Shown in pieces: positions 1 to 64,000 of a DNA stretch of 64,000 bases (position 1 is the first letter of the stretch; each line of letters opens with the position of its first letter). The stretch is from positions 16,140 to 80,139 of the forward strand of contig NZ_AOLK01000006.1 in the NCBI RefSeq assembly GCF_000336755.1. The letters are read 5' to 3'. The DNA comes from Haloferax elongans ATCC BAA-1513 (lineage in GTDB: Archaea; Halobacteriota; Halobacteria; Halobacteriales; Haloferacaceae). Position numbers and translations under genes: made by a program. The notes under the pieces were generated by a model. It had not been told where the DNA came from and did not search any database. It worked only from the letters and a program-made list of their open reading frames with translations.

Positions 1-234
1 GTCGTGTCCTCGCTGCAGACTGCACTTCACGATGCACTTGGTGCAGCGACGCTCGAGGACGCGATTGTAACTGCTGTCAACCGCGGTGGTGATGCAGACA
101 CGATCGGTGCCATCGCTGGGGCAGTCGCTGGTGCTCGATTTGGTCAGTCACAGCTACCTCACCGTTGGACGACAGTCGTTGATGAGACAACAGAGGCCAG
201 ATCTCTCGCAGATCAGTTGGCCAGCCGAGTGTGA
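1..234 (+). CDS. ADP-ribosylglycohydrolase family protein, C-terminal part (cut by window edge)
   Basis: Only the last ~77 residues are present; the reading frame is open to the left edge. The stretch GGDADTIGAIAGAVAGA is the C-terminal metal-binding signature of the ADP-ribosylglycohydrolase (DraG/ARH) family, whose members remove ADP-ribose from modified proteins or related substrates using two magnesium ions bound partly by the Asp residues of this motif. The tail (RSLADQLASRV) fits the usual end of the fold. The GTG at base 4 is an internal codon rather than a start. Neighbours give no clear operon partner. ADP-ribose hydrolases are sometimes found with toxin or defence genes, but nothing here links this one to a substrate. 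Confidence 0.8.
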   Translation, partial: VVSSLQTALHDALGAATLEDAIVTAVNRGGDADTIGAIAGAVAGARFGQSQLPHRWTTVVDETTEARSLADQLASRV

Positions 235-291
235 GAGCAGTTACTCTCAGCTTAGGGGGTGCAGAATGATGCCCTCAGAACAAGAGTCGCT

Positions 292-687
292 CTATGCAAC
301 CGCTTGCAAGAGTTCGGGATTCGCCATGAGGATAATTCCGAGTAAGTAGACGGGAAGAGATTTCACATCGAAGAAATTCCACTCTGCTGCCTTATTGACT
401 CCAAGCATACCGAGGACGAGGACTGCGCCGAGTAGCTGGCCCGGCGGGATGTACGGGAGTGACCGCGCCCACCATTCACTCACCATCGGCGTAATGAGAG
501 ACGCACCGAAGAGCGTTCCCAAGAATATCAGCAATGCACCGTACTTCCCTCGGAATTGTCCATTGAACAGCAAAAACCCATCCCGCGCTTCGTAGACACC
601 TATCCCGACCACAGCCATCGTGAGGCCAGTCATAATGCTGCCTAAATGGTTCGACACGTACTGGAGGGTTTCTGCTATCACGTTCAC
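292..687 (-). CDS. Small membrane protein, function unknown
   Basis: A 131-residue protein with about four predicted membrane segments: roughly residues 15-35 (GSIMTGLTMAVVGIGVYEA), 48-68 (GALLIFLGTLFGASLITPMV), 83-100 (GQLLGAVLVLGMLGV) and 112-128 (PVYLLGIILMANPELLQAV). No signal peptide, catalytic motif or cysteine pair is visible. It is transcribed away from the small HTH gene on the right and towards the ADP-ribosylglycohydrolase fragment on the left, so it appears monocistronic. I do not recognise the family. The frame is clean over its length and the hydrophobic pattern is convincing, so it is likely a real gene. Confidence 0.65.
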   Translation of the reverse strand: MNVIAETLQYVSNHLGSIMTGLTMAVVGIGVYEARDGFLLFNGQFRGKYGALLIFLGTLFGASLITPMVSEWWARSLPYIPPGQLLGAVLVLGMLGVNKAAEWNFFDVKSLPVYLLGIILMANPELLQAVA

Positions 688-846
688 AACTGATGGGTTA
701 TTGGCAGATAAATGTTCGATAACCGAGGTGAAAGTGAAATCCGGGCTTGTTCAGCGGCTCGACAATAACCACAATAAAAGAGCCATACTCATCGCACCCG
801 GACAACACGTTCTTTTCTTACGAGCGTCATCGCCCGTTTTCAGAAC

Positions 847-1089
847 ATGATCCTCTCTTATCCCCATCAAATCTTGATGATGAGAGTGGGCCACCCTGTC
901 GAAGGCCGAGTGACGACGGTTTACTATCGTGAAGGCATTCTCGACGAAGATATTCGAGAAAGCAACTCAGAGCAGTATCTCAGTCAACGACTAAAACGAC
1001 TCCATGAGCACAACTACTTGAAAAACTTGTACGACACTGGACTGTACGAGCTACGACGTGACCTGCGAGGGATATCACAACAGATGTGA
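847..1089 (+). CDS. Small winged-helix (PhiH1-repressor-like) protein, possibly degraded
   Basis: An 80-residue ORF. Residues 43-70 (SEQYLSQRLKRLHEHNYLKN, then a GLYEL strand) resemble the recognition helix and wing of the small haloarchaeal winged-helix proteins related to the PhiH1 repressor, in which a helix of the form SxRLxxLxxxGL is followed by a GxYxL strand. The first half is less regular: the usual D-x-RIL helix that opens this fold is not seen, so the gene may be a truncated or frameshifted remnant. It lies 44 bases upstream of the unknown gene at 1134 and could be its regulator. If the ORF start is wrong, translation could begin at one of the in-frame ATGs near 877-880. Confidence 0.4.
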   Translation: MILSYPHQILMMRVGHPVEGRVTTVYYREGILDEDIRESNSEQYLSQRLKRLHEHNYLKNLYDTGLYELRRDLRGISQQM

Positions 1090-1133
1090 TGAGTAGGATG
1101 TGGACCCCGTGAGGTGATTTATCAGTAGCCGTT

Positions 1134-1853
1134 GTGAAACGAGATCCAATGAGTGCCGGAAACGATCAACTTCGCAGAGAAGTTAACGGAAAATTCCGAC
1201 CACCACTCGACGTCCTGCTCGATCCATCTCTATTCGTCGCGAGCAGCTCACTCGACCGTCTGACCGATTCCAAAGTCTTCGAATCGCAGACGCAAGCGAC
1301 ACTCGGAGAGATGCCAACAAAGCCTCGAATCAGAACTCTGTGTGTACCCGCGACGTTTCGAGAACTGCTCGAAAATGGAGACCAGCACGACGTACAGAAT
1401 ACGAGTGTGTGGAACTTCTATCGTGGGCAGGCCGAAACGTCCTCCAGAGACCAGGTCGTTGCTTCACTCAACCGAAACGGAGTGAGTGAGTTTTCGAGTG
1501 ATTCGCAGCCTTCAGGACTGCAGTGGGAGAACGCGTTGGACAAATCTGCTCGAGACAGCCGACTGCTGGAAACGCTCGGCGAAGAACACGAATTCCTTCG
1601 TTCAGGTGGAGTCGTCTTATCGAGGACACCAACCTTCGTCAAAGCACTCCGGGATGCTGGGTCACCGACCATCGACGTCGGGAAAGCACAGTTGACTACT
1701 GAGGTGAGAGACAGGCTGACCGATATTGGATACAAGGATCCAGCCAGTGTCTGTGTCTTCGGCGTTTCGTCAGCTGGTTCGACTGTCGATGCGCTGGTTG
1801 GCGATATTCTCTCAGCGAAGTCTGATTTGCTTCTCTACCGGCTTGATGCGTAA
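1134..1853 (+). CDS. Hypothetical protein, possibly PIN-like
   Basis: A 239-residue soluble acidic protein. The GTG at 1134 or the ATG at 1149 (MSAGNDQ) could start it; the ATG gives a more usual N-terminus. After a polar lead comes LLDPSLFVASSSLDRL (residues ~28-43), which resembles the first strand and aspartate of PIN-type nucleases. Near the C-terminus VCVFGVSSAGSTVDALVGDI could be a late strand and helix. The other acidic residues of a PIN active site cannot be placed by eye, so the family is only suggested. It follows the small winged-helix ORF with a short gap and may form a regulator-effector pair with it. Confidence 0.55.
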   Translation: MKRDPMSAGNDQLRREVNGKFRPPLDVLLDPSLFVASSSLDRLTDSKVFESQTQATLGEMPTKPRIRTLCVPATFRELLENGDQHDVQNTSVWNFYRGQAETSSRDQVVASLNRNGVSEFSSDSQPSGLQWENALDKSARDSRLLETLGEEHEFLRSGGVVLSRTPTFVKALRDAGSPTIDVGKAQLTTEVRDRLTDIGYKDPASVCVFGVSSAGSTVDALVGDILSAKSDLLLYRLDA

Positions 1854-1979
1854 TTAGTGCTCAACACCCACGATACTCCAAATCAGACCACCACTTCCTA
1901 GGGTACATTTTGAGAGCCATTTGGCAATGGCTGCTGTCCGTATTGTTCATGCTCGAAAAATCGTTTTTGCTCTCGGTAG

Positions 1980-3134
1980 TTAGTGGCATTCGTCGCAGTT
2001 GACCTCACCAATTATCGACACGAGTGGGTTCTGTGAGGTGATTTCTCGGCCACATACGGTACATTGTACTGTATCCGTTACTCCAACACCAATCCCGTAA
2101 CCTACTGTGAGTGGCTGGATGACGCCCTCTTCTGCAAGTTCTATCTCAACCTCGCCACGTTCGTATTCGACCTGCGTTGCGGTGAGTGGAGATACTTTGA
2201 CGTCGAGTGCGTGCCGTTGGCGTATCTCCTTTTGTCGCTCTGGGAAGCCCTGATCACGACGGCGACGGAGATCACTTAGCTCAGTCGTCAACTCTTCGAG
2301 TTTCCCTTTTATCTGCTTTCGCTGCTTGAGTGCCTCGACACGCTCTACCTGCTCACTTGCGTCGATGGTTGCTCTCGACTCGTCGAGTTTCGACGACAAA
2401 CTCTCATGTCGCTCTTCGAGTTCCCGAATCCGCTGTTGTTGCATCTGGCGGAACTCCTCCACTTCGGCGTCCGCCGCTCGCGAGGCTTCCTCATGGACCT
2501 CGTCAATGAGGTCTTGTACACGGTCTACTACCTGCCTTTGTCCCTCGTCGACGAGGCCCCGCACGTTTTCTCTCCCCAACGAAGGCTGGCCACCACTTGG
2601 GGAGTCATCGGTAAAGGAAGTGATTCGGAGAAAATTCCTCTCCAGTCCCTCCAACGACTCACCAGATCTGGCGTCAAGTGCGACCACCCGAAGGAACTCT
2701 CGCTGATACTCACTCACAGTCTCGATGCTCACTCGAAAGAGCACGACCAGTGCGGACCGATCGTAGTACGGAGCGAATTCGGCATTTCGGACCTCAACAT
2801 CGCCTCCTCGAAGCCACTCCGGAAGTTCGATTTCCGTCGACTCGGAGGTCAGGTTGATTCTGCCCGCTGGCGTGCGTCGAACCGCTTCGTCCAACAGTTC
2901 GTGTAGAAGTCGGCTCTCGGGATGGAGGAGTTCCGTGTTCTCTTCGGGGCTGTCGCTTTCCGTTCCGCAGACCACTGTGAACTCGTCAGGTAACGATTGA
3001 GTGTCCGCACCTTCGGGAACGCTCACGTCCCAGGTATCGCCTCGCTGTTCGATGGTGCAACCGAGAGAGCGCAGATACCGTTCCGCGAACGACTCGACAG
3101 CGGACTGCGTCACGGGGACCGACGCGTCAGTCAT
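1980..3134 (-). CDS. Helicase-associated coiled-coil protein with C-terminal zinc ribbon
   Basis: A 384-residue partner of the SNF2 helicase. The start chosen is the ATG at 3134, because its first bases (ATGACTGA) overlap the helicase stop, the usual mark of translational coupling; an open frame continues upstream only within helicase sequence. The N-terminal ~210 residues are alpha/beta of no recognised family. Residues ~215-310 are strongly helical and charged (repeated EE/QR/LE patterns around RIRELEERHESLSSKLDE), indicating a coiled coil. The C-terminus has CTVCGRE and, about 18 residues on, CDECH: four metal ligands of a zinc ribbon. The layout suggests a DNA- or helicase-binding adaptor in the same complex. 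No nuclease motif is visible. Confidence 0.8.
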   Translation of the reverse strand: MTDASVPVTQSAVESFAERYLRSLGCTIEQRGDTWDVSVPEGADTQSLPDEFTVVCGTESDSPEENTELLHPESRLLHELLDEAVRRTPAGRINLTSESTEIELPEWLRGGDVEVRNAEFAPYYDRSALVVLFRVSIETVSEYQREFLRVVALDARSGESLEGLERNFLRITSFTDDSPSGGQPSLGRENVRGLVDEGQRQVVDRVQDLIDEVHEEASRAADAEVEEFRQMQQQRIRELEERHESLSSKLDESRATIDASEQVERVEALKQRKQIKGKLEELTTELSDLRRRRDQGFPERQKEIRQRHALDVKVSPLTATQVEYERGEVEIELAEEGVIQPLTVGYGIGVGVTDTVQCTVCGREITSQNPLVSIIGEVNCDECH

Positions 3135-4881
3135 CGCTCGCCCCCAAGTCGAAGCCCTCGAAGACGCCACTGTTGAACTCCTCAAGCTTGTCGGCGAGGT
3201 CGCGTTGCTCCCGTAAATCGACGGCCATGGCGTCGAAGTCGTTCTCAAGATCGACCTCGGAACCGGCGTTCATCAGGCGTTCGAAGATCTCGTCTTCGAA
3301 GCTCGTCCCAGACTCCTCCAACCGGCTCAGGATCGAACTCAGTTCGCCGACGCTCTGTTGGAATAGGTCGATTTTGTGGTAGAGACGTTCGAGTACGTAC
3401 TCCTCGACGGTGTCCTTCAGCGCCATGTTGAAGACAAACACGTCCCGTTTCTGCCCGATTCGGTGGACGCGTCCAATGCGCTGTTCAACGCGCATTGGAT
3501 TCCACGGCAAGTCTAAGTTGACCAAGATATTGCAGAACTGTAAGTTGCGGCCTTCGCTCATGGCGTCGGTCGAAACGAGGATTCCACCCTCCTCTTCGAA
3601 GTCTTCGACGATCTGCTCCTTCTCATCGCTAGAGTGGCCGCCGTGGAACGCGTGTACCGTGTACCCCTCGGAAGCGAGCCGGTCGAGGACCTGACGCTGA
3701 GTCGCCCGGAACTGAGTGAAGACGATGACTCTCCCCATCTCAACGTTGTTTCGGGCCTCTTCGACGATTTCCAGCAGTCGCTCTTGCTTGGTCACCGTGT
3801 CGACCTCTTCAATCAGATCAAGAATCGACTCCAGTTCGCTCGTGTGCCCGAGTTCGGATTGTTCGTAGAGTCGCTTCTCGATAGTCTGTTTGAGGGCGAC
3901 CGGACTGCTGACGACCTCCTTCTGGAGGAGCATCAACACTAGCTTCTGACCTTGGTCTTGGCTATAGGCACCTTTGACGTAATCAGTGACTGCCTGGTAG
4001 AGTTCGCGTTCCTTCGGGGTTGGCTCGAACGTCCGTGTGTCGATGGTTCGGTCCGTGAAGTCGATGTCCGTGTCTTCCCGTCGGTTCCGGATCATCACCT
4101 TGCTCAACCGTTCCTGTAGCTCATTTCTGTTGACGAGGGTCTCCTGATTGCTATTCACGAAGTAGTGGTGGAAGACGTCGCGCGTGCCGAACAACCCGGG
4201 ACGGAGCAGCGAGACGACGTTGTACAGGTCCGTCAGTTCGTTCTGAATCGGGGTCGCTGTCAGGAAAAACGCGTAGTTGTACGAGAGCCGGTCGATGAGA
4301 TCGTAACGGTCGGTCTCCTCGTTCTTGACGTAGTGTGCCTCGTCAAGGACGAGCACGTCCCAGTCCCGGTCGAGGACCGTCTGACGGTGTCTCTCGCTCT
4401 TCGCCGTGTCTATGCTTGCGATGACGTAGTCGTGGGCGTCGAAGCCAGCGAACTCGTCGTCGTAGTTGCAGACAAAGTCGAGGCCAAATTTCTCGCGGAG
4501 TTCGGCTTGCCACTGTTTCGCCAGTTGAGCTGGCGTGAGAACGAGAACGGAGTCGTCCGTCTCTCTGAAGTGCATCTCCTTCAGGATCATCCCCACCTCG
4601 ATGGTCTTCCCGAGTCCGACCTCGTCGGCGAGCAGGGCTTTCCCATCCATCTCGAACAATGCGCGGTATGCCGCGTCTACTTGGTGTTCGAGCATTTTGA
4701 CGGAGTTCTCGTCCAATTGCTTCAGCGACCAAAGTTCGGAGTCTGGCCGACCGGCTCGGAGACGAGCGGCTTGAACACTTAGGAGGTGGGCGTCGCCATC
4801 ACTTCCCTCATCCCAAGATGCTAAAAGATCGTCTGTGGACTCGTGCGAGACCTCGATATCTACGAGGTCGTAACTTCCCAT
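3127..4881 (-). CDS. SNF2/RapA-type DEAH helicase (ATP-dependent DNA translocase)
   Basis: A 584-residue superfamily 2 ATPase. Motif I is DEVGLGKT (residues 86-93) and motif II is DEAH (180-183); motif III-like ATPIQN and the C-terminal motif VI block (VEQRIGRVHRIGQKRDV) complete both RecA lobes. This is the domain order of SNF2/Rad54/RapA translocases, which move along double-stranded DNA and often serve restriction-like systems such as DISARM (DrmD). It is followed, with an 8-base overlap, by the coiled-coil/zinc-ribbon gene. It is divergent from the DUF499 ATPase gene across about 200 bases that carry a promoter for each direction. It is shorter than DISARM DrmD proteins and has no extra nuclease domain, so any cleavage must come from another protein. 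Confidence 0.92.
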   Translation of the reverse strand: MGSYDLVDIEVSHESTDDLLASWDEGSDGDAHLLSVQAARLRAGRPDSELWSLKQLDENSVKMLEHQVDAAYRALFEMDGKALLADEVGLGKTIEVGMILKEMHFRETDDSVLVLTPAQLAKQWQAELREKFGLDFVCNYDDEFAGFDAHDYVIASIDTAKSERHRQTVLDRDWDVLVLDEAHYVKNEETDRYDLIDRLSYNYAFFLTATPIQNELTDLYNVVSLLRPGLFGTRDVFHHYFVNSNQETLVNRNELQERLSKVMIRNRREDTDIDFTDRTIDTRTFEPTPKERELYQAVTDYVKGAYSQDQGQKLVLMLLQKEVVSSPVALKQTIEKRLYEQSELGHTSELESILDLIEEVDTVTKQERLLEIVEEARNNVEMGRVIVFTQFRATQRQVLDRLASEGYTVHAFHGGHSSDEKEQIVEDFEEEGGILVSTDAMSEGRNLQFCNILVNLDLPWNPMRVEQRIGRVHRIGQKRDVFVFNMALKDTVEEYVLERLYHKIDLFQQSVGELSSILSRLEESGTSFEDEIFERLMNAGSEVDLENDFDAMAVDLREQRDLADKLEEFNSGVFEGFDLGASDD

Positions 4882-4903
4882 GACCCGATAGAGTCAGCAA
4901 TCC

Positions 4904-4912
4904 GTAAAATAC
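4904..4912 (-). promoter_or_regulatory. TATA-like element of the SNF2 helicase operon
   Basis: GTATTTTAC on the minus strand is centred about 27 bases before the helicase ATG at 4881, the spacing expected if transcription starts at or next to the start codon (leaderless mRNA, common in haloarchaea). Confidence 0.5.
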
Positions 4913-5040
4913 GTTTTGCGGTTATCTGGGTAATATCGGGTCGAAGTTCGAACTCCCCCTCAGTAGATGGTTGGAGAGTCGCTATTGAGAACATCGGTCA
5001 TTCAGCTATTCTCGGCTGAGAGGTACCAATGTTCCATAGT

Positions 5041-5048
5041 ATTTATTG
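5041..5048 (+). promoter_or_regulatory. TATA-like element of the DUF499 ATPase operon
   Basis: ATTTATTG lies about 35 bases before the ATG at 5079. It predicts a start of transcription near 5070 and a very short leader. Together with the opposite element at 4904-4912 it makes this 200-base gap a divergent promoter for the two halves of the system. Confidence 0.5.
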
Positions 5049-5078
5049 GGCCTTCCAGATGTCTGATAAAGTATCAAA

Positions 5079-8000
5079 ATGTCTCAGGCTGGTTCCCTGT
5101 CGAACACTCTCGAAGATACGGTGACGTTAAGCCGTGAGCTTCGGGAGGAAGGGCAGATCGACGGGCAGGTGAAACTCTACAACGTCGAGGACGACGAAGA
5201 GTTCGAATCGGACGCGGAACTCTTCTTCGAACGGACGCTGATGACCGAAGGGCTTCGAGAGGCCCTCACTATTCTTCGGGACTCGCTGACGGGAGAAGAC
5301 CCGCGGGGGACGCACATCCTCTACGGGCCGTACGGGAGTGGGAAATCTCACCAGATGGTGGCACTCTATCACTGCTTCGCCGACTCGGAGGCGGCGGGTC
5401 GATGGGCTGACGAGTCCATCGACGGGTTCGGCGACGCGCTTCCGGACGACGCCACGCCTGTCACCGTCTCGATGCAGAACGAGCAGTACGAGTACCTCTG
5501 GGAACCGCTCTTCGAAGCACTCGATTACGACCTCGGAACGTTCGAGTCGGGTGGCTATCCCGATATGCAGAAGATTCAGGAGGCCGTCGGCGACGAGACA
5601 GTCGCGTTCTTCGTCGACGAGTTGGAGGACTGGTTCGACACCCTCCGCGGCGACCGCAAGAGCGCGAATAAGGGGTTCCTCCAAGCACTCCTCGAATCCA
5701 CGGCACTCTCTGATCTCGACCTCTATACTGTTGTCTCCGTTCTCCGTGAGGGGTCCGAAGTCCACGACATTCTGAACCGAGAACAGGCGGTCGAAGTCAA
5801 CATGAACAATCAGGTGGACAAGCGCGAGGTTCTCCGCCACCGTCTGATTGATTCGGTAGATGAGAATGCTGCCGGGGAGATCGTTAACGGATACTTCGAT
5901 GCATACGACCAAGCAGAGGGCCACGTCGACCTCCCTGATGATTTGCTATCGGAGATGCACGATCTCTATCCGTTCCATCCCGTGCTCCTCGACGCCCTTG
6001 AGACGCGCTACTATGCTGACGAGGGTAACCAGAACACACGCGGGATGATCTACCTCTTCTCGAAGGTTCTCCTGGAGATGCGGGACCAGACGGACCTAAT
6101 CACGCACGGGGACATCGACGCTATCGAGTTCGAAGATGAGCTGGCAAAGATCAATTACGAGCGCCTGAACGCGGCGACTGGCGACATCAAGAACCGCGTC
6201 GACGCGGACGAGGTCCCCCACGGGCGTCGTATCCTGAACGCGATCCTGCTCTACTCGTTGAAGCCAAGTGAGGGCGAGGGAGCCAACGTCTCAGAGATCG
6301 TCATGGGGGCGTACCAGACTGGCGACCTCGTCTCCGACGTCGTCCTCAACCTCGAACGTCTACACGGCGTCGCGTGGCACCTCCACAAGCTCAACGGGAA
6401 GTACGCCATCCGCGACCGGCAGAACCCGAACGCGCTTATCCGAAACGCCGCGACCGACGTCTCGGAGACGTCGGCGAAAGCCGAGATTGCGGACTTTGTC
6501 GCGGACATCTTCGGGTCCAACGCCCACCCAGTGGGTTTCCGCACGAACGACATGCGGGACATCCCCGACAACCGCGATATCAAGGTAGTCGTGAAGGACA
6601 GCCAGTGGACGCAAGAAGAGGTCAAGAAGGTCATCACGAACGACGGACGCGGGCGCGAGTGGCGGAACACGCTCGTGTTTGTCCAGCCCTCGGGTGACAA
6701 AGCAATCGAGTCGGGGACTCGCTACATCGACAAGGCGCGGTACATCGAGGGTGCGCGGCAGGTCCTCGCAGACGAGTCCCTCGACGACGAAATTCGAACG
6801 TCGATCCAGGGGATGAAGGACCAAGAGGAGAACGAACTGCGCGAAGAACTGCAGTTGCTTTACGGCGAAGTTCTCGACGGCGACGACCTCCTCAACGAAT
6901 TCGACCTCGCTGCACCAATGGAACTGGATGTCTACGTCATGGACGAGGCCGAACTCGACGGATCGAACATCGCCGATTCCGCGGCGGCCGATCCGTTCGA
7001 CCTCCAGTCTCACGTCTGGGCAATCGTCCAGGACCTGCTCGACCGTCGTGGAGAGATATCCGTCGACGACGTCTACGAGCAGTTCCTCCGCGACCCGCAG
7101 CTCCCGATTCCGGGGAGCGCCAACGACGTGCTGAATGCGACCGTGGAGGCACTGAACGGCAAACCAGTGCTCGCGCGAGACACCGGCGGCTTCCGCGACG
7201 ACCTCTCCGGGAGTTCCCTGGATACGGTGCTCGTCTACAAAGACGACGTCGAGCTATGGGGAGTCGACGACGTAGAACAGGAGCTCCGACGACGCTTTGG
7301 TAGCGGAACAACCGTAATCGACGTCGGAGACTTTGAACTCGAACTTATCGAGGACGGCGAGGTCTGGATCGACGGCGACAGCCACGACGTGGTGATGCGC
7401 GCCATTGGGCGGCTGAACCGCGAGGACCAGTACGTTGTCGTGCGTGGTAACCAGATCCTCGACAAACCGCAGTCCGACGCGACCCTCCGCGACGTCGGCA
7501 GCGCGACGACCGTCGGCGCGTCGTACCTCGCGAACCGAATCGGAGAGCAGATCGAAGAGACCGGGTACGCGAACCTCGACACTATCCTCGGGGAGATTCG
7601 CGCCGACGAGACCGTGTTCCTGCCGCCTGACGAGACCGAGGCGGCGGCCCGCGAGGCCGTGAACGACTACCTCGTCGACGACTACGTGCTGGAGGCCGGC
7701 GGTCGGTACCTGGAATCACTCGGCGACCGCGACCCAACAACGGTCAAGATCGTGCCGACGGTCTCTGACCGGATCGGGGAACAGATCCTCGACTACCTCG
7801 GCGACCTAGAACCCGGTGACCAGTTCACCGTGAGCAAGGTGAACGATCGGTTCGACAGCAGCGTCACCGAGGACATGGTGAAGACGTTCCTGCTGCAGAA
7901 CCTCGGGCGTGAGGAAGAGCCGGCGTATGTCGTCGGGCCGACCGGCTCGGACAAGTCGTCCGACTGGGTGCCCGGCTACCCGTTCCGGATTCCAGAAACG

Positions 8001-8288
8001 GAGACGCCGACGTGGCGCTTCGAGTACAACGGCGACGACGTCGCCGCGATGCGGCGCAAGTGGCGACGAGACCACCAGACGGGCTCAGTCGAGTACGGCG
8101 ACGTTACGTTCATGCTGCCCGATAAAGACGGTGTTCCCGGCGCTCTTCAGGGGACCGTCGACGTCGAGCGGACGCAGGTCAGCTTGACGTTACGTTCTGA
8201 ACAGGACTACACAAAGGTGCAGGACCTCTTTGAGCACATGCCCGACGAGGCGTCGAGCCTGAAGATCGAGATTAGCTTCCAGAAGTAG
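5079..8288 (+). CDS. DUF499-type AAA ATPase of an anti-phage/restriction-like system (PglY/BrxC-like)
   Basis: A 1069-residue P-loop ATPase. The Walker A motif is GPYGSGKSH (residues 83-91) and the Walker B strand is VAFFVDELED (~175-184). The long helical region after it and the length match the DUF499 group, large ATPases related to BrxC/PglY of BREX that occur next to DUF1156 DNA methylases. These proteins are thought to organise a methylation-dependent phage defence complex. The gene is followed by an unknown protein and then by the DUF1156 methylase, all on the same strand, and is divergent from the SNF2 helicase pair. The C-terminal ~300 residues show repeated small alpha/beta domains (for example DRIGEQILDYLGDL) but no catalytic motif. 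No PglZ phosphatase gene is visible in the window, so this is not a complete BREX locus. Confidence 0.85.
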   Translation: MSQAGSLSNTLEDTVTLSRELREEGQIDGQVKLYNVEDDEEFESDAELFFERTLMTEGLREALTILRDSLTGEDPRGTHILYGPYGSGKSHQMVALYHCFADSEAAGRWADESIDGFGDALPDDATPVTVSMQNEQYEYLWEPLFEALDYDLGTFESGGYPDMQKIQEAVGDETVAFFVDELEDWFDTLRGDRKSANKGFLQALLESTALSDLDLYTVVSVLREGSEVHDILNREQAVEVNMNNQVDKREVLRHRLIDSVDENAAGEIVNGYFDAYDQAEGHVDLPDDLLSEMHDLYPFHPVLLDALETRYYADEGNQNTRGMIYLFSKVLLEMRDQTDLITHGDIDAIEFEDELAKINYERLNAATGDIKNRVDADEVPHGRRILNAILLYSLKPSEGEGANVSEIVMGAYQTGDLVSDVVLNLERLHGVAWHLHKLNGKYAIRDRQNPNALIRNAATDVSETSAKAEIADFVADIFGSNAHPVGFRTNDMRDIPDNRDIKVVVKDSQWTQEEVKKVITNDGRGREWRNTLVFVQPSGDKAIESGTRYIDKARYIEGARQVLADESLDDEIRTSIQGMKDQEENELREELQLLYGEVLDGDDLLNEFDLAAPMELDVYVMDEAELDGSNIADSAAADPFDLQSHVWAIVQDLLDRRGEISVDDVYEQFLRDPQLPIPGSANDVLNATVEALNGKPVLARDTGGFRDDLSGSSLDTVLVYKDDVELWGVDDVEQELRRRFGSGTTVIDVGDFELELIEDGEVWIDGDSHDVVMRAIGRLNREDQYVVVRGNQILDKPQSDATLRDVGSATTVGASYLANRIGEQIEETGYANLDTILGEIRADETVFLPPDETEAAAREAVNDYLVDDYVLEAGGRYLESLGDRDPTTVKIVPTVSDRIGEQILDYLGDLEPGDQFTVSKVNDRFDSSVTEDMVKTFLLQNLGREEEPAYVVGPTGSDKSSDWVPGYPFRIPETETPTWRFEYNGDDVAAMRRKWRRDHQTGSVEYGDVTFMLPDKDGVPGALQGTVDVERTQVSLTLRSEQDYTKVQDLFEHMPDEASSLKIEISFQK

Positions 8289-8496
8289 GTCATACACGTA
8301 CCTAGCGTATGTGATATGGTCCTCTCGAACTAGTTCGTAGGAGAGGAAGCTTACTCTCATTCGCTGCTCCTGATTTGACTCCAAATGTAGCCTAGAATCG
8401 ACTTTTTGTCAAACTTCATAGTGAGGTGACTGTGCCGATGTTAGTCACCATGCGGCGCCACTAACCACCGTCTAAAGATCGGTTCGAGTAGGATCT

Positions 8497-9642
8497 GTGC
8501 GCTATATTGAAGAGGACACAGTCAGGATATTTGACCAAATGGCTGTTTTCAAGGAATATTCACCGGGATACAAGAAAGATGGTTACTACGTACACATCTC
8601 TATTCCTGGCGCTGACCATCCGATACCCCTCCAGACACCTGACGAGATTGCTGATTTTTATCTTTCCACCGGATACGCAGCAGGCGATCAGGTTCCGGAT
8701 CAACTCGTCTGGGCCCTATACGAACTTGACCTACACTGGACAGGTAAGGGTGGAATTTCCCGATCTAGCGCTTCTAAACCTGACGGAGAGTCGGCACCCG
8801 AACTCGCGCCGGAAGATGTGGAACGCATCCAACAATATGTCGATTCGTACACCGGTGAGTACGCTGAAGACCTTGAGCGGTTAGTTGGCCGCTTGGAAGT
8901 CAGTACAGAATCAATAACGAATCCCGACTTTGACCTACAAGAAGTGTTTGACCGAACCCCACCCGTTAACTTCAGTACGGTCTCCGAGGAGTTCACGAGA
9001 GACTCGAAGCAACGAATCCAGAAGTGGCTTCCTTCTATGGTGATGGATGAGGAGGACCGGAAAGCGGTTGACGAGCGTCTGGCTGGGGAAGGTTTCGGGA
9101 AATCACCACACGACCATCTGATTGATCTTCTCCAGACCCCGGACTACGAGTCAATCCTTGACTCTCACGCTGCCCATCCGTGGACAGTGTCCTCGATAAC
9201 GGTACGCGAGGATACCGTCGTGGGTTCGACAGAAGACCCGGACCAACCGATACTCACGGCGATGTACGATGAAGAGCAACTATCGGTAGGAAACGTTCTC
9301 TCCTTCACCGTTCAAGATCTCCGTCTCTACCAGACTCCGGTAGATTTTGAACTCGCAGTTGTCACTTCCACCACAGAGAAGATTGCTGTCGCAATCTCTG
9401 AGGGAGAGATTGTGGACTTCACGGTCACACCGGGGTCGAGTGATTCAGGAAGGTTCGACGACGACGAGATATCTGACTTCGCAACTGAGTACACTGATGC
9501 GTCGGAGAAGACCGTGACACACTCCCTCGCGATCTCGTTTGTTCACCTACTTCCAGAGATGTTGGAGTACTGTAATGCAATACCAGACTACGAGATGGCC
9601 TCCACAGACCCGGGAACGGATTTTTATGAGATAGTGTTCTGA
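8497..9642 (+). CDS. Unknown protein between DUF499 ATPase and DUF1156 methylase
   Basis: A 381-residue acidic soluble protein. The GTG at 8497 gives the longest form; an in-frame ATG at 8539 (MAVFKEYSPG) is an equally good start. I do not recognise the family and see no metal-binding, nucleotide-binding or nuclease motif. Its position between the ATPase and the methylase, on the same strand with gaps of about 200 and 160 bases, makes it a likely component of that system. The DUF499/DUF1156 cassettes known to me contain a small third protein (DUF3780-type) in this role, but I cannot show homology by eye. The central segment is rich in charged helices, and the C-terminal half (QDLRLYQTPVDFELAVV) looks beta-rich. 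Confidence 0.75.
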   Translation: MRYIEEDTVRIFDQMAVFKEYSPGYKKDGYYVHISIPGADHPIPLQTPDEIADFYLSTGYAAGDQVPDQLVWALYELDLHWTGKGGISRSSASKPDGESAPELAPEDVERIQQYVDSYTGEYAEDLERLVGRLEVSTESITNPDFDLQEVFDRTPPVNFSTVSEEFTRDSKQRIQKWLPSMVMDEEDRKAVDERLAGEGFGKSPHDHLIDLLQTPDYESILDSHAAHPWTVSSITVREDTVVGSTEDPDQPILTAMYDEEQLSVGNVLSFTVQDLRLYQTPVDFELAVVTSTTEKIAVAISEGEIVDFTVTPGSSDSGRFDDDEISDFATEYTDASEKTVTHSLAISFVHLLPEMLEYCNAIPDYEMASTDPGTDFYEIVF

Positions 9643-9806
9643 ACGATTTGTCCATCCCTTGACTTCCACACTCGAAGACCGCCTGTATTGCTCCACAGAC
9701 CAATTGGTATGCCGTGTTTGAGGGAACTCCATCACGGAAACCGGATGCCTGTATAAAGAACGCACACTTATGGGGTTCCTGCATAATCGCATCTATATAC
9801 TGAATA

Positions 9807-12479
9807 ATGTCTGAGAAATCTGGATCTTCACAGGGCCGGCAGGAGCGGACGGAACTCCCCATTGAGCGAGGATTCCCCATTGAGCGAGTGAACGAAATCG
9901 CCGAGAAGGAGGGCCGGGCGAAGATGTACTACCGCCCTATCTACACGATGCACAAGTGGTGGGCTCGGCGCCTGGGTTGCGTCTTCCGTGCTGTCTCTCT
10001 CTATACTCTTCTTGACGACCCGGAGAAGGTCTCAGTGTTCGAACCGGGCCACGAGGGGAACACGCTCGCGGCCTATGGCGACGGCCCCGACGGCGAGTCT
10101 GACATTGACGTGGCTTCGCTGCTCGAACGCGTGGACATGACTGACCCAGAGAGCCTCTGGGAACTCTACCCGAAGGACGTCCGCGTTGAGGACAAGAAGA
10201 TTCTCGACCCGTTCATGGGCGGCGGCACGTCGCTCGTCGAGGCATCGCGCTTCGGCGCTGAGGTCGTCGGTAACGACCTGAACCCCGTCGCGTGGTTCGT
10301 CACGAAGAAGGAGCTCGAAGCCGGCCAGACCGACGTCGAGGATCTTGAAGCGGCCTTCGAGCAGGTGAAGGAGGATGTCGCCGACGAGATCACGCAGTAC
10401 TACAAGACGCCCTGTCCGAACGGCGACCACGACGCCGACGTGATGTACAACTTCTGGGTGAAAGAGTTGGACTGCGTCTCCTGTGGGCACACAGTTCCGC
10501 TGTTCAAGGACTACCGTGTCGCTGCTGGCAGGTACGAGAACGACGACAAATACAACGTCCTCTGTCCAGGTTGTGGATCGGTGACTCTCGTGGACGATTG
10601 GCAGTCAGAGTCAGTATGTAATGACTGTGGGCACGGTTTCGTTCCAAAGGAAGGGAACGTATCACGAGGTGGGAAGTACAACTGCCCAGACTGTGGACAA
10701 AAATACGCGATTACCGACGCAATCCAAGAACAAGGCGCTCCTGATCTGCGCCTTTATGCTTTAGAGTATTACTGCGAACATTGTGACAATACGGGTGAAA
10801 ATAAGAGCGCCTACAAAGGGTACAAGCAGGCAGAAAGATACGATATCGACCTCTTCGAACAAGCAAAGACAGAGTGGGAAGAGCGTGAAGGTCTCTACGA
10901 ATACGTTCCCCATGAAAAGATTCCAGAGGGAGCTATAACCGCGGCTTCGTCAGTCAGCGGTAACGACGTATTCCAACACGGATACGAGAGTTGGCAAGAC
11001 ATGTTCACAGAGCGCCAGCTGTTATCACTTGCTAAGCTCCTACGTTCAATAGAATCTGTGGATGACCAAAACCTCTCAGAATACCTTCTCTTGGCAGCTT
11101 CTGAGTCTCTACGATATACGAATAAGATGGTGTCGTATAACACGACATACAATAAAATCGGAGACTTCTTCCGCAACAACTCCTTTACACCACCAACATA
11201 CCCTGTTGAAAATAATGTTTGGGGTGCTAAGTGGGGGAGTGGAACGTTCAGTGCCATGTTTGATATGGTGAAAACTGGCGTCGAATATGCAAATTCACCT
11301 ACTGAGCGTCACATAAAAGATGGAGAGACCGTAAAGACGCCAGAATTCTCACAATCGATTGGTGAGAATGCTGAAATCCACCAAGGAGATATGCGTCAGC
11401 TTGACTACGAGGACGAATTTGACGCTGTTATCACCGATCCCCCGTACTACGACAATATCATCTATTCAGAGGTCGCTGACTACTTCTATGTCTGGCAGAA
11501 GGTTCTCCTCGAAGACGAATACCCCGGTTTCGACCAAGATAAAACACCCCGTGTAGAGTCTATCGTCACAAACCCATACTTAGACAAAACCGCCGAAGAC
11601 TTTGAATCCGAACTTGGTCAAGCATTCTCTGTCATCAAGCGTGCACTCAAAGATGACGGGTCACTCACGTTCACCTACCACCACAGTGACTCCGAGTCGT
11701 GGGGTGAACTCCTTGAATCCCTCTGTAACGTCGGGTTTGAGGTGACTGCGACCTATCCGATCACTGCTGATATTAACAAATTCATCGGTGGCGAAGCGGT
11801 CTCTTTCGATATCATCGTCGTCGCCCGGCCCCTTGACGAAACCGAGCCCGCGTCGTGGAAATCGCTCCGCCGCGATATCTACCGCACGGCCCGACGCACC
11901 CGTAAACAACTCGAAGAGAACCGCGAGCTCTCTCGCGGTGACATCGGCGTGATGGAGATGGGCGCGTGCTTCCGCGAGTACTCGAAGCACCACGGGAAAG
12001 TCCAGCGCGGCGGCGAGATCATGTCCGCGAAGGAGGTCGTCCAGGAAATCTACGGCATCATCCAGGAAGCCAGTGACATTGGCGTCGAGGACGTGTTCAT
12101 CGACCTTCTCGACACGCCGAGCCCTTCGTTCGACGACGTCAACAAGCTCTGCCGTGGGACGAACGCCAAGCCCGAGGAGCTCAAGGAGATGTGCCTGTAC
12201 AACCAGGACGACGGCTTCCAGCTCGGCACCTGGGACGAGGAGAAGCGCCAGGCGTACATCCAGGAGCGCGTCAACGGCGACGGTGGCGACCACCTCTCGA
12301 ACCTGGACAAGCTCCAGTTCCTGCGCTACCGCTACGAGAAGGGCCAGGCCGTCCAGAACTACGTCCAGAAGTGGGGCGTTGATGACGACCTCCGAGAGCT
12401 CGCTGGCCGACTCGCAGACGTAACCGGCGACGACGCCTACGCGCGGGTGCTCGGGGATCGGGACATCACGAGCTACTGA
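9807..12479 (+). CDS. DUF1156-type DNA methyltransferase with internal zinc ribbons
   Basis: An 890-residue amino-methyltransferase. The N-terminus has the DUF1156 signature: IERGFPIERVNEIAEKE, then RPIYTMHKWWARR (~43-55). The AdoMet-binding motif is LDPFMGGGTS (133-142) and the catalytic motif is DPPY (544-547), so it should methylate adenine N6 or cytosine N4. Between them lie about five CxxC knuckles (residues ~205-330: CVSCG, CPGCG, CNDCG, CPDCG, CEHCD), a chain of zinc ribbons that may read DNA or bind a partner. It is the last gene of the DUF499 operon. The start at 9807 gives the expected N-terminus. Base composition changes inside the gene: the middle third (about 10.55-11.75 kb) is visibly more AT-rich than the ends, which hints at a recombinant origin. 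Confidence 0.9.
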   Translation: MSEKSGSSQGRQERTELPIERGFPIERVNEIAEKEGRAKMYYRPIYTMHKWWARRLGCVFRAVSLYTLLDDPEKVSVFEPGHEGNTLAAYGDGPDGESDIDVASLLERVDMTDPESLWELYPKDVRVEDKKILDPFMGGGTSLVEASRFGAEVVGNDLNPVAWFVTKKELEAGQTDVEDLEAAFEQVKEDVADEITQYYKTPCPNGDHDADVMYNFWVKELDCVSCGHTVPLFKDYRVAAGRYENDDKYNVLCPGCGSVTLVDDWQSESVCNDCGHGFVPKEGNVSRGGKYNCPDCGQKYAITDAIQEQGAPDLRLYALEYYCEHCDNTGENKSAYKGYKQAERYDIDLFEQAKTEWEEREGLYEYVPHEKIPEGAITAASSVSGNDVFQHGYESWQDMFTERQLLSLAKLLRSIESVDDQNLSEYLLLAASESLRYTNKMVSYNTTYNKIGDFFRNNSFTPPTYPVENNVWGAKWGSGTFSAMFDMVKTGVEYANSPTERHIKDGETVKTPEFSQSIGENAEIHQGDMRQLDYEDEFDAVITDPPYYDNIIYSEVADYFYVWQKVLLEDEYPGFDQDKTPRVESIVTNPYLDKTAEDFESELGQAFSVIKRALKDDGSLTFTYHHSDSESWGELLESLCNVGFEVTATYPITADINKFIGGEAVSFDIIVVARPLDETEPASWKSLRRDIYRTARRTRKQLEENRELSRGDIGVMEMGACFREYSKHHGKVQRGGEIMSAKEVVQEIYGIIQEASDIGVEDVFIDLLDTPSPSFDDVNKLCRGTNAKPEELKEMCLYNQDDGFQLGTWDEEKRQAYIQERVNGDGGDHLSNLDKLQFLRYRYEKGQAVQNYVQKWGVDDDLRELAGRLADVTGDDAYARVLGDRDITSY

Positions 12480-12528
12480 GACCACTCTCGACTACAGGTT
12501 TTTTCGTTAGACTCGATCATGCCCTGGC

Positions 12529-13251
12529 TCACAGGCTTCGTCTGAGGAATTTCGGCCTGTGCGTTTCACCCACGTCGACTGCGGTCTCCTCTAAATCCTC
12601 GACAACACCGTCTATGTGCTTATGGCCGACAATTAAACAACCTCTCTCAGGCTTACCCTCCCCTTTCAGGAGTTCCTCGATGTTGTCCGCGATCACACCG
12701 TTTCGCTCTTCGAGTGTCAGGTACGCGAGTGGGATTATCGGGAGGAATCCCATCACCACCGCGAGAGAGACGAAGAAAAATGAAGAGAGGGGAATCCCGT
12801 ACACGAGGAGGATATTTGGCCAGAGTGCGATACCGAAGGACAATACCGAGAGTGTCAGAGCTACCCATGCCCAACTGAAAGCGGATAGTAGGGGGTTCAC
12901 GTCACTCGCACTCCTAACGATCGTCTCATCAACGGGCTTCATCTGTAGTTTGCGTTCACGAGCAATCTTTTTCGTCACAGCGGTGTCGACCGAGTCGAGT
13001 TGTCGAGTGAGCAGAAATCCACCAGCTTGCCAGAATGAATTCAGGAACTTGCCTGCTATCCACACCGTTGGATTGCGGAGTCGTAGAGAGTTCCAATCGG
13101 ACTTGTCTGGTTCCTCTCGTGGTGCTTCGGTGAAGAAAACGTCCGCCTCCGAGGAGAACGCTCTGAGCTCTTCCTCGACCTTTTGCGGGCGGTCGAGATG
13201 ATACGTACCAAAAATATCGACCTTCACCATTACCACCCTGTATTCGTCCAC
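12529..13251 (-). CDS. TraB/TIKI-like membrane protein
   Basis: A 240-residue protein (possible later start at 13230, MVKVDIFGTY). Near the N-terminus it has FGTYHLDRPQKVEEEL followed by a strand ending in TEAP. Near the C-terminus it has CLIVGHKHIDGV. These match the GTxH and GxxH landmarks of the TraB/PrgY/TIKI family of membrane-anchored putative metalloproteases. Two membrane segments (~residues 118-138 and 143-170) sit between the motifs, whereas the family usually has them at the C-terminus. It reads towards the methylase gene and overlaps none of its neighbours. The known family includes pheromone-shutdown proteins; the role here is unknown, but a membrane protein between two defence modules could be an effector. 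Confidence 0.55.
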   Translation of the reverse strand: MDEYRVVMVKVDIFGTYHLDRPQKVEEELRAFSSEADVFFTEAPREEPDKSDWNSLRLRNPTVWIAGKFLNSFWQAGGFLLTRQLDSVDTAVTKKIARERKLQMKPVDETIVRSASDVNPLLSAFSWAWVALTLSVLSFGIALWPNILLVYGIPLSSFFFVSLAVVMGFLPIIPLAYLTLEERNGVIADNIEELLKGEGKPERGCLIVGHKHIDGVVEDLEETAVDVGETHRPKFLRRSL

Positions 13252-13505
13252 GTGAAATAATATCTAAGGTGATGAGTCCGTCATTGAATCCTTCCTACCT
13301 TCGTAGCACACCCACTAGGGGATCGACGCGCCACCTCAGGAGATGACGCGTCGCATCCACGACGGACTGGCTCGACGCTCTCTCGACGACACTCTCCGAG
13401 GTTGAAAACCTTCAGAGGGTCTTTTGCGAGGAACGACGCCTCCGAGGGTGCCTCTTGTCGGGCGAACGCACCCATTTTTCACCCCTCGGAGATGATAGGT
13501 AGATA
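13252..13505. other. Intergenic region, no gene seen
   Basis: This 254-base gap separates the TraB-like gene (minus strand) from the three-gene operon (plus strand). It is GC-rich. The short minus-strand open frame in it has neither a credible start nor protein-like composition. The promoter for the operon must lie here, but no clear TATA element stands out. Confidence 0.4.
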
Positions 13506-13889
13506 ATGGCAGGACCCGGACAAATTCCCGGACGCTACAATCTCGTCATCAAGGGGGCGTACGAGACTTTCGAGCATCAGATTCCAATAGCAGATTTCGT
13601 ACAGCGACTCGAAGAAGACAACGTGCCCGACAAAGTGAGCGTCGTCGGGCTCGCGGACGCCTTGGCTGACGAGGACAGGGCCAACGGCCTCGCTCGTGAG
13701 ATGGACCGACGCGCGAACGACCTTGAATACCAGAGTCCCACTGTGCAGTTCGTCGTCGACGGCACGTTCCACCGGAGTGGGAGGACGTACGACCTCCGCT
13801 TCGACGGTGAGCTGTACTCCCTCCAGCGAGTGTTCGGACCACAACTCGAACGAAAGGGAGACGGTGACTGGTTGGTCGCCCCGTTTTGA
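13506..13889 (+). CDS. Unknown small protein, first gene of a nuclease-containing operon
   Basis: A 127-residue acidic protein beginning MAGPGQIPGRYNL. It looks alpha/beta with two sheets (YNLVIKGAYETFEHQ; VQFVVDGTFHRSGRTYDLRF) around a helical centre. No known motif is seen. It is the first gene of a plus-strand set of three, with a 72-base gap to the next gene, and the set ends in a PD-(D/E)XK-like nuclease beside a McrBC pair. That setting suggests a defence role, for example as a sensor or immunity component, but this is inference from position. Confidence 0.7.
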   Translation: MAGPGQIPGRYNLVIKGAYETFEHQIPIADFVQRLEEDNVPDKVSVVGLADALADEDRANGLAREMDRRANDLEYQSPTVQFVVDGTFHRSGRTYDLRFDGELYSLQRVFGPQLERKGDGDWLVAPF

Positions 13890-13961
13890 GGCGTCCTCTC
13901 GTGAGTCGAATGACTGACACCACCGGTACTGCTTTGGCCCCTCCGAAATGAATCAGAATTA

Positions 13962-15029
13962 ATGGGTGTCTTCGACGTCGAACCGCGGGAGTTCCCCGAC
14001 CGGGTGAGCTTCAACCATTACCTGGCGGAGAACTACGACACTCTCGTCGACGGCGATCTGTACGTCATCGCCGGACTCACACAGTACTCGCGGGACGAGT
14101 TCCTCGAACTCCTCCGACGAGAAGGATACGAGATCGTCGAGGATTACGGGGGGATTCAGAAGATCAGCTGCGACTTCGGCGGGGACCGCCCGGCAGAGTT
14201 CTACTTCACCTACGACGTTGAGGAGAGCGTCATCCTGTTTTACACGGACATGCGGAAGACCGAGGAGATCAAGAACACGGTCGAACCCCTCCTCGAAAAC
14301 CAGCCCGGGGTACACTACCTGTATATAAGCCCGGGCCTCCTGCAGGAGATCCGAGAGAAGATAGTCTCGGACGACCCGGCGACCGAGATAACGGAGTTCG
14401 TCGCCAAACGCACCGAGCGGACGGACACCAGTTCCCGGTTCCGGCCCGACGAGTGGCGAACGATCAACTACTACGGCCGAGACGGGCTGGAGAGCCTCCG
14501 CGAGATGGAGGAGTCCTACGGTGTGCTGCCTCGGATAATGGAGTTCAACGTCCCGGGGGATTTGCGGTTCAGAATCAACCACGAGGGCGTGTTCAAACTC
14601 AAGAGCGGGAGCCTCCTACGCCTCTTCAAACACATCGAGATGTGTATCGAGGAGGCCCTCAAGGTCAAGCTCGCGTACGAGCGAACGGACTTCCGGATGG
14701 TGAGGGCGTCTAAGTCTCTCGAAGTCCCGACGGCGGAACCAGCCACGGTCGCCCTGCAGAACAGCATCCAGTACCACGAATTGGACGCGTTGAAACAGAG
14801 CCTGAGCGAGGAGAACTACGTCCTGTTCAACACGTACGCGGAGGAGGGATCGCTGTACTTCACGACGGAGGTGATCGACCGGGTCAAGAACAGCGCGTTC
14901 AGGATTAAGGCGAACGAGAATCAGATTCGGATCTTCCCGCAAGACGAGAGCGACCTCGGTACGTTCTATCGCTTCTACGAGTTCATTCAGGACAGCGTTG
15001 ACGAGCGGGCCGAGTTGGCACGGGTGTAA
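13962..15029 (+). CDS. Unknown protein in nuclease operon
   Basis: A 355-residue soluble protein with no family I recognise. Mixed alpha/beta composition is evident: strands such as LYVIAGL, AEFYFTYDV and VILFYTDM alternate with charged helices. Near residues 200-215 there is DLRFRINHEGVFKL. No Walker, nuclease or zinc motif is visible. The ATG at 13962 is the first in frame. The stop is five bases before the ATG of the nuclease-like gene, so the two are almost certainly cotranscribed and probably form one functional unit. Confidence 0.75.
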   Translation: MGVFDVEPREFPDRVSFNHYLAENYDTLVDGDLYVIAGLTQYSRDEFLELLRREGYEIVEDYGGIQKISCDFGGDRPAEFYFTYDVEESVILFYTDMRKTEEIKNTVEPLLENQPGVHYLYISPGLLQEIREKIVSDDPATEITEFVAKRTERTDTSSRFRPDEWRTINYYGRDGLESLREMEESYGVLPRIMEFNVPGDLRFRINHEGVFKLKSGSLLRLFKHIEMCIEEALKVKLAYERTDFRMVRASKSLEVPTAEPATVALQNSIQYHELDALKQSLSEENYVLFNTYAEEGSLYFTTEVIDRVKNSAFRIKANENQIRIFPQDESDLGTFYRFYEFIQDSVDERAELARV

Positions 15030-15034
15030 CGAGG

Positions 15035-16180
15035 ATGGAGCTCGACGAACTGAGTAGTGAGGAAGTTCGTGATTACTACGACGAACTCGTTGAGCGCAAC
15101 TCGTTCCTAAGCGAGCTGAAGGGGGAACACGAGGACGAGCTACGGGAGGACGAAGATGCGGTGGAAGTGGCTCGAAAGGAGGTGAATTCGGAGATTGAAC
15201 GGGCGAAGAAGCACGACTCGATGCTTACGTCCACGATCTCCGCCTTCCTACCGGGGGGACAGATCGAACGGGAGACTGGATGGGTGTTCAGAGGTGCCGA
15301 GCCGCTCTCCGAGTACAACGAGTCGAACGCCGACGCGATATTCTGTAATCCGGAGCGAAACATCGCGCTCATAGTCGAATGTAAGACCAGCGTGTCCTCC
15401 CCCGGGAGCGCTCTCACCCAAATCTACGATGCCGCCGAGGCCGTCCGTCAGCACAGAGAGGAGCTCTCGGACCACATCGACATGGAGATCGACCAGTTGG
15501 AAACGGCGATCTGCGTTCCCAGCTACCACGACGAAGTCGTCGCCCGCCGAATCGAGGAAGAGGAGGAGAACGGAGACGCGGAAGAGCGGGTGTACCTCTG
15601 GCGCTTACACTACCTCCAAGAGACCGAGCGCCTGGACCTGTTCACCAGTTTCGCCAACCGAACGCGCTCAGAGGCGACTCACGACAGCGAGCTCTCGCAG
15701 GTTCTCAACTCGGGCGTCGAGATAACGAAACAACGGCAGGTCACGCCGTCGTTCTACCCCTCTTCGCACACGTTCCAGATTATGGAAGCCGCCTTTGGCC
15801 AGATCCTGAAGAGGCGTATCACGAACGACGGACCCCTACGCGAATTTTCCGAGGAGGAGCTCCGAGAGATACTCACGTCACAGAGACACCTCCCACACTA
15901 TTCGGCGGAGACGGTCGGCAATCGAATCCTGGGCGGCCTCACCGACCGCCTGATGTCGGATAACCTGGTCACCGAGATTGATTCCGAGGACGCGGAGCTC
16001 ACGGATGGTTCCGAGTACTACAGATATCGGGTCCGAGGGAGGTCTATCGAAACCGTGCTTAACAACCTGAAAGAGAAGTATCGACAGAGGGCCCTCGATA
16101 AGAAGCTGGAACTGCGAGCGATAGAGGCCGCGCTTCGGGAGTTCGATGAACAGCAGCGTTCGTTCGACGAGTTCTTCTGA
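15035..16180 (+). CDS. PD-(D/E)XK-like nuclease, third gene of operon
   Basis: A 381-residue protein. Residues ~90-115 hold NADAIFCNPERNIALIVECK: an Asp, then a hydrophobic strand ending in E-C-K. This is the D...(D/E)xK arrangement of PD-(D/E)XK restriction-type nucleases. A helix follows (SALTQIYDAAEAVRQH), as usual for the fold. The N-terminal ~80 residues are charged and helical; the C-terminal half is helical with a winged-helix-like stretch near the end (LGGLTDRLMSDNLVTEI). It follows the 355-residue gene after five bases. It ends nine bases before the McrC-like gene, which reads from the opposite strand. It is probably the DNA-cutting part of a three-protein system whose other members are unknown. 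Confidence 0.7.
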   Translation: MELDELSSEEVRDYYDELVERNSFLSELKGEHEDELREDEDAVEVARKEVNSEIERAKKHDSMLTSTISAFLPGGQIERETGWVFRGAEPLSEYNESNADAIFCNPERNIALIVECKTSVSSPGSALTQIYDAAEAVRQHREELSDHIDMEIDQLETAICVPSYHDEVVARRIEEEEENGDAEERVYLWRLHYLQETERLDLFTSFANRTRSEATHDSELSQVLNSGVEITKQRQVTPSFYPSSHTFQIMEAAFGQILKRRITNDGPLREFSEEELREILTSQRHLPHYSAETVGNRILGGLTDRLMSDNLVTEIDSEDAELTDGSEYYRYRVRGRSIETVLNNLKEKYRQRALDKKLELRAIEAALREFDEQQRSFDEFF

Positions 16181-16189
16181 CCGCCGCGG

Positions 16190-17950
16190 TTAGAGCAGCT
16201 TCAGCGGACCTTCCTTCTCCACCTTCCCATTCCCGTTCTGAAGGAAGTAGAGATCAATCCATTCCTGCCCGTGGTCTCGGCAGAACACGGGGACGCACGT
16301 CGTCGTGTGTTCGTACCGGCGGTCACACCGCGTCTCGATTTGCTCTCGGGTCCAATCGCCATCCTGCTCCAGATCGAAGCGATTGCGAACTTCCCAGGAG
16401 TGCTCGTCGGCGGCAGCCTTGACGACTCGCAGCGAGAAGTCACGCACGTCTTTGAACGTGAACGGACCGCTCATCGACTTCGCTTGCGACAGGTCTGATT
16501 CTGCGACGCCGTCGAGACAGAGCTTGTTCTCCGAGACGGCGCGGAACGCTTCGATTTCGGGCACTCGCTCGACGAGCACGTCGTGGAGGTACTCATGGAC
16601 GACGTCGTCGTAGCCGTCCAGTGAGAACTCGCCTTCCGGGGAGACGATCTGCAGCTCCGCGCCCGTCTGGGTTATTCGTCGACGCTTCGGTTCCAACAGG
16701 GGACAGAGGAACGCAAGTCGGTCCGCGTGCAGGAGGTACGCGTAGCTGAACAGCCGCGAACGGGACGACGACTCTTTGACCGGATCGTGCCCCTCGGCGT
16801 AGTACTTCGAATCGAGGACGGCTAGCGTCTCCTCACCCTCTTGGACCGCGTGGTCCGGCTGATGGTAGACCTCGTACTCGTCCTCAAAGGGGTTGACCGA
16901 CGGCGACCTGACAGGCGTGACGTCGGCCAACTCGTTCAGGTGGTCGTACGATTTGACACGGTTGAGCTCACGTTCGACGACGACCTGCGAGTACTGTTCG
17001 AACAGCGACTCCATATTCAACACATAGTCGACGACGAGTTCTCTCGGCCCTTCCCGAAGCTGCTGGCCGAGCGATGACGACATGACGGCTTTCGAGACGT
17101 CGAACGCCTTGCGGTAGTATCGCCGCTGCTTCGGGAGGTCGTGGAGTGTGAGTCGCCGGTACTCGTCCATTCGACCGAGACCGCTGCTCACGCCCATTCC
17201 CTCGAGCCGCTGCACCTCGCGGTGGACCTCCGAGAAGATTCGATCGTACGCTGGGTGCTCGTTCTCGTGCGAGTTCTGTTGGAAAAGCCGAAGGAGAGTC
17301 TTCCCCGCGTAATGAAGCAGGGAGTTCACCGCGTTGTCGTACTCCGTCTCGTTGCGGATCCAATTCGGCTCGATGGTTCCCCGGACGTGGTTCAGTAGGG
17401 TCTGCTCGACGTCGATATCGCCCCGTCCGTCTAGGCTGTCGATCCGCCTGATGACTAAGTCCCGAATGAAACCGTGGCGTTGGATAGTCTCCAGTCCATC
17501 CAGGTAGTTGATCGCCAGCACCACGAAGACGTCGTTGAGATGAACGTCGTCGGAGAGGAAGTCCCGCAATGGGATTCCGTGGTATTCGATGGAGCGGTTC
17601 TGGTCGTAGACGGCTAACAGCATATCGAAGATGTGCTCCCAGTCGATTTTTGGATCGACCTGCACCTTCGATGACGGCGTCAGACTGACGACGCCGATAA
17701 TGTCTGTCGCTTCGACGTGGAGTACCTCGTTCTCGTCCCCGTCGACGGTGACCGTCACCACTTCATACTCCCTATCGGAGTCAAGAGCTTCCTGGTGTTT
17801 GGTGAATACTCCTGGACTCTCCTGTGTGAACGATGCGCGACGAAGTTGGTCGCCGATGGTGGGAGGACATCCCTCTATACGGATCTCGCCCCGTTCCGGG
17901 ACGTTGAACGTGTCCTGCCCATACTGGTACACTTCGTCAACGCTGCTCAT
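16190..17950 (-). CDS. mcrC: McrC-like component of a McrBC-type restriction system
   Basis: A 586-residue McrC-family protein. The N-terminal half carries the beta-rich region expected of McrC (for example DIIGVVSLTPSSKVQVDPKI). In the C-terminal half QPDHAVQEGEETLAVLDSKY (~364-383) is the PD-(D/E)XK nuclease core, with the D and DSK catalytic residues. McrC proteins cut DNA when activated by GTP- or ATP-driven McrB partners that recognise modified DNA. The start codon at 17950 overlaps the last base of the McrB-like gene upstream, so the pair is translationally coupled. It is longer than E. coli McrC (~350 residues) but within the range of archaeal homologues. Confidence 0.85.
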   Translation of the reverse strand: MSSVDEVYQYGQDTFNVPERGEIRIEGCPPTIGDQLRRASFTQESPGVFTKHQEALDSDREYEVVTVTVDGDENEVLHVEATDIIGVVSLTPSSKVQVDPKIDWEHIFDMLLAVYDQNRSIEYHGIPLRDFLSDDVHLNDVFVVLAINYLDGLETIQRHGFIRDLVIRRIDSLDGRGDIDVEQTLLNHVRGTIEPNWIRNETEYDNAVNSLLHYAGKTLLRLFQQNSHENEHPAYDRIFSEVHREVQRLEGMGVSSGLGRMDEYRRLTLHDLPKQRRYYRKAFDVSKAVMSSSLGQQLREGPRELVVDYVLNMESLFEQYSQVVVERELNRVKSYDHLNELADVTPVRSPSVNPFEDEYEVYHQPDHAVQEGEETLAVLDSKYYAEGHDPVKESSSRSRLFSYAYLLHADRLAFLCPLLEPKRRRITQTGAELQIVSPEGEFSLDGYDDVVHEYLHDVLVERVPEIEAFRAVSENKLCLDGVAESDLSQAKSMSGPFTFKDVRDFSLRVVKAAADEHSWEVRNRFDLEQDGDWTREQIETRCDRRYEHTTTCVPVFCRDHGQEWIDLYFLQNGNGKVEKEGPLKLL

Positions 17951-19182
17951 TATTCGTACGAGCCCATCTGTCGTCGTTCTTGTTCGAGCTCACGCTCAGC
18001 CAACTCAGCTGCAGGCGAAAGGTCGAACTCCTCGAACTCCCCGTTCAACGCCCTGTAGTGTTCGGCGATGCGTTCGACCTGCGGGAACGCCGCAGAGTTG
18101 AGAAGTCGCGGGACGATGTAGGTTCGGAAAGCCTGTCCAACGGCGTCCGTCTGGTCGTATTCGTATTCGCCACCATCACGACACCCGACTCCGAGGAAGA
18201 CGGCAACGTCGCGGTAATGCATCGGGCCAAACCGCATGATTGCCCCTTGTGAGGTGGCTTCGTGACCGTGATTAATACCCTCGTAGTCGCGTTCGAAGAG
18301 CCGTAGAATTTCGTTCTCATCTAAATCCGTCTGGTCCGTCACATGGCTCGTAATCCAGTCTTTGAACAGTTGACGGCGTTTGTCTTCTTCGTACTCGTCA
18401 AGTTCGATCATCGCAAAGCGACGGGTGATTGCATTGTCAAGCTCGTTCACCGTCCGGTCAGACATGTTCATCGTGCAGATGATGTTTACCCGTTCGTCGA
18501 GTTCGATGGTTTCCCCCTCGTCGGTCTCGAAGATGGTCTGGTGGGGATTCTCTATTGCGGTGTAAAGGGGACCGAAAATCTTCGATATGTCTGCACGGGT
18601 AATCTCGTCGAGAATGACACCATACTCGACATCAAAACGCCGAGCGCGCTGGACTGCCTCTGAGACGCAGCCGAGCTTTGTCCGATAGCTCAGTGATTGC
18701 CCTGTGTAGTCCGGGCTAATCCCACCGATGATGTCTGATGGGGTCCACGAAGGTGTCGCCGTATTGAGTGCGTATCCGATTCCGGTTTCACGGGCCAGTT
18801 GCTTTGCAAACGTCGTTTTGCCTGTCCCAGTTGGTCCGTACAAGACGACCGGTTTACCGGCTTCGAGGGCAACTTTCGCGTTCCGTCGGACGTCACGTGG
18901 AACGAGGATTTCCTCAGGTGTTTCGTCACCGCGGAGGCTTACGACGCGTTTGAGTCGGTCAGATGCGAGCGTAGACTCGAGGACAGCACGTCGTACCCGT
19001 CCTAACCCCCGCTTGCCATCGTGGATTACGTCCAGCTTTTCTTCTTCAATTAGATACTCGAGGACTTCTTCATCAGCAGCAGTCCGAATTACTTCAACGA
19101 CATCGTCTGTTACGCGACGAAGTATTCCGATCTCATCTCTTGCGTCGTCAAGCGTGTAGCTATCATCAGACGAGTTATTCAT
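17950..19182 (-). CDS. mcrB: McrB-like AAA+ ATPase
   Basis: A 410-residue AAA+ protein of the McrB/MoxR type. Walker A is GPTGTGKT (116-123), Walker B is VILDEITRAD (189-198) and sensor I is ICTMNMSDRT (236-243), where the MN-x-x-D-R-S/T pattern is diagnostic of McrB relatives. The N-terminal ~100 residues are helical and would be the recognition domain; no EVE or other reader domain is evident. It is directly upstream of the McrC-like gene and probably forms the motor that activates it. Upstream, across a candidate promoter, lie the ORB boxes and the orc1 gene in the opposite orientation. Confidence 0.85.
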   Translation of the reverse strand: MNNSSDDSYTLDDARDEIGILRRVTDDVVEVIRTAADEEVLEYLIEEEKLDVIHDGKRGLGRVRRAVLESTLASDRLKRVVSLRGDETPEEILVPRDVRRNAKVALEAGKPVVLYGPTGTGKTTFAKQLARETGIGYALNTATPSWTPSDIIGGISPDYTGQSLSYRTKLGCVSEAVQRARRFDVEYGVILDEITRADISKIFGPLYTAIENPHQTIFETDEGETIELDERVNIICTMNMSDRTVNELDNAITRRFAMIELDEYEEDKRRQLFKDWITSHVTDQTDLDENEILRLFERDYEGINHGHEATSQGAIMRFGPMHYRDVAVFLGVGCRDGGEYEYDQTDAVGQAFRTYIVPRLLNSAAFPQVERIAEHYRALNGEFEEFDLSPAAELAERELEQERRQMGSYE

Positions 19183-19206
19183 TGTCTGATACAGGACGAC
19201 CAGCGG

Positions 19207-19215
19207 TTATAAATC
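19207..19215 (-). promoter_or_regulatory. TATA-like element of mcrBC
   Basis: GATTTATAA on the minus strand is centred about 29 bases before the mcrB start codon at 19182, which predicts a leaderless or nearly leaderless transcript. Confidence 0.5.
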
Positions 19216-19403
19216 CCACCTCGTTGGAACAAAAGTCAAGCCAGTTTTCACTACTTAGTTTATCTCGGGAGTACCGGCTTGGTAACCATGACTCGTCCCG
19301 GTGAGTTATAGAATCTATCCACGGAACAAACTCTGAGGTAAGAACAGCACACGTCTTCGTAACTAACAAAACCCACCTTCACCACTCGGGCTTTTCAGGA
19401 GAA

Positions 19404-19422
19404 ATGCAACTTTTCGTTGCAT
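19404..19422. repeat. Perfect 7-bp inverted repeat beside the origin
   Basis: ATGCAAC-TTTTC-GTTGCAT is a perfect 7-bp inverted repeat with a five-base loop, six bases to the left of the first ORB-like box. It could be a protein-binding site of the origin or a small hairpin. Confidence 0.4.
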
Positions 19423-19427
19423 CGAGC

Positions 19428-19740
19428 ACTCAGAGAGGGAGGGGTGCGTCCAGTGTAACGAGCCACGTAGAAGCAACCCAGAAACATCGCCTCTGAGAGG
19501 GGGGTGCGTCCAGTGTACTCAACTGAACATCTCCGGCGCCCACACTCTAAAAGTGACTCCTTCTATTCGACTTCTCACGCAGTATTGTTCTGGTTTAACC
19601 GGCCGTCACTTAGTACTTTCCACGGGAATAGGCAGCGACTGTACCCTCTTCGACCTTCGAGAGAGTACATTGGACGCACCCCCCTCTCCCTCTATGCGAG
19701 AGCGAACTGTTTGTCAGTGGATGCACCCCTCTCTCTTTGG
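19428..19740. other. Candidate replication origin with four ORB-like boxes
   Basis: Four copies of a G-rich box share the core GGGGTGCGTCCA(G)TGTA or its complement. Two are on the plus strand (about 19428-19457 and 19491-19517). Two are on the minus strand (about 19666-19695, read as TACATTGGACGCACCCCCCT, and 19714-19740). Each core is flanked by a CTCTGAGAG-like G/A-rich arm. The two pairs point towards each other around a ~150-base interval with fewer G/C runs (19518-19665). Immediately downstream is the orc1/cdc6 gene. Inverted ORB pairs flanking an unwinding region next to a cognate orc1 is the standard layout of haloarchaeal origins. The boxes were found by eye; strand asymmetry and experimental use are untested. 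Confidence 0.75.
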
Positions 19741-19788
19741 CGTCACTGGACATGGGAGTTTTATGTAGTATCCAACGAGAAATCACCC

Positions 19789-21075
19789 ATGCGAGAGTTC
19801 GGCGAGGAGCAGACAATCTTCGACGATATGGACGTGTTGAACCCAAACAAGGGGTACCGTCCTCGTGAGCTTCCAGAGCGCGAGATGGAACTCGACGAAC
19901 TCCATAGTGCTCTCCGTCCCGCCACGTTAGGGTCAACGCCACTCAACGTATTCGTCTATGGTCCAACTGGGCAGGGAAAGACGGCCGCAATCAATCTCAA
20001 AACTCACCAACTACAGAGCTTCGCCGATGACCAGGGAATCGACGTCACTGTGGTGAACGTCAAATGCAAAGGGCTGGACAAGTCATACCATCTACTCACC
20101 CATCTGGTGAAAGAACTTCGAGGCCCCGGTGCTGAACTTCCGAAAGGACACCAGAAAAAGGCGCTCTTCCAGATGGTCACTACGGAGCTCCGCAGAATTG
20201 GTGGCACAATCATCGTGATTCTCGACGAGATCGACGCCATCGGTGACGATGACTACGTGCTCTACGAACTTCCCCGACTCGAGCTTGATGACGTCCGACT
20301 CTCTATCATCGGGATCACGAACGACCTGCAGTTCCGCGAGAATCTGAATGCAGACGTCCGCTCTTCACTCGGAGAAGACGAAATCGAGTTCTCACCCTAC
20401 AACGCTAACCAACTCCGCGCGATTCTCGCTCGCCGTGCAGCGAAGGGGCTCAAAAATACAGAGTTCGTCGAAAGGGCTGCTGAAAATTCCCGCCCTACTG
20501 TCTCGACCAACGGGATCGACGGCAAAGTCCTAGTCAGTGATGTACTCGAACCGGACGTCATCCCACTGGCAGCGGCTTTCGCGGCAGCTGATTCTGGGGA
20601 CGCACGCCAGGCAATCAAGCTGCTCTTCCGCGCCTGCCGACTCGCCGACGACGCCGGAGAGCAATCCGTGACGGAACAGCACGTTCGCGATGCACGCGAT
20701 TACATCGAACGGAGGGCCGTCGAACGGGGAATCCATTCCCTCCCAACACACGCGAAAATCGCACTCATGGCCGTAACGTACTACACAGTTCGCGACGACG
20801 TAACGTGGATAGAGACGAACAAGCTCTACGACTACCACAAACAGATCTGTGCTCAGTATGGCGTCGAGAGTCTTTCTGACCGGCGCTACCGAGAGAAGCT
20901 GAATAATCTCTCGCACTCGAACATCCTCAAGAAGAAGACCACTGGCCGGGGACAGGGCAAGGGCGTTACGAACCGCTATTCACTCGCTGTCGGCATCGAA
21001 ACCGCCATTGAGAATCTCCCCAGCTCCGAGGACAGACTTGGTGGGGGTGCTGACGTCATCCGCGATATGGCGTAG
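19789..21075 (+). CDS. orc1: Orc1/Cdc6 family replication initiator
   Basis: A 428-residue initiator. The start chosen is ATG 19789 (MREFGEEQTIFDDMDV), since the frame upstream runs through the ORB boxes and is not protein-like. Walker A is GPTGQGKT (58-65) and Walker B is VILDEID (143-149). The C-terminal ~80 residues (YYTVRDDVTWIETNKLYDYH, then a wing) form the winged-helix domain that binds origin boxes. The protein recognises ORB sites and opens the origin for MCM loading. It lies beside four matching boxes, so it is probably the initiator of this replicon. It is flanked on both sides by restriction systems. Confidence 0.92.
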   Translation: MREFGEEQTIFDDMDVLNPNKGYRPRELPEREMELDELHSALRPATLGSTPLNVFVYGPTGQGKTAAINLKTHQLQSFADDQGIDVTVVNVKCKGLDKSYHLLTHLVKELRGPGAELPKGHQKKALFQMVTTELRRIGGTIIVILDEIDAIGDDDYVLYELPRLELDDVRLSIIGITNDLQFRENLNADVRSSLGEDEIEFSPYNANQLRAILARRAAKGLKNTEFVERAAENSRPTVSTNGIDGKVLVSDVLEPDVIPLAAAFAAADSGDARQAIKLLFRACRLADDAGEQSVTEQHVRDARDYIERRAVERGIHSLPTHAKIALMAVTYYTVRDDVTWIETNKLYDYHKQICAQYGVESLSDRRYREKLNNLSHSNILKKKTTGRGQGKGVTNRYSLAVGIETAIENLPSSEDRLGGGADVIRDMA

Positions 21076-21143
21076 TTGACTTTTAGCCAGTCAAGCCCTC
21101 GCTACTCCGCGCAACTCGCTTCTGTACCGTTTCAGTATCCTTG

Positions 21144-21275
21144 TCAGCTACGCGGCAAGGTCGAACGCCGTTCTACTCGTATCGTACCTGAAGTTCCCCT
21201 GACAACGTATCCGACTGCCTCCGCTTCGAATTCGCTCTCCGCCGTTGGCCACTTCACGAATTCTGTGTGTGGCAT
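21144..21275 (-). pseudogene. Possible remnant of an ArdC/ImmA-type antirestriction protein
   Basis: A 43-residue minus-strand ORF starting MPHTEFVKW contains TAESEFEAEAVGYVV. This resembles the (E)xEAExVAYVV helix near the zinc site of ArdC/ImmA-like metallopeptidase proteins found on plasmids. The HExxH motif that should precede it is absent, so if the likeness is real this is a decayed C-terminal fragment. The rest of the 21076-21348 gap shows no gene. Confidence 0.2.
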
Positions 21276-21317
21276 ATTCGGATGGCCATGAATCTGAATT
21301 TCTTGTCCGAAGATATG

Positions 21318-21323
21318 TTTATG
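21318..21323 (+). promoter_or_regulatory. TATA-like element of the EVE-McrB operon
   Basis: TTTATG is centred about 28 bases before the ATG at 21349, predicting a nearly leaderless mRNA for the EVE-McrB and nuclease pair. Confidence 0.4.
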
Positions 21324-21348
21324 TGGTGTGCTTGACCAGTTCTGTTGA

Positions 21349-23982
21349 ATGAGTGAATCTGCTGTCGGGATTGAGTTCGAAGGGCTTGACAAATTGCTCG
21401 ATCGGTTCGTTGATGTGTGGAACGCGGGAGGGTTCGAAAAAGAGACTGACGCTTCTGTAGGGTGGGAAACGTGGAAGTGGGATTACCAAGAGCGGATTCA
21501 ATCAGAGTTCTTGGACGACCACGACATTACCCAGTTACAGCCAGATGAGGTCCCGGTGCTTGTGGACTGTCTCGACGAACAGGTGAGCATTGGCAATCAC
21601 ATTCCGGTGTATATGCTTGGTGGTGGGCAGAACGGTGGAGTTGCGTGGTCTGAGTTTAGGAAAATATCCGTTGAGAACCCTAAAGAGACCGCTAATACAC
21701 TTTCGTTCTTTTTCAACCCTGATGAGGCTCTTGAGGCACGACTGGAGACGTTCCAGTCATACTATGAAGAGATCACCTCATCACCCGGGTCGCTACTTGC
21801 GCTTGCAGGATGTTTACTGATGTTCGTTCACCCGCACCGGTATGTTCACTACAAGTACACGGAGATGAAGCATTTCTTCGACGAATTTGCAGGGTACAAA
21901 GTGAAACAAGGGTTCGGAGCTAGTGAATATCGGAAGCTGAACGACGCATGCCACGCAGTATTAGAGCGACTTGAGGGCCGAATTGATAACCCATCAATGC
22001 TGCATGTTCAGACCCTGATTTGGAGTTGCGGTGATCTACTGCCTACTGACGAAGAGGGGCAGAGCATGGGCGAAGAGTTGCCAGAAGTTGCTAGCGACAT
22101 TAACTATTATTGGGTGAACCAGACGCACAACGAGGAATTAGAGGGAGAGTACCTTCGGTCTAAAGATACGAAGTGGCAGCGGGATCTCACAGTGTTGGAG
22201 CCCGGTGATGTTGTGTTCCACTACGCGAACCAGGAAATAAGAGCATGCTCTGTCGTTGAGGGTGAAGCGTATCAAGAACAGTTTGACGATGGCCAGCATT
22301 ACTTCGTTGACCTCTCAACTGTGAAGTTTGCCGACCCGGTACCGTTGGATGAGGTTCGAGACGGGTTGCTGGATTCGAACGTCCGGCAAGAGAAGACGAG
22401 GTACCCGTTGAACAAGGATGGGGACGTAATTCAGGCGTATCTGTGTCACTTGACACCAGAAGCAGGTTCATATTTACAGGACACAGCAGGGATTGCGCTA
22501 CCAGAACTCGAAGAGGGACCACAATATTTCTGGGTGAATGCAGCGGCGACTGATTGGCATCGGGAGGGCGGTGAGTCGTTCTACCAGGTGAATGGTCCCA
22601 CAGGAAAATCGCGTCGTAATCAGCCTGCCTACAGGAATGCGAGGCCGGGTGACAAAGTGCTGGTGTATCAGGTTTCGCCAGCAAAGCAGGTGGTTGGGCG
22701 AGCGAGCGTGGAGCGTGGGTTACACGAGGAACCTGCGAATGGGAGTGACAATGAGACTGTTGAAGGAATCACGCTTCGGTGGGATGAGTCACTGGATGGA
22801 GTACAGTGGGGTGACGTGGAGTCTGATCCGGAGTTGGATTCGAGTCGTCTTGTTGAGTCAGATAATAGCTTCGTGATCACGGAGCTGACTCAGGAAGAGT
22901 ATGAACGGATCTTAGAGTTAGGTGAGCTTTCCCACTTCGAGGATTTCGATGCGAGCTTATCGGTTTCTGAATCCGAAATTACGGTTGAACGCGGGCGGTT
23001 GTACTTCCCGGATGGTGAGTGGGACCAGATTCAGTCGCGGGTTGAGCAGGCGTTGTCGAATGGGAATCACGTGTTGTTGTTCGGGCCGCCAGGGACAGGG
23101 AAGACGAAGTTGGCGCGGCAAGTGTGCGAATCAACGGTTGGTCAGGATTCGCACGAGCTTGTGACGGCGTCGGCTGACTGGTCTACGTTCGATACGGTCG
23201 GCGGGTATCAAACGACTTCACAGAACACGCTCGAGTTCAAACCGGGTATCGTGCTGGACCGGTTCCAGAAGGACGACGCGGGTACGCCGGCGAACGAGTG
23301 GTTGATCATTGATGAGCTGAACCGTGCGGATATTGACAAGGCGTTCGGGTCGTTATTCTCAGCGTTGACTGGTGAGAGCGTCACGCTCCCGTTCGACGGG
23401 TCTGACGGTGACCCGATCGAGATTCTCGATGCGTCCCAGGGCCACGAAGAAGTGAGTCCTGATAAGTTCTACATTTCTGAGGATTGGCGGATGCTGGCGA
23501 CGATGAACACGCTCGATAAGACGTCGTTGTACGAGATGAGTTACGCGTTCATGCGGCGCTGGGCGTTCGTTCCAGTGGGGATTCCTGAACTGCCGGAGCG
23601 TGACGGGGATGATGACTCTGAGTTGGAAGCGCTCGTTGCTGATTACGTTGCTGTGTGGGCGGTAGACGGGTCGGTTCCGGAAGCTGCACAGCACTTCGAG
23701 CCGGTCGGGCGGATTTGGCGTGCAGTGAATGAAGAGCGAGCAATCGGACCGGCGATTGTTGAGGACATTTACGAGTACGTCGCCGACGCGTCTTCCGTAG
23801 CGACTGCGGATTACGTGTCGCCGATCATCATGTACGTGTTCCCGCAGTTGGAAGGCTTGCGTCGAAACGAGTTGGAGCGTCTTATTCAGCGGCTTGACTC
23901 GATTGTTGATGACGACGCGGGTGAGCTGTGGACGGTTGCGCGTGACTTCTTCCAAGTTGATTTGCAACCGCCTCAGGAGTGA
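21349..23982 (+). CDS. Tandem EVE-domain McrB-like AAA+ ATPase
   Basis: An 877-residue fusion. Residues 1-245 are a helical N-terminal domain of unknown type. Two EVE (PUA/YTH-like) domains follow: YYWVNQTHNEELEGE begins the first at ~252 and YFWVNAAATDWHREGGESFY the second at ~393. Each starts with the (Y/F)W-V-N strand and contains a later GD-x-V/K-x-x-Y block (PGDVVFHYANQE; PGDKVLVYQVSP). EVE domains bind modified bases by flipping them into an aromatic pocket. The C-terminal AAA+ module has Walker A GPPGTGKT (579-586), Walker B IIDELNR (653-659) and the McrB sensor MLATMNTLDKTS. The protein should therefore detect modified DNA and drive the nuclease encoded next to it. Confidence 0.88.
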   Translation: MSESAVGIEFEGLDKLLDRFVDVWNAGGFEKETDASVGWETWKWDYQERIQSEFLDDHDITQLQPDEVPVLVDCLDEQVSIGNHIPVYMLGGGQNGGVAWSEFRKISVENPKETANTLSFFFNPDEALEARLETFQSYYEEITSSPGSLLALAGCLLMFVHPHRYVHYKYTEMKHFFDEFAGYKVKQGFGASEYRKLNDACHAVLERLEGRIDNPSMLHVQTLIWSCGDLLPTDEEGQSMGEELPEVASDINYYWVNQTHNEELEGEYLRSKDTKWQRDLTVLEPGDVVFHYANQEIRACSVVEGEAYQEQFDDGQHYFVDLSTVKFADPVPLDEVRDGLLDSNVRQEKTRYPLNKDGDVIQAYLCHLTPEAGSYLQDTAGIALPELEEGPQYFWVNAAATDWHREGGESFYQVNGPTGKSRRNQPAYRNARPGDKVLVYQVSPAKQVVGRASVERGLHEEPANGSDNETVEGITLRWDESLDGVQWGDVESDPELDSSRLVESDNSFVITELTQEEYERILELGELSHFEDFDASLSVSESEITVERGRLYFPDGEWDQIQSRVEQALSNGNHVLLFGPPGTGKTKLARQVCESTVGQDSHELVTASADWSTFDTVGGYQTTSQNTLEFKPGIVLDRFQKDDAGTPANEWLIIDELNRADIDKAFGSLFSALTGESVTLPFDGSDGDPIEILDASQGHEEVSPDKFYISEDWRMLATMNTLDKTSLYEMSYAFMRRWAFVPVGIPELPERDGDDDSELEALVADYVAVWAVDGSVPEAAQHFEPVGRIWRAVNEERAIGPAIVEDIYEYVADASSVATADYVSPIIMYVFPQLEGLRRNELERLIQRLDSIVDDDAGELWTVARDFFQVDLQPPQE

Positions 23983-23988
23983 TCACGC

Positions 23989-25383
23989 GTGGGTAAGACG
24001 ACTGAAGAGGCGTTGTTGGACGCGATAGCGCCTGATTTCCACACGTATCTCCGGAAAGGCGTCCGGCTCGACCGCGTGATCGACTCAGCGCACTCAGAAT
24101 TGAATGTGGACGATATCGAGACGCTGCTCCGCATTCACTTCGTGTTGACTGACGCGGAAGACGACGGCGGGACTGTCGGCGTGTTAGATTTCATGCGGCA
24201 GTTAGAGTCGCGTATCCGGCGGATGAAGACGACGACTTCTCCGAGGTCGTTCGAGCATCGCGGTGAGATTCGCGGGCAGATTGACTGGCAAGGGACGGTG
24301 AAGACACGAGCTCGTGCTGGCCGGTTAGAGGAACCAGTGTTCGTTTGCACGCAACCGGAAGAGCACTACAATATCGATGAGAATCTCGTGTTGAAGCGGC
24401 TACTAACGGTTATTCATGACATCGTGACGAATGACCTCGCTTACGCGCTCGAAAACCCGGCAGGGTACGACTGGCTTGACGGGTGGGTGACCTCGGACGC
24501 TGGCGGTGACGGTAATGGTGGTGAGTCTGCAGCGGAAATGCTTGACCGGGTGTACGAGCAAAACATCTACTTGCAACGCGTGAACGTCGCTGACGCGGAA
24601 ATCACAGATCGAACTATCGAGTCTGTGAAACGTTCGCGGTCACGGTTCTATCAAGATGCGGCGGTACTGCTAGATAGGTATCGGCAGTTGATGAACTACG
24701 AGCTGGATAGTGTTGAAGCGCGAGACATCCTGGACCACACGCTCATCGCGCCCGACAAAACTGACACGTTGTTCGAGTTGTACTGGGTGTTCCGCGTGCT
24801 TGCTGCGTACGAGGACGTGGAGTACCGCGTGTTGACCGATGCTCGGGATAGTCCGTCTACGATTGCGACGTGGGAACAAGACGGATCAAGGTTCGTGTTG
24901 TCGCACGATGCGACAGGCGATAGTCTCACGTTCAACGAGTCGGCGGGCTCGGATGCGATTGAACCAGACGGGTACTTGTACCGGATGAACGAGGTGCTTT
25001 CAAGGTGGCAGTCGCTTTCTCAGGAGTTCCTCGGACGCGGCGGGAGTGACTCGTTGTGGGGTGGACGGCCAGATATCGTGTTAGAGCGGTACGATACCTC
25101 TGACGTGGGAGAATGGGAACTTGCGCAAGTGTTCGTCGGGGAAGTGAAATACACGCAGAATATTGATTACGTCGCAACGGGACTCCGCGAATTACTGGAA
25201 TACATGGCGTTCGTTAAAGACGCAACAACCAAGGAGTACGTTGAAACCGTGGACGACTTGTTAGAGTCCGTCGCTGTCAAGGGCTTGTTGTTCGTCGATG
25301 ACTTGGGCCGAGAAATAGGCGGTGTTGATAACGAGGGAGTCGAAATCTTACAGTACCCGGAATCACCAGATTCCGTGTTGTAG
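23989..25383 (+). CDS. McrC-like PD-(D/E)XK nuclease partner
   Basis: A 464-residue protein starting at GTG 23989, six bases after the EVE-McrB stop. Near the C-terminus GRPDIVLERYD (~362-372) followed by FVGEVKYTQN (~384-393) gives the PD and ExK residues of a PD-(D/E)XK nuclease, with a helix (LRELLEYMAFV) after it. The N-terminal half is helical and matches the general layout of McrC/DUF2357-type partners rather than classic E. coli McrC. With its upstream neighbour it should form a modification-dependent restriction system that cuts DNA carrying the base seen by the EVE domains. It converges on the pentapeptide-repeat gene with a gap of 10 bases. Confidence 0.82.
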   Translation: MGKTTEEALLDAIAPDFHTYLRKGVRLDRVIDSAHSELNVDDIETLLRIHFVLTDAEDDGGTVGVLDFMRQLESRIRRMKTTTSPRSFEHRGEIRGQIDWQGTVKTRARAGRLEEPVFVCTQPEEHYNIDENLVLKRLLTVIHDIVTNDLAYALENPAGYDWLDGWVTSDAGGDGNGGESAAEMLDRVYEQNIYLQRVNVADAEITDRTIESVKRSRSRFYQDAAVLLDRYRQLMNYELDSVEARDILDHTLIAPDKTDTLFELYWVFRVLAAYEDVEYRVLTDARDSPSTIATWEQDGSRFVLSHDATGDSLTFNESAGSDAIEPDGYLYRMNEVLSRWQSLSQEFLGRGGSDSLWGGRPDIVLERYDTSDVGEWELAQVFVGEVKYTQNIDYVATGLRELLEYMAFVKDATTKEYVETVDDLLESVAVKGLLFVDDLGREIGGVDNEGVEILQYPESPDSVL

Positions 25384-25393
25384 TTGACTGACG

Positions 25394-27466
25394 TTACGAA
25401 CCAGACAGTCGTGCGATTCCAACGAGGGCTGGGAGCGCATCTCGACTGTATTTCGAGCTCGCTTCGCCTTGTTCGAGGAGTGTTTGTTCGAGAAGTTGCC
25501 GGCGAAACAGTGCTTTCCGGTATTCCATGTGTGAACCGACAGATGCGCCTGATTCGAATGCATCATCGTGTATGGATACAGTGATGAAGTGATCGATATC
25601 GCTGAGCTCCGGGTTCAGGTAGCTGAATGTGAACTCGGTTTCATCTGCATCGGTCGTGTACGCTCCGACAAGCGTCGCGGCGCTGAGAAATGATGCTGGG
25701 TCGTCACCGTCTTTGTTGAGTGTCAAGCCGAACACGACCTCAGCGTGTGACCCACGGTCAACGTTGAGTTCTGAGACGGCTGTACGCGCGAGTTCGACAC
25801 TCCGCTTGAATCGACTGTACCAGTCTGGTTGGTCCAACCCGTTCAACACGGCTGTGACAACCTTAGCACGGGAGACCGGGACTTGCAACAAGTTCGTTGC
25901 TTCGGCAGGAATGATAATGTCACCATTCATCGCTTCAACTGGGACTGTGAACCCGGAATTACGCAGGTCTTCAGGCCGCGCAACAATCAGATTCCGACGA
26001 CTCTCCGAGAGGTTCATTGAACTGGATTGCGGGTAGTTCGCGGCTTCGAAATCTGGGTTCACAGCGAAGCGAGCATCGTCAAACGTCGGTTCGACTAAGA
26101 ACTCAGCGTCGTCGAATGTGACTCGTTGTTTGAATCGGCAGTCGCTGAAGTCCGGTCCACCAGCGAAGGACGCAGTGTCGAACCATGCTCGCCCGCCGAA
26201 TTCGCTGTTACTGAATATTCCTCGACCATCGAATCTTGAGCCACGGAAATCAGTGTCGCCGTGAACAGTAGCGGAGAACTGGAAGTGGTCGAATGTTGCG
26301 TCTGTCGCGTCAACGCCCCCTTGAATCGTCGAGCCGTGCAGGAATGATTGATGTTCGAACTCGACATCTGCGAGAGACAGGTCGTCGTTGAACGTTGAGT
26401 CGCGGAGATGGATGAAGTTCTCTGCACGCGAACCAGATAGGTTGACCGAGTCGTTGAAAATTGCGTGCGTGAACCATGCCTCGTCGAGAAACGACGTGTT
26501 CGTGAGGGAGACGACGCCGTCGAATTCAGACAGCGAGAAGGAAGTATGCCCGTTGAACGTGGCTTCGTCTGCTTGTGTGCGCGGACCAGTGCATCGCAGA
26601 TCCTCAAAGTCAGCGTCGCCGTCGAACGTGGTTTGTGAGGCGTTCAGAACCCCATCGACAACTGCGTGGCAGAAGCTTGCATCATCAGAAACAGTGCACT
26701 TCGACAAGTCAATCCCGTCTTCGAGTGCGGCTGAATTGAGTCGGAACTCTCCACCGATAGTAGCTCGGTGGAATGTCGCGGTGCCGGTTATTCGTGTTGA
26801 TGCGAAGTCCGCAAGGAGTCGCCAGTTGGCGTTGGCGAAAGAGACATTACCGTCGAACGTTGTCCGAGAAAACCGCGTGTTTGCGTTGAATGATGCGTGT
26901 TGAAAGGTTGTTGCGCCGTGAACCGTGAGACCGCGAGCGTCAACGAAGCCTGCGCTGAGATTGTTCGCTGCGATGCCGCCGTTAATGATTGTGTCGTGGA
27001 AGTTGAGCTTGCCGCCGATATCTGCTCCAGCGAGACTCAGTGGTGCGTCGAACTGCGCACCCTTGGCGTCTAGTGCGCCAGTGATTGCTGCGTTCCCGAT
27101 TAATAACGGGACCTTGATCGTTGCATCGCGTAGGTTGAGAGTCCCATCAATTGTCGCTCCGCGAAGATCAATCGGTGAGCCGTCCGGCGTTGCCAGTACG
27201 CGACCTGAGAGATCCAACTTACCGATACGACCCCCGGCAAAGACTGCTGGGCGATCAGGTGAATTGACTGCATCCAGGAGCGCAGAACTGATAGCATCGG
27301 GTGGGAATTCTCGTTCAGCGCTATGGAATAAGCACCGTTCATCATTACCTTCCCCTGCGGTGTGCGGGCAGTGCGACGGCTCGACTCGTGGTAATGGGAC
27401 CTCGCTGGATGGTTCTGTATGGCTGAGCGTCTCGTATGTGTATGAACAGGTTGAACGTGATGTCAT
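25394..27466 (-). CDS. Pentapeptide-repeat (right-handed beta-helix) protein with N-terminal metal site
   Basis: A 690-residue protein. The N-terminal ~50 residues contain C, then HCPHTAGEGNDERCLFH, a Cys/His cluster that could bind zinc. Residues ~80-450 are pentapeptide-like repeats, with Phe or Leu in the central place every five residues (FDGNVSFANANW; FDDAEFLVEPTFDDARF), which should fold as a four-sided right-handed beta-helix. Proteins of this shape can mimic DNA. The last ~200 residues are a separate alpha/beta domain of unknown type. A small gene precedes it on the same strand with a 46-base gap. It sits between the EVE-McrBC pair and the AddAB-like operon, so a defence role is plausible but unproven. 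Confidence 0.8.
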   Translation of the reverse strand: MTSRSTCSYTYETLSHTEPSSEVPLPRVEPSHCPHTAGEGNDERCLFHSAEREFPPDAISSALLDAVNSPDRPAVFAGGRIGKLDLSGRVLATPDGSPIDLRGATIDGTLNLRDATIKVPLLIGNAAITGALDAKGAQFDAPLSLAGADIGGKLNFHDTIINGGIAANNLSAGFVDARGLTVHGATTFQHASFNANTRFSRTTFDGNVSFANANWRLLADFASTRITGTATFHRATIGGEFRLNSAALEDGIDLSKCTVSDDASFCHAVVDGVLNASQTTFDGDADFEDLRCTGPRTQADEATFNGHTSFSLSEFDGVVSLTNTSFLDEAWFTHAIFNDSVNLSGSRAENFIHLRDSTFNDDLSLADVEFEHQSFLHGSTIQGGVDATDATFDHFQFSATVHGDTDFRGSRFDGRGIFSNSEFGGRAWFDTASFAGGPDFSDCRFKQRVTFDDAEFLVEPTFDDARFAVNPDFEAANYPQSSSMNLSESRRNLIVARPEDLRNSGFTVPVEAMNGDIIIPAEATNLLQVPVSRAKVVTAVLNGLDQPDWYSRFKRSVELARTAVSELNVDRGSHAEVVFGLTLNKDGDDPASFLSAATLVGAYTTDADETEFTFSYLNPELSDIDHFITVSIHDDAFESGASVGSHMEYRKALFRRQLLEQTLLEQGEASSKYSRDALPALVGIARLSGS

Positions 27467-27512
27467 GATGGCGGTGAGTCAGGTAGATTCGAATCGAGAG
27501 CAGTAACTTGCC

Positions 27513-27812
27513 TTAGAAGTCTACTCGGAGTGCTTTGAGTTCGTTCCACTCGCTGTTCTCGTGTCGTTGATACACTTTCCCCTCTGTGTGATTAGCTTTG
27601 AAATAATAGCCCGCCTGGTCTTGTTGCGGTCCGCGGACGGGTACGATTGTATGGTCTTCGTAGATCTCGATTGGTCCTTCGACGGTCACAGGTTTTTTCG
27701 TCCATTCGTGTGCGGTAGAGCTGTACCAACACGACTGACCGGGCGCGAGAGCACAGACGCCGCGATATAGTGATTCAGGAGTTGATTCAGTCGGCTCAGA
27801 ATAGTCCGTCAC
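27513..27812 (-). CDS. Small unknown protein upstream of the pentapeptide-repeat gene
   Basis: A 99-residue acidic protein with two Cys (RGVCALAPGQSCWYS) and many aromatic residues in its second half. No family is recognised. The stop is 46 bases before the pentapeptide-repeat gene start on the same strand, so the two may be cotranscribed. The composition and codon pattern look genuine. Confidence 0.6.
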   Translation of the reverse strand: MTDYSEPTESTPESLYRGVCALAPGQSCWYSSTAHEWTKKPVTVEGPIEIYEDHTIVPVRGPQQDQAGYYFKANHTEGKVYQRHENSEWNELKALRVDF

Positions 27813-27954
27813 AGTACTCGCCTTTCACTACAAGTGATAATAATTCCCCGCCTGAATGATAAATCGGGTGACAGTGCGAAATTCTAAATGATGCTGTAAA
27901 TATGTGAGTTTATGTTCCTGTTCACCGACTCTCTCGAATTTTCCGGGTTAGAAT

Positions 27955-30015
27955 ATGAGTGAGTTAACGCCCCGCTCGTTTGACGGGCTGCTGGTAACGA
28001 CGTCGTTCGGCTCGTTAAACGTGGAAAAAGCTGCGCGCGAAGAGTACAAGGCGCTCCTCGAAACACATGATACAGAAGATGTTCTTGTCGTGACTGGTGC
28101 ACCGACGAGCATGGAGGCGTTTCGTGAAACGTTGAACGCGGAACTTCCTGGTGCAGCCATACCGCGTGTGACGTCGCCGGTTGTTCACGCGACTGATGTT
28201 CTCAACCAGAGTGACGAACGGGTTATCTTGTCTGACGCGTTACGGCGTGAACTGCTTCACCGGTTTCTTTCGGAGTACGAGTGGGAGACAGAGTACCTGC
28301 AGCGCGCTGCCGCGCAACCGTCGTTCATCCAGGACGTGGAACAAGTGATGAGCACGCTCTCGTGGCAGGGAGTCACGCCTGACGAGACGCCGGAACTCCG
28401 CGATATCGCGGGGGCGCTTGATGCGTTCCACGAGCACCTCGCTGAACACGATCATATGGAGCGCGGGCAACTGATTTCGGAGGCGCTTGCTGTCTTGACT
28501 GGTGAGGCTCGCGGTGACGTCGTCGATTTCGACGCTGTACTCGCCGTGGAGTTCGAGGAGTTCTACCCGCTTGATCGGGCGTACTTGGAAGCGCTCGCTT
28601 CTGATTGTGAACTTGTGTGCGTTGCCGAGGAGCACGCGAGTGTTCGTCGAACGTGGATCGAGGCAGGGCCGGTTACTGAGTACGTATCGTTCAGTGAGAC
28701 GCGGCGCGTAGACACCGTGACGCCCTCGACGCGACCGGCAGCAACGGCAGCGTTCCTCGCTGAAGAGTCGCGTCAGGAAGATCCGGAGGAAGGGTCAGTG
28801 TCCGTTCTCGATTCAGCGTCTCGGAACGACCAACTCGCGGATGTCGCCAATCGAATCGAGGAACTTGTCGCTAAGCCGGGGTGGAATCACGATGACATTG
28901 CGGTGGCGACGAAGCAAAGCGGGTCGGGCGTTATTGACGTGATCGAAGCGTTCGAGCAGACTGGCATCCCGACGGAATCAACGACCGTAACCGGGTTCGG
29001 TGATGACCCGGCGATTCGAGAGTTGCTTGCTGTTGTTCGGTATTTTGCAGTTGACGAGGCGACTGAGGCCCAGCGAGAACACGGCCCTGCACTCGATACG
29101 GACCGGTTAGATCGGCTCAGCAGTATGGACGGGCTTGCAGACCCCTTGCGTTTGTGGGCGACAGAATCCGGGTTGAAAGAACGGATTGCTGACCGGGCGT
29201 CGGCGCTTGATGCTCGTGCACAGTTCGGGAACGTTCGTCGTGCGTTCCGCATGGCGGCATTCCTCGAAGACACGGCGTTCTTGGACGCGACGTGGGAGTC
29301 GTTCGAAACAATGCTTGAACGCGCTCACGAGTACGCGCCGCAGGTTAATCAGACGAGTGCGACGGACCTTGACGGCGGTGTTCGGGTTGACCACGTGCAA
29401 GCGATTAAAAACGAGTCGTTCCGTGCAGTGTTCCTCGTGAATCTCATTGACAGTGAGTATCCGGGGACGCCATCATTGACTCGGTTGTTCCCGGCTGAAC
29501 GCGTTGCTTCGATGCCGGATTACCCGGGTGTGACGGATCTCGATGAAGGTAGCGTTGAGGCGACGTTCCCGACTGATTCGACCGCATCAAGCCGCGCCTT
29601 CGCCCAGTATCACGCAGAACACGCTAGACGGCGACTCAGTATAGGGGCCCGTGCCGCAACTGACCGGTTGTACTGTTGCTTGTACGAGTTCGAAGACACG
29701 GCGCTCGAAGAACGAACGCACGCCTCACGGTTCTTAACAGCCGCGTACGAGGACCTTTCGTGGGTCACGGAAGCCGAAGACACTCTCATTACGAGTGAAC
29801 GCGCGGCTGAAGAGCACCTGTTATCACGGGTGGATGACGCGCTTGCCGACGTGCGACGTGTGCAGAGCCAAGACGTGACCGTGTCCCTGGATGACGTAGA
29901 AGCGGATATCGGTGAGATTCAGGCACTTCTCGACCGGAGCGGTGTTCGTGGTGAGGAACTCCGGAAGGCGTTACGGGCGCGCGTTGAGCTGGCGAACGGG
30001 GAGGTGCGGAGATGA
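27955..30015 (+). CDS. AddB/RecC-like inactivated helicase subunit
   Basis: A 686-residue protein. The expected Walker A region near the N-terminus (LLVTTSFGSLNVEKA) lacks the GxGK(T/S) loop, so ATP hydrolysis is unlikely. The C-terminal part has VDHVQAIKNESFRAVFLVNL followed by D-S-E-Y-P, which matches the motif V/VI region of AddB and UvrD-like helicases. This fits an AddB- or RecC-like structural subunit that reads DNA but does not power unwinding. Its stop overlaps the start of the Cas4-like nuclease gene by four bases (ATGA), and that gene in turn overlaps the AddA-like helicase. The three therefore look like one complex, with AddB split into helicase-like and nuclease proteins. Confidence 0.7.
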   Translation: MSELTPRSFDGLLVTTSFGSLNVEKAAREEYKALLETHDTEDVLVVTGAPTSMEAFRETLNAELPGAAIPRVTSPVVHATDVLNQSDERVILSDALRRELLHRFLSEYEWETEYLQRAAAQPSFIQDVEQVMSTLSWQGVTPDETPELRDIAGALDAFHEHLAEHDHMERGQLISEALAVLTGEARGDVVDFDAVLAVEFEEFYPLDRAYLEALASDCELVCVAEEHASVRRTWIEAGPVTEYVSFSETRRVDTVTPSTRPAATAAFLAEESRQEDPEEGSVSVLDSASRNDQLADVANRIEELVAKPGWNHDDIAVATKQSGSGVIDVIEAFEQTGIPTESTTVTGFGDDPAIRELLAVVRYFAVDEATEAQREHGPALDTDRLDRLSSMDGLADPLRLWATESGLKERIADRASALDARAQFGNVRRAFRMAAFLEDTAFLDATWESFETMLERAHEYAPQVNQTSATDLDGGVRVDHVQAIKNESFRAVFLVNLIDSEYPGTPSLTRLFPAERVASMPDYPGVTDLDEGSVEATFPTDSTASSRAFAQYHAEHARRRLSIGARAATDRLYCCLYEFEDTALEERTHASRFLTAAYEDLSWVTEAEDTLITSERAAEEHLLSRVDDALADVRRVQSQDVTVSLDDVEADIGEIQALLDRSGVRGEELRKALRARVELANGEVRR

Positions 30016-30917
30016 GCCGTGCATCGTTGTCACCGTCGCGCTTGGCGATGTACGCGACGTGCCCGCGGCAGTACGATTACGGGTACGCACAGGATGTCAA
30101 CGCACCGGATCGCACTGAACTGTACTTGAATCAAGGCACGATTTATCACGCGACGATCGAAGCGGTGTGTGACGCGACTGACGTTGACGACGACGCAGAT
30201 GTGATTCACGACCGGGCGCTACGTATGTTCGCTGAGACGTGGGAGGACCACTGCAACCCAGCCGACTACGCATCCGATGCACATCAGGTGTACCAGCGCG
30301 CTGAGAACCGCGCCGGGGTTAACGCGTTCTTCGACCCGGACGGCGGAACTGGGATTGACCACGCTCGACACTCTATTGCAACGGAAGTGTGGGTGGAGTG
30401 CGAACGTGATGGTCGCGGTCTTCACGGGAAGGTCGATAACGTCTTGCGAACGGACGACGGGTTGCACGTCATTGACTACAAGCGGAACACGCACGGCATG
30501 CTGTCGTCACGGACCGCAGAATACCTGGACGGCCATCTCGCTGGAGAGGCCCACGAACCGGAACGCGTGAAGAACGCGTTCCAGACGGCGACGTACGTCG
30601 AGGGCGTGAAGAACGAGTCGTTCTACGAGGACGGGATGGATACCCGGTTCAGTTTCTACGGGCTTCTCAACAACACTTCGTTCGAGAGTACGCCGTCGGG
30701 GTACGATGTCTCTGCACGCGGATGGTCACGGGAGACAACTGAGATTTACGAAGAACACTACGACACGATTTGGGCGTTGATTCGAGACGCTCACGACGGT
30801 ATAACGAGTGAAGCGTACGAACCGGTTCCGTTCGCGCTGATTAGTGAAGAGGCATGTTCGGGGTGTGAGTACGCGGAAATGTGTGCTGACCGCCTGGCAG
30901 AGGAGGTTCGACGATGA
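30012..30917 (+). CDS. Cas4/AddB-type PD-(D/E)XK nuclease with iron-sulfur cysteines
   Basis: A 301-residue nuclease. CPRQYDY near residue 17 and CSGCEYAEMC near the end give the one-plus-three cysteine pattern (C ... CxxCxxxxxC) that holds a 4Fe-4S cluster in AddB, Cas4 and Dna2. Between them are GTIYHATIE (motif I His), KVDNVLRTDDGLHVIDYKRN (Asp, then D-Y-K) and FQTATYV (the Q/Y motif). It should cut single-stranded DNA ends. The ATGA overlaps on both sides show coupling to the AddB-like gene before and the AddA-like gene after. In bacteria the same domain is the C-terminus of AddB; here it is a separate protein. Confidence 0.88.
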   Translation: MSRASLSPSRLAMYATCPRQYDYGYAQDVNAPDRTELYLNQGTIYHATIEAVCDATDVDDDADVIHDRALRMFAETWEDHCNPADYASDAHQVYQRAENRAGVNAFFDPDGGTGIDHARHSIATEVWVECERDGRGLHGKVDNVLRTDDGLHVIDYKRNTHGMLSSRTAEYLDGHLAGEAHEPERVKNAFQTATYVEGVKNESFYEDGMDTRFSFYGLLNNTSFESTPSGYDVSARGWSRETTEIYEEHYDTIWALIRDAHDGITSEAYEPVPFALISEEACSGCEYAEMCADRLAEEVRR

Positions 30918-33900
30918 GCGATTCTGAATACCCGTCGTGGTTCCCCGTCCCTGAAGAAGACGTGACGCCGCAACCGCAGCAAGGGTCAATTATCGACTCG
31001 TCCGCGTACCCGATGCGTGTACTCGCCGGCGCAGGGACTGGGAAAACGTTCACAATGGTACGGAAAGTCGAGCGGCTCATCGACGAGGAAGACGTGTCGC
31101 CAGACAGGATCCTCGCGTTGACGTTCACGAACAACGCGGCGGACTCGATGCGTGAGAAACTGAACGCAAAACTCGGCGCAGCGGGATACGACATTGATGC
31201 GTACACGTACCACTCGATTTGCAACGAGATACTCACCGATTACGCGTACGAAGCAGGCCTCGATCCGGACTTCGACGTGGCGACGGACGCTGAAAAATAT
31301 GCGATCGTGCTGGACGTCCTCGACGAAATCGAATACCGGTTCGTTAAGCCGAACGTGTACGGGAGCGACGGGTACGCGTCAGGCGCAGCGTCGAAGCTAT
31401 TGAACTTCATCGGGTCGATGAAACGTAGCGGGATCACGCCAGACGACATCGACACGTTCCTCGGACCAGCCGAACGCGTGTACGGCCTCGCTGACCTGTC
31501 TGAACGGATTGAAGACATCGCTAGTGACCACCTTGGCGGCCGGTCTGTTTCGACGGTGCTTGATGCACTCCCTGCAGTGCGCTCAGACCTTACCGATGAG
31601 CGCGACGCGCTGGGAACAGACGGCATCGAAGCCAGTGCACGGGACTTCGTTGAGCGCCTCATCGACCTCATCGAGGCATTCGAAACCGCTTTCGAAGCCC
31701 ACGAGACTGGTGAGCGAGAACTTCCAGACAACGCGTACAAACTCCCGAAATATCTGCTCGGCGGGTACGCGAGCGGAGCCCCGACCGGGATTCCTGACGA
31801 CCTTGACCTCGAACTCACAGAACACCTCGACTCGTTCGTCAGTGACTGTCTCACCGCTCGTGATTTAAATGCGGGTTACGCCGCGTACGAACGCGAACTC
31901 TCCGAACGGAACCTTATTGACTTCGACGGGTTAGTCGTCGAGGCCGCCGGGTTGATGGACTCACCGGTCGGCGAGGAAATCGCGTCGCGGTGGGATTACG
32001 TGTTCTGTGACGAGTTCCAGGACACGGATCGTCTCCAGTTCGATCTCGTCACATCGCTCGTCACTGATGATAACCTGTTTGTCGTCGGTGACGACGACCA
32101 AGCGATCTACGAGTGGCGCGGCGCGCACGTAGCCAACATCACTGACGAGCTCGACGCCGCGTTCGACGCGCTTACTGACGAGCCGTTAGAGGAGAATTTC
32201 CGGTCGCATCAACCGATTCTCGACTTGGCGAACGAAGCCATCACGAAGCTCGACGAGCGAGAGCGGCACAAGACCCTGCATCGAGTCAACGAACCGGCGT
32301 ACGACGGCGACACAGTTGCCACAGTCGAACTTCCAGATGACGACAGCGACACGGACGGTGCAGCGCAACTCCGAACCGTTGTACAGAACCTGTTGTCCGG
32401 AGGCGCTGCGAATCTCGACACTGCGTATGACCCGGGAGACATCGCGCTTCTCGTCCGGAAAAACAAGCATGCAACACCTGTCCTCGAAGCTTTCGAGGAC
32501 GCTGGAATCCCGTACCAAGTCGCCGGTGACCTCGCTACGGAGTCAGTTGGTGTTGGCACTGTCACTGCCTACCTGAAAGCCCTGGCGCGAACGGAAGACG
32601 AAGTTAGTTGGAACCGCATCTTGATGATGCGATACCGGTTGTGCGACGCAGACCTTCGCACACTCAACGCTGGCGACGACCCCCTCGTCGAGACGCTGTG
32701 CGACGCCCCGCTTGACGAGTTTGATGAACCAGGCCGCATCTCAGAGGCACGCGACCACGTCACCGAACTCCTCGAAGCTCGTGACGCTGCGTCGCTCAGG
32801 CACTTGTACCGTGAACTCAAAGATATCACGAACATTGAGTGGTACCTCAGCGAGCAGGAGCGCCGCGATCTCGCGCAACTCGACGACATCGTTGAGCAGT
32901 ACGGCGACAGCGCCGTGCAACCGCCGCTTAATCCGGAGTTCATAGATTCACTCGAACACTACGACTCGCTGTTCGACGAAAGCGGGGCCGCGCCAACAAG
33001 CCAGCCAGACGTAGCTACCGACGCGGTTAACATCATGACTATCCACAAAAGCAAGGGCCTAGACTTCCCCGTCGTTCTCATCCCACAAGTCACAGCCGAC
33101 GAGTGGGCACCGAGCTCACGCGCGTACGATGCGCTCGAAACCGGGCTCACCGACGGTTCAGCGGAAGTGTTCGACGAAGACTACGTCACGCGTGATGCCC
33201 GCGAAACGCGCCGCGTGTTCCATGTCGGGATTACGCGCGCCGAAGACATCCTCGTTCTACAAGGCAAGAGCGACAGAGACGACACTGACGAAGAAGAAGA
33301 CCTGATTTCGAACGCAGTCCGTGAGATACTACCTGCTCGGATTCCGTGGCAACCTGGACGCAGCCACCTCCCAATCTGGACTGACGTGCGAGAATGCCTC
33401 TCAGATAACGCGGCTGACTGGACCGACACGCTCGCTAAGGAGACCATCGGGAATGTCGGTGGCTCAGTCAGACACAACGGGAGCGAACTCACGGTTCAGG
33501 CTGCGCGCGACCGGGTGATAGACCTCGCAACGATGTCGACCAGCGGGGAAATCGAAACGATAAGCGGAAACTCACGGCTCAACGTCAAGTCACTGTCTGG
33601 CCCGTCGAAACCATCCCCCTCACTCTCACACAGTTACACGTCACTTGCATCGTACGAGGAATGCCCGCGTAGCCATTACCTCGATTACGTCGTCAACGCC
33701 TTCCGGGACTATCACGACACGGGCAACACCACTGGCGGGGACGTATCACAACGCGACATCGGGTTGCTGTTTCATGACGTTGCAGAGCAAGCCGCGAACA
33801 AGAACGCCCCACGTCGGGAGGAATGGTACGAGATCGGTGAACGACTTGCTAGTCACCAGCGAGCTGAGGACGCCCTCCCTGCAGTTAAAGAGTGCATCGA

Positions 33901-34366
33901 CCGATACTTCGAGTTAGACTTAGCCGGCTACGAGATCATCGACGCAGAGCGACAGTTCGAACTCAGTATCGACGGCCACGAACTCATTGGGTTCATTGAC
34001 GCTGTCTACCGGACGCCTGACGACGAGCTTCTCGTTGTTGATTACAAGGCGACCGAACGTCACCGCGACTTACAGAAGGACAAGCAACTTCCAATCTACC
34101 TGCTAGCATGTCGTGACATGTACGACGAGCCCGTAACGCGTGCGGGGTATACGTATGTCGGCAACATCGGTCCGAAAGTCGAATCCCGAAGCTTCACCGA
34201 GTCCGAACTGGAGGCTGTCAAAGACAGCATATCGGCGTCGATGAACCTGATTGCAGAGTTCACGTACAGCCGGTACACAGCCGGTGACCACTGTCAATGG
34301 TGCCAACACAATCAGCTCCCCTGCTCACCGGACTCGTTCACTAGGGGCACGGGGTTCGGTGAGTGA
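30914..34366 (+). CDS. UvrD/AddA-like helicase-nuclease
   Basis: An 1150-residue superfamily 1 helicase. Walker A is AGAGTGKT (~38-45), motif II/III is DEFQDTDRLQ ... DDQAIYEWRG, and motif V is TIHKSKGLDFPVVLIP. The C-terminal ~270 residues add a nuclease: CPRSHYLDYV, LLFHDVAEQA, IDAVYRTPDDELLVVDYKAT, QLPIYLLA and CQWCQHNQLPC. The cysteines again give C ... CxxCxxxxxC, so this nuclease should also hold an iron-sulfur cluster. Together with the two upstream genes it forms an AddAB/RecBCD-like end-processing complex. Such complexes repair breaks and degrade foreign linear DNA. Confidence 0.9.
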   Translation: MSDSEYPSWFPVPEEDVTPQPQQGSIIDSSAYPMRVLAGAGTGKTFTMVRKVERLIDEEDVSPDRILALTFTNNAADSMREKLNAKLGAAGYDIDAYTYHSICNEILTDYAYEAGLDPDFDVATDAEKYAIVLDVLDEIEYRFVKPNVYGSDGYASGAASKLLNFIGSMKRSGITPDDIDTFLGPAERVYGLADLSERIEDIASDHLGGRSVSTVLDALPAVRSDLTDERDALGTDGIEASARDFVERLIDLIEAFETAFEAHETGERELPDNAYKLPKYLLGGYASGAPTGIPDDLDLELTEHLDSFVSDCLTARDLNAGYAAYERELSERNLIDFDGLVVEAAGLMDSPVGEEIASRWDYVFCDEFQDTDRLQFDLVTSLVTDDNLFVVGDDDQAIYEWRGAHVANITDELDAAFDALTDEPLEENFRSHQPILDLANEAITKLDERERHKTLHRVNEPAYDGDTVATVELPDDDSDTDGAAQLRTVVQNLLSGGAANLDTAYDPGDIALLVRKNKHATPVLEAFEDAGIPYQVAGDLATESVGVGTVTAYLKALARTEDEVSWNRILMMRYRLCDADLRTLNAGDDPLVETLCDAPLDEFDEPGRISEARDHVTELLEARDAASLRHLYRELKDITNIEWYLSEQERRDLAQLDDIVEQYGDSAVQPPLNPEFIDSLEHYDSLFDESGAAPTSQPDVATDAVNIMTIHKSKGLDFPVVLIPQVTADEWAPSSRAYDALETGLTDGSAEVFDEDYVTRDARETRRVFHVGITRAEDILVLQGKSDRDDTDEEEDLISNAVREILPARIPWQPGRSHLPIWTDVRECLSDNAADWTDTLAKETIGNVGGSVRHNGSELTVQAARDRVIDLATMSTSGEIETISGNSRLNVKSLSGPSKPSPSLSHSYTSLASYEECPRSHYLDYVVNAFRDYHDTGNTTGGDVSQRDIGLLFHDVAEQAANKNAPRREEWYEIGERLASHQRAEDALPAVKECIDRYFELDLAGYEIIDAERQFELSIDGHELIGFIDAVYRTPDDELLVVDYKATERHRDLQKDKQLPIYLLACRDMYDEPVTRAGYTYVGNIGPKVESRSFTESELEAVKDSISASMNLIAEFTYSRYTAGDHCQWCQHNQLPCSPDSFTRGTGFGE

Positions 34367-34404
34367 GGCGTCTTTCTAACTAATTGTCGTACAGTGTTTC
34401 TTTC

Positions 34405-35688
34405 CTATCGATCGAATGCCTCTTCCAACTTCCCGTACATTCTTCTCCGCCGAGCCTTCCGCTCTTGCTCTCTCGACAGATAATTCCGTAGCACAACCTC
34501 AGTCGACGAACTCCCTTGGTCTTCAGCGACCCCCTCCAATCCCTCCAGAACCTCACCAACTGCCTCCTGATATGCCGAGTACCAAAACCTCCGTCCCATC
34601 TTCGGCGTGGGTGTATCCCCGTTAACAACCACTCCAGCACGGTCAGCAAGTTGCTTGAACCGGCGACGAACTGTACTTACGGACATGTGTCCCGTCGACG
34701 ACGACCGAGAGGGAAACAAATACCCGTTCCAGTTCTCACGGTCGGAAAGCACATCGACACGATCAGCGACGACGTCCACGCCATACAGCAACGTCACCTC
34801 ACCAGGTCCGTTCTTGCGCTCACCATCACCGAACGACAGGTGTGGATCCTCTGCATCCAAGACCACCTGGTCGACGTGCAACGCGGCAACCTCGGAGGGC
34901 CGTAACCCCCAGCCAGCAAGCGCAACGACGAGCAACTCCGCTTCGGGTGAATCTACCTCACTGTAGATTCGACGCACCTGCGACGCCGACAGCGCCTGTG
35001 GATCAGGTTCGCTGGCTTCCCACCCGAACTCCTCGCCGGCCTCCGAAAGTGGGTTGTACTTCGCGTACTTCCGGCGCTTCACGAACGCATACCACGCTCT
35101 GGCGACGTGCAGATACTCGAGCTTCGACCGGTCAGTCGATAGCTCTTCGTCGAACGCGTCGAGGACGGCGAGACACCGCTCTATCTCTCGCGGCTGCTGG
35201 TCTAACTCAGACAGCGGTTCGAGCAACGCATCAGTCCCGTGCAGTTCTCGATACGTCCGAACCCACTTCGCTAATCTCGTCCGGTGGGTTTCGACAGTAC
35301 TCTCTGCTCGTCCACCACGGGTCTCAATCGACGTGAGATACGCTTCGAGCGCGTTCACAGTATCCTCGTGGTCGACGTTCCACTCCCACTCCTCAGACGT
35401 ATCGTCTTCGAGGCCGACAACGTCGACGAAGAACTGCTTAGGCGTCAAATCGTGATTCTCGCGTAGCGCGTACGCGATACCACTGTATCCGTGTTCGGTG
35501 AGCCAGTCGTAGGTCGGAACGTCGCGGTCCTCGTCGAACCCATCGCGATATCGCTTCGGTGCGATGTCTTGCCAGTAGACGTCGACGAGTTCGTCGAGGT
35601 CCATACGCGACCAGTTGTAGCGACGGCTACGCGTCTCCGGGTCCGTGGATTCCTCGTCGGATCGCTGGCTGTTGGACTGCCTTGTCAT
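34405..35688 (-). CDS. Tyrosine recombinase (integrase)
   Basis: A 427-residue phage-type integrase. The catalytic domain shows AGWGLRPSEVAALH (first Arg), KMGRRFWYSAYQEA (the H/K-x-x-R box, with Lys or Met before GRR where His is usual) and VVLRNYLSREQ (nucleophilic Tyr). The N-terminal ~170 residues are the SAM-like core-binding domain. It ends 38 bases after the AddA-like gene on the opposite strand. Its upstream region and first ~55 codons are repeated, in decayed form, at 42.3-42.6 kb. It is the likely enzyme that placed the cargo between the two copies, though that link is inference. Confidence 0.88.
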   Translation of the reverse strand: MTRQSNSQRSDEESTDPETRSRRYNWSRMDLDELVDVYWQDIAPKRYRDGFDEDRDVPTYDWLTEHGYSGIAYALRENHDLTPKQFFVDVVGLEDDTSEEWEWNVDHEDTVNALEAYLTSIETRGGRAESTVETHRTRLAKWVRTYRELHGTDALLEPLSELDQQPREIERCLAVLDAFDEELSTDRSKLEYLHVARAWYAFVKRRKYAKYNPLSEAGEEFGWEASEPDPQALSASQVRRIYSEVDSPEAELLVVALAGWGLRPSEVAALHVDQVVLDAEDPHLSFGDGERKNGPGEVTLLYGVDVVADRVDVLSDRENWNGYLFPSRSSSTGHMSVSTVRRRFKQLADRAGVVVNGDTPTPKMGRRFWYSAYQEAVGEVLEGLEGVAEDQGSSSTEVVLRNYLSREQERKARRRRMYGKLEEAFDR

Positions 35689-35760
35689 GCCGATTTACTG
35701 TTCGGAAGGCTGTTTGCCGTGTCTCGAGATAATTTCGTTCCGGTGAATCTCATTGGTCTC

Positions 35761-35806
35761 TGCTGTTTTTCACAGCAAAATAATACTTCGGCTTATGCGG
35801 GAGTGG
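35761..35806 (-). promoter_or_regulatory. Integrase upstream regulatory block (inverted repeat plus TATA-like element)
   Basis: TGCTGT-TTTTC-ACAGCA (35761-35777) is an inverted repeat. Next to it, TAATACTTCGGCTTATGCGGGAGTGG (35781-35806, written here as plus strand) matches 24 of 26 bases at 42562-42587, where another inverted repeat also sits beside it. Read on the minus strand the block contains GTATTA, a possible TATA box with the inverted repeat just downstream, as expected for an operator. Confidence 0.45.
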
Positions 35807-35850
35807 TCAATGGTGTCTCGCCGTGTTGCCTGAGCTAACGCAAGCCTCAA

Positions 35851-36465
35851 ATGAGTGAGTGTTCACTAAGTGAATTAGTGACCGAAGCTGTCCCCACCGA
35901 GACACAGGCAGAAATCGCGGACGCGGTGCGCAAAGCACTCGCCAAACACGGGTACGCGCGTCTTACGACAGCGAAGATCGCCGCTGAGAGTTCAAAGACC
36001 GAGGCCGGCCTGTACTACCACTATGACTCCAAAGATGCCATGGTCGTTGCCTTCCTCGAAAGTGCCACAGGATTCCTGAAACGGCAGCTAGAAGAACTCG
36101 AGGCGACTGGTCCCGAAGCGCGACTTCGAGAAGCCTGTGACAGGATATTTGTGAAGTTGGAGGACGAATCGCGACGACGAACCAACATCGCTGTGATGGA
36201 GTTGCTCGCTCACGCCCCATATAACGAGACGCTACAAGGGCCGCTTCTCGAACTCGAATCCAGTAATCTCGAAGTCCTGCAAGGGATTGTCGAAGACGGC
36301 ATCGAACAGGGTGTCTTCCGCGAGGTTGACGCTCGTGGGGTCGCGGCGTTTCTCCTTGCCGCTGCAAGTGGTTCAACCGGATTTTATCTCGCACTTGAAA
36401 TGGAAGAAATCGGTGCCCCCCTCCACGCGCAAGCCACGTCATACATCGACTCACTATTAGTGTAA
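35851..36465 (+). CDS. TetR/AcrR family transcriptional regulator
   Basis: A 204-residue TetR protein. The N-terminal HTH is clear: IADAVRKALAKHGYARLTTAKIAAE, then KTEAGLYYHYDSKDAMVVAF, the standard TetR recognition helix and YxxF/YHYxxK landmark. The C-terminal ligand domain ends in a helical dimer interface. The ATG at 35851 gives the longest form; GTG 35878 (VTEAVPTETQ) is a plausible alternative. The first ten codons contain a palindrome that matches one before the membrane-protein operon at 37186, so the protein probably represses itself and that operon. It does not resemble a specific drug-efflux regulator enough to name a ligand. Confidence 0.9.
   Translation: MSECSLSELVTEAVPTETQAEIADAVRKALAKHGYARLTTAKIAAESSKTEAGLYYHYDSKDAMVVAFLESATGFLKRQLEELEATGPEARLREACDRIFVKLEDESRRRTNIAVMELLAHAPYNETLQGPLLELESSNLEVLQGIVEDGIEQGVFREVDARGVAAFLLAAASGSTGFYLALEMEEIGAPLHAQATSYIDSLLV
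35854..35881. promoter_or_regulatory. TetR-type operator overlapping the tetR start
   Basis: AGTGAGTGTTCACTAAGT contains the dyad AGTGA-GTGT-TCACT and matches the palindrome at 37131-37152 in 17 of 18 bases. A second overlapping dyad (TCACTAA-GTGAA-TTAGTGA) extends to 35881. Binding here would cover the start codon of a leaderless gene. Confidence 0.6.
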
Positions 36466-36548
36466 TCGGGGGTTCTGTCCTAAATGAATGATACAAATAA
36501 TTCGATAGCACTGCCTCAAGAACCTAATAAATATATCAAACGAATGAC

Positions 36549-36554
36549 TTTTAT
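36549..36554 (+). promoter_or_regulatory. TATA-like element of the gene at 36579
   Basis: CTTTTATC is centred about 27 bases before the ATG, implying a leaderless transcript. Confidence 0.4.
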
Positions 36555-36578
36555 CTCTCTGAGAGCGAGACTGGATCG

Positions 36579-36971
36579 ATGAACGAAGACGAGACGCATT
36601 CAGGGTTATCTGTCGATGGACGTGTGTTCAAATCGGTCTCGAACGACGCCGACGGAGATGTTGGAGGAGAAACGTACTTCTGGTTTGAACAGACCGACGA
36701 CCTGATTCACGCGCGGTATCACGGTGGGTCGGTCAGGCTTGGACATCTCGTTGGCCACCATCTTGGCGACACCCTCGATTTTCGCTATACGCACGTAACT
36801 GTCGATGGTGACACAGCAACGGGCCATTCCGTCGATCGTATCGAACGTCTTGACGATGGCCGTCTCCGGTTACACGAAGAATGGGAGTGGGACTCGAAAC
36901 CGGGCTCAGGGTCGAGTGTCCTCGAAGAAGTCCCCGAGCAACAAATTCCACCGATTGAGGGACCACTGTAA
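36579..36971 (+). CDS. Small beta-rich protein of the so-called N-acetylglutamate synthase-like family
   Basis: A 130-residue protein. The pattern GRVFKSVSNDADGDVGGET, then FWFEQTDDLIHARYHGGSV and LRLHEEWEWDSKPGSGSSV, matches a widespread family of ~110-residue beta-barrel-like proteins that databases often label n-acetylglutamate synthase. The label is probably wrong, since the acetyltransferase fold is absent. No catalytic residues are known. It lies between tetR and the membrane-protein operon with its own promoter. Its role in this cargo is unknown. Confidence 0.6.
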   Translation: MNEDETHSGLSVDGRVFKSVSNDADGDVGGETYFWFEQTDDLIHARYHGGSVRLGHLVGHHLGDTLDFRYTHVTVDGDTATGHSVDRIERLDDGRLRLHEEWEWDSKPGSGSSVLEEVPEQQIPPIEGPL

Positions 36972-37130
36972 GCTAATACCAATCGCGTCGATGCCGCACT
37001 ACTGAATGACTGGCACCGAACAGGGATGCAGTTTGTGACTCTGCCCAGAGACCTGAACAAATGTTGGACGTCTCTGAGGGCTCTTTGACTACTGAGACAG
37101 CACGTCAGCGTTTCCATGTGCCGTTCTGCC

Positions 37131-37152
37131 ACTTAGTGAGTATTCACTAAGT
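37131..37152. promoter_or_regulatory. Palindromic operator before the membrane-protein operon
   Basis: ACTTAGTGA-GTAT-TCACTAAGT is a perfect 9-bp inverted repeat. It ends two to three bases before the TATA-like element at 37155-37164 and so covers the position where TFB would bind. The same site occurs at the start of tetR (35854-35871). Confidence 0.7.
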
Positions 37153-37154
37153 AG

Positions 37155-37164
37155 ATTTATTATC
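37155..37164 (+). promoter_or_regulatory. TATA-like element of the membrane-protein operon
   Basis: ATTTATTATC is centred about 27 bases before the ATG at 37186, predicting a leaderless mRNA. Confidence 0.5.
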
Positions 37165-37185
37165 CCTCTTCTCTAGCATCAGTTG

Positions 37186-37719
37186 ATGACCGATACGACA
37201 GAGTCGATAACTGACGTTGGCCAAGTCTATACCCAGTCGCTCGCCACGCGAATCAAAGCCGTTCCCACCCTCGCATGGATTGCCGCAGCGGTTGGTGGCT
37301 TCATCGGGAGCATCCCGCTTGGTCTGATGATGCAATACGGGAACCCCGAACCTTTGATCGCACTCGCCCTTCCGATGATGTACGGGCTCTCCGGGCCAGA
37401 CTTAGTTTCCGGGTGGGTAATACACCAGTTCCACGGCATTGCACTCGCAGTGATGTATGTCGCGGCTGTCCAATGGCAGCCACTCACGGAGTACGCGAAA
37501 ACGCTTCGTGGGGCCGTGGCCCTCGCCGTGGTAGTTGGCGTCGTCTCGACGGCACTACTTTCGGTCCTGCTAATGCCGCTCTGGCTTGGTGCGGTCGGGT
37601 ATCCATTCACGCCGACGTTCCCCGACCTTGCGATGCCAGAGAAGCTCTGGAGTGTTCTCGGTCACGTTATCTACGCTCTCCCAGCGACGATTGGGTACGC
37701 GCTCGTCATGAGGCGGTGA
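37186..37719 (+). CDS. Four-helix membrane protein, function unknown
   Basis: A 177-residue protein. ATG 37186 is preferred over the TTG three bases earlier because of promoter spacing. Four membrane segments are clear: around residues 28-48, 55-80, 103-125 and 153-172. There is a conserved-looking IHQFHGIALAVMY stretch with two His in the membrane region. It resembles small haloarchaeal membrane proteins of the DUF6789 kind, but that name is tentative. It is followed after six bases by a second membrane protein, and both sit behind the TetR-type palindrome, so they are probably the main target of the repressor. Confidence 0.65.
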   Translation: MTDTTESITDVGQVYTQSLATRIKAVPTLAWIAAAVGGFIGSIPLGLMMQYGNPEPLIALALPMMYGLSGPDLVSGWVIHQFHGIALAVMYVAAVQWQPLTEYAKTLRGAVALAVVVGVVSTALLSVLLMPLWLGAVGYPFTPTFPDLAMPEKLWSVLGHVIYALPATIGYALVMRR

Positions 37720-37725
37720 GCACCT

Positions 37726-38508
37726 GTGGTTGCCGAAGACATCACCCTTGGACTCCACATCCTCGCCGGATTCGCGGCGCTGTTCGCCGGTGCTGGCGCG
37801 TTCGCAACGAAGAAGGGGGGGTACCGGCATCGACGTCTTGGTCGCGTCTACGTCGGCTCAATGGCGTTTGTTTCGATCTCAGCACTCGCCTTGTTCGTGT
37901 TCGATCCGAATCCGTCCAGGCAATTCCTCGCGCTCGTTGCGGTCTTCAGTTTCTACTTCGTCTTCTCCGGGTACCGCGTCCTTTCACGCAAGCGAGTGAC
38001 TGATAGCCCCGCTTTCGTCGACTGGGCAGCAACAGTGTTGCTCGTCGGCGCTGGTGTCGGACTGAGTGCGTTTGGGGCAACTCAACTCTTGTCTGGAGCG
38101 GGGTTCGGGACGGTCATGCTCGTGTTCGGGGGTATCGCTCTCGGGTTTGGTGGCAACGACATCCAGCAGTTTAGGCAGGGGGTGTCTGACCCTCGGGCGT
38201 GGTTCTACGGCCACCTCTCGCGGATGGCGGGCGGGTACATCGCGACGGTGACTGCGTTCTCGTCAGTCAATTTCACGTTCCTGCCGTCGGTGGTCAGTTG
38301 GCTATGGCCAACCGTGATTGGGACGCCACTCATCTTCTTACTCGTGCGCCGGTATCGGACGCAGTTCGATCACCTGACCGCCAGTACGCAACAATCGTTT
38401 GGCACGTCCAGCAGTTCGCTTGTTCAACCAAACCTCGGGACGTTTCGCACCGATCGAGCAGGGAAGTCGCGAACCGTAATATCCCACCGCTCGGGATTCC
38501 CGCGTTGA
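37726..38508 (+). CDS. Membrane protein (DUF2306-like)
   Basis: A 260-residue protein starting at GTG 37726, six bases after the previous stop. It has about seven hydrophobic segments. The N-terminal block LHILAGFAALFAGAGAF followed by KGGYRHRRLGRVYVGSM matches the DUF2306 pattern (H...G..A...G, then HR..G), found in small heme- or quinone-linked membrane proteins of unknown function. The last ~50 residues are polar and low in complexity. It is probably cotranscribed with the four-helix protein and under TetR control. Confidence 0.65.
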   Translation: MVAEDITLGLHILAGFAALFAGAGAFATKKGGYRHRRLGRVYVGSMAFVSISALALFVFDPNPSRQFLALVAVFSFYFVFSGYRVLSRKRVTDSPAFVDWAATVLLVGAGVGLSAFGATQLLSGAGFGTVMLVFGGIALGFGGNDIQQFRQGVSDPRAWFYGHLSRMAGGYIATVTAFSSVNFTFLPSVVSWLWPTVIGTPLIFLLVRRYRTQFDHLTASTQQSFGTSSSSLVQPNLGTFRTDRAGKSRTVISHRSGFPR

Positions 38509-38582
38509 CGAGACGCACAGCGTCCCTTTCGCACACCAGACCGCTGCGCGTTATGGGGACATCTTCAGGCGCGAGGGAGATG

Positions 38583-38753
38583 TCAACGGTTCAGTAATAC
38601 AGCGCCAATCATAATCCCTGCACCCATACCAATGGCGACACCTAGCGCAAGGTTGTCCATTGCTACACCAAGTGCAACGCCAACCCCGGCCCCGATCGCA
38701 ATTCCGACTCCCATCTGACTGTTTCCTCCGTCAGTTGCTTCGACTTGGCTCAT
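38583..38753 (-). CDS. Small glycine-zipper membrane protein
   Basis: A 56-residue protein (MSQVEATDGGNSQ start). Residues 15-54 alternate Gly/Ala with hydrophobic residues (GVGIAIGAGVGVALGVAMD ... GVAIGMGAGIMIGAVLL), two glycine-zipper membrane hairpins. Similar small proteins are common in haloarchaea and bacteria, with no known enzymatic role. It is on the opposite strand to its left-hand neighbours and probably has its own promoter in the AT-rich stretch 38755-38800. Confidence 0.6.
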   Translation of the reverse strand: MSQVEATDGGNSQMGVGIAIGAGVGVALGVAMDNLALGVAIGMGAGIMIGAVLLNR

Positions 38754-38946
38754 CAATTTGTTGACTCACTTATGAGTATATAATTATATCTGTTTGTAGT
38801 ATGGTGGGCGATTCTTACTGTTCGGTTCACAACTCGGTGGATGGCTACACATGCTACGGACCCAAGGACAGCGCGTGACCGATTCGCGCGTTGTATTCAG
38901 CGCGACTCCGAGAACATATCACCGGTTGGGCCTTTCAACTGGGCAT

Positions 38947-39588
38947 TCATCTGACAAGTGCAGAGAAAATACGTTGTTCGATTTTCCGGAGGTGCTCGCT
39001 CACAGTCGTGGTTGCGACACCGAGTTGGGTAGCAATCTTCTCATGAGTTGTTCCCCTTGGTGTCTCGTAGTACCCCTCCTCAACTGCAATAGTAAGTACC
39101 TCCATCTGCCGCTCAGTCAGTAGCGAGATAATATCACTCTCTCTTGGCTTGCGCTCTCCCTTTCTAAGGAGGGTTAGTTCAATATCTGACGGAATTTCCG
39201 AGATAACACGCTGAAGCGTTTGTTCTTCTCCACTTAGAGTGATCCTGAGTCCCCTATCAGTATGCGTTATCGGTGTCTCAAACACGATTCCATGCGTCCG
39301 GGCAAGAGAGAAAAAATCACGAATTGGCTCGATCGGGCGACCGTGGATGTACACAAGTCCATCTTCACTCTCTGGCACATCACAGGAAATGACCTCTTCA
39401 TGGTCCATGAGGTACGTTCTTACTTTGTCGAGGTCCCCTCGAAGATGGTAGAGGAGAACAATCGTCCCATCTTCGAGAATGGTAACGTAGTGAAGTGACT
39501 CACGGATTATCGACGGGTCCGCTGCGAGTAACTGATTAGCCGGATGAAATCCGCCTTCGACTGTGATTTCCAGCGTAACCGACTTCAT
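38947..39588 (-). CDS. Bacterio-opsin-activator-type HTH regulator
   Basis: A 213-residue regulator. The ATG at 39588 (MKSVTLEITVEGG) is the natural start; the frame upstream of it is not protein-like. The N-terminal ~150 residues are the beta-rich sensor domain of Bat-like proteins. The C-terminus is HTH_10: LTERQMEVLTIAVEEGYYETP, then TTHEKIATQLGVATTTVSEH, then LRKIEQRI. Such proteins activate or repress nearby genes. It is divergent from the HXXEE membrane-protein operon (39783), across a 195-base gap, and may control it. Confidence 0.85.
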   Translation of the reverse strand: MKSVTLEITVEGGFHPANQLLAADPSIIRESLHYVTILEDGTIVLLYHLRGDLDKVRTYLMDHEEVISCDVPESEDGLVYIHGRPIEPIRDFFSLARTHGIVFETPITHTDRGLRITLSGEEQTLQRVISEIPSDIELTLLRKGERKPRESDIISLLTERQMEVLTIAVEEGYYETPRGTTHEKIATQLGVATTTVSEHLRKIEQRIFSALVR

Positions 39589-39782
39589 GGTGATAACCCT
39601 ACTGCTATGAGTATATAAATGAGCCTTTCCTAGCGAGGCAACGTTGACTTGCAAATTCGAGTCGAACGATAATTTGCTCATGAGAAGACAAAGCCTCGTT
39701 TGGCACCAGTTGCGGATGGAACGGTTGATGAGTGCAGTGTTCGCTGATTCTGTAATCAGCAATACGAGCGGAGGGGTCTGAG

Positions 39783-40436
39783 ATGGGCGTTCGAATCAAC
39801 GAGTCCGAGAGTTTGGTCTCAGCGTTGCGTACCAAAGAAGCGATTCTCCCGGGAGCGATGACACTGATTTTGGTTGCGGTGTTCACCTTTCTCTCTCCGG
39901 GGTTGTCACTGATTGTTACGTTTGTCCCCGCAATCGTACTCGCGTATGTGTGTTATATATTAACGAGTTTTCAACAAATGCCTGAACCGAGTCGTGTGCT
40001 TCCAGTGTACTTGATAGCGTTTGGTGTCCAGTTCTTACACTTTGCCGAAGAGTTCACGACTGAGTTCTACACCCGCTGGCCAGTCGAGGTATTCAACGCG
40101 GCACCGTTCGAACTCTCCACGTTCGTTCAGATCAACATGGTCTCGTATGCTGCGTTCGCTCTCGGTGCGGTCGCCATCTACCGTGGTATCAAGGGCCCTA
40201 TGCTCATCGTCTGGTTCTTCACGCTCATGGGAGTCATCGGAAATGGAATTCTGCATCCTATTTACCCAGTTCTCGCAACCGGTAAGTTCGGCTACTTCCC
40301 CGGACTCTATACCTCCGTCATCTATCTGATTCTAGGCCCAATCCTCTTTCATCGTCTGTGGGAAGTCCGAAGCGATAGTGGCAGTGATGTGAACAAGGAC
40401 GTTGAGACGAACAGCAAAGTGGGAAGCAGTCAATGA
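39783..40436 (+). CDS. HXXEE-domain membrane protein
   Basis: A 217-residue protein with about six membrane segments. FLHFAEEFTTEFYTRWP (~82-98) carries the H-x-x-E-E motif that names the HXXEE family of membrane proteins, in which the acidic pair may bind metal. The C-terminal 25 residues are polar. It overlaps the next gene by four bases (ATGA), so the two are coupled. No function is established for the family. Confidence 0.75.
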   Translation: MGVRINESESLVSALRTKEAILPGAMTLILVAVFTFLSPGLSLIVTFVPAIVLAYVCYILTSFQQMPEPSRVLPVYLIAFGVQFLHFAEEFTTEFYTRWPVEVFNAAPFELSTFVQINMVSYAAFALGAVAIYRGIKGPMLIVWFFTLMGVIGNGILHPIYPVLATGKFGYFPGLYTSVIYLILGPILFHRLWEVRSDSGSDVNKDVETNSKVGSSQ

Positions 40437-40912
40437 GACTCAACAGATGGGTGACGGCTGGCATTGCAGGAAGTATCGGTATCACCGCTGCAAATCTCGT
40501 CAGTCAGGCCCTGTTCTTCCAGCTAGGAAACGAGATACTATTCCACTCCGAACAGCAGAGCGACAAACTGATCGCCGTCATGACTCAGATGGAACCGCTG
40601 CCCGTGATGGAAACAAATCCGGGAGTATACATGACTATCTCGTTGTTTATCGGTGCATTCCATGGCGGGATTTTCGCGTACATTCGCGATTCACTTCCAG
40701 AAAATACCATCAAGAGCGGGTTGGCATATGGCGGAATCCTCTGGGTGTTGATGGCCCTTTACTTCGAGTTTCATGCACCGTTCAACATGTTCGGCGAACC
40801 GCTCCCACTTTTGGGACTGGAACTGGTCTTCTGGGTCATTGTAGTTAGCGTAGAGGGTGTAATCATCAGCACGCTCTATGATCGGTTTGGCAATTCGGGG
40901 TTGTTCTACTGA
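40433..40912 (+). CDS. Membrane protein, function unknown
   Basis: A 159-residue protein with four membrane segments (around 10-30, 67-85, 95-115 and 124-147). It starts inside the stop of the HXXEE gene (ATGA overlap), and its own stop overlaps the start of a tiny zinc-ribbon gene (TGATG). No motif is recognised. Coupling on both sides suggests a three-gene unit: two membrane proteins and a zinc-ribbon protein. Confidence 0.65.
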   Translation: MRLNRWVTAGIAGSIGITAANLVSQALFFQLGNEILFHSEQQSDKLIAVMTQMEPLPVMETNPGVYMTISLFIGAFHGGIFAYIRDSLPENTIKSGLAYGGILWVLMALYFEFHAPFNMFGEPLPLLGLELVFWVIVVSVEGVIISTLYDRFGNSGLFY

Positions 40913-41055
40913 TGGGAGTCGAACTGAACTTGGCGTACCGGATCGGAGGCAACGCCGAGTGTGAACATACGCAACTGTCCTACCTTGGGCAGATGGGCCT
41001 GACAGCGATGTATGAGTGTGAAAGTTGCGGCGCCGTCCTTACGACCAGTGAATAG
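40912..41055 (+). CDS. Tiny zinc-ribbon protein
   Basis: A 47-residue protein. The Cys/His set C-E-H near residue 17-19 and CESCG near 36-40 (with YE before it) fits a one-ribbon zinc protein, a class common in haloarchaea. The start is coupled to the previous stop (TGATG). The role is unknown; small zinc ribbons of this kind often bind protein or RNA partners. Confidence 0.6.
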   Translation: MGVELNLAYRIGGNAECEHTQLSYLGQMGLTAMYECESCGAVLTTSE

Positions 41056-41164
41056 CACTCGAAATCAACTGATGGGTATGATGACACGCCTGTCGAAATC
41101 CCTGCTGTCTTTCAGCGACCGCGGTACTGTAGAAACAATGAAACGTAACACGATGAAACACAAA

Positions 41165-41170
41165 GGAGGG
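41165..41170 (+). promoter_or_regulatory. Shine-Dalgarno sequence of the cyclase gene
   Basis: GGAGGG lies 10 bases before the ATG at 41181. It is a strong ribosome-binding site, unusual in this window where most genes appear leaderless. Confidence 0.55.
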
Positions 41171-41180
41171 TTAGTATCAA

Positions 41181-41885
41181 ATGTCGAATAAGGTAGACAG
41201 TGAGAAGTTCGTCGACCTGAGTCACACGTTCGAGGACGGGATGCCCGGATTCCGTCAGAAGAATGATGACGGGACCCACACGGAGTACACTGCAGAAGTA
41301 TATCCGTTTTTCACACACGAGGAGTCTCGGGAGAAGTACGAAGGCAAAGCCGCGTTCGAGGTTACCGAAATGCGGTTCCAGACGTCCATGGGGACGTACC
41401 TCGATTCACCGTATCATCGACATCCGGAGGGTCGTGACATTAGTGAGCTTGAAATCGGTGAACTGGTACTCCCTGGAACGGTCGTCGATGCTCGAGGGCT
41501 TGCTGGCGACGAAGAATTGACCGTCGAAGCACTTCCCCAGGAGTCTGACCTTGCAGGTACCGCCGTCCTGTTCAATTTTGGATGGGACGAAAACTGGGGC
41601 ACCGAGCAGTACCGATCCTACCCATACATCTCTGAGGACGTCATCGAGAAACTAATCGATGCAGACGTTTCTCTGGTGGGTGTAGACACGTTAAACGCCG
41701 ACAACCATGATAACCCTGCTCGCCCGGTCCACACCCGACTCCTTGACGAGGAAATCTTCATCGTCGAAAATCTCTGTAATCTCGATTCGCTTATTGGTGA
41801 GTCATTCCAATTTTTTGCTGTCCCAATCAAAGCCAAAGACACTGCTGCAATGCCTATTCGTGCGTTTGCCCAACTTGACCAGTGA
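41181..41885 (+). CDS. Cyclase-family metal-dependent hydrolase (kynurenine formamidase-like)
   Basis: A 234-residue protein of the cyclase/kynurenine formamidase family. The opening FVDLSHTFEDGMPGF is typical. The metal-binding motif H-x-G-T-H-x-D-x-P-x-H appears as SMGTYLDSPYHRH: the Asp and the last His are kept, but the His after Thr is Tyr. Later LVGVDTLNADNHDNPARPVH supplies further ligands. Family members hydrolyse amides of small aromatic or cyclic substrates. The Tyr may change metal binding, so activity is likely but not certain. It has its own leader with a strong ribosome-binding site. Confidence 0.8.
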   Translation: MSNKVDSEKFVDLSHTFEDGMPGFRQKNDDGTHTEYTAEVYPFFTHEESREKYEGKAAFEVTEMRFQTSMGTYLDSPYHRHPEGRDISELEIGELVLPGTVVDARGLAGDEELTVEALPQESDLAGTAVLFNFGWDENWGTEQYRSYPYISEDVIEKLIDADVSLVGVDTLNADNHDNPARPVHTRLLDEEIFIVENLCNLDSLIGESFQFFAVPIKAKDTAAMPIRAFAQLDQ

Positions 41886-42131
41886 CATAGGAAAACAGCA
41901 TTCGCAATATCGCTCTTAAGGAGAGAGCATTTTCTCTATTACTTAAACTGCCCTCACCCATCTAGGCAACAGTTGCTTGCATCCGACGTGCGAATTGTCG
42001 ACTGCAATATGACCACGAATGCAAACTATCGTATCAACGAAACAATTAGCGTGATTACACAGAGGGCGACTAACCGATGAGCGCGACTACGGCCTCAGAG
42101 CTGTCCCCGGAGAATTGACCAGGCTCTACAA

Positions 42132-42296
42132 ATGAAGGACGAATGCGAACGTTGTGGAGAGTCGCTCACCGACGTAGACGAGAGTTACATCTGCGTGTAT
42201 GAGTGTACATTCTGCCCGGAGTGTACTGGGTTCATGGACGCGACGTGCCCGAACTGTAGCGGCGAGCTTGTCCGTCGCCCGGTCTCCCTAGCGTAA
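42132..42296 (+). CDS. DUF1272-type small zinc protein
   Basis: A 54-residue protein. CERCGESL, CVYECTFCPECTGFM and CPNCSGELVRRP reproduce the DUF1272 pattern (C-x-x-C ... C-x-x-x-C-x-x-C-x-x-C ... CPxCxGELxxRP) almost completely. The ending RRPVSLA is also typical. DUF1272 proteins bind zinc; their role is unknown. The stop codon is one base from the end of the integrase remnant on the opposite strand, which suggests that the cargo boundary lies exactly here. Confidence 0.8.
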   Translation: MKDECERCGESLTDVDESYICVYECTFCPECTGFMDATCPNCSGELVRRPVSLA

Positions 42297-42470
42297 TCAC
42301 TTTGACCTCGTCGAATCCGTCGTGATCTCGCTTCGTGCGATGTCTTGACAGTAGATGTCGACGAGTTCGTCAAGGGTCATCTGGGACCACTTGTAGCGTT
42401 TTTCTCTCGGTCTCTCGTCTGAAGGCGTCTCTTCTGCACCCAAACCCTGGGAGTCGGACTGCTGATTCAC
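42297..42470 (-). pseudogene. Remnant of an integrase gene (N-terminal part, frameshifted)
   Basis: The minus strand encodes, from GTG 42470, NQQSDSQGLGAEETPSDE, then KRYKWSQMTLDELVDIYCQD. This aligns with the start of the integrase at 35688 (RQSNSQRSDEEST; RRYNWSRMDLDELVDVYWQD). After QDIA the frame is lost through a one-base deletion (caccgaag in the intact gene, cacgaag here). Similarity continues in the shifted frame to about 42306 and then stops at the DUF1272 gene. The rest of the integrase is missing. Confidence 0.8.
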
Positions 42471-42536
42471 GCGTCCTCACCGGGGAATAACCCTCTCGCT
42501 CCGTGTTGGGGTAATTCTGAGTGGCCCATTTTCATT

Positions 42537-42587
42537 ACTCACTGACTTTCTCACAGTGAGTTAATACTTTGGCTGATGCGGGAGTGG
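42537..42587 (-). promoter_or_regulatory. Second copy of the integrase upstream block
   Basis: ACTCACTG-ACTTTCTCA-CAGTGAGT (42537-42561) is an 8-bp inverted repeat beside TAATACTTTGGCTGATGCGG... (42562-42587), the near-copy of the block upstream of the intact integrase. The inverted repeat differs in sequence but is kept in place, as expected for an operator with a changed repressor specificity. Confidence 0.45.
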
Positions 42588-42838
42588 ACGTTACACAACG
42601 TTGATTAGTAAATGTGTGTCGTGAGGCCACGATTGGTGGATGAATAGCATGTCGCTATATAAAATAGGCGTACCTGAATATCCACAGTTTCGGAGGATGC
42701 CAGTGTTGCATGACTTATTTTCGTCAATAAACGCCCAAAATAGAAAACACTGGCTTGTATTTAGTTTATTATTTATTTCAACACACGATTTTAAAACCAG
42801 TAAAATTTATAACCATAAAATCCAATAAGTCAATTGTA
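42588..42838. other. AT-rich gap before the protease gene
   Basis: About 250 bases of AT-rich DNA with no supported gene. The frame running into the protease from 42755 is upstream extension without a protein-like composition. A promoter for the protease is likely in the stretch TAAAATTTATAACC (~42801-42814), about 30 bases before its ATG. Confidence 0.4.
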
Positions 42839-44044
42839 ATGACAAATTACAATTTGCTCGGCCGACGTCGGTTTGTCAAAACTCTAGCAAACTTAGGTGT
42901 CACCGCCACAGCCCTTCAGTTCATGAGCAAAGAATCACTTGCTCAGTTAACTGATGATCCAAAAAACGAGGTCCCCCGGTTGAAATATATTAAACATACC
43001 AATCACAAAGAGGTTATTGAAGCCGCTAAACAAGGCCGGAGTATCAAATTGGAACGTGAAGGGGTTTACCACACTATCTCTCGTGAAGATTGGGCAGAAA
43101 TCGAGGGCGCTAAGAAGGCATATAAGCGAGTAAGCGAGAGCGTCCGAAAAAAGTTTGAATCAAATAATGTAAATGTAAGAATCGCTAATAATCAAAAAGA
43201 AAATAATAGAGATTTTAAAATAATTGTTGAAAATAGATATTATGAGAATGGAAAAAAGGAGGCCACACCAGAGAATGTGTTGGAATCTCTTCAAGAGTCA
43301 CTACCATCATCAACCAATGAAAGTATTTCATATGGCGGAGAATCTGTTGAAGTAGAAAATATTCCAATCAAATTTGAAAACACGAAACTGGTTAAAACAG
43401 ACTACTATACTAAGAAATATGATGACGTACCAGCTGGTGCAGCCGGAACATTCATTCTCGGGACTGAAAATCAGTGTACGTACTGTACACCTTGTTTTGT
43501 TTACAAACCAACTGAAACTACTTGGGGATGGTTAACTGCTGGCCATTGTGTCAATGCAAACGAAGATGAAAGAGCGTACCAACCTAGCAACGCTAACAAT
43601 GGAGGAGTAGGAGAGAGCTACAAAGCAACAGACACATTTGGATACGACGTCGCAGTAATTGAAAATGATGGAAGAAATACAAAGTGGGACGTTGCTAGTA
43701 ATAGCACCTTTAATGATTATATGGGGTGGCCAATAAAAGGCCATACCCCAATTGAGCGCATAGAAGAACTTTGTCAAAATTCAACTACTGTGTATCAACA
43801 AGGTAGAACTTCAGGACGTTCAACTGCCAGAGTTGATAGCTTTGACGACTATGATGTGGACATGTACAGGTACGACTCACAAACGGATAAGGGAGATTCT
43901 GGCGGTTGTTACTTTGAGAAGGACAGCAATGATGATGTTTACATTATTGGCGTCCACGCACTTGCAGTTGGTGGTAACCCATCCTGGACTTCACGAGGGA
44001 CACATATTCCAAGAATTGAACAAGAAGATCCAGTCGAGGTGTGA
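42839..44044 (+). CDS. Exported trypsin-like serine protease
   Basis: A 401-residue protein. The N-terminus GRRRFVKTLANLGVTATALQ is a twin-arginine signal, so it should be exported folded. The catalytic triad is visible: His236 in TAGHC, Asp270 in FGYDVAV and Ser354 in GDSGG. Residues 30-210 are a charged pro-region. CTYCTPC before the protease domain could be a metal or disulfide site. The gene is much more AT-rich than the rest of the window and uses A/T-ending codons freely, as does the next gene, which marks the pair as a recent acquisition. No substrate or cognate inhibitor is evident. Confidence 0.88.
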   Translation: MTNYNLLGRRRFVKTLANLGVTATALQFMSKESLAQLTDDPKNEVPRLKYIKHTNHKEVIEAAKQGRSIKLEREGVYHTISREDWAEIEGAKKAYKRVSESVRKKFESNNVNVRIANNQKENNRDFKIIVENRYYENGKKEATPENVLESLQESLPSSTNESISYGGESVEVENIPIKFENTKLVKTDYYTKKYDDVPAGAAGTFILGTENQCTYCTPCFVYKPTETTWGWLTAGHCVNANEDERAYQPSNANNGGVGESYKATDTFGYDVAVIENDGRNTKWDVASNSTFNDYMGWPIKGHTPIERIEELCQNSTTVYQQGRTSGRSTARVDSFDDYDVDMYRYDSQTDKGDSGGCYFEKDSNDDVYIIGVHALAVGGNPSWTSRGTHIPRIEQEDPVEV

Positions 44045-44200
44045 AGTAAGCCAAGTACTAATCCAACAAAATGTAGTCTCTACATACTTTGCGAGCATTT
44101 TATGACGGTATTGAGGATTATAATCTATAGTAAGGACACTAATCAAGTCGAGATGGGCGTCTGCCAACACATCTAATTGGCAGTGGTTCAACTAATAACT

Positions 44201-44716
44201 ATGAACCGACGTGGGTTTCTTTCAGCAATGGCATTATTTACTCTCTCTGGCTGTACTTCTGAGTCGAATAGAGACTGCCCAAACTTGAGCGATCGTTTAA
44301 CTACGTATTGCAACGAGCCTAGTTCAACAAGGCCATATATTCACAGTAAATCAGAAAACTACTCACTTACTGATTCACCATCATTTACAATCATAAATAA
44401 TAGTTTTGAGTCAATTAGGTTTGGGCCGGAGTTTCCAGGACGTGGTTTAGCAAAGCGAACAGAGGACGGTTGGAAATTAATAGATGATTCTTTTACTGGA
44501 AGTTCAGCTCAGAAATTAGAACGTGGCGAGTCTTGGTCTTGGAAAGTAGAAATTGGATATTCTGGAGAGTTTGAGAATACAGTCATTCCTATTAATAAAA
44601 ATGAGATATCTCCTGGCGAATATGCATTCTATGTACAAATAAATAGTGGCCTCCTTGGAAGGAGAATAATTGCTAAGACATTTGAATTTAATAATACAAC
44701 ACCAACTCTAAAATGA
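44201..44716 (+). CDS. Small lipoprotein, function unknown
   Basis: A 171-residue protein. ATG 44201 gives MNRRGFLSAMALFTLSGC, a short twin-arginine signal with a lipobox ending at Cys18. The rest is beta-rich (SFTIINNSFESIRFG; SWSWKVEIGYSGEF), like an immunoglobulin-type fold. The base composition is AT-rich like the protease upstream. It may be an anchored partner of that protease, but the two are 156 bases apart and only composition links them. Confidence 0.65.
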   Translation: MNRRGFLSAMALFTLSGCTSESNRDCPNLSDRLTTYCNEPSSTRPYIHSKSENYSLTDSPSFTIINNSFESIRFGPEFPGRGLAKRTEDGWKLIDDSFTGSSAQKLERGESWSWKVEIGYSGEFENTVIPINKNEISPGEYAFYVQINSGLLGRRIIAKTFEFNNTTPTLK

Positions 44717-44799
44717 GCACGAGTTAAACAGATTACAGCAATCAAAGATGATTGCAACAATTAAAGTACCATTTCTGTAGTTCTCATCTCATAGAGAGC

Positions 44800-46401
44800 A
44801 TGAATGCCCGTGCCGCTCGAATGACTGATTCGTTTCTTGTCGGCCTTGACCTCCGAGAACAGCTCCAGTTCGGAAAGTCGCTACTTGAAGCGTTCGAAGA
44901 ACTTGAAATCCGTACCGATAATTTGGAAGACTGCTATCCAGAGTGGCATCCAGCATCGTATCCGTTTCACGAGATACTCAAACTCTTTTTCTACCGCGAA
45001 GTCACCGGAGATAGCTATCGTGAACTCTCTGAGCATCAGGAACTCGACTCAGCGTGTGGTCTCGACTGTATTCCTGATGTGTCAGCACTGTCGAGAACAT
45101 GGCGTAATCGCTTCGACGACGCCACTCGTGAGTTTGTCAAGCGGGGCGCACACCTGCTCGTCAAAAATATCAACGACTTTGGCCCGGCTGTTGCCGAAGT
45201 ACGTCCTAAGCACGAAGTCACCGATTCCGAAGAGCGTGGCTCGGAGAAGCCTGAAAATGGAGAAGAGCAGAAAACAACGTTCGACGACAAAGAAATTTTT
45301 CGCACGACTCGTCTTGCTCGTGAGCATTGCTTCAGCCCATTTGATTCTGGAAGAGCAGACAACTCGTCGTATGATGATTCTCGATTCTTCGAGTTACAGA
45401 CGTTTATGGGAATGGTCGGGTGTGGAACTGCCCAAGGAGCAGCACGCTTTCAGTACCGACGTGGCAAAGAATATGGCCCACACGGTGACACCCACCTTCG
45501 GGCAGTCAAGCAATTCGAAGCAAATTCACTCCTCGATGGATTCAACGCCGCTACTAACCAGCTCCTCTCAGTAATCGAATCGGAAGTCACGTTTCGGCGG
45601 CCAGTGACTGTGGCACTCGACATTACCACAGTACCCTACTTCGGTAGTGTCGAAGGGATGTCGATGGTCAGCGGGACGAAAGACGGTGATGGACGTGCGT
45701 TCAAGTTTGCTACCCTCTCGATTGTTGGGCAGAACGTCCCGCTGGTCTTGGCTGTTGAACCGGTTCGTGAAAGTTCAGCGTGGGACGATAACCCGTCAAA
45801 TCGAATCCACCGTGTTGTTCGGCGGCTGGTTCGCCAAGCGAAGGAACACGTCCCTATCGAGATGGTGCTGTGCGACCGAGAATTCGACTCGATGCGAGTG
45901 TTTCAAACGCTCTCGAACCTTGGCGTGAACTACCTGATTCCCAAGCGGATCACCGGCTCAGAGCGCAAAGCGATTGAGCAGATGGTGCAAGACGACCAAG
46001 AGATCGCTGTCGAGTCAGCGTCGGTCCACGTCGAACAGGGCTCGCACGCGATGGAGTTCTTGTACGTTCCCTCGACGAAAACAGATGGAACGACAGTATT
46101 CGCAACGAATGCTCGTGTTACACCAGAGGAAGCCGAAGCGTTCTGTCGGCGCTACAGTAACCGCTGGCAGATTGAAAACGAATACAAGAGCATCAAGCAT
46201 GATTTCCTTGCGAAGACCTCGTCGAAGGACTACAGAGTCCGCCTGTTCTACTTTGTGTTTGCTGTCCTCTTGTACAATATCTGGCGGCTCACTGATTTTC
46301 TGTTGAAAGCAGGTGCTGACGGTGGGATGGACTACGCACCGATCATAACCGCTGGAGAGTGTGTTGAGTTGGCCTCTTCGGCGCTACTTCCACCTGATTA
46401 A
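44800..46401 (+). mobile_element. IS4-type DDE transposase gene (element 1)
   Basis: A 533-residue transposase. The ATG at 44800 (MNARAARMTD) is the likely start; an upstream TTG is less good. The DDE residues are in VALDITTVPYFG (first Asp), VLCDREFDSMR (second Asp) and RWQIENEYKSIK (Glu, within the Y(x2)R..E..YK signature of IS4 relatives). The region after it, TSSKDYRVRLF, is nearly identical to the transposase at 47146, so the two elements are cousins. Terminal inverted repeats could not be placed by eye. The flanking gap 46402-46697 shows no gene. Confidence 0.82.
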
Positions 46402-46697
46402 CTGAATGAGTACACCGGCTTGCCCCTCGTGAGCGGTGGCACTCTTTCTGGGCAGAATTTTTCGGGCGATTTCTGACAATCACGGAGGGTTTTCTGGGTT
46501 GGACAAGTTTTCTAGCTCTCTTTCCCGTAATATAGACTAATTCAGCGGCGAATCAACGCTAAAATTGCCCATCCTCCGAAACTGTGAATATCACAGGTTC
46601 GGGATGTCGATAGCTACAAATCACTAGTTCACTGACAGACGGATCATCGGCGGAAATTGTGCCGAGAAATCTTGAGAGTAACGTCGAAGAACCGAAA

Positions 46698-47108
46698 TTA
46701 CTCGTCGTCTTCGGACGCAGCTGCCTGCATCGCGTCCATTCCTTGCTGAATCGGGTGCTCGTCGTGAAGATCTTCGCTTCGGAGATATCCGTCGGCGAGG
46801 ATGTTGTCCTCCATATCACTCCGGAAGATGACGGTCCAGCCGTGACCTGCTTCGTAGGTCACGGCTGTGACCCAGTCGTATCCGATGAACATCGCAGTCT
46901 CGATGGTTTCCTCGTCCTTGGGCCCAAATGTCGAACTCTGGGGCATTATTGACTGAATCCGGTCGTGAGCTTCGAGTGTCTCTCGCTCACTCTGGCTCAG
47001 CGGCCGATCCGGAAGCGACTCTACCAGAGACCCATTCTCAACCATGCCCCCATCTACGATCACACCCTGAATAATCGTTCTGAACCAGTCTCCAGAGAGA
47101 ACTGACAC
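46698..47108 (-). CDS. Small acidic unknown protein between two transposases
   Basis: A 136-residue ORF; the ATG at 47045 (MVENGSLVESL, 115 residues) may be the true start. It is strongly acidic, with a YDWVTAVTYEAGHGWTV strand pair in the middle and an acidic tail ending EDDE. The family is not recognised. It begins only 38 bases from the start of the IS4-type transposase at 47146 on the other strand, so its upstream region may have been replaced by the element. Confidence 0.55.
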   Translation of the reverse strand: MSVLSGDWFRTIIQGVIVDGGMVENGSLVESLPDRPLSQSERETLEAHDRIQSIMPQSSTFGPKDEETIETAMFIGYDWVTAVTYEAGHGWTVIFRSDMEDNILADGYLRSEDLHDEHPIQQGMDAMQAAASEDDE

Positions 47109-47145
47109 TCTCTTGTCCCCTCATTGTGTCCGGTACTGAACACCG

Positions 47146-48909
47146 ATGGAATCCACTCTTACACCATCCGTTCCGGACGACGCCCCCGCGCTCGCGGGGG
47201 CGATCGTCGTCCATGCTCAGAAACTCTGTGAGATTCATGACCACCTCTGGCGCGTCCTCTCGGAGTTGTCCATCCCTACAGAGCCACTCACTGACCACCG
47301 CCAGACTGCCAGTGTCGACTTCGGCACTGAATCGATGGCACGGGTCTACATCTACCAGACGATCTACGACCTCGCCCAGAGAGAGGTCGCAGATCGCCTC
47401 AAGAATCGTCCCTCACTTCTCAAAGGACTCGGACTGGACCAACCACCGTCCCAACAGAATATCTCCTATGCCTGGAAACAGTTCAGCCACCGCACCAAAA
47501 CCGCACTCGAAGCCGCTGCCAGAGGTGTCGCAAGTGAGGCTCATGATCACGACGTCATCTCCGAAGCGTTGGTTCCCATCGAACTGGACGAGGATCAAGA
47601 CGATACTGAGGACGACGAGGATACAGATTCCACCGTGTCTCGCGCCCACGTGCGCGAGCACGGAACCAAGGTCGTCGAACTCGCTCGAAGACACGGCTTC
47701 GGCGAGTTCGACTCTCACAGGGCAGAGAACAGAGTCTACGAGGACGAACAGATCCTTGATCTGTTCTCCGATGCGTGTCTCACACAAGGCAGTGCTCACT
47801 CAGAAGGCGAGGCTGGATGGTTTCTTGACGAGAACGATGTCTGCGACGACTCGACGTTTCTGCGCGTCATCAAGCAGTTCGCGACACCCCCGGACGAGGA
47901 AGTAGCGGTTCCTATCCAAGAACAACAGATCGAGGACATCGTCGCCTTCACAGAACTGTACCGAGAGGAACTGCTGCGGTCGTTCGAGGAGGCAACCGAG
48001 AACATTCTCGAGACGATCCGACACGAAGATCCGTTCGACGACCGCCACGTCGTGGCGGCCGTCGATTTCACGCACGTTCCCTACCACGTCTGGCCGTGGA
48101 TCGACAAGAACGACCAGATTCCGAAAGCGGAGTACCCACCGATGGTCAGCGGCTACAAAGACGACAGTGAGATCAAACACGGATACACGTTCGCGACGAT
48201 CACAATCGTCGGGAACGAGGTCCCAATCATTCTGGGCATCGAGCCGGTCAAAGAACACTCCGAGTGGGAACCAGCGGACGCGCCAGCCGACTCGAAGGAC
48301 GAGGTCGTCGACGTACTGCTGGAAACCGCCCAGCAGTACGTCGACCTCGATGAAGTGCTGTTAGATCGGGGGTTCTACAGTACCGGCGTCTACGCGAGCA
48401 TCCACGAGCGAGGGCTAGTGTACACGACGCCAGTTCCGAAGTACGAGGACGATTACGAGGCGATCAAGAACATCCAGAGCAAGGACGGCGTCGATGCGGC
48501 TGTCAAGCACGAGGTGCCGTTCGCCGTCGACGGCGAACGCCACCACACGGCGGAGTTCCTGTACGTCCCGTCAACCGACGAGGATGCCGACAGAAACTAC
48601 GCGGTGTTCGTGACCAACCGTGATCACGTCGCTCCCGAGGAGATCGTGCACGTCACGAACAGCTACAGCCGTCGGTGGGACATCGAAAATCAGTACAAGT
48701 CGGTGAAGTCGTTTCTCCCGAAGACATCCTCGAAGGATTACCGCGTGCGGTTGTTCAGTTTCGTGTTCGCAGCACTGCTGTACAATCTCTGGCGACTCAC
48801 TGATTATCTGGTGAAGATTGGGACAGAGCGACCGATCAGATCGCCACCAGTCGTGACCGCCAGGACGTTCGTCCGGGCGGTCGGTCGTTCACTCCGACAG
48901 GGTGGGTGA
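47146..48909 (+). mobile_element. IS4-type DDE transposase gene (element 2)
   Basis: A 587-residue transposase related to the one at 44800. The DDE residues are in AAVDFTHVPYH, VLLDRGFYSTG and RWDIENQYKSVK; the C-terminal block TSSKDYRVRLFSFVFAALLY matches element 1. It is longer through an extra acidic segment near residues 145-165. The GC content is higher than in element 1, so the two did not arise by recent duplication. No terminal repeats were identified. The 464 bases between it and the methyltransferase at 49374 contain no supported gene. Confidence 0.82.
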
Positions 48910-49373
48910 GTGATCGACTCTCGCCGTTGCTCGCCTGCGGCAAGCCGCAGGACTCGCGCTCTGGGTGGAATTTCGAGTGCTGCTCTCCGCTCATCATCTT
49001 CCCTGCCGCCAAACAGAGATTGCCACAGAGGACTCACCGAACTACACCTCGGATTTCGTCTGAATCACTCGATACTCGTTTGTAGACTCTCTACATCCCA
49101 GAAACGTGATTGGTTGTTGCTGCAACCCGTCGGCAGAATCCGGGTTTGTCTGAACCAACAAGTACGCCACCGACGTCAAAGCACACGCATCTGATCATCA
49201 GCATATCGTCAATATTGACCCACATTCTCAAACATTACGGTGCTTCTGGGCCAATTCAGACCTTATAAACGGATTAACTATTGAATCACCTGGATGTGTC
49301 TTTTCAAGATACACTCTCCAATGCTCACGAAACTGTTAATTGGTGTGTTCTTCTACTGTTCAATTGAAATACA
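48910..49373. other. Gene-free gap
   Basis: This stretch after the second IS4-type transposase has short open frames only, none with a protein-like pattern. Near 48939-48957, CCTGCGGCAAGCCGCAGG forms a strong hairpin that may be part of the element end or a terminator. Confidence 0.35.
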
Positions 49374-50171
49374 ATGCCATCAGAAAACAAAGCTGACCTG
49401 TTTGCTAGCACTGCGAACTATTATTCGAAGTACCGCCCAGGGTACACAGATCGGCCTTTCGAATATCTCGCGGGTCGGTTTGGACTTGATGATACGGGAC
49501 GAGTCTTGGACCTTGGTTGTGGCACAGGCGAAATTTCAATACCAATTTCAGCCTACGTAAACGAGGTTTTAGCGATGGATCCTAATGAATCCATGCTCGA
49601 CGAAGGACGAAAGAAAGCGAATAATTCGAGTAGGTCAAACATTGAGTGGAGGATTGGTTCCGATAGGGATGTCTCTGACAGGCTAGGCACATTCCAGCTC
49701 GTGACGATGGGGCGTTCCTTTCACTGGATGGACCAAAAGCAAACGCTCGAAAGTCTCTTAAAGATTATTCGCCCGGGAGGTGGGGTCGCGATATTTGGAA
49801 ACAGAGAATGGTTTACTCGTGGAACTAAGAATTGGCAAAGAGAAGTATATTCGGTCACTACCGACTACCTATCCAATTTACCAGATCGAACAGGTCCAGT
49901 TGAGTATGATGATCCCTGGCACAAGAAGATTGCCAAGTTTGGTTTCAGGGATGTTGAGGAGCTCAGTATTTACCTCAACAGAGAGTGGACTGTTGACGAG
50001 ATTGTCGGCTATTTATTCTCGCTTTCGTACTGCTCGCCTGAGAAAGTTGGTGACCAGCGCGAGGAACTAGAAAAATCAGTTCGGAACCGATTGGCTAACT
50101 TGGACCAAGACAGTTTTGTTCAGGAAGACATAGTGACAATCATTTCTGGATGTCGTCCTACCGATAACTGA
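49374..50171 (+). CDS. Class I SAM-dependent methyltransferase
   Basis: A 265-residue protein. VLDLGCGTGEISI (~44-56) is motif I, VLAMDPNESML (~66-76) has the acidic residue that binds the ribose, and the block FQLVTMGRSFHWMDQKQTL is the post-motif region of the Methyltransf_11 family, where FHWMD is typical of a small-molecule O- or N-methyltransferase group. The substrate cannot be inferred. It is alone on its strand, between the second IS4-type transposase and the HNH fragment. Confidence 0.85.
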   Translation: MPSENKADLFASTANYYSKYRPGYTDRPFEYLAGRFGLDDTGRVLDLGCGTGEISIPISAYVNEVLAMDPNESMLDEGRKKANNSSRSNIEWRIGSDRDVSDRLGTFQLVTMGRSFHWMDQKQTLESLLKIIRPGGGVAIFGNREWFTRGTKNWQREVYSVTTDYLSNLPDRTGPVEYDDPWHKKIAKFGFRDVEELSIYLNREWTVDEIVGYLFSLSYCSPEKVGDQREELEKSVRNRLANLDQDSFVQEDIVTIISGCRPTDN

Positions 50172-50398
50172 TCACTATTCGTAGCGAACTCACACGAATC
50201 CGATTCGCAGTCGTCTGCGGTTGGGGCAGAGATGGCACAATCAGCGTTGTTTCGGACGATGGTGTAATCACAGAAGCAACTCTATGAGCAATCTGTCCGA
50301 TTGGTACGACGATTTCGTAGCGAATCGTGAACAGTATAGCGCCGATTGAGCGGTTAACTTTCAGTAGTGGGGAATGGGAAGACTCGATTCCGGACGAG

Positions 50399-51155
50399 TT
50401 AGACCATTTCTTCGGAGACTGCCCAGTCGATGGAGGCTCTGATTCTCCGTTCGATCTCGTTTCGAAGCACCTCCTTTCGGGCTTGGCAGAAGCGTTCGTA
50501 ATCGTCACTAAGCAACGCCTCAAACCCGTCTTCGCTGATAAAGTGACCCTGAAGGAGGTCTTTGATTCCCGCTTCTCCCTGTGGATGAGCATCAATCATG
50601 TCCGGGATGTAGTCTCCAGGAAGGTGATCTCGGATGTTGAAGCGGTTATTTTGTGATTCAATCACAGTTCGGTTCAAAATTTGATTCCGGGCAGTCTTAC
50701 CGTACTTACTGCCAGTTGCACCGTTCTTCAGCTTGCCGTCCGGGAATATATGATGGTCGTCGACTTCGTGGACAGTGATACTCTCGAAGGTGCCGAAGTC
50801 ACGAGCGTCGTTCAGCACTAACAGACTCATGATTCCGCTATAGGGGCCTCCTCGAGTGAGCGACGACAGGTCGAGTTCGACTGGAATTACTGTCGATGCG
50901 TCCTGTATTGCTTCCGGCACTTCCGTTCTCTCCCCGCGGATCCAGTCTCGTCCTTCGGTATAATCTTTGTATGAGATGGTGTCCGAGCTACCACTGTATC
51001 TCCGAGAAAAGGTACTCGCCCAGTACCATCGCTGCACCATCTCTAGACTCTCGTGACGGGGTACGTTTCCGAATTTTCGGCCAGGTGGAGGAGGTTCGCG
51101 AGTGGAGGGAGCAACGTGCTGTAGGGGAACCCGTACTTCTCTGTGACTCGGTTCT
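50399..51155 (-). pseudogene. C-terminal fragment of a GmrSD/DUF1524 HNH protein, truncated by an IS
   Basis: The 213-residue ORF from 51040 contains VQRWYWASTFSRRYSGSSDT and HEVDDHHIFPDGKL, then NQILNRTVIESQNNRFNI. These are the alpha-helical core and HNH nuclease motif (D-H-H-I-F-P) of DUF262/DUF1524 proteins such as GmrSD, which cut glucosylated or otherwise modified phage DNA. The frame stays open from 51040 to about 51155 and then enters the left terminal repeat of an IS5-type element. The N-terminal DUF262 (NTP-binding) part is not found on the other side of the element. The gene is dead, a remnant of yet another modification-dependent system. Confidence 0.75.
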
Positions 51156-52081
51156 ATTGAATCCGCCGACAGCGTCGGGATAAGTCGTCAGAACGATTGA
51201 GATGAAGCGGAAGAAGCGTCTCTATGCACAAGATACTCTTCCGCTTCGTCAAACAAGCCGTCTCGATAGCACGAAAACTTACTGATGCAGCACTAATGCA
51301 GATCAGCCATCCCGCCGGCAACGGAGTTGCCGGCTGGAAGCACGCCGTCCTGCACTTCCTCCGTCTTCACATGGAAGCAACGCTTCAAGAGGTCCTCGAT
51401 TGGGCCGAAGAGATGGAGCGGGTACGAGCCGCGCTCATTCTCGAGCGCGGCGAATTCCCCGGTCCATCCGCACTCTGCAAGTCGTTCGACCGAGCGCCGA
51501 TGCGTATCTGGCGAGAGCTGCTTCGACTCTCGTCGGAGCTGCTCGAGCAGTCTGGTCACGCCGCCATCGACGCTACCTACTTCGACCGTCGACAGGCGTC
51601 GAGTCACTATCTCAAACGCTGTGACCGAGTGGTACAGACCGTTCAAGCGACGTTTCTCGTCGATACCGCGCAGGGCGCGGTTATCGACGTCCACTGCAGC
51701 ACGAAGTGGCCGAATGGAACGAACATCGGCCCGCAGGTCGCCCTGCGGAACGCAGGCGACCTACTCACCCTTGCCGCCGACAAGGGCTACGACGACATGA
51801 GCTTCCGCGAGAAACTTCGTGATGAAGGCGTCCGACCGCTGATCAAGCACCGTGTCTTCGCGCCCTACGACCACGCGCACAACGCGCGGATTGACGATGA
51901 ACTCTACAACCAGCGCTCGGTGTGTGAGACCGTCAACTCGGTGATCAAGCGCTCGTACGGCTCCGCCGTCCGAGCGCGAGCCTGGTACCGCCAGTTCCGT
52001 GAAATCACGCTCGCCGCCGCAGTCTACAACGTCGAACAAGCCGTCAAACAATGAAACCCGTCGCCATCTGCGGATTCAATG
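51156..52081 (+). mobile_element. IS5-type insertion sequence with terminal inverted repeats
   Basis: The ends match as inverted repeats: ATTGAATCCGCCGACAGCGT from 51156 and the complement of the right end, ATTGAATCCGCAGATGGCGA, ending near 52081; CGGG follows in both. The element is about 926 bases. It carries one transposase gene (51224-52054). No target duplication is obvious at the flanks. It truncates the HNH gene on its left. Confidence 0.7.
51224..52054 (+). CDS. IS5-family transposase
   Basis: A 276-residue DDE transposase. The three acidic residues are in AAIDATYFDRRQ (Asp), LAADKGYDDMSF (Asp) and SVCETVNSVIKRSYGSAV (Glu, with the K-R-S/R-Y pattern of IS5 relatives). It fills the element between the terminal repeats. 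The frame is intact and its length is normal for the group, so the element could be active. Confidence 0.88.
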   Translation: MHKILFRFVKQAVSIARKLTDAALMQISHPAGNGVAGWKHAVLHFLRLHMEATLQEVLDWAEEMERVRAALILERGEFPGPSALCKSFDRAPMRIWRELLRLSSELLEQSGHAAIDATYFDRRQASSHYLKRCDRVVQTVQATFLVDTAQGAVIDVHCSTKWPNGTNIGPQVALRNAGDLLTLAADKGYDDMSFREKLRDEGVRPLIKHRVFAPYDHAHNARIDDELYNQRSVCETVNSVIKRSYGSAVRARAWYRQFREITLAAAVYNVEQAVKQ

Positions 52082-52718
52082 AAGCCGTTAAAACAGACAG
52101 GGCGAGAGGAAGCCAAACGCATATTCGATTCAGATTTATACAATATTACCACAATATATATATATATTTACTTGCACTAATATAAAACCGATGAATGTAA
52201 AATTTGTGGAGAAACTCGGCCAACCCGAATATACTGGAGAAAATCGATGCGAGCCATGCACCGCACTCAACCTTATCATAGCAATGTTCTTTTCCTTCAG
52301 GCTGACGCGAAGATCCCGTGTCGCTGGCTACGCCTTCTTCGTCGTGTCACTCGGTTTGATTTATGTCCGTGGATATCTTGTCCCCGGAACTCCAACGCTG
52401 ACAAAGCGCTATCTTCCGTCAGCGGTGCTTCGGTGGTTCGGTAAGGAACCAGAGCTGGACACTCGAAGCGGTCTCAGCTCAGCTGGCGCTGCCTCGACGA
52501 CCGTTTCGAGCGAACCTATCACGGAGGGATCGGACAAAGAGCTGATTGACACAGCTGAAGAGGTTAACATCCACGACTACTACCTTACTGAGGGGATTCT
52601 TGAACCGTGTGAGGATCAGAACGATCTATGCCTTGTCAACGAATTTAGAACAGCGTGGAACGACGAGATGGCTGAGTTGACCGACAAAGATCTTGACGCG
52701 AGTGAGGCTGTTTCTATC

Positions 52719-54121
52719 CTCAGTACCTCACAAAGCATCCTCAGCTAGCTGTTTCTGAAGCCTGAGTTCTGTGGCGGAGTGGTTGTGCTGGGTGGTCTTG
52801 ACGAGAAGATCGTCGACGAACCGACGGAGAGCTGTCGCTGTCGGCGGCGGCTGCCGCTGACGCGACAGCGTCGCCACTCCTTGCGAAGGCTAACTCGGTC
52901 GGAGATTAGCGCGTAAACCGGTCGTCTGGTGGTCGGTTTGCGGGGACGGCCCGACGCGTCGCGAGGGCCGTCCACGCTGCCCGTTGAATCATGTTGATGA
53001 ACTCCTTGAACGACCACTTCCAGAGGCGACGCCCCCCACGGCGGGGCGTCGCCACGTATTCCCAGTGTAAATACCGCCAGACGTTCTGTAACAACAAGCT
53101 CACCACGACGTACAGCAGCCGTACGACCGGATTTTGTATCGAGGTCGTCGCAATACTTTGCTCGGAGAGTCGGTAGCTGGCCTCGATACCAAAGCGTTTC
53201 GCGTAGTGGTATCGAGCGTCTCGTGGTGAATTGATGAACGGCGCGTCAGCGGCGTAGCCGTGACGCACCACTCCATGTTCGTCGTACCGCCCGTTTTGGT
53301 ACGTACAGTCGATGTAGACGGGAAAATCGACGGTCCAGCTGTGACCGTCGAGTTTCGCCGTCATGTCGTGCTGAATCACGCGACTCCAGCCTTCCGAGAG
53401 TTCTTGCTTGATCGTCTGTCCCCAGCGGACGATCGGCATGACGTAGGCGTGGTTGTGTGCCTGAAGCAGCGTCAAACACTTGCTGTCGTAGAATTCGCGA
53501 TCGAGAAAGACGGCCTTGACCTCGAGGTCAAGGTCGTCGAGGATACCGAGGAGTTCTGCGAGGACACTGCCGGCGGTGTCGCCGTCTTCGAGACGGCGCA
53601 CCGCCAGCGTGTAGCGTTTGTTCTTCACACGCGCGTAGAGTGTGGCGTAGGCATGGAACGCAGTTGTTCCACGCTTCGCTTGTGAGTGATACAGGCCGTC
53701 TGTACCGTCTTCGTCGCCGTAGTAGGGCCGCAGGTGGAGGTCCGAAACGACCTCAACCTGCTGGGGAAGGACGTCGAGAACGTCCTTCTGAAGGAGCGCG
53801 TTTCCGACTTGCTCAAGCGTCTCAAGGTCGAATTTGGTGCGGAGATGGTAGAGAACCGAATTTTTGTGGGGAGCATCTTCGCTTTTCTCACAGAGCGTTG
53901 AGACCGAGGTCCCGTCGGCGCACGCGCCGACGAGGACCTCGTAGATGTCTTCAGCATCGATTTCAGCGTTTTCAGCGAGTGTGAGGGTGACTTCCTCGTC
54001 AAGGGAGTTGACGAGGAAGTTAAGGAGTTGGTCTTCGTGGATTTCATTGTCTGCTTGTTGGGTTTTAGACACACCTTCAGCAAGCAGACGTCTCAACTAA
54101 CCGACTTTGTGATGTACTGAG
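52719..54121 (-). mobile_element. ISH3-family insertion sequence
   Basis: The ends are inverted repeats: CTCAGTACCTCACAAAG at 52719 and the complement of CTTTGTGATGTACTGAG ending at 54121, with one mismatch. Length is about 1.4 kb, near the known size of ISH3 (~1.39 kb). No five-base target duplication is visible (flanks ctatc and actgg), so ends may have been altered by recombination. It splits the zinc-ribbon membrane protein gene. Confidence 0.75.
52906..54072 (-). CDS. ISH3-family transposase
   Basis: A ~388-residue transposase; GTG 54072 (V-S-K-T-Q-Q) gives the usual ISH3 N-terminus, and the longer frame to a TTG at 54096 is less likely. LHLRPYYGDEDGTDGLYHSQ carries the first Asp, AVFLDREFYDSKCLTLLQAH the second, and FGIEASYRLSEQS the Glu. 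The closing RRAVPANRPPDDRF is a family hallmark. The frame is complete and likely functional. Confidence 0.9.
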   Translation of the reverse strand: MSKTQQADNEIHEDQLLNFLVNSLDEEVTLTLAENAEIDAEDIYEVLVGACADGTSVSTLCEKSEDAPHKNSVLYHLRTKFDLETLEQVGNALLQKDVLDVLPQQVEVVSDLHLRPYYGDEDGTDGLYHSQAKRGTTAFHAYATLYARVKNKRYTLAVRRLEDGDTAGSVLAELLGILDDLDLEVKAVFLDREFYDSKCLTLLQAHNHAYVMPIVRWGQTIKQELSEGWSRVIQHDMTAKLDGHSWTVDFPVYIDCTYQNGRYDEHGVVRHGYAADAPFINSPRDARYHYAKRFGIEASYRLSEQSIATTSIQNPVVRLLYVVVSLLLQNVWRYLHWEYVATPRRGGRRLWKWSFKEFINMIQRAAWTALATRRAVPANRPPDDRFTR

Positions 54122-54552
54122 ACTGGGTTGCGGCAACTGAGCCGCTAGTCAACTCGGATATCACAGGTGAACTGGTCGCAGATACTTTCGGGATGGAGGC
54201 TGACGTTCACGAGGGGTTCGAACTTATCAAGCAAGACTAGGTACAGATTCTCCAATCCGAGTCTGAATGGATCGGACAGTGGCCATCTCGTGCAGCACTT
54301 ATCGCAGATATCGCAGCGAGTCGTGTGCTTCAGTCATGGGTTTCAGGATGGAACAGTTTCGACTCAGAAGAACGAGGATCGATTCTCAATAGTTTGCGGA
54401 TGTTCCTCGAAACGTGTCCGACGACGGGTGGCGACATTCAACTTAGTGAAGAAGTCGTCGAGTCGTGTTGTAGCTCTCACAGAGTCATTGCGGTCAGTTG
54501 TGAGGAGTCTGGTGAACGTCTTTTCGAACACTCACTTCCGGATTCCGAGTAG

Positions 54553-55352
54553 TGTTTTAGGGATTACCCCAACACATTTCGGTTTTCGCTCGGCTTAGAG
54601 CGCCAACTACTACAACCTCAGGGGATGGTTTGATGCGTGGCGTTCAGTGATTGGTTGTGTGATCTAACACCGAAGCTAGTAGCAGACAAGTGCCACAGAA
54701 CTGAGTAACACCCTTAGACCCGATAGATACTCCGGAATAATTCTCTGATCGTATAGCTACCGATGCCTGACATCTAATAATCAAGTCTGAGTTACAGTTA
54801 CAACAGTACTACCGTCATAGAATATGCGTGGTATAGTACAATATATAATATATTGACACTTGGAATCAGGTCATATCTCCAAGACACAATTCTAATTTAC
54901 TAACAATACTACCTGGTTGCTTAATTGATGAAATCCGTTCAGTCATAAGCGTAAATAACTGTATCCCACAGTCAGATCCCGGTCATATCTTAGACATAAT
55001 TGATAGAAAGAATCTTATTTACAATATATTTGTACAGATATCTCACTTATTTGGTTGTATACCTCAATTATCCATAGAAAAATCACATCATTCGACTAGT
55101 CTGTTATCGGACAACAATCATGGCACAAAATCACTATCTACCAGATTATAGTACACATATTATACAATATTGCTGACTCAGAGTGTGACTGCAGTTTCAT
55201 TGAACGCAATCTGTTTCACCTAAGCCGTCACAAAAACTGATAATTGCACTAGTCAATCTAACCGCTGGTATCCGCATTTCCCATGGTAAAGCATCGATAC
55301 AGTAGCCCAATACAAGACACGCTTTCTATAGCTCGAAATTCTCGTCTCGAAC
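54553..55352. other. Gene-free AT-rich region
   Basis: About 800 bases with no protein-like ORF on either strand, and a strongly AT-rich centre (54780-55200). No tandem repeat, CRISPR-like spacing or strong hairpin stands out. It may be decayed IS or gene sequence. Confidence 0.5.
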
Positions 55353-57515
55353 CTAGTCGCTAAAGAACGTGCTCAACAATCTGTTCTCAGCTTTCCTGAG
55401 GTGACCGTGAAGGGTGGCCGAAGAGATATCCAGCGACGCAGCAACCTCCTCTGCGGTGGAGTCGCGTGGCCAATCAAAGTAGCCAGCACGAAACGCAGCT
55501 TCAAGTGCCTCTCGCTGACGGTCGGTCATGCCTGTCTCGCTTGGTATCGCGTCGTGTTCGGTCGGTTCCACGTCATGCTTTGCCAGTAACTCAGTCTCAG
55601 GGAACTCGTTTTGCACCCGTTCGACGACGGCACGGACATTCGTTCCCGGAGAGAGTTCTACCGTCATTTGACAGCGGCCGTCAGTCGCGGTTGCCGTCCG
55701 GACATTCGCCCCATATTCGACGAACGAATGAGCAAGTGTCCCGTGGCTTGCCTGCACCTCGAGTGTAGTCCCGGAATCAGTCGAAAGTTGGCGGACATCC
55801 AAGACACCGGGGTGTGCTTTCGCTTCGTCGATGCCGACGTCGCTATCTTCGGTACTGAGATACGTAGTCAAGTCGCCGTTTCGAGCAGGGATTAGCCCAT
55901 CGAGAACCCATTCTGTGTCCGTGCTACTCGACAACGCGACGAGCAGCGCGTCTGAGTCGGCCGACTGGATGTCGATCTCGATTCGTGTGTCGGAAACCAG
56001 TAAATGAGTACGTTCGATAGAGGTGAGTGCATGTCCGATCGTCTCACCAAGTTCATCGAGCACATCGAGTTCCCGTTCGCCGAAGCCAGTATCACGGTTT
56101 GTGTGTAGTGCAATCGCACCGTAGACGGTCTGTCCATACACCAGTGGGACCGAGGTCCAATTACTTCTGTCGGCCAACCCGGAGTGGTCTGGCATGTCTT
56201 CATCCACCGAGTCGATTGTATCGATTGCCTCGATCACCGGTAACCTATCCTCCGACTCGACAGCTCTCGGCTTGGTATCATCAGCTCTCATTCGAACAGG
56301 TGGACTGGTTGTCGCAGACGTACTGAACCAGACGTCGTCGTACAACCCTGGCGTGGCGAGCGTTTCCACGACTGCCCACTGAAGTTCCTCGACGGTGGTC
56401 GAGCTGACCAACACCTGGTTCACGTTGCGGATGACTGTGTTGATACCTTCGAGTTGCTGAAAGCGGTTTCGTTGGGCGCGAAGTTCTTCTTCACGACGTA
56501 TTCGTTCAGTTACGTCGTACAGTAAGACGGTGTGACCGACCTGTGCATTTCTTCGGTCTCGTATCGGAGCAGTTTCGACTTCGTAGGTCCGTCCCTGGAG
56601 TGAGAGCTCTGCGAGTCGGTCGGTTGTAGTGAAATCAAGTTCGCCGGTGTCGATGAGGAGGTCGATTGAGTCACCGAGTATTTCGTCAGCGTTACAATCA
56701 AGAATGTCGCTTGCCGCTGGGTTGAGATAGAGGACGGTCCGCTCTGTGTCTACGATGACGACCCCATCTTTGAGATCAACCAGAGCTGCCTGTCTGCCGA
56801 GTTGACGGGTTGCAGGCAACAATTCGAATAACTGGTATCGAAAAAGTGCGTTTCCGAATGCGATACCGGTGATTGTGAATCCGTAGGGTGTGAGGTCCAT
56901 GCCCGGAAGCGGTGTGATCTCAAACACCGAGAGCGCGTTGCCAGCAAGCGGTGCGAGGATACCGAGCACGATCAATACTGTCTGGTCAAGGTAGAGGTAT
57001 TGTGAGACGGTCACCAGTCTAATGAGTAAAATGAAGCCAATAATCAAGAGCGAGTACGCATACACGAAGTAAACCCAGAATCCGATGCCGAAGTCCTGTG
57101 AGAGCGTGACGATTCCGCCAGTGTGGGTCTGAACAGGATCAGTCCACATGATTCCGTGTGCTGGATTCGTCCAGATGAGGACGACAGAGAGGACTGGAAT
57201 CACGAAATACAGCGGAATGGTACGCCGGGTGAGCACCCACTCGTATCCTGTGAAACGGACGATAAAGAAGAAAAAGAAAATGGGGGCGACGGATATCGCA
57301 GCCCACTGGACCCGTTCCCAGAACAGGTGACTCGCCCCAGTTTGTGAGAGGGCGAGGATTTCTGTCACTGTCCACGCTGTGACGGCCACCATCGCCGCCG
57401 AGAGCGGCCTCGCACCGGGGATCTCGCGGTGGCGCCACGCATATCCTGCGAGCCCACCCGTAACTATCGCTGCGAGTGATAACAGGAGTACGTGAAACAG
57501 CCCCGGGTCAAGCAT
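55353..57515 (-). CDS. Membrane sensor-regulator: 7TM, PAS, GAF and bacterio-opsin-activator HTH
   Basis: A 720-residue protein. Residues ~5-235 hold seven membrane helices of the histidine-kinase N-terminal (7TM) type. A PAS domain follows (~245-345: AALVDLKDGVVIVDTERTV), then a GAF domain (~365-500), the bacterioopsin-activator sensor region (~505-660) and a C-terminal HTH_10 (TDRQREALEAAFRAGYFDWP, then EEVAASLDISSATLHGHLRK). There is no histidine kinase or ATPase domain. It is thus a one-component regulator that could sense a membrane or intracellular signal directly. It starts opposite to, and about 300 bases from, the end of the substrate-binding protein gene. Confidence 0.88.
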   Translation of the reverse strand: MLDPGLFHVLLLSLAAIVTGGLAGYAWRHREIPGARPLSAAMVAVTAWTVTEILALSQTGASHLFWERVQWAAISVAPIFFFFFIVRFTGYEWVLTRRTIPLYFVIPVLSVVLIWTNPAHGIMWTDPVQTHTGGIVTLSQDFGIGFWVYFVYAYSLLIIGFILLIRLVTVSQYLYLDQTVLIVLGILAPLAGNALSVFEITPLPGMDLTPYGFTITGIAFGNALFRYQLFELLPATRQLGRQAALVDLKDGVVIVDTERTVLYLNPAASDILDCNADEILGDSIDLLIDTGELDFTTTDRLAELSLQGRTYEVETAPIRDRRNAQVGHTVLLYDVTERIRREEELRAQRNRFQQLEGINTVIRNVNQVLVSSTTVEELQWAVVETLATPGLYDDVWFSTSATTSPPVRMRADDTKPRAVESEDRLPVIEAIDTIDSVDEDMPDHSGLADRSNWTSVPLVYGQTVYGAIALHTNRDTGFGERELDVLDELGETIGHALTSIERTHLLVSDTRIEIDIQSADSDALLVALSSSTDTEWVLDGLIPARNGDLTTYLSTEDSDVGIDEAKAHPGVLDVRQLSTDSGTTLEVQASHGTLAHSFVEYGANVRTATATDGRCQMTVELSPGTNVRAVVERVQNEFPETELLAKHDVEPTEHDAIPSETGMTDRQREALEAAFRAGYFDWPRDSTAEEVAASLDISSATLHGHLRKAENRLLSTFFSD

Positions 57516-57536
57516 AGCGGTAAGATATTTTCATTG

Positions 57537-57546
57537 TTATATTAAA
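57537..57546 (-). promoter_or_regulatory. TATA-like element of the membrane sensor gene
   Basis: TTTAATATAA on the minus strand is centred about 26 bases before the ATG at 57515, predicting a leaderless mRNA. Confidence 0.5.
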
Positions 57547-57816
57547 CATTGGTTGGTGTCGTGAGCACAGTAGGACTCTCAGACCTATTCCTAGCGTACG
57601 ACTCCCCTCGAAGAGGTGCTAGATGCCGTCAGGAGGAATAACGACCCAAAGGCTACGAGGCCCGACCCCATAATTACTGCCAGCTAGTCAATCAATTCCA
57701 CCGTTTGTCTAAAGAAAACAGCGAGCGTTCCACGGGCCTCCTGACCCGTGGTCGTTTATCTCCATCTGCCGTATTTTGGTTCCGACACTACTCAAATAAA
57801 CAAAATTGACGGGATG
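57547..57816. other. Intergenic gap between sensor gene and substrate-binding protein gene
   Basis: About 270 bases without a supported gene. The sequence GCGTTCCACGGGCCTCCTGACCCGTGGTCG (57725-57751) has an inverted repeat (CCACGGG ... CCCGTGG) followed by TTTAT. On the plus strand it could form a hairpin; it lies past the stop of the minus-strand transporter gene and may serve as its terminator. Confidence 0.4.
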
Positions 57817-59814
57817 TTAGTCTCCCTTGACGGCGGAGTCGTACTCTTGGTGGCTACTTCCGAGGCCGCCGAACGGTGCGACGTCGACACCGTCGTACAC
57901 GAACCGCTCGTCGACCGGGTGGTACAACGGAAGAAGGGCGACGTCGTCCCAGTTCGCCTCCTCCATGGTGACGTACGCTTGTTCGCGAATCTGGCGTGCT
58001 TGATCCGTCGATTCCATGTTGGCCTCGACACGCTGCCAGGCTGCCTCCGCGTCGGCACTCGCCGCCGTGCCATCCCAGTCGAGGTAGAACCCATCAGTAG
58101 ACCCGTTGGTCTGGGTCGCAGGCGGGTTGAGATTTTTCAGGAAGTCGATAGGGCTGGGGTACGACGCTATCCAACCGAGGAAGTAAGCGTCGAGGTTGCC
58201 CTGTCTGCCTCGGCTGAGAAGCGTACTGAACGGAGTCTCTTCGTACTTCAGGTCGATGTGGGCGGAACCGAGCGAGTCCTGAAGCAACTGACCGATTCGT
58301 TTGTTCGTCGGTGACTGGTAGGACGTCAGTGTGAGCTCGTACTGATTGCTCGCACTGTACCCCGCGTCTTCCATCGTCTGGCGAGCCTTGTCGAGTTCTG
58401 ACGCATCGTAACTGTAGGGATATTTGTTGTCAGCGTGGGACGTGTAGTCCTCGTTCGGGTAAATTGGCGGAGGCGTGAGGTGGGCCGCGGGGTCGGCACG
58501 GCCTTTCAGGACTTGGTTGACGACCGTCTGCTGGTTCAGCGCGTATGCCATCGCCATGCGGACAGGTTTGGGCACGTTGTCGGTATTGAACGCGATGTAG
58601 AACGATTGAGCCAACGGTGCTGAAAGATACGAAACCGTCTCGCCGTTATCCATCGGACCGTACAATCCGAACTTCCGACCCTTGGGGTCCGTCTTCGAAA
58701 TCCGGACTTTCCTGGGGTCGAACTCATCGTTCGGCACAGTCACGAAGTCTGCATTTCGATTCTGCCCGTAGTTGTATGCGGCTGTCGAGTCAGAGATGAC
58801 CTTCCAGCGGATTCCATCGAGGTCCGGAGCAGTCCCGTGATAGTTGGCGAACCGCGAGATTTCGACTTCGTCGTTTTTCGTCCAGTGATCGAACACGAAT
58901 GGCCCGCTCCCGATGGGGCCCTCTGCGAATGCCTGATAGGACATTCGCCCGACGTAGCCATCGATATCGCCGACGATGCCCTCTGGAATGGGGGCGAATG
59001 CCGGGTCCGCGAGTAGTTCGAGGGCCGCGGGCATCGGCTCCGCCAGCCTGAACCTGAACGTGTGTTCGTCGACGGCCCGCACGGCCATCGATCCCGGTAC
59101 GTACTCGTCACTGCTCGTGTCGTGCTCGATGCCGAGATACTCGAGGAGATAATACGCCCTGCGAGAGTTGTCGGACGCTGCGAGTCGCTCCCACGAATAT
59201 ACGATGTCCGAAGCGGTCACCGGTGAGCCATCGTGGAACGTCGCATCTTCGCGGAGCGACAGCGTGTAGGTTCGGCTGTCACTGGAGATAGAGACGTCAG
59301 TCGCGAGCTGTAGTTCCGCCGTCGTCTCCCCATTCGGGAACGTCGTCAGGCCGTCGAAAAGATTCTCGATGACAGCGGTCGAGTTCGAATCAGTCGCTTG
59401 GATGGGGTCGAACGACGAGAGTGTGCCACTCGTCAGTTGGAGTGTTCCACCCGACCGCTGGGGGGCAGTGGTGGTCGTGGTAGTCGTCGGCGCTGTCGTC
59501 GTTGACTGCGCTGTCGTTTTCTGTGTCGTCGTCTGTGTCTCTGTACTCGTCGTGGTCGCCGTCGGTGGTTGTGTCGTGGGCTCTGTCGTGGTCTCCGACT
59601 CTGTCGGCTCACCAGGTGTCGTCGTCTGCATCGGCATCCCGGTCGTCTGCGTCGCCGCTGAGTCGTCGTCATCGTCTCCAAATGCGACTTCGACGCCGCT
59701 GTCGGTGGTTTTGATGGCACACCCCGATAGCCCCGTGATGGCCGCGGATGCACCAACAGCGGTCAAGAACCGTCGCCTCCCCAACGATGACTGTGGTCGA
59801 CCCTCATCAGACAT
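57817..59814 (-). CDS. Peptide/nickel-type ABC substrate-binding lipoprotein (SBP_bac_5)
   Basis: A 665-residue exported protein. The ATG at 59814 is preferred: MSDEGRPQSSLGRRRFLTAV gives a twin-arginine signal ending in the lipobox LSGC. A long Thr-rich linker (~residues 60-130) then joins the solute-binding domain, which starts at SGTLSSFDPIQATDSN and shows DATFHDGSPVTASDIVYSW, the family 5 signature. It should bind peptides or similar solutes outside the cell. The permease and ATPase genes that usually follow are not in the window, so it is an orphan or its partners lie elsewhere. Confidence 0.9.
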   Translation of the reverse strand: MSDEGRPQSSLGRRRFLTAVGASAAITGLSGCAIKTTDSGVEVAFGDDDDDSAATQTTGMPMQTTTPGEPTESETTTEPTTQPPTATTTSTETQTTTQKTTAQSTTTAPTTTTTTTAPQRSGGTLQLTSGTLSSFDPIQATDSNSTAVIENLFDGLTTFPNGETTAELQLATDVSISSDSRTYTLSLREDATFHDGSPVTASDIVYSWERLAASDNSRRAYYLLEYLGIEHDTSSDEYVPGSMAVRAVDEHTFRFRLAEPMPAALELLADPAFAPIPEGIVGDIDGYVGRMSYQAFAEGPIGSGPFVFDHWTKNDEVEISRFANYHGTAPDLDGIRWKVISDSTAAYNYGQNRNADFVTVPNDEFDPRKVRISKTDPKGRKFGLYGPMDNGETVSYLSAPLAQSFYIAFNTDNVPKPVRMAMAYALNQQTVVNQVLKGRADPAAHLTPPPIYPNEDYTSHADNKYPYSYDASELDKARQTMEDAGYSASNQYELTLTSYQSPTNKRIGQLLQDSLGSAHIDLKYEETPFSTLLSRGRQGNLDAYFLGWIASYPSPIDFLKNLNPPATQTNGSTDGFYLDWDGTAASADAEAAWQRVEANMESTDQARQIREQAYVTMEEANWDDVALLPLYHPVDERFVYDGVDVAPFGGLGSSHQEYDSAVKGD

Positions 59815-60130
59815 GGACCACGTCCTCCGTCGTGTTGTGCCGTCCACGTTGGTTGGTTCGCTCGCGTCGTCCGTCGGAAGTGCATCGGGCGACCGGCCAT
59901 CCCGACGAGCAATGACTCGGGTGGTGCAGTCTCTTATTCGATATCTTGAGTTTCATTCGCCCCTATGTATCGATGTACGCTACTTGGCATGCGACGCTAC
60001 GTGTTTAGTGTCGCCTGCAACCACCGCAACGAGTCGGTTTCGTTAGGAACGACGTAATCCGGTCGAGTTCAAAAGAGACACTAGACGCGTAGCGTCAACA
60101 ACCAAGCCGATTCCCCGATGCAGGTTGGAC
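59815..60130. other. Divergent promoter region
   Basis: About 310 bases between the substrate-binding protein gene (minus) and the lipoprotein gene (plus). No gene is supported. No clear TATA-like stretch was placed with confidence. Confidence 0.35.
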
Positions 60131-61627
60131 GTGTTCACTCGAAACGAATTCCATAGACGCGATATCCTCTATGGCCTTTCGGTCCTGGGAGCAACGTCGC
60201 TTGCAGGCTGTACCGACGTGACAACCCAGCAATTCGAGGCGAGTCAAGTCGTGCTGCCACGGACCGATCAAGAGGGGCTGTTATTGCGTGAAACAGTGAG
60301 TGATTCGACGAGTGTTTCTCGGACTGGACCGAACGGGGACCTCGAAATCAGCGTCACCAGTCACTTCGCGTCGTATAGTAGGCAAAAGGGAGTCTCTGAG
60401 TACGGTGCAGTGCGAACAGCGGTTGGCCAGTACACCAAGGACCTGAATGGAGGGCAGCTCAAAGATGGTGCGACACTCACATCGGGTAGCGAACTTGATT
60501 CTGAGAGCCAGACAGTTTCCGCCTTCGAAAAGGCGGTCGAAGTTGACCCGGCCGCGATTACGCTTTTAGCTCCTGCAGGATTGCGCACTGGTGCTAGCGG
60601 AATGCCGATTTCGGCTTTCAGTGCTGCTGCTCTCGAAGGAGATACGATAACTCTTGGAGAACATGAGGGATTGGCCGCGTTCGAAGTTCCTGGGAGAAAC
60701 TTCTACCCAGGGAGTATGTGGCTGACTGATGAGGAATTGTACCCCGGAAGTATGTGGTACCCTGGGAGTATGTGGGTCGCAGAGACTGGGTGGCATCCAG
60801 GGAAGACCTGGGTCCCCCAGTCGCAGACTGGTGGCTCTACCTCTTCGGCCAAAGAGGAGGCAACAACTACTCCAACACTTGTGTTCATCGAGGACGACCA
60901 GTCGTTTGCTGACATCTTCGGTATGGACCTCGATGCCCTCGGAGGCCGCCCTGTCGAGCTAGGAGAAACATTTGACGCGAAAAACTTGATCGTTACAAGC
61001 GTAGGGAATTCGCTCTTCAACTGGGAATTCCCCGATGAATACGATGTGCTGTTTAAACACGGTCGGCCAGCAGCACTCGGTGGCGCGGTATTCGATCTGG
61101 CCGTGCTCTCCACGCCATCAGCGTCTGTCGCCGGCGTGGAAGCGAATCCAATCGTTTCGATGGATTCTGAAACGTTGTTGACCGAAGATACCGCCCGGAC
61201 GCTCCTCGGAAAAGTGGGGATTTCCGACGCGGATGACGTTCGATGGGTCGAGGGTCCAAAACGACTCTCTCGAGATGGCTATCTCGCTCTCGACGAGGAG
61301 ATTGCAGACAACGTGCCCGAGTCATTGACGCCATCGGAACCAACGATAATCGACGAACAGACGACTATCGAGACGTACGCGGGCGTCGTCAGTGGCCAAC
61401 ATGGACCGTGGGCTGTCGGAATACACGTCGCACGTGCGACACCGGACGACCATGTGATGGCAATCGGTATGCAGCGAACTCCACTCGAATCTGCGGGCGG
61501 ACTCACTGACGATGGCAAAGCAGAACCCCTGATACCGTTTCCGATCATCAGCTGGAAAAATTGGTATCTCGACGCCCGAGCGATGATGGGTGTCGTCGTT
61601 CCACGGCTAACCGAACAACGTGATTGA
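60131..61627 (+). CDS. Lipoprotein with YPGSMW repeats, function unknown
   Basis: About 498 residues. GTG 60131 (or TTG 60125) starts FTRNEFHRRDILYGLSVLGA, a twin-arginine signal ending in LAGC, so it is lipid-anchored outside. It resembles the haloarchaeal DUF6517-type lipoproteins in the N-terminal half. Near residues 195-225 the motif YPGSMW occurs three times (FYPGSMW, YPGSMWYPGSMWV), followed by HPGKTWVP. The repeat is also visible in the DNA. Such a motif could be an exposed binding or crosslinking site. It is followed 92 bases later by a small membrane protein. Confidence 0.7.
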   Translation: MFTRNEFHRRDILYGLSVLGATSLAGCTDVTTQQFEASQVVLPRTDQEGLLLRETVSDSTSVSRTGPNGDLEISVTSHFASYSRQKGVSEYGAVRTAVGQYTKDLNGGQLKDGATLTSGSELDSESQTVSAFEKAVEVDPAAITLLAPAGLRTGASGMPISAFSAAALEGDTITLGEHEGLAAFEVPGRNFYPGSMWLTDEELYPGSMWYPGSMWVAETGWHPGKTWVPQSQTGGSTSSAKEEATTTPTLVFIEDDQSFADIFGMDLDALGGRPVELGETFDAKNLIVTSVGNSLFNWEFPDEYDVLFKHGRPAALGGAVFDLAVLSTPSASVAGVEANPIVSMDSETLLTEDTARTLLGKVGISDADDVRWVEGPKRLSRDGYLALDEEIADNVPESLTPSEPTIIDEQTTIETYAGVVSGQHGPWAVGIHVARATPDDHVMAIGMQRTPLESAGGLTDDGKAEPLIPFPIISWKNWYLDARAMMGVVVPRLTEQRD

Positions 61628-61719
61628 TGACCTATGTACAGACAATTACTTCCGCAGATAGCTGCGAGGGTCGGCCCTGAGCGGGTGCGAACCTCTGGTA
61701 TCGTCGTGGAGCGTGCCGC

Positions 61720-62070
61720 ATGATGCCCCGAAGCTGGCAGATGGTCCTTTTGGGATTCCTTGCCCAGTTAGGGGTCGGTGGTGTGATGCTCGGTTCGGAG
61801 ATGTTTGGCACGCCGGAAAACGCGGGTGCTATCGTCCGACTCTTCCTTGGTGGTGGTATCCTCGTCGTGACTGCAGTGGCGTTCCTCGTGACACTCCCCG
61901 CGATATACTTGCTGTACCGCGGCTCGTATCGTCTCGTTGCAACGTCTATCGTGGTCGTCGTCGGAGCTGTGTTTCTCGTCGGCAGTGTCGCTTCCCCAAT
62001 CGTCGCGGTTTTGCCTGCATTTCTGTTCGTGGGGGTCGTACTATCGTGGCGTGAGCGGCGAACCGCCTAA
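61720..62070 (+). CDS. Small membrane protein
   Basis: A 116-residue protein with four membrane segments. ATG 61720 or ATG 61723 may be used. VLLGFLAQLGVGGVMLGSEM, LGGGILVVTAVAFLVTLPA and VATSIVVVVGAVFLVGSVAS are plain helices with Gly/Ala-rich faces. No motif is recognised. It lies downstream of the YPGSMW lipoprotein on the same strand and may belong to its operon. Confidence 0.6.
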   Translation: MMPRSWQMVLLGFLAQLGVGGVMLGSEMFGTPENAGAIVRLFLGGGILVVTAVAFLVTLPAIYLLYRGSYRLVATSIVVVVGAVFLVGSVASPIVAVLPAFLFVGVVLSWRERRTA

Positions 62071-62238
62071 GCATGAAAGTCGTCCAATCCGGCGTCTCCG
62101 CGCCTCAGGTGGCCACATGCTTCAAACTCCCTCAATCCCAGAGCATTGTCACTACCTTCAGACACTGCAATCGAATGAAAACACACGATAGTGTGGTGGC
62201 ACACTAGATTTTTCAACGAGCGGTGCTAGTGGTCATTC

Positions 62239-62490
62239 ATGAGCAGTGAACCGGTAGACGCTGAAAGCAAGGTGTCTGGAAACCAAGCGAATATCCCAGC
62301 TCGAATTCGTCGAGAATTGGGGATCGACGATGGAGATCAACTCCGCTGGCATCTCGAAGAAGACGGAAGTATCCGAGTCCAGGTTGTCCAACAACGGAGT
62401 GGAACGTTTGCGGATTTCGATGGGTATGATGGCGAAGAAGAAACAGACGCCACCACGGACCACGACGCGTGGGGCGTTGAGACAGAGTAG
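62239..62490 (+). CDS. vapB: AbrB/MazE-type antitoxin (VapB-like)
   Basis: An 83-residue protein. The first half (KVSGNQANIPARIRRELGI, DDGDQLRWHL) is the swapped-hairpin AbrB/MazE DNA-binding fold, with the typical VxxxNxxxIPxxIRxxLGI pattern. The acidic second half would wrap the toxin. The stop is immediately before the start of the PIN-domain gene, so the two are coupled, and the protein probably represses its own promoter. Confidence 0.85.
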   Translation: MSSEPVDAESKVSGNQANIPARIRRELGIDDGDQLRWHLEEDGSIRVQVVQQRSGTFADFDGYDGEEETDATTDHDAWGVETE

Positions 62491-62925
62491 ATGCCACGAG
62501 CACTAATCGACACGAGCGTATTGTTTGCTGCTGCGTACCGTCGAGATGGGATGCACTCTGAAGCTCGACCCATTCTCCAGGGCATCGATGATGCGTCGCT
62601 CCCAGAGGCAGTCGTTCTTGATTACGTCCTAGCGGAGACACTCAATGGACTGACGACACATGCCGGACACGGTGCGGCGGTAGACTTCTTAGATCGACTT
62701 GAGGAGAACGCACGATTTCACATCGAGTCTGTGAACTCCGATGCATTTGCGACCGCAAAGGCACTCTTCAGACGTCACCACCAACTCTCGTTCGTCGACG
62801 CCTGTATTGTTGCATATATGCAGACTCGTGGTCTAGGATATCTCTACGCGTTTGACGATGATTTTGATGCTCTAGACGATGTCTACCGACTCGATACGGC
62901 CACAGACCCGTACTCTCCGAACTAA
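62491..62925 (+). CDS. vapC: PIN-domain toxin (VapC-like ribonuclease)
   Basis: A 144-residue PIN protein. The acidic active site is complete: Asp7 (ALIDTSVLF), Glu49 (YVLAETLNGL), Asp103 (SFVDACIVAY) and Asp122-124 (AFDDDFDAL). VapC toxins cut specific RNAs with a magnesium ion and are held inactive by the antitoxin encoded upstream. The gene starts directly after the antitoxin stop. The pair may stabilise this replicon, in keeping with the origin and iterons found in the window. Confidence 0.9.
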   Translation: MPRALIDTSVLFAAAYRRDGMHSEARPILQGIDDASLPEAVVLDYVLAETLNGLTTHAGHGAAVDFLDRLEENARFHIESVNSDAFATAKALFRRHHQLSFVDACIVAYMQTRGLGYLYAFDDDFDALDDVYRLDTATDPYSPN

Positions 62926-63400
62926 CCACTTCGGACCCTGTTGAAAACCACAGTTACTCTGCATCAAGTCTGGGTGACCTTAGCTACCAGCCACCAAATA
63001 GAACCTAAACGAGAAAACTATCAGTAGAAATATTAGCAACTGAAATGTCCAACATGGTTCCCACGAGATACAACAACCGTAGCGATCCACATTGGTCCCG
63101 TTCCCACATCCAAGAATTACAGAACCTTCCAGATCCAGTGTGTTGTTGACAGTGGAACGAAGTTAACGTTGGTAAACCATGCTTGAGCAGGCATGGCGGT
63201 GAGACGAGATATCCCGAACCGACGAGAAACAACGATTGTGTAGTGTGCGTCACGCTGCCCAGCGTATGGTTTTGGAACTCACAAACGGTGAGTAGTAATA
63301 ATCCAAACTGGACAGATGAACTCGGTGAGCCCAGAGTTTAGTCCGGGGATGTCACAAAACCGGTTTTCAGAAGAATCGATTCTACATAGGTGTGTTATTT
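62926..63400. other. Gene-free region before the iteron block
   Basis: About 475 bases with no supported gene. The 82-residue minus-strand frame at 63005-63253 has an irregular composition. Near 63274-63306 there is CTCACAAACGGTGAG, a short inverted repeat. Confidence 0.35.
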
Positions 63401-63533
63401 CTCACTCGCAGAGGAGGGGTACACTCGCAGACACCCCCCTCACTCGCAATGGGGGTGTTTTTATACTGTAACCACTGCCTCACTCGCAGAGGAGGGGTAC
63501 ACTCGCAGACGCCCCCCTCACTCGCAATGGGGG
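63401..63533. repeat. Two 55-bp direct repeats, each with three 19-bp CACTCGCA iterons
   Basis: Copies at 63401-63455 and 63479-63533 differ by one base and are spaced 78 bases apart. Each contains CACTCGCA three times exactly 19 bases apart (63403, 63422, 63441; 63481, 63500, 63519), followed in turn by GAGGAGGGG, GACRCCCCCC and ATGGGGG. The AT-richer spacer TTTTATACTGTAACC sits between the two copies. A regular 19-base period puts the sites nearly on one face of the helix every two turns, as expected for an initiator, partition or repressor protein. Confidence 0.75.
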
Positions 63534-63617
63534 CCCTTCTTCGGTATCGGCAGCATTGAGCGATAGTCAGTGATTCAGATTTACCAACGGACTTTTGATG
63601 CCCATATTCGGCAGGAC

Positions 63618-63839
63618 TCAGCATATCCGATTAAGGGTCGATAATTGCGCTGGACCGCTGTCTGTGACTTTAACTGGGTCGTCAGCACTCGTGAGCATCT
63701 CACGAGCGAAAGATGTTGTCTTATTGGCAGTGATGAGCTGACTGCTGCCGTCCAAGTTGTAGACAGGGGCGACGAAATTGTCGTTACACCCGTCTGCGAG
63801 ATGAAACACGACCCCGCTTTCCCTCCCGTCGCGCCCCAT
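63618..63839 (-). CDS. Candidate small ORF at the right edge
   Basis: A possible 73-residue protein (MGRDGRESGVVFHLADGCND). A GGAGGGG sequence eight bases before the ATG could be a ribosome-binding site. The codon pattern is protein-like. A longer version from a TTG at 63887 is also open. No family is recognised. Confidence 0.35.
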   Translation of the reverse strand: MGRDGRESGVVFHLADGCNDNFVAPVYNLDGSSQLITANKTTSFAREMLTSADDPVKVTDSGPAQLSTLNRIC

Positions 63840-64000
63840 CCCGAACTCCCCTCCTGTGTCTCGCTCCCGACCGCTCCGTCGCCGCAACCGCTGCTGTCGC
63901 TCATATTCCGGTCGTCGCTGATGCTGTCGTGCTGTCCCCGCAGATTACCTCTTGTCCTGTCCACCTATCAGAAGACTGGTAGTCAATCCTTTCGATGCTT

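Follow-up and report, generated by a model that had tools for sequence, protein, structure and literature searches.

EVE–McrB is the commonest EVE-containing defense fusion (Bell et al., 2020; PMC7641849). As set out in the passages on such proteins there and in a later study (Bell et al., 2024; PMC11090510), type IV systems of this kind resemble the locus described here in having an EVE domain upstream of an NxxD-containing McrB GTPase, an adjacent McrC, and several McrBC pairs per island. The protein analyzed here differs in carrying two EVE domains of different families in one chain, an arrangement not described in those passages. The first of its two domains (EVE1) is related to that of VcaM4I, an EVE-HNH endonuclease (6yex) that is 5mC/5hmC dependent (PMC7897488), but the HNH nuclease is absent. 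McrBC of E. coli K-12 (6hz4, 6ut6) shares with our locus the GTPase motifs and an McrC fold with a PD-(D/E)xK site, but its sensor is DUF3578 instead of EVE, as stated in PMC7641849, and the McrC sequence of our locus is too divergent for Pfam. McrBC of Thermococcus gammatolerans (6ut5, YTH-McrB) is likewise archaeal and has a PUA-superfamily sensor on McrB, but that sensor is a single YTH (m6A) domain rather than two EVE domains (as reported in PMC7641849). The system studied here is a variant of known McrBC defense, apparently assembled by shuffling of sensor domains, and not a new defense system.

The window is a 64,000-nucleotide stretch of DNA from Haloferax elongans ATCC BAA-1513, a salt-loving archaeon. 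ORF calling placed two plus-strand genes exactly where a preliminary description of this DNA had located them, an McrB-like gene (21349–23982; 877 amino acids) and, after a gap of 6 bp, an McrC-like gene with a GTG start (23989–25383; 464 amino acids). A second McrBC pair, reported earlier as lacking EVE and lying 2 kb away, was confirmed on the minus strand (16190–19182), 2.2 kb from the first pair and in divergent orientation. It consists of an McrB-like GTPase of 410 residues (17950–19182), which matched AAA_5 and the McrB profile and had no match to our EVE1 or EVE2 profiles, and an McrC of 586 residues (16190–17950), which matched PF10117 with 40.1 bits (cut-off 23.9). No sequence similarity was detected between the second McrC and the first. 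A plus-strand Orc1/Cdc6-type gene lies between the two pairs (19504–21075; TIGR02928, E=4.6e-99). A search found no viral contigs encoding a relative.

ORFs, Pfam matches, profiles, and an AF2 model agreed with the domain order originally proposed for the McrB-like chain, namely a helical N-terminal domain, EVE1, EVE2, and an AAA+ motor. Pfam recognized AAA_5 and EVE in this protein, and phmmer aligned it with E. coli McrB (6hz4) at E=7e-11. The N-terminal domain (residues 1–233; 21349–22047, plus strand) was all-helical in the AF2 model and had profile matches in eight relatives; no Pfam family matched these residues. This domain also occurs in separate proteins of ~460 residues. The AAA+ GTPase domain (residues 549–868; 22993–23952, plus strand) was recognized by Pfam AAA_5 and by alignment to E. 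coli McrB, which also located a Walker A motif, GPPGTGKT (residues 579–586; 23083–23106), a Walker B motif, IIDE (residues 653–656; 23305–23316), and N720-T-L-D723 (23506–23517), aligned with MNTAD of E. coli McrB; all three motifs are on the plus strand. NxxD is defined as the McrB signature in PMC11090510. With Walker A, Walker B, and NxxD all intact, the 877-residue protein is, by its sequence, an McrB with an intact predicted GTPase motor.

The partner protein is assigned to McrC by its predicted fold. Its model gave 6hz4_M, 6ut6_G, and 6ut7_G as best Foldseek matches, and ranks 1–3 and 5 were McrC chains (E=8.5e-7 to 0.03) with TM-scores of only 0.2–0.29; because these scores are low, the assignment rests on Foldseek rank and E-value, gene neighborhood, and active site. 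The McrC-like gene adjoins McrB in 36/36 loci, and the PD-(D/E)xK site that had been proposed for the partner is invariant in 35 sequences at both P361-D362 (25069–25074, plus strand) and E385-x-K387 (25141–25149, plus strand). On fold, neighborhood, and active site, we rejected the possibility that the partner is not an McrC. The earlier impression that it does not look like classic McrC holds for its sequence, as none of 35 family members matched the curated McrC models PF10117, PF04411, or PF09823 at E≤0.1, but not for its fold, for which McrC chains were the best PDB matches.

EVE1 (residues 249–378; 22093–22482, plus strand) is a genuine EVE domain as judged by homology and modeled fold. 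A 20-member EVE1 profile (A2) covered the whole length of the VcaM4I EVE domain (6yex, E=1.4e-8), and the same domain was the best PDB match for EVE1 (E=1.7e-9) when an AF2 model of residues 1–545 was searched with Foldseek. The Pfam family PF01878 missed EVE1 in the window protein and matched only 1 of the 20 EVE1 members, at E=0.02. In VcaM4I, Glu15 is a pocket residue, Gln128 intercalates, and Tyr130 stacks; mutation of Glu15 or Tyr130 clearly impairs activity (PMC7897488). By alignment, EVE1 keeps all three, as E263 (22135–22137, plus strand) and within Q362-A363-Y364 (22432–22440, plus strand); equivalents of Glu15 and Tyr130 occurred in every aligned EVE1 and that of Gln128 in most. EVE1 is most likely a base-flipping domain of the VcaM4I type, with 5-modified cytosine as its predicted ligand. 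However, the loop that bears Trp82 in VcaM4I is shortened, and Pro24 and Thr11 are missing. Since EVE1 lacks the pocket wall formed by Trp82 and Pro24, its ligand may differ from that of VcaM4I, and the shift in the wall suggests readable changes in specificity.

EVE2 (type E2a; residues 391–524; 22519–22920, plus strand) is a genuine EVE domain of the classic EVE branch, based upon Pfam, modeled fold, and clade. PF01878 matched residues 422–524 with 30.7 bits (cut-off 23), the EVE2 profile (A3) matched 1zce at E=3.4e-6, and Foldseek searches with the model of residues 1–545 returned the classic EVE structures 2gbs, 1zce, 2ar1, and THYN1, the last including a structure with 5mC DNA. Compared with the classic pocket (2eve; Trp26 and Tyr82), the Tyr82 loop of EVE2 is shortened, and the Trp26 position differs between alignments that disagree. 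The comparison of fold and pocket residues called for by the preliminary description found both folds, together with Glu15, Gln128, and Tyr130 in EVE1, but not the Trp82 and Pro24 of VcaM4I. Sequence and models support a candidate EVE-McrB type IV restriction system with two EVE folds.

EVE1 and EVE2 belong to different EVE families and are not duplicates of one another. Their closest solved structures differ (6yex and 1zce, respectively), profile–profile comparison by hhalign was weak (41%, E=2.8e-4), and BLASTP of EVE1 against EVE2 gave only a spurious alignment of 33 residues. On these grounds, we rejected a recent duplication of a single EVE domain. A special status of the tandem arrangement was not supported, and the arrangement is common in haloarchaea; two or three EVE domains were present in 28 of 36 retrieved relatives. 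Cassette exchange was evident from sequence in one relative, L048, whose N domain is 85–88% identical to those of L050 and L046 and whose motor is 91% identical to that of L050, yet whose EVE1 is only 42–43% identical to theirs and 76% identical to that of L064. Raised synonymous divergence in EVE cassettes was found in only 2 of 7 pairs and was opposite in one, so we do not claim it as a general sign of such exchange.

We think it probable that this locus encodes a type IV McrBC system with a two-sensor McrB, in which EVE1 and EVE2 are readers of different modified bases, act mainly as independent, exchangeable cassettes, and direct cutting by McrC. The two domains would read two different modified bases from one chain, and either alone might suffice to tether the McrB ring to foreign DNA (OR logic). 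Base flipping by EVE1 and loading of the hexamer would be followed by translocation driven by GTP hydrolysis and by DNA cleavage at the PD-(D/E)xK site of McrC. With such cassettes, the system would recognize more kinds of modified DNA from viruses or plasmids. The preliminary description had suggested reading of two modified bases at once or of two different modifications; that the domains belong to different families makes two distinct readouts likelier than a single readout present twice, but a need to read both bases simultaneously was not supported. If both EVE domains had to bind two modified bases, the same or different, at once before the motor fires (AND logic), specificity would be raised, and it is consistent with this idea that EVE1 adjoins EVE2 through a short linker and that full-length orthologues at 65–73% identity keep both domains under purifying selection (dN/dS 0.06–0.15 across the two, similar to the motor). 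However, some relatives that share the motor and the McrC family have EVE2 as sole EVE (L054) or EVE1 as sole EVE (L057, L100), and the order and identity of EVE domains vary (E1-E2, E2a-E2b, E1-E2b-E2a, inserts of 200 residues). The single-EVE relatives of each type, together with the swap in L048, speak for sensors that work independently and against an obligate reader of two bases, which we consider improbable.

No better a prospect, in our estimation, is a chain with one working reader and one structural or nonspecific DNA-binding EVE domain, most likely EVE2, which lies near the motor and could act as a spacer or DNA clamp. The classic R-x-S positions at the C-terminal end are lost in EVE2, and EVE2 is retained where the N domain and EVE1 have been exchanged for other sequence (L053, L049, L055), but its dN/dS of 0.13–0.14, the invariance of 58 of its 142 positions across six orthologues, and its occurrence as the only EVE domain in L054 speak against such a role. 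An RNA-directed or regulatory McrBC, in which EVE/YTH-like domains read modified RNA as in CoCoNuTs, seems very unlikely. YTH–RNA structures were also ranked by Foldseek, and CoCoNuTs use YTH-like domains (PMC11090510), but Pfam matches in McrB, McrC, and neighboring genes included no coiled-coil, OB, HEPN, or Hsp70 domain, and VcaM4I, the best EVE1 match, reads DNA modifications.

Going beyond the two-sensor reading that we prefer, haloarchaeal McrBs might be combinatorial, evolving sensors, with one to three EVE domains drawn from three or more types (VcaM4I-like EVE1, E2a, and E2b) and other PUA-like and helical cassettes swapped by recombination; the window's McrB would then read two chemically different DNA modifications with a single motor, EVE2 (E2a) recognizing one that EVE domains are not so far known to read, for example a haloviral hypermodification. 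We advance this idea tentatively. Relatives provide natural matched sets in which the motor and McrC family are constant and the sensors are EVE1 only, EVE2 only, both, or both with EVE1 swapped, so that the sufficiency of one sensor and what each reads are open to direct experiment. We know of no EVE domain on an McrB that has a proven ligand.

In an exploratory comparison with statistics that ignore phylogeny, C5-cytosine methyltransferases were rarer in haloarchaeal genomes with this McrB family (41/121, 34%) than in the others (141/270, 52%; p=0.001). Genomes with a window-like EVE1 contained them in 4 of 22 cases, compared to 178/369 (p=0.007), with an EVE1 cut-off picked after the data had been seen, and the anti-association also held for relatives without EVE1 (p=0.03). 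No C5-cytosine methyltransferase was found in the genome from which the window comes, which, like the comparison, is in line with the predicted restriction of modified DNA. According to PMC8651126, the tailed viruses of haloarchaea carry genes for C5, N4, and N6 methyltransferases as well as 7-deazaguanine pathways, and targets for modified-base readers therefore exist.

The coordinates originally given for the putative two-EVE system coincide exactly with two ORFs: one encodes the 877-aa McrB-like protein (21349-23982), and the other, which begins with GTG 6 bp downstream, encodes its 464-aa McrC-like partner (23989-25383). Pfam detected an AAA_5 motor and one EVE domain (aa 422-524) in the McrB-like protein; EVE1 was not recognized, even when 20 EVE1s were scanned singly. 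A profile of 20 EVE1s, by contrast, matched the VcaM4I EVE domain at full length (E=1.4e-8) and had no other significant match, and an EVE2 profile matched 1zce, 2ar1, 2gbs, and 2eve. When aa 1-545 were modeled with AF2 (mean pLDDT 84.6), an all-helical first domain and two separate beta-rich domains resulted; the best PDB matches of this model were VcaM4I (E=1.7e-9), classic EVE structures, THYN1 with 5mC DNA, and YTH domains. The helical N-terminal domain and two EVE domains proposed in the preliminary description are thus borne out, both EVEs by profile and structural matches. EVE1 and EVE2 are only remotely related and therefore form a heterotypic pair; recent duplication of one EVE is ruled out.

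Sensor content varied among 36 loci, a biased sample consisting of the window and 35 loci taken as best matches. EVE1 and EVE2 occurred together in 20 of these loci (four with ~200 aa between them), EVE types E2a and E2b in seven, one EVE in five, and none of these types in three, while a single locus (L056) carried EVE1, E2b, and E2a. One relative (L054) lacks EVE1 but has the N domain, EVE2, motor, and McrC as in the window; three others (L053, L049, L055) have ~540 aa of other sequence in exchange for the N domain and EVE1 but keep EVE2, motor, and McrC; and L057 and L100, the latter from a second search, have EVE1 without EVE2. In relative L048 (9001-11652), the EVE1 cassette has been swapped relative to its nearest relatives, as its N domain is 85-88% identical to those of L050 and L046 and its motor 91% to that of L050, whereas its EVE1 is 42-43% identical to theirs and 76% to that of L064. 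This gene may be inactive, because EVE2 contains an in-frame TAA. Based upon the single-EVE relatives and the swapped EVE1, we favor independent sensors that widen target range, either of which suffices, over an obligate double lock in which both must bind. Of the two functions first suggested, simultaneous reading of two bases is accordingly less favored as an obligate mode, and reading of two different modifications is favored by the two different EVE families.

Both EVE1 and EVE2 are under purifying selection (dN/dS 0.06-0.15). EVE1 is present in 48 of 391 Halobacteria genomes, and VcaM4I-like EVE1 domains also occur on McrB in another archaeal family (L104, L105). Named relatives of the McrB-like protein come from Halorussus, Natribaculum, Halovenus, Halobellus, and Natronosalvus; its own genome has no further full-length relative, the sole second match being the neighboring EVE-less McrB. 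By eye, the N-terminal regions of L038, L044, and L053 contain extra PUA/EVE-like stretches ('WQVxPG', 'FILQTGSDxW') unnamed by Pfam, so some McrBs may have three to four sensors. The helical N domain also occurs in ~460-aa proteins (L077, L079, L084, L086, L089, L094), where it follows another helical segment which, on visual comparison, resembles the McrB N-terminus of L045, L056, and L065.

In VcaM4I, flipped 5mC or 5hmC is held between Y130 and a facing wall of W82 and P24, N4 is hydrogen-bonded by E15, Q128 fills the helix gap, and E15A and Y130A each clearly impair activity in vitro (PMC7897488). In our alignment, E263, Q362, and Y364 of EVE1 correspond to E15, Q128, and Y130, and the glutamate and tyrosine are found in all EVE1s aligned. 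The loop holding W82 is shortened, however, and lysine occupies the P24 position; L104 retains both W82 and P24. The pocket comparison proposed earlier thus divides for EVE1, in which the cytosine-contacting side appears to be retained and one wall lost. Because that side is kept, a modified cytosine is our best guess for the putative ligand, and with the wall missing its substituent may differ. EVE2 groups in clade E2a, apart from another haloarchaeal clade (E2b). Toward its C-terminal end it deviates from the R-x-S of classic EVEs, and the two alignments place W26 differently.

In an exploratory test over 391 Halobacteria genomes that ignored kinship, PF00145 C5 methyltransferases were rarer in those with a close McrB (41/121, 34%) than in others (141/270, 52%; p=0.001). 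For window-like EVE1, with a cut-off chosen afterwards and kinship again ignored, the counts were 4/22 versus 178/369 (p=0.007), but the negative association also appeared in relatives without EVE1 (p=0.03). The window's genome has no PF00145 match at E<=1e-15. Scarcity of this kind would be expected if hosts of a 5mC-directed system avoided self-targeting. Tailed viruses of haloarchaea encode C5, N4, and N6 methyltransferases and 7-deazaguanine pathways (PMC8651126).

The Walker A, Walker B, and NxxD signatures of the McrB-like protein line up with E. coli McrB. The partner had been described as unlike classic McrC, and indeed Pfam McrC models matched none of 35 partner members; McrC chains of E. 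coli and T. gammatolerans nevertheless ranked 1, 2, 3, and 5 in a Foldseek search with its AF2 model (pLDDT 80), and P361-D362 and E385-x-K387 are invariant among the 35. As TM-scores to these chains are low, its assignment as McrC leans on Foldseek rank, E-value, active site, and the adjoining McrB (36/36 loci). Beyond domain identity, we infer that McrB rings would most likely bind modified DNA via either EVE and, by analogy with E. coli McrBC, that GTP hydrolysis would drive translocation and McrC would cut the DNA. EVE-McrB fusions are well known (PMC7641849, PMC11090510), and we found no description of a two-EVE McrB in the literature searched, whose coverage was partial. What makes the case strong is a set of naturally occurring sensor combinations on a single motor, so that one can test whether one sensor suffices or both must bind.

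The window lies on an 81-kb contig of a 3.95-Mb genome that its relatives place among the haloarchaea. An integrase gene of phage type (34405-35688) and an Orc1/Cdc6 gene (19504-21075) among the defense genes suggest a mobile or plasmid-derived island; several McrBC pairs within one island were noted earlier (PMC11090510). Genes for an SNF2 helicase, DUF499, and a DUF1156/COG1743 methyltransferase (1980-12479) agree with the archaeal SNF2-COG1743-DUF499 restriction-like system, described alongside stand-alone EVE proteins (Bell et al. 2020, PMC7641849); no such protein was found in the window. Two uncharacterized genes without Pfam matches (13962-16180) adjoin the second McrBC pair, and the 381-aa product of one has a D...ECK stretch resembling a PD-(D/E)xK nuclease. 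A 690-aa pentapeptide-repeat protein (25394-27466) is encoded convergently with McrC. One gene family, PDDEXK_4 in L046 (L046:13060-14583), lies near McrBC in seven relatives, mostly directly convergent with McrC, and a Piwi-family gene lies farther along in L047, L050, and L051. Three genes at 27955-34366, encoding a 686-aa protein without a Pfam match, a PDDEXK_1 nuclease, and a UvrD-PDDEXK fusion, recur beside the L046 and L048 McrBC pairs.
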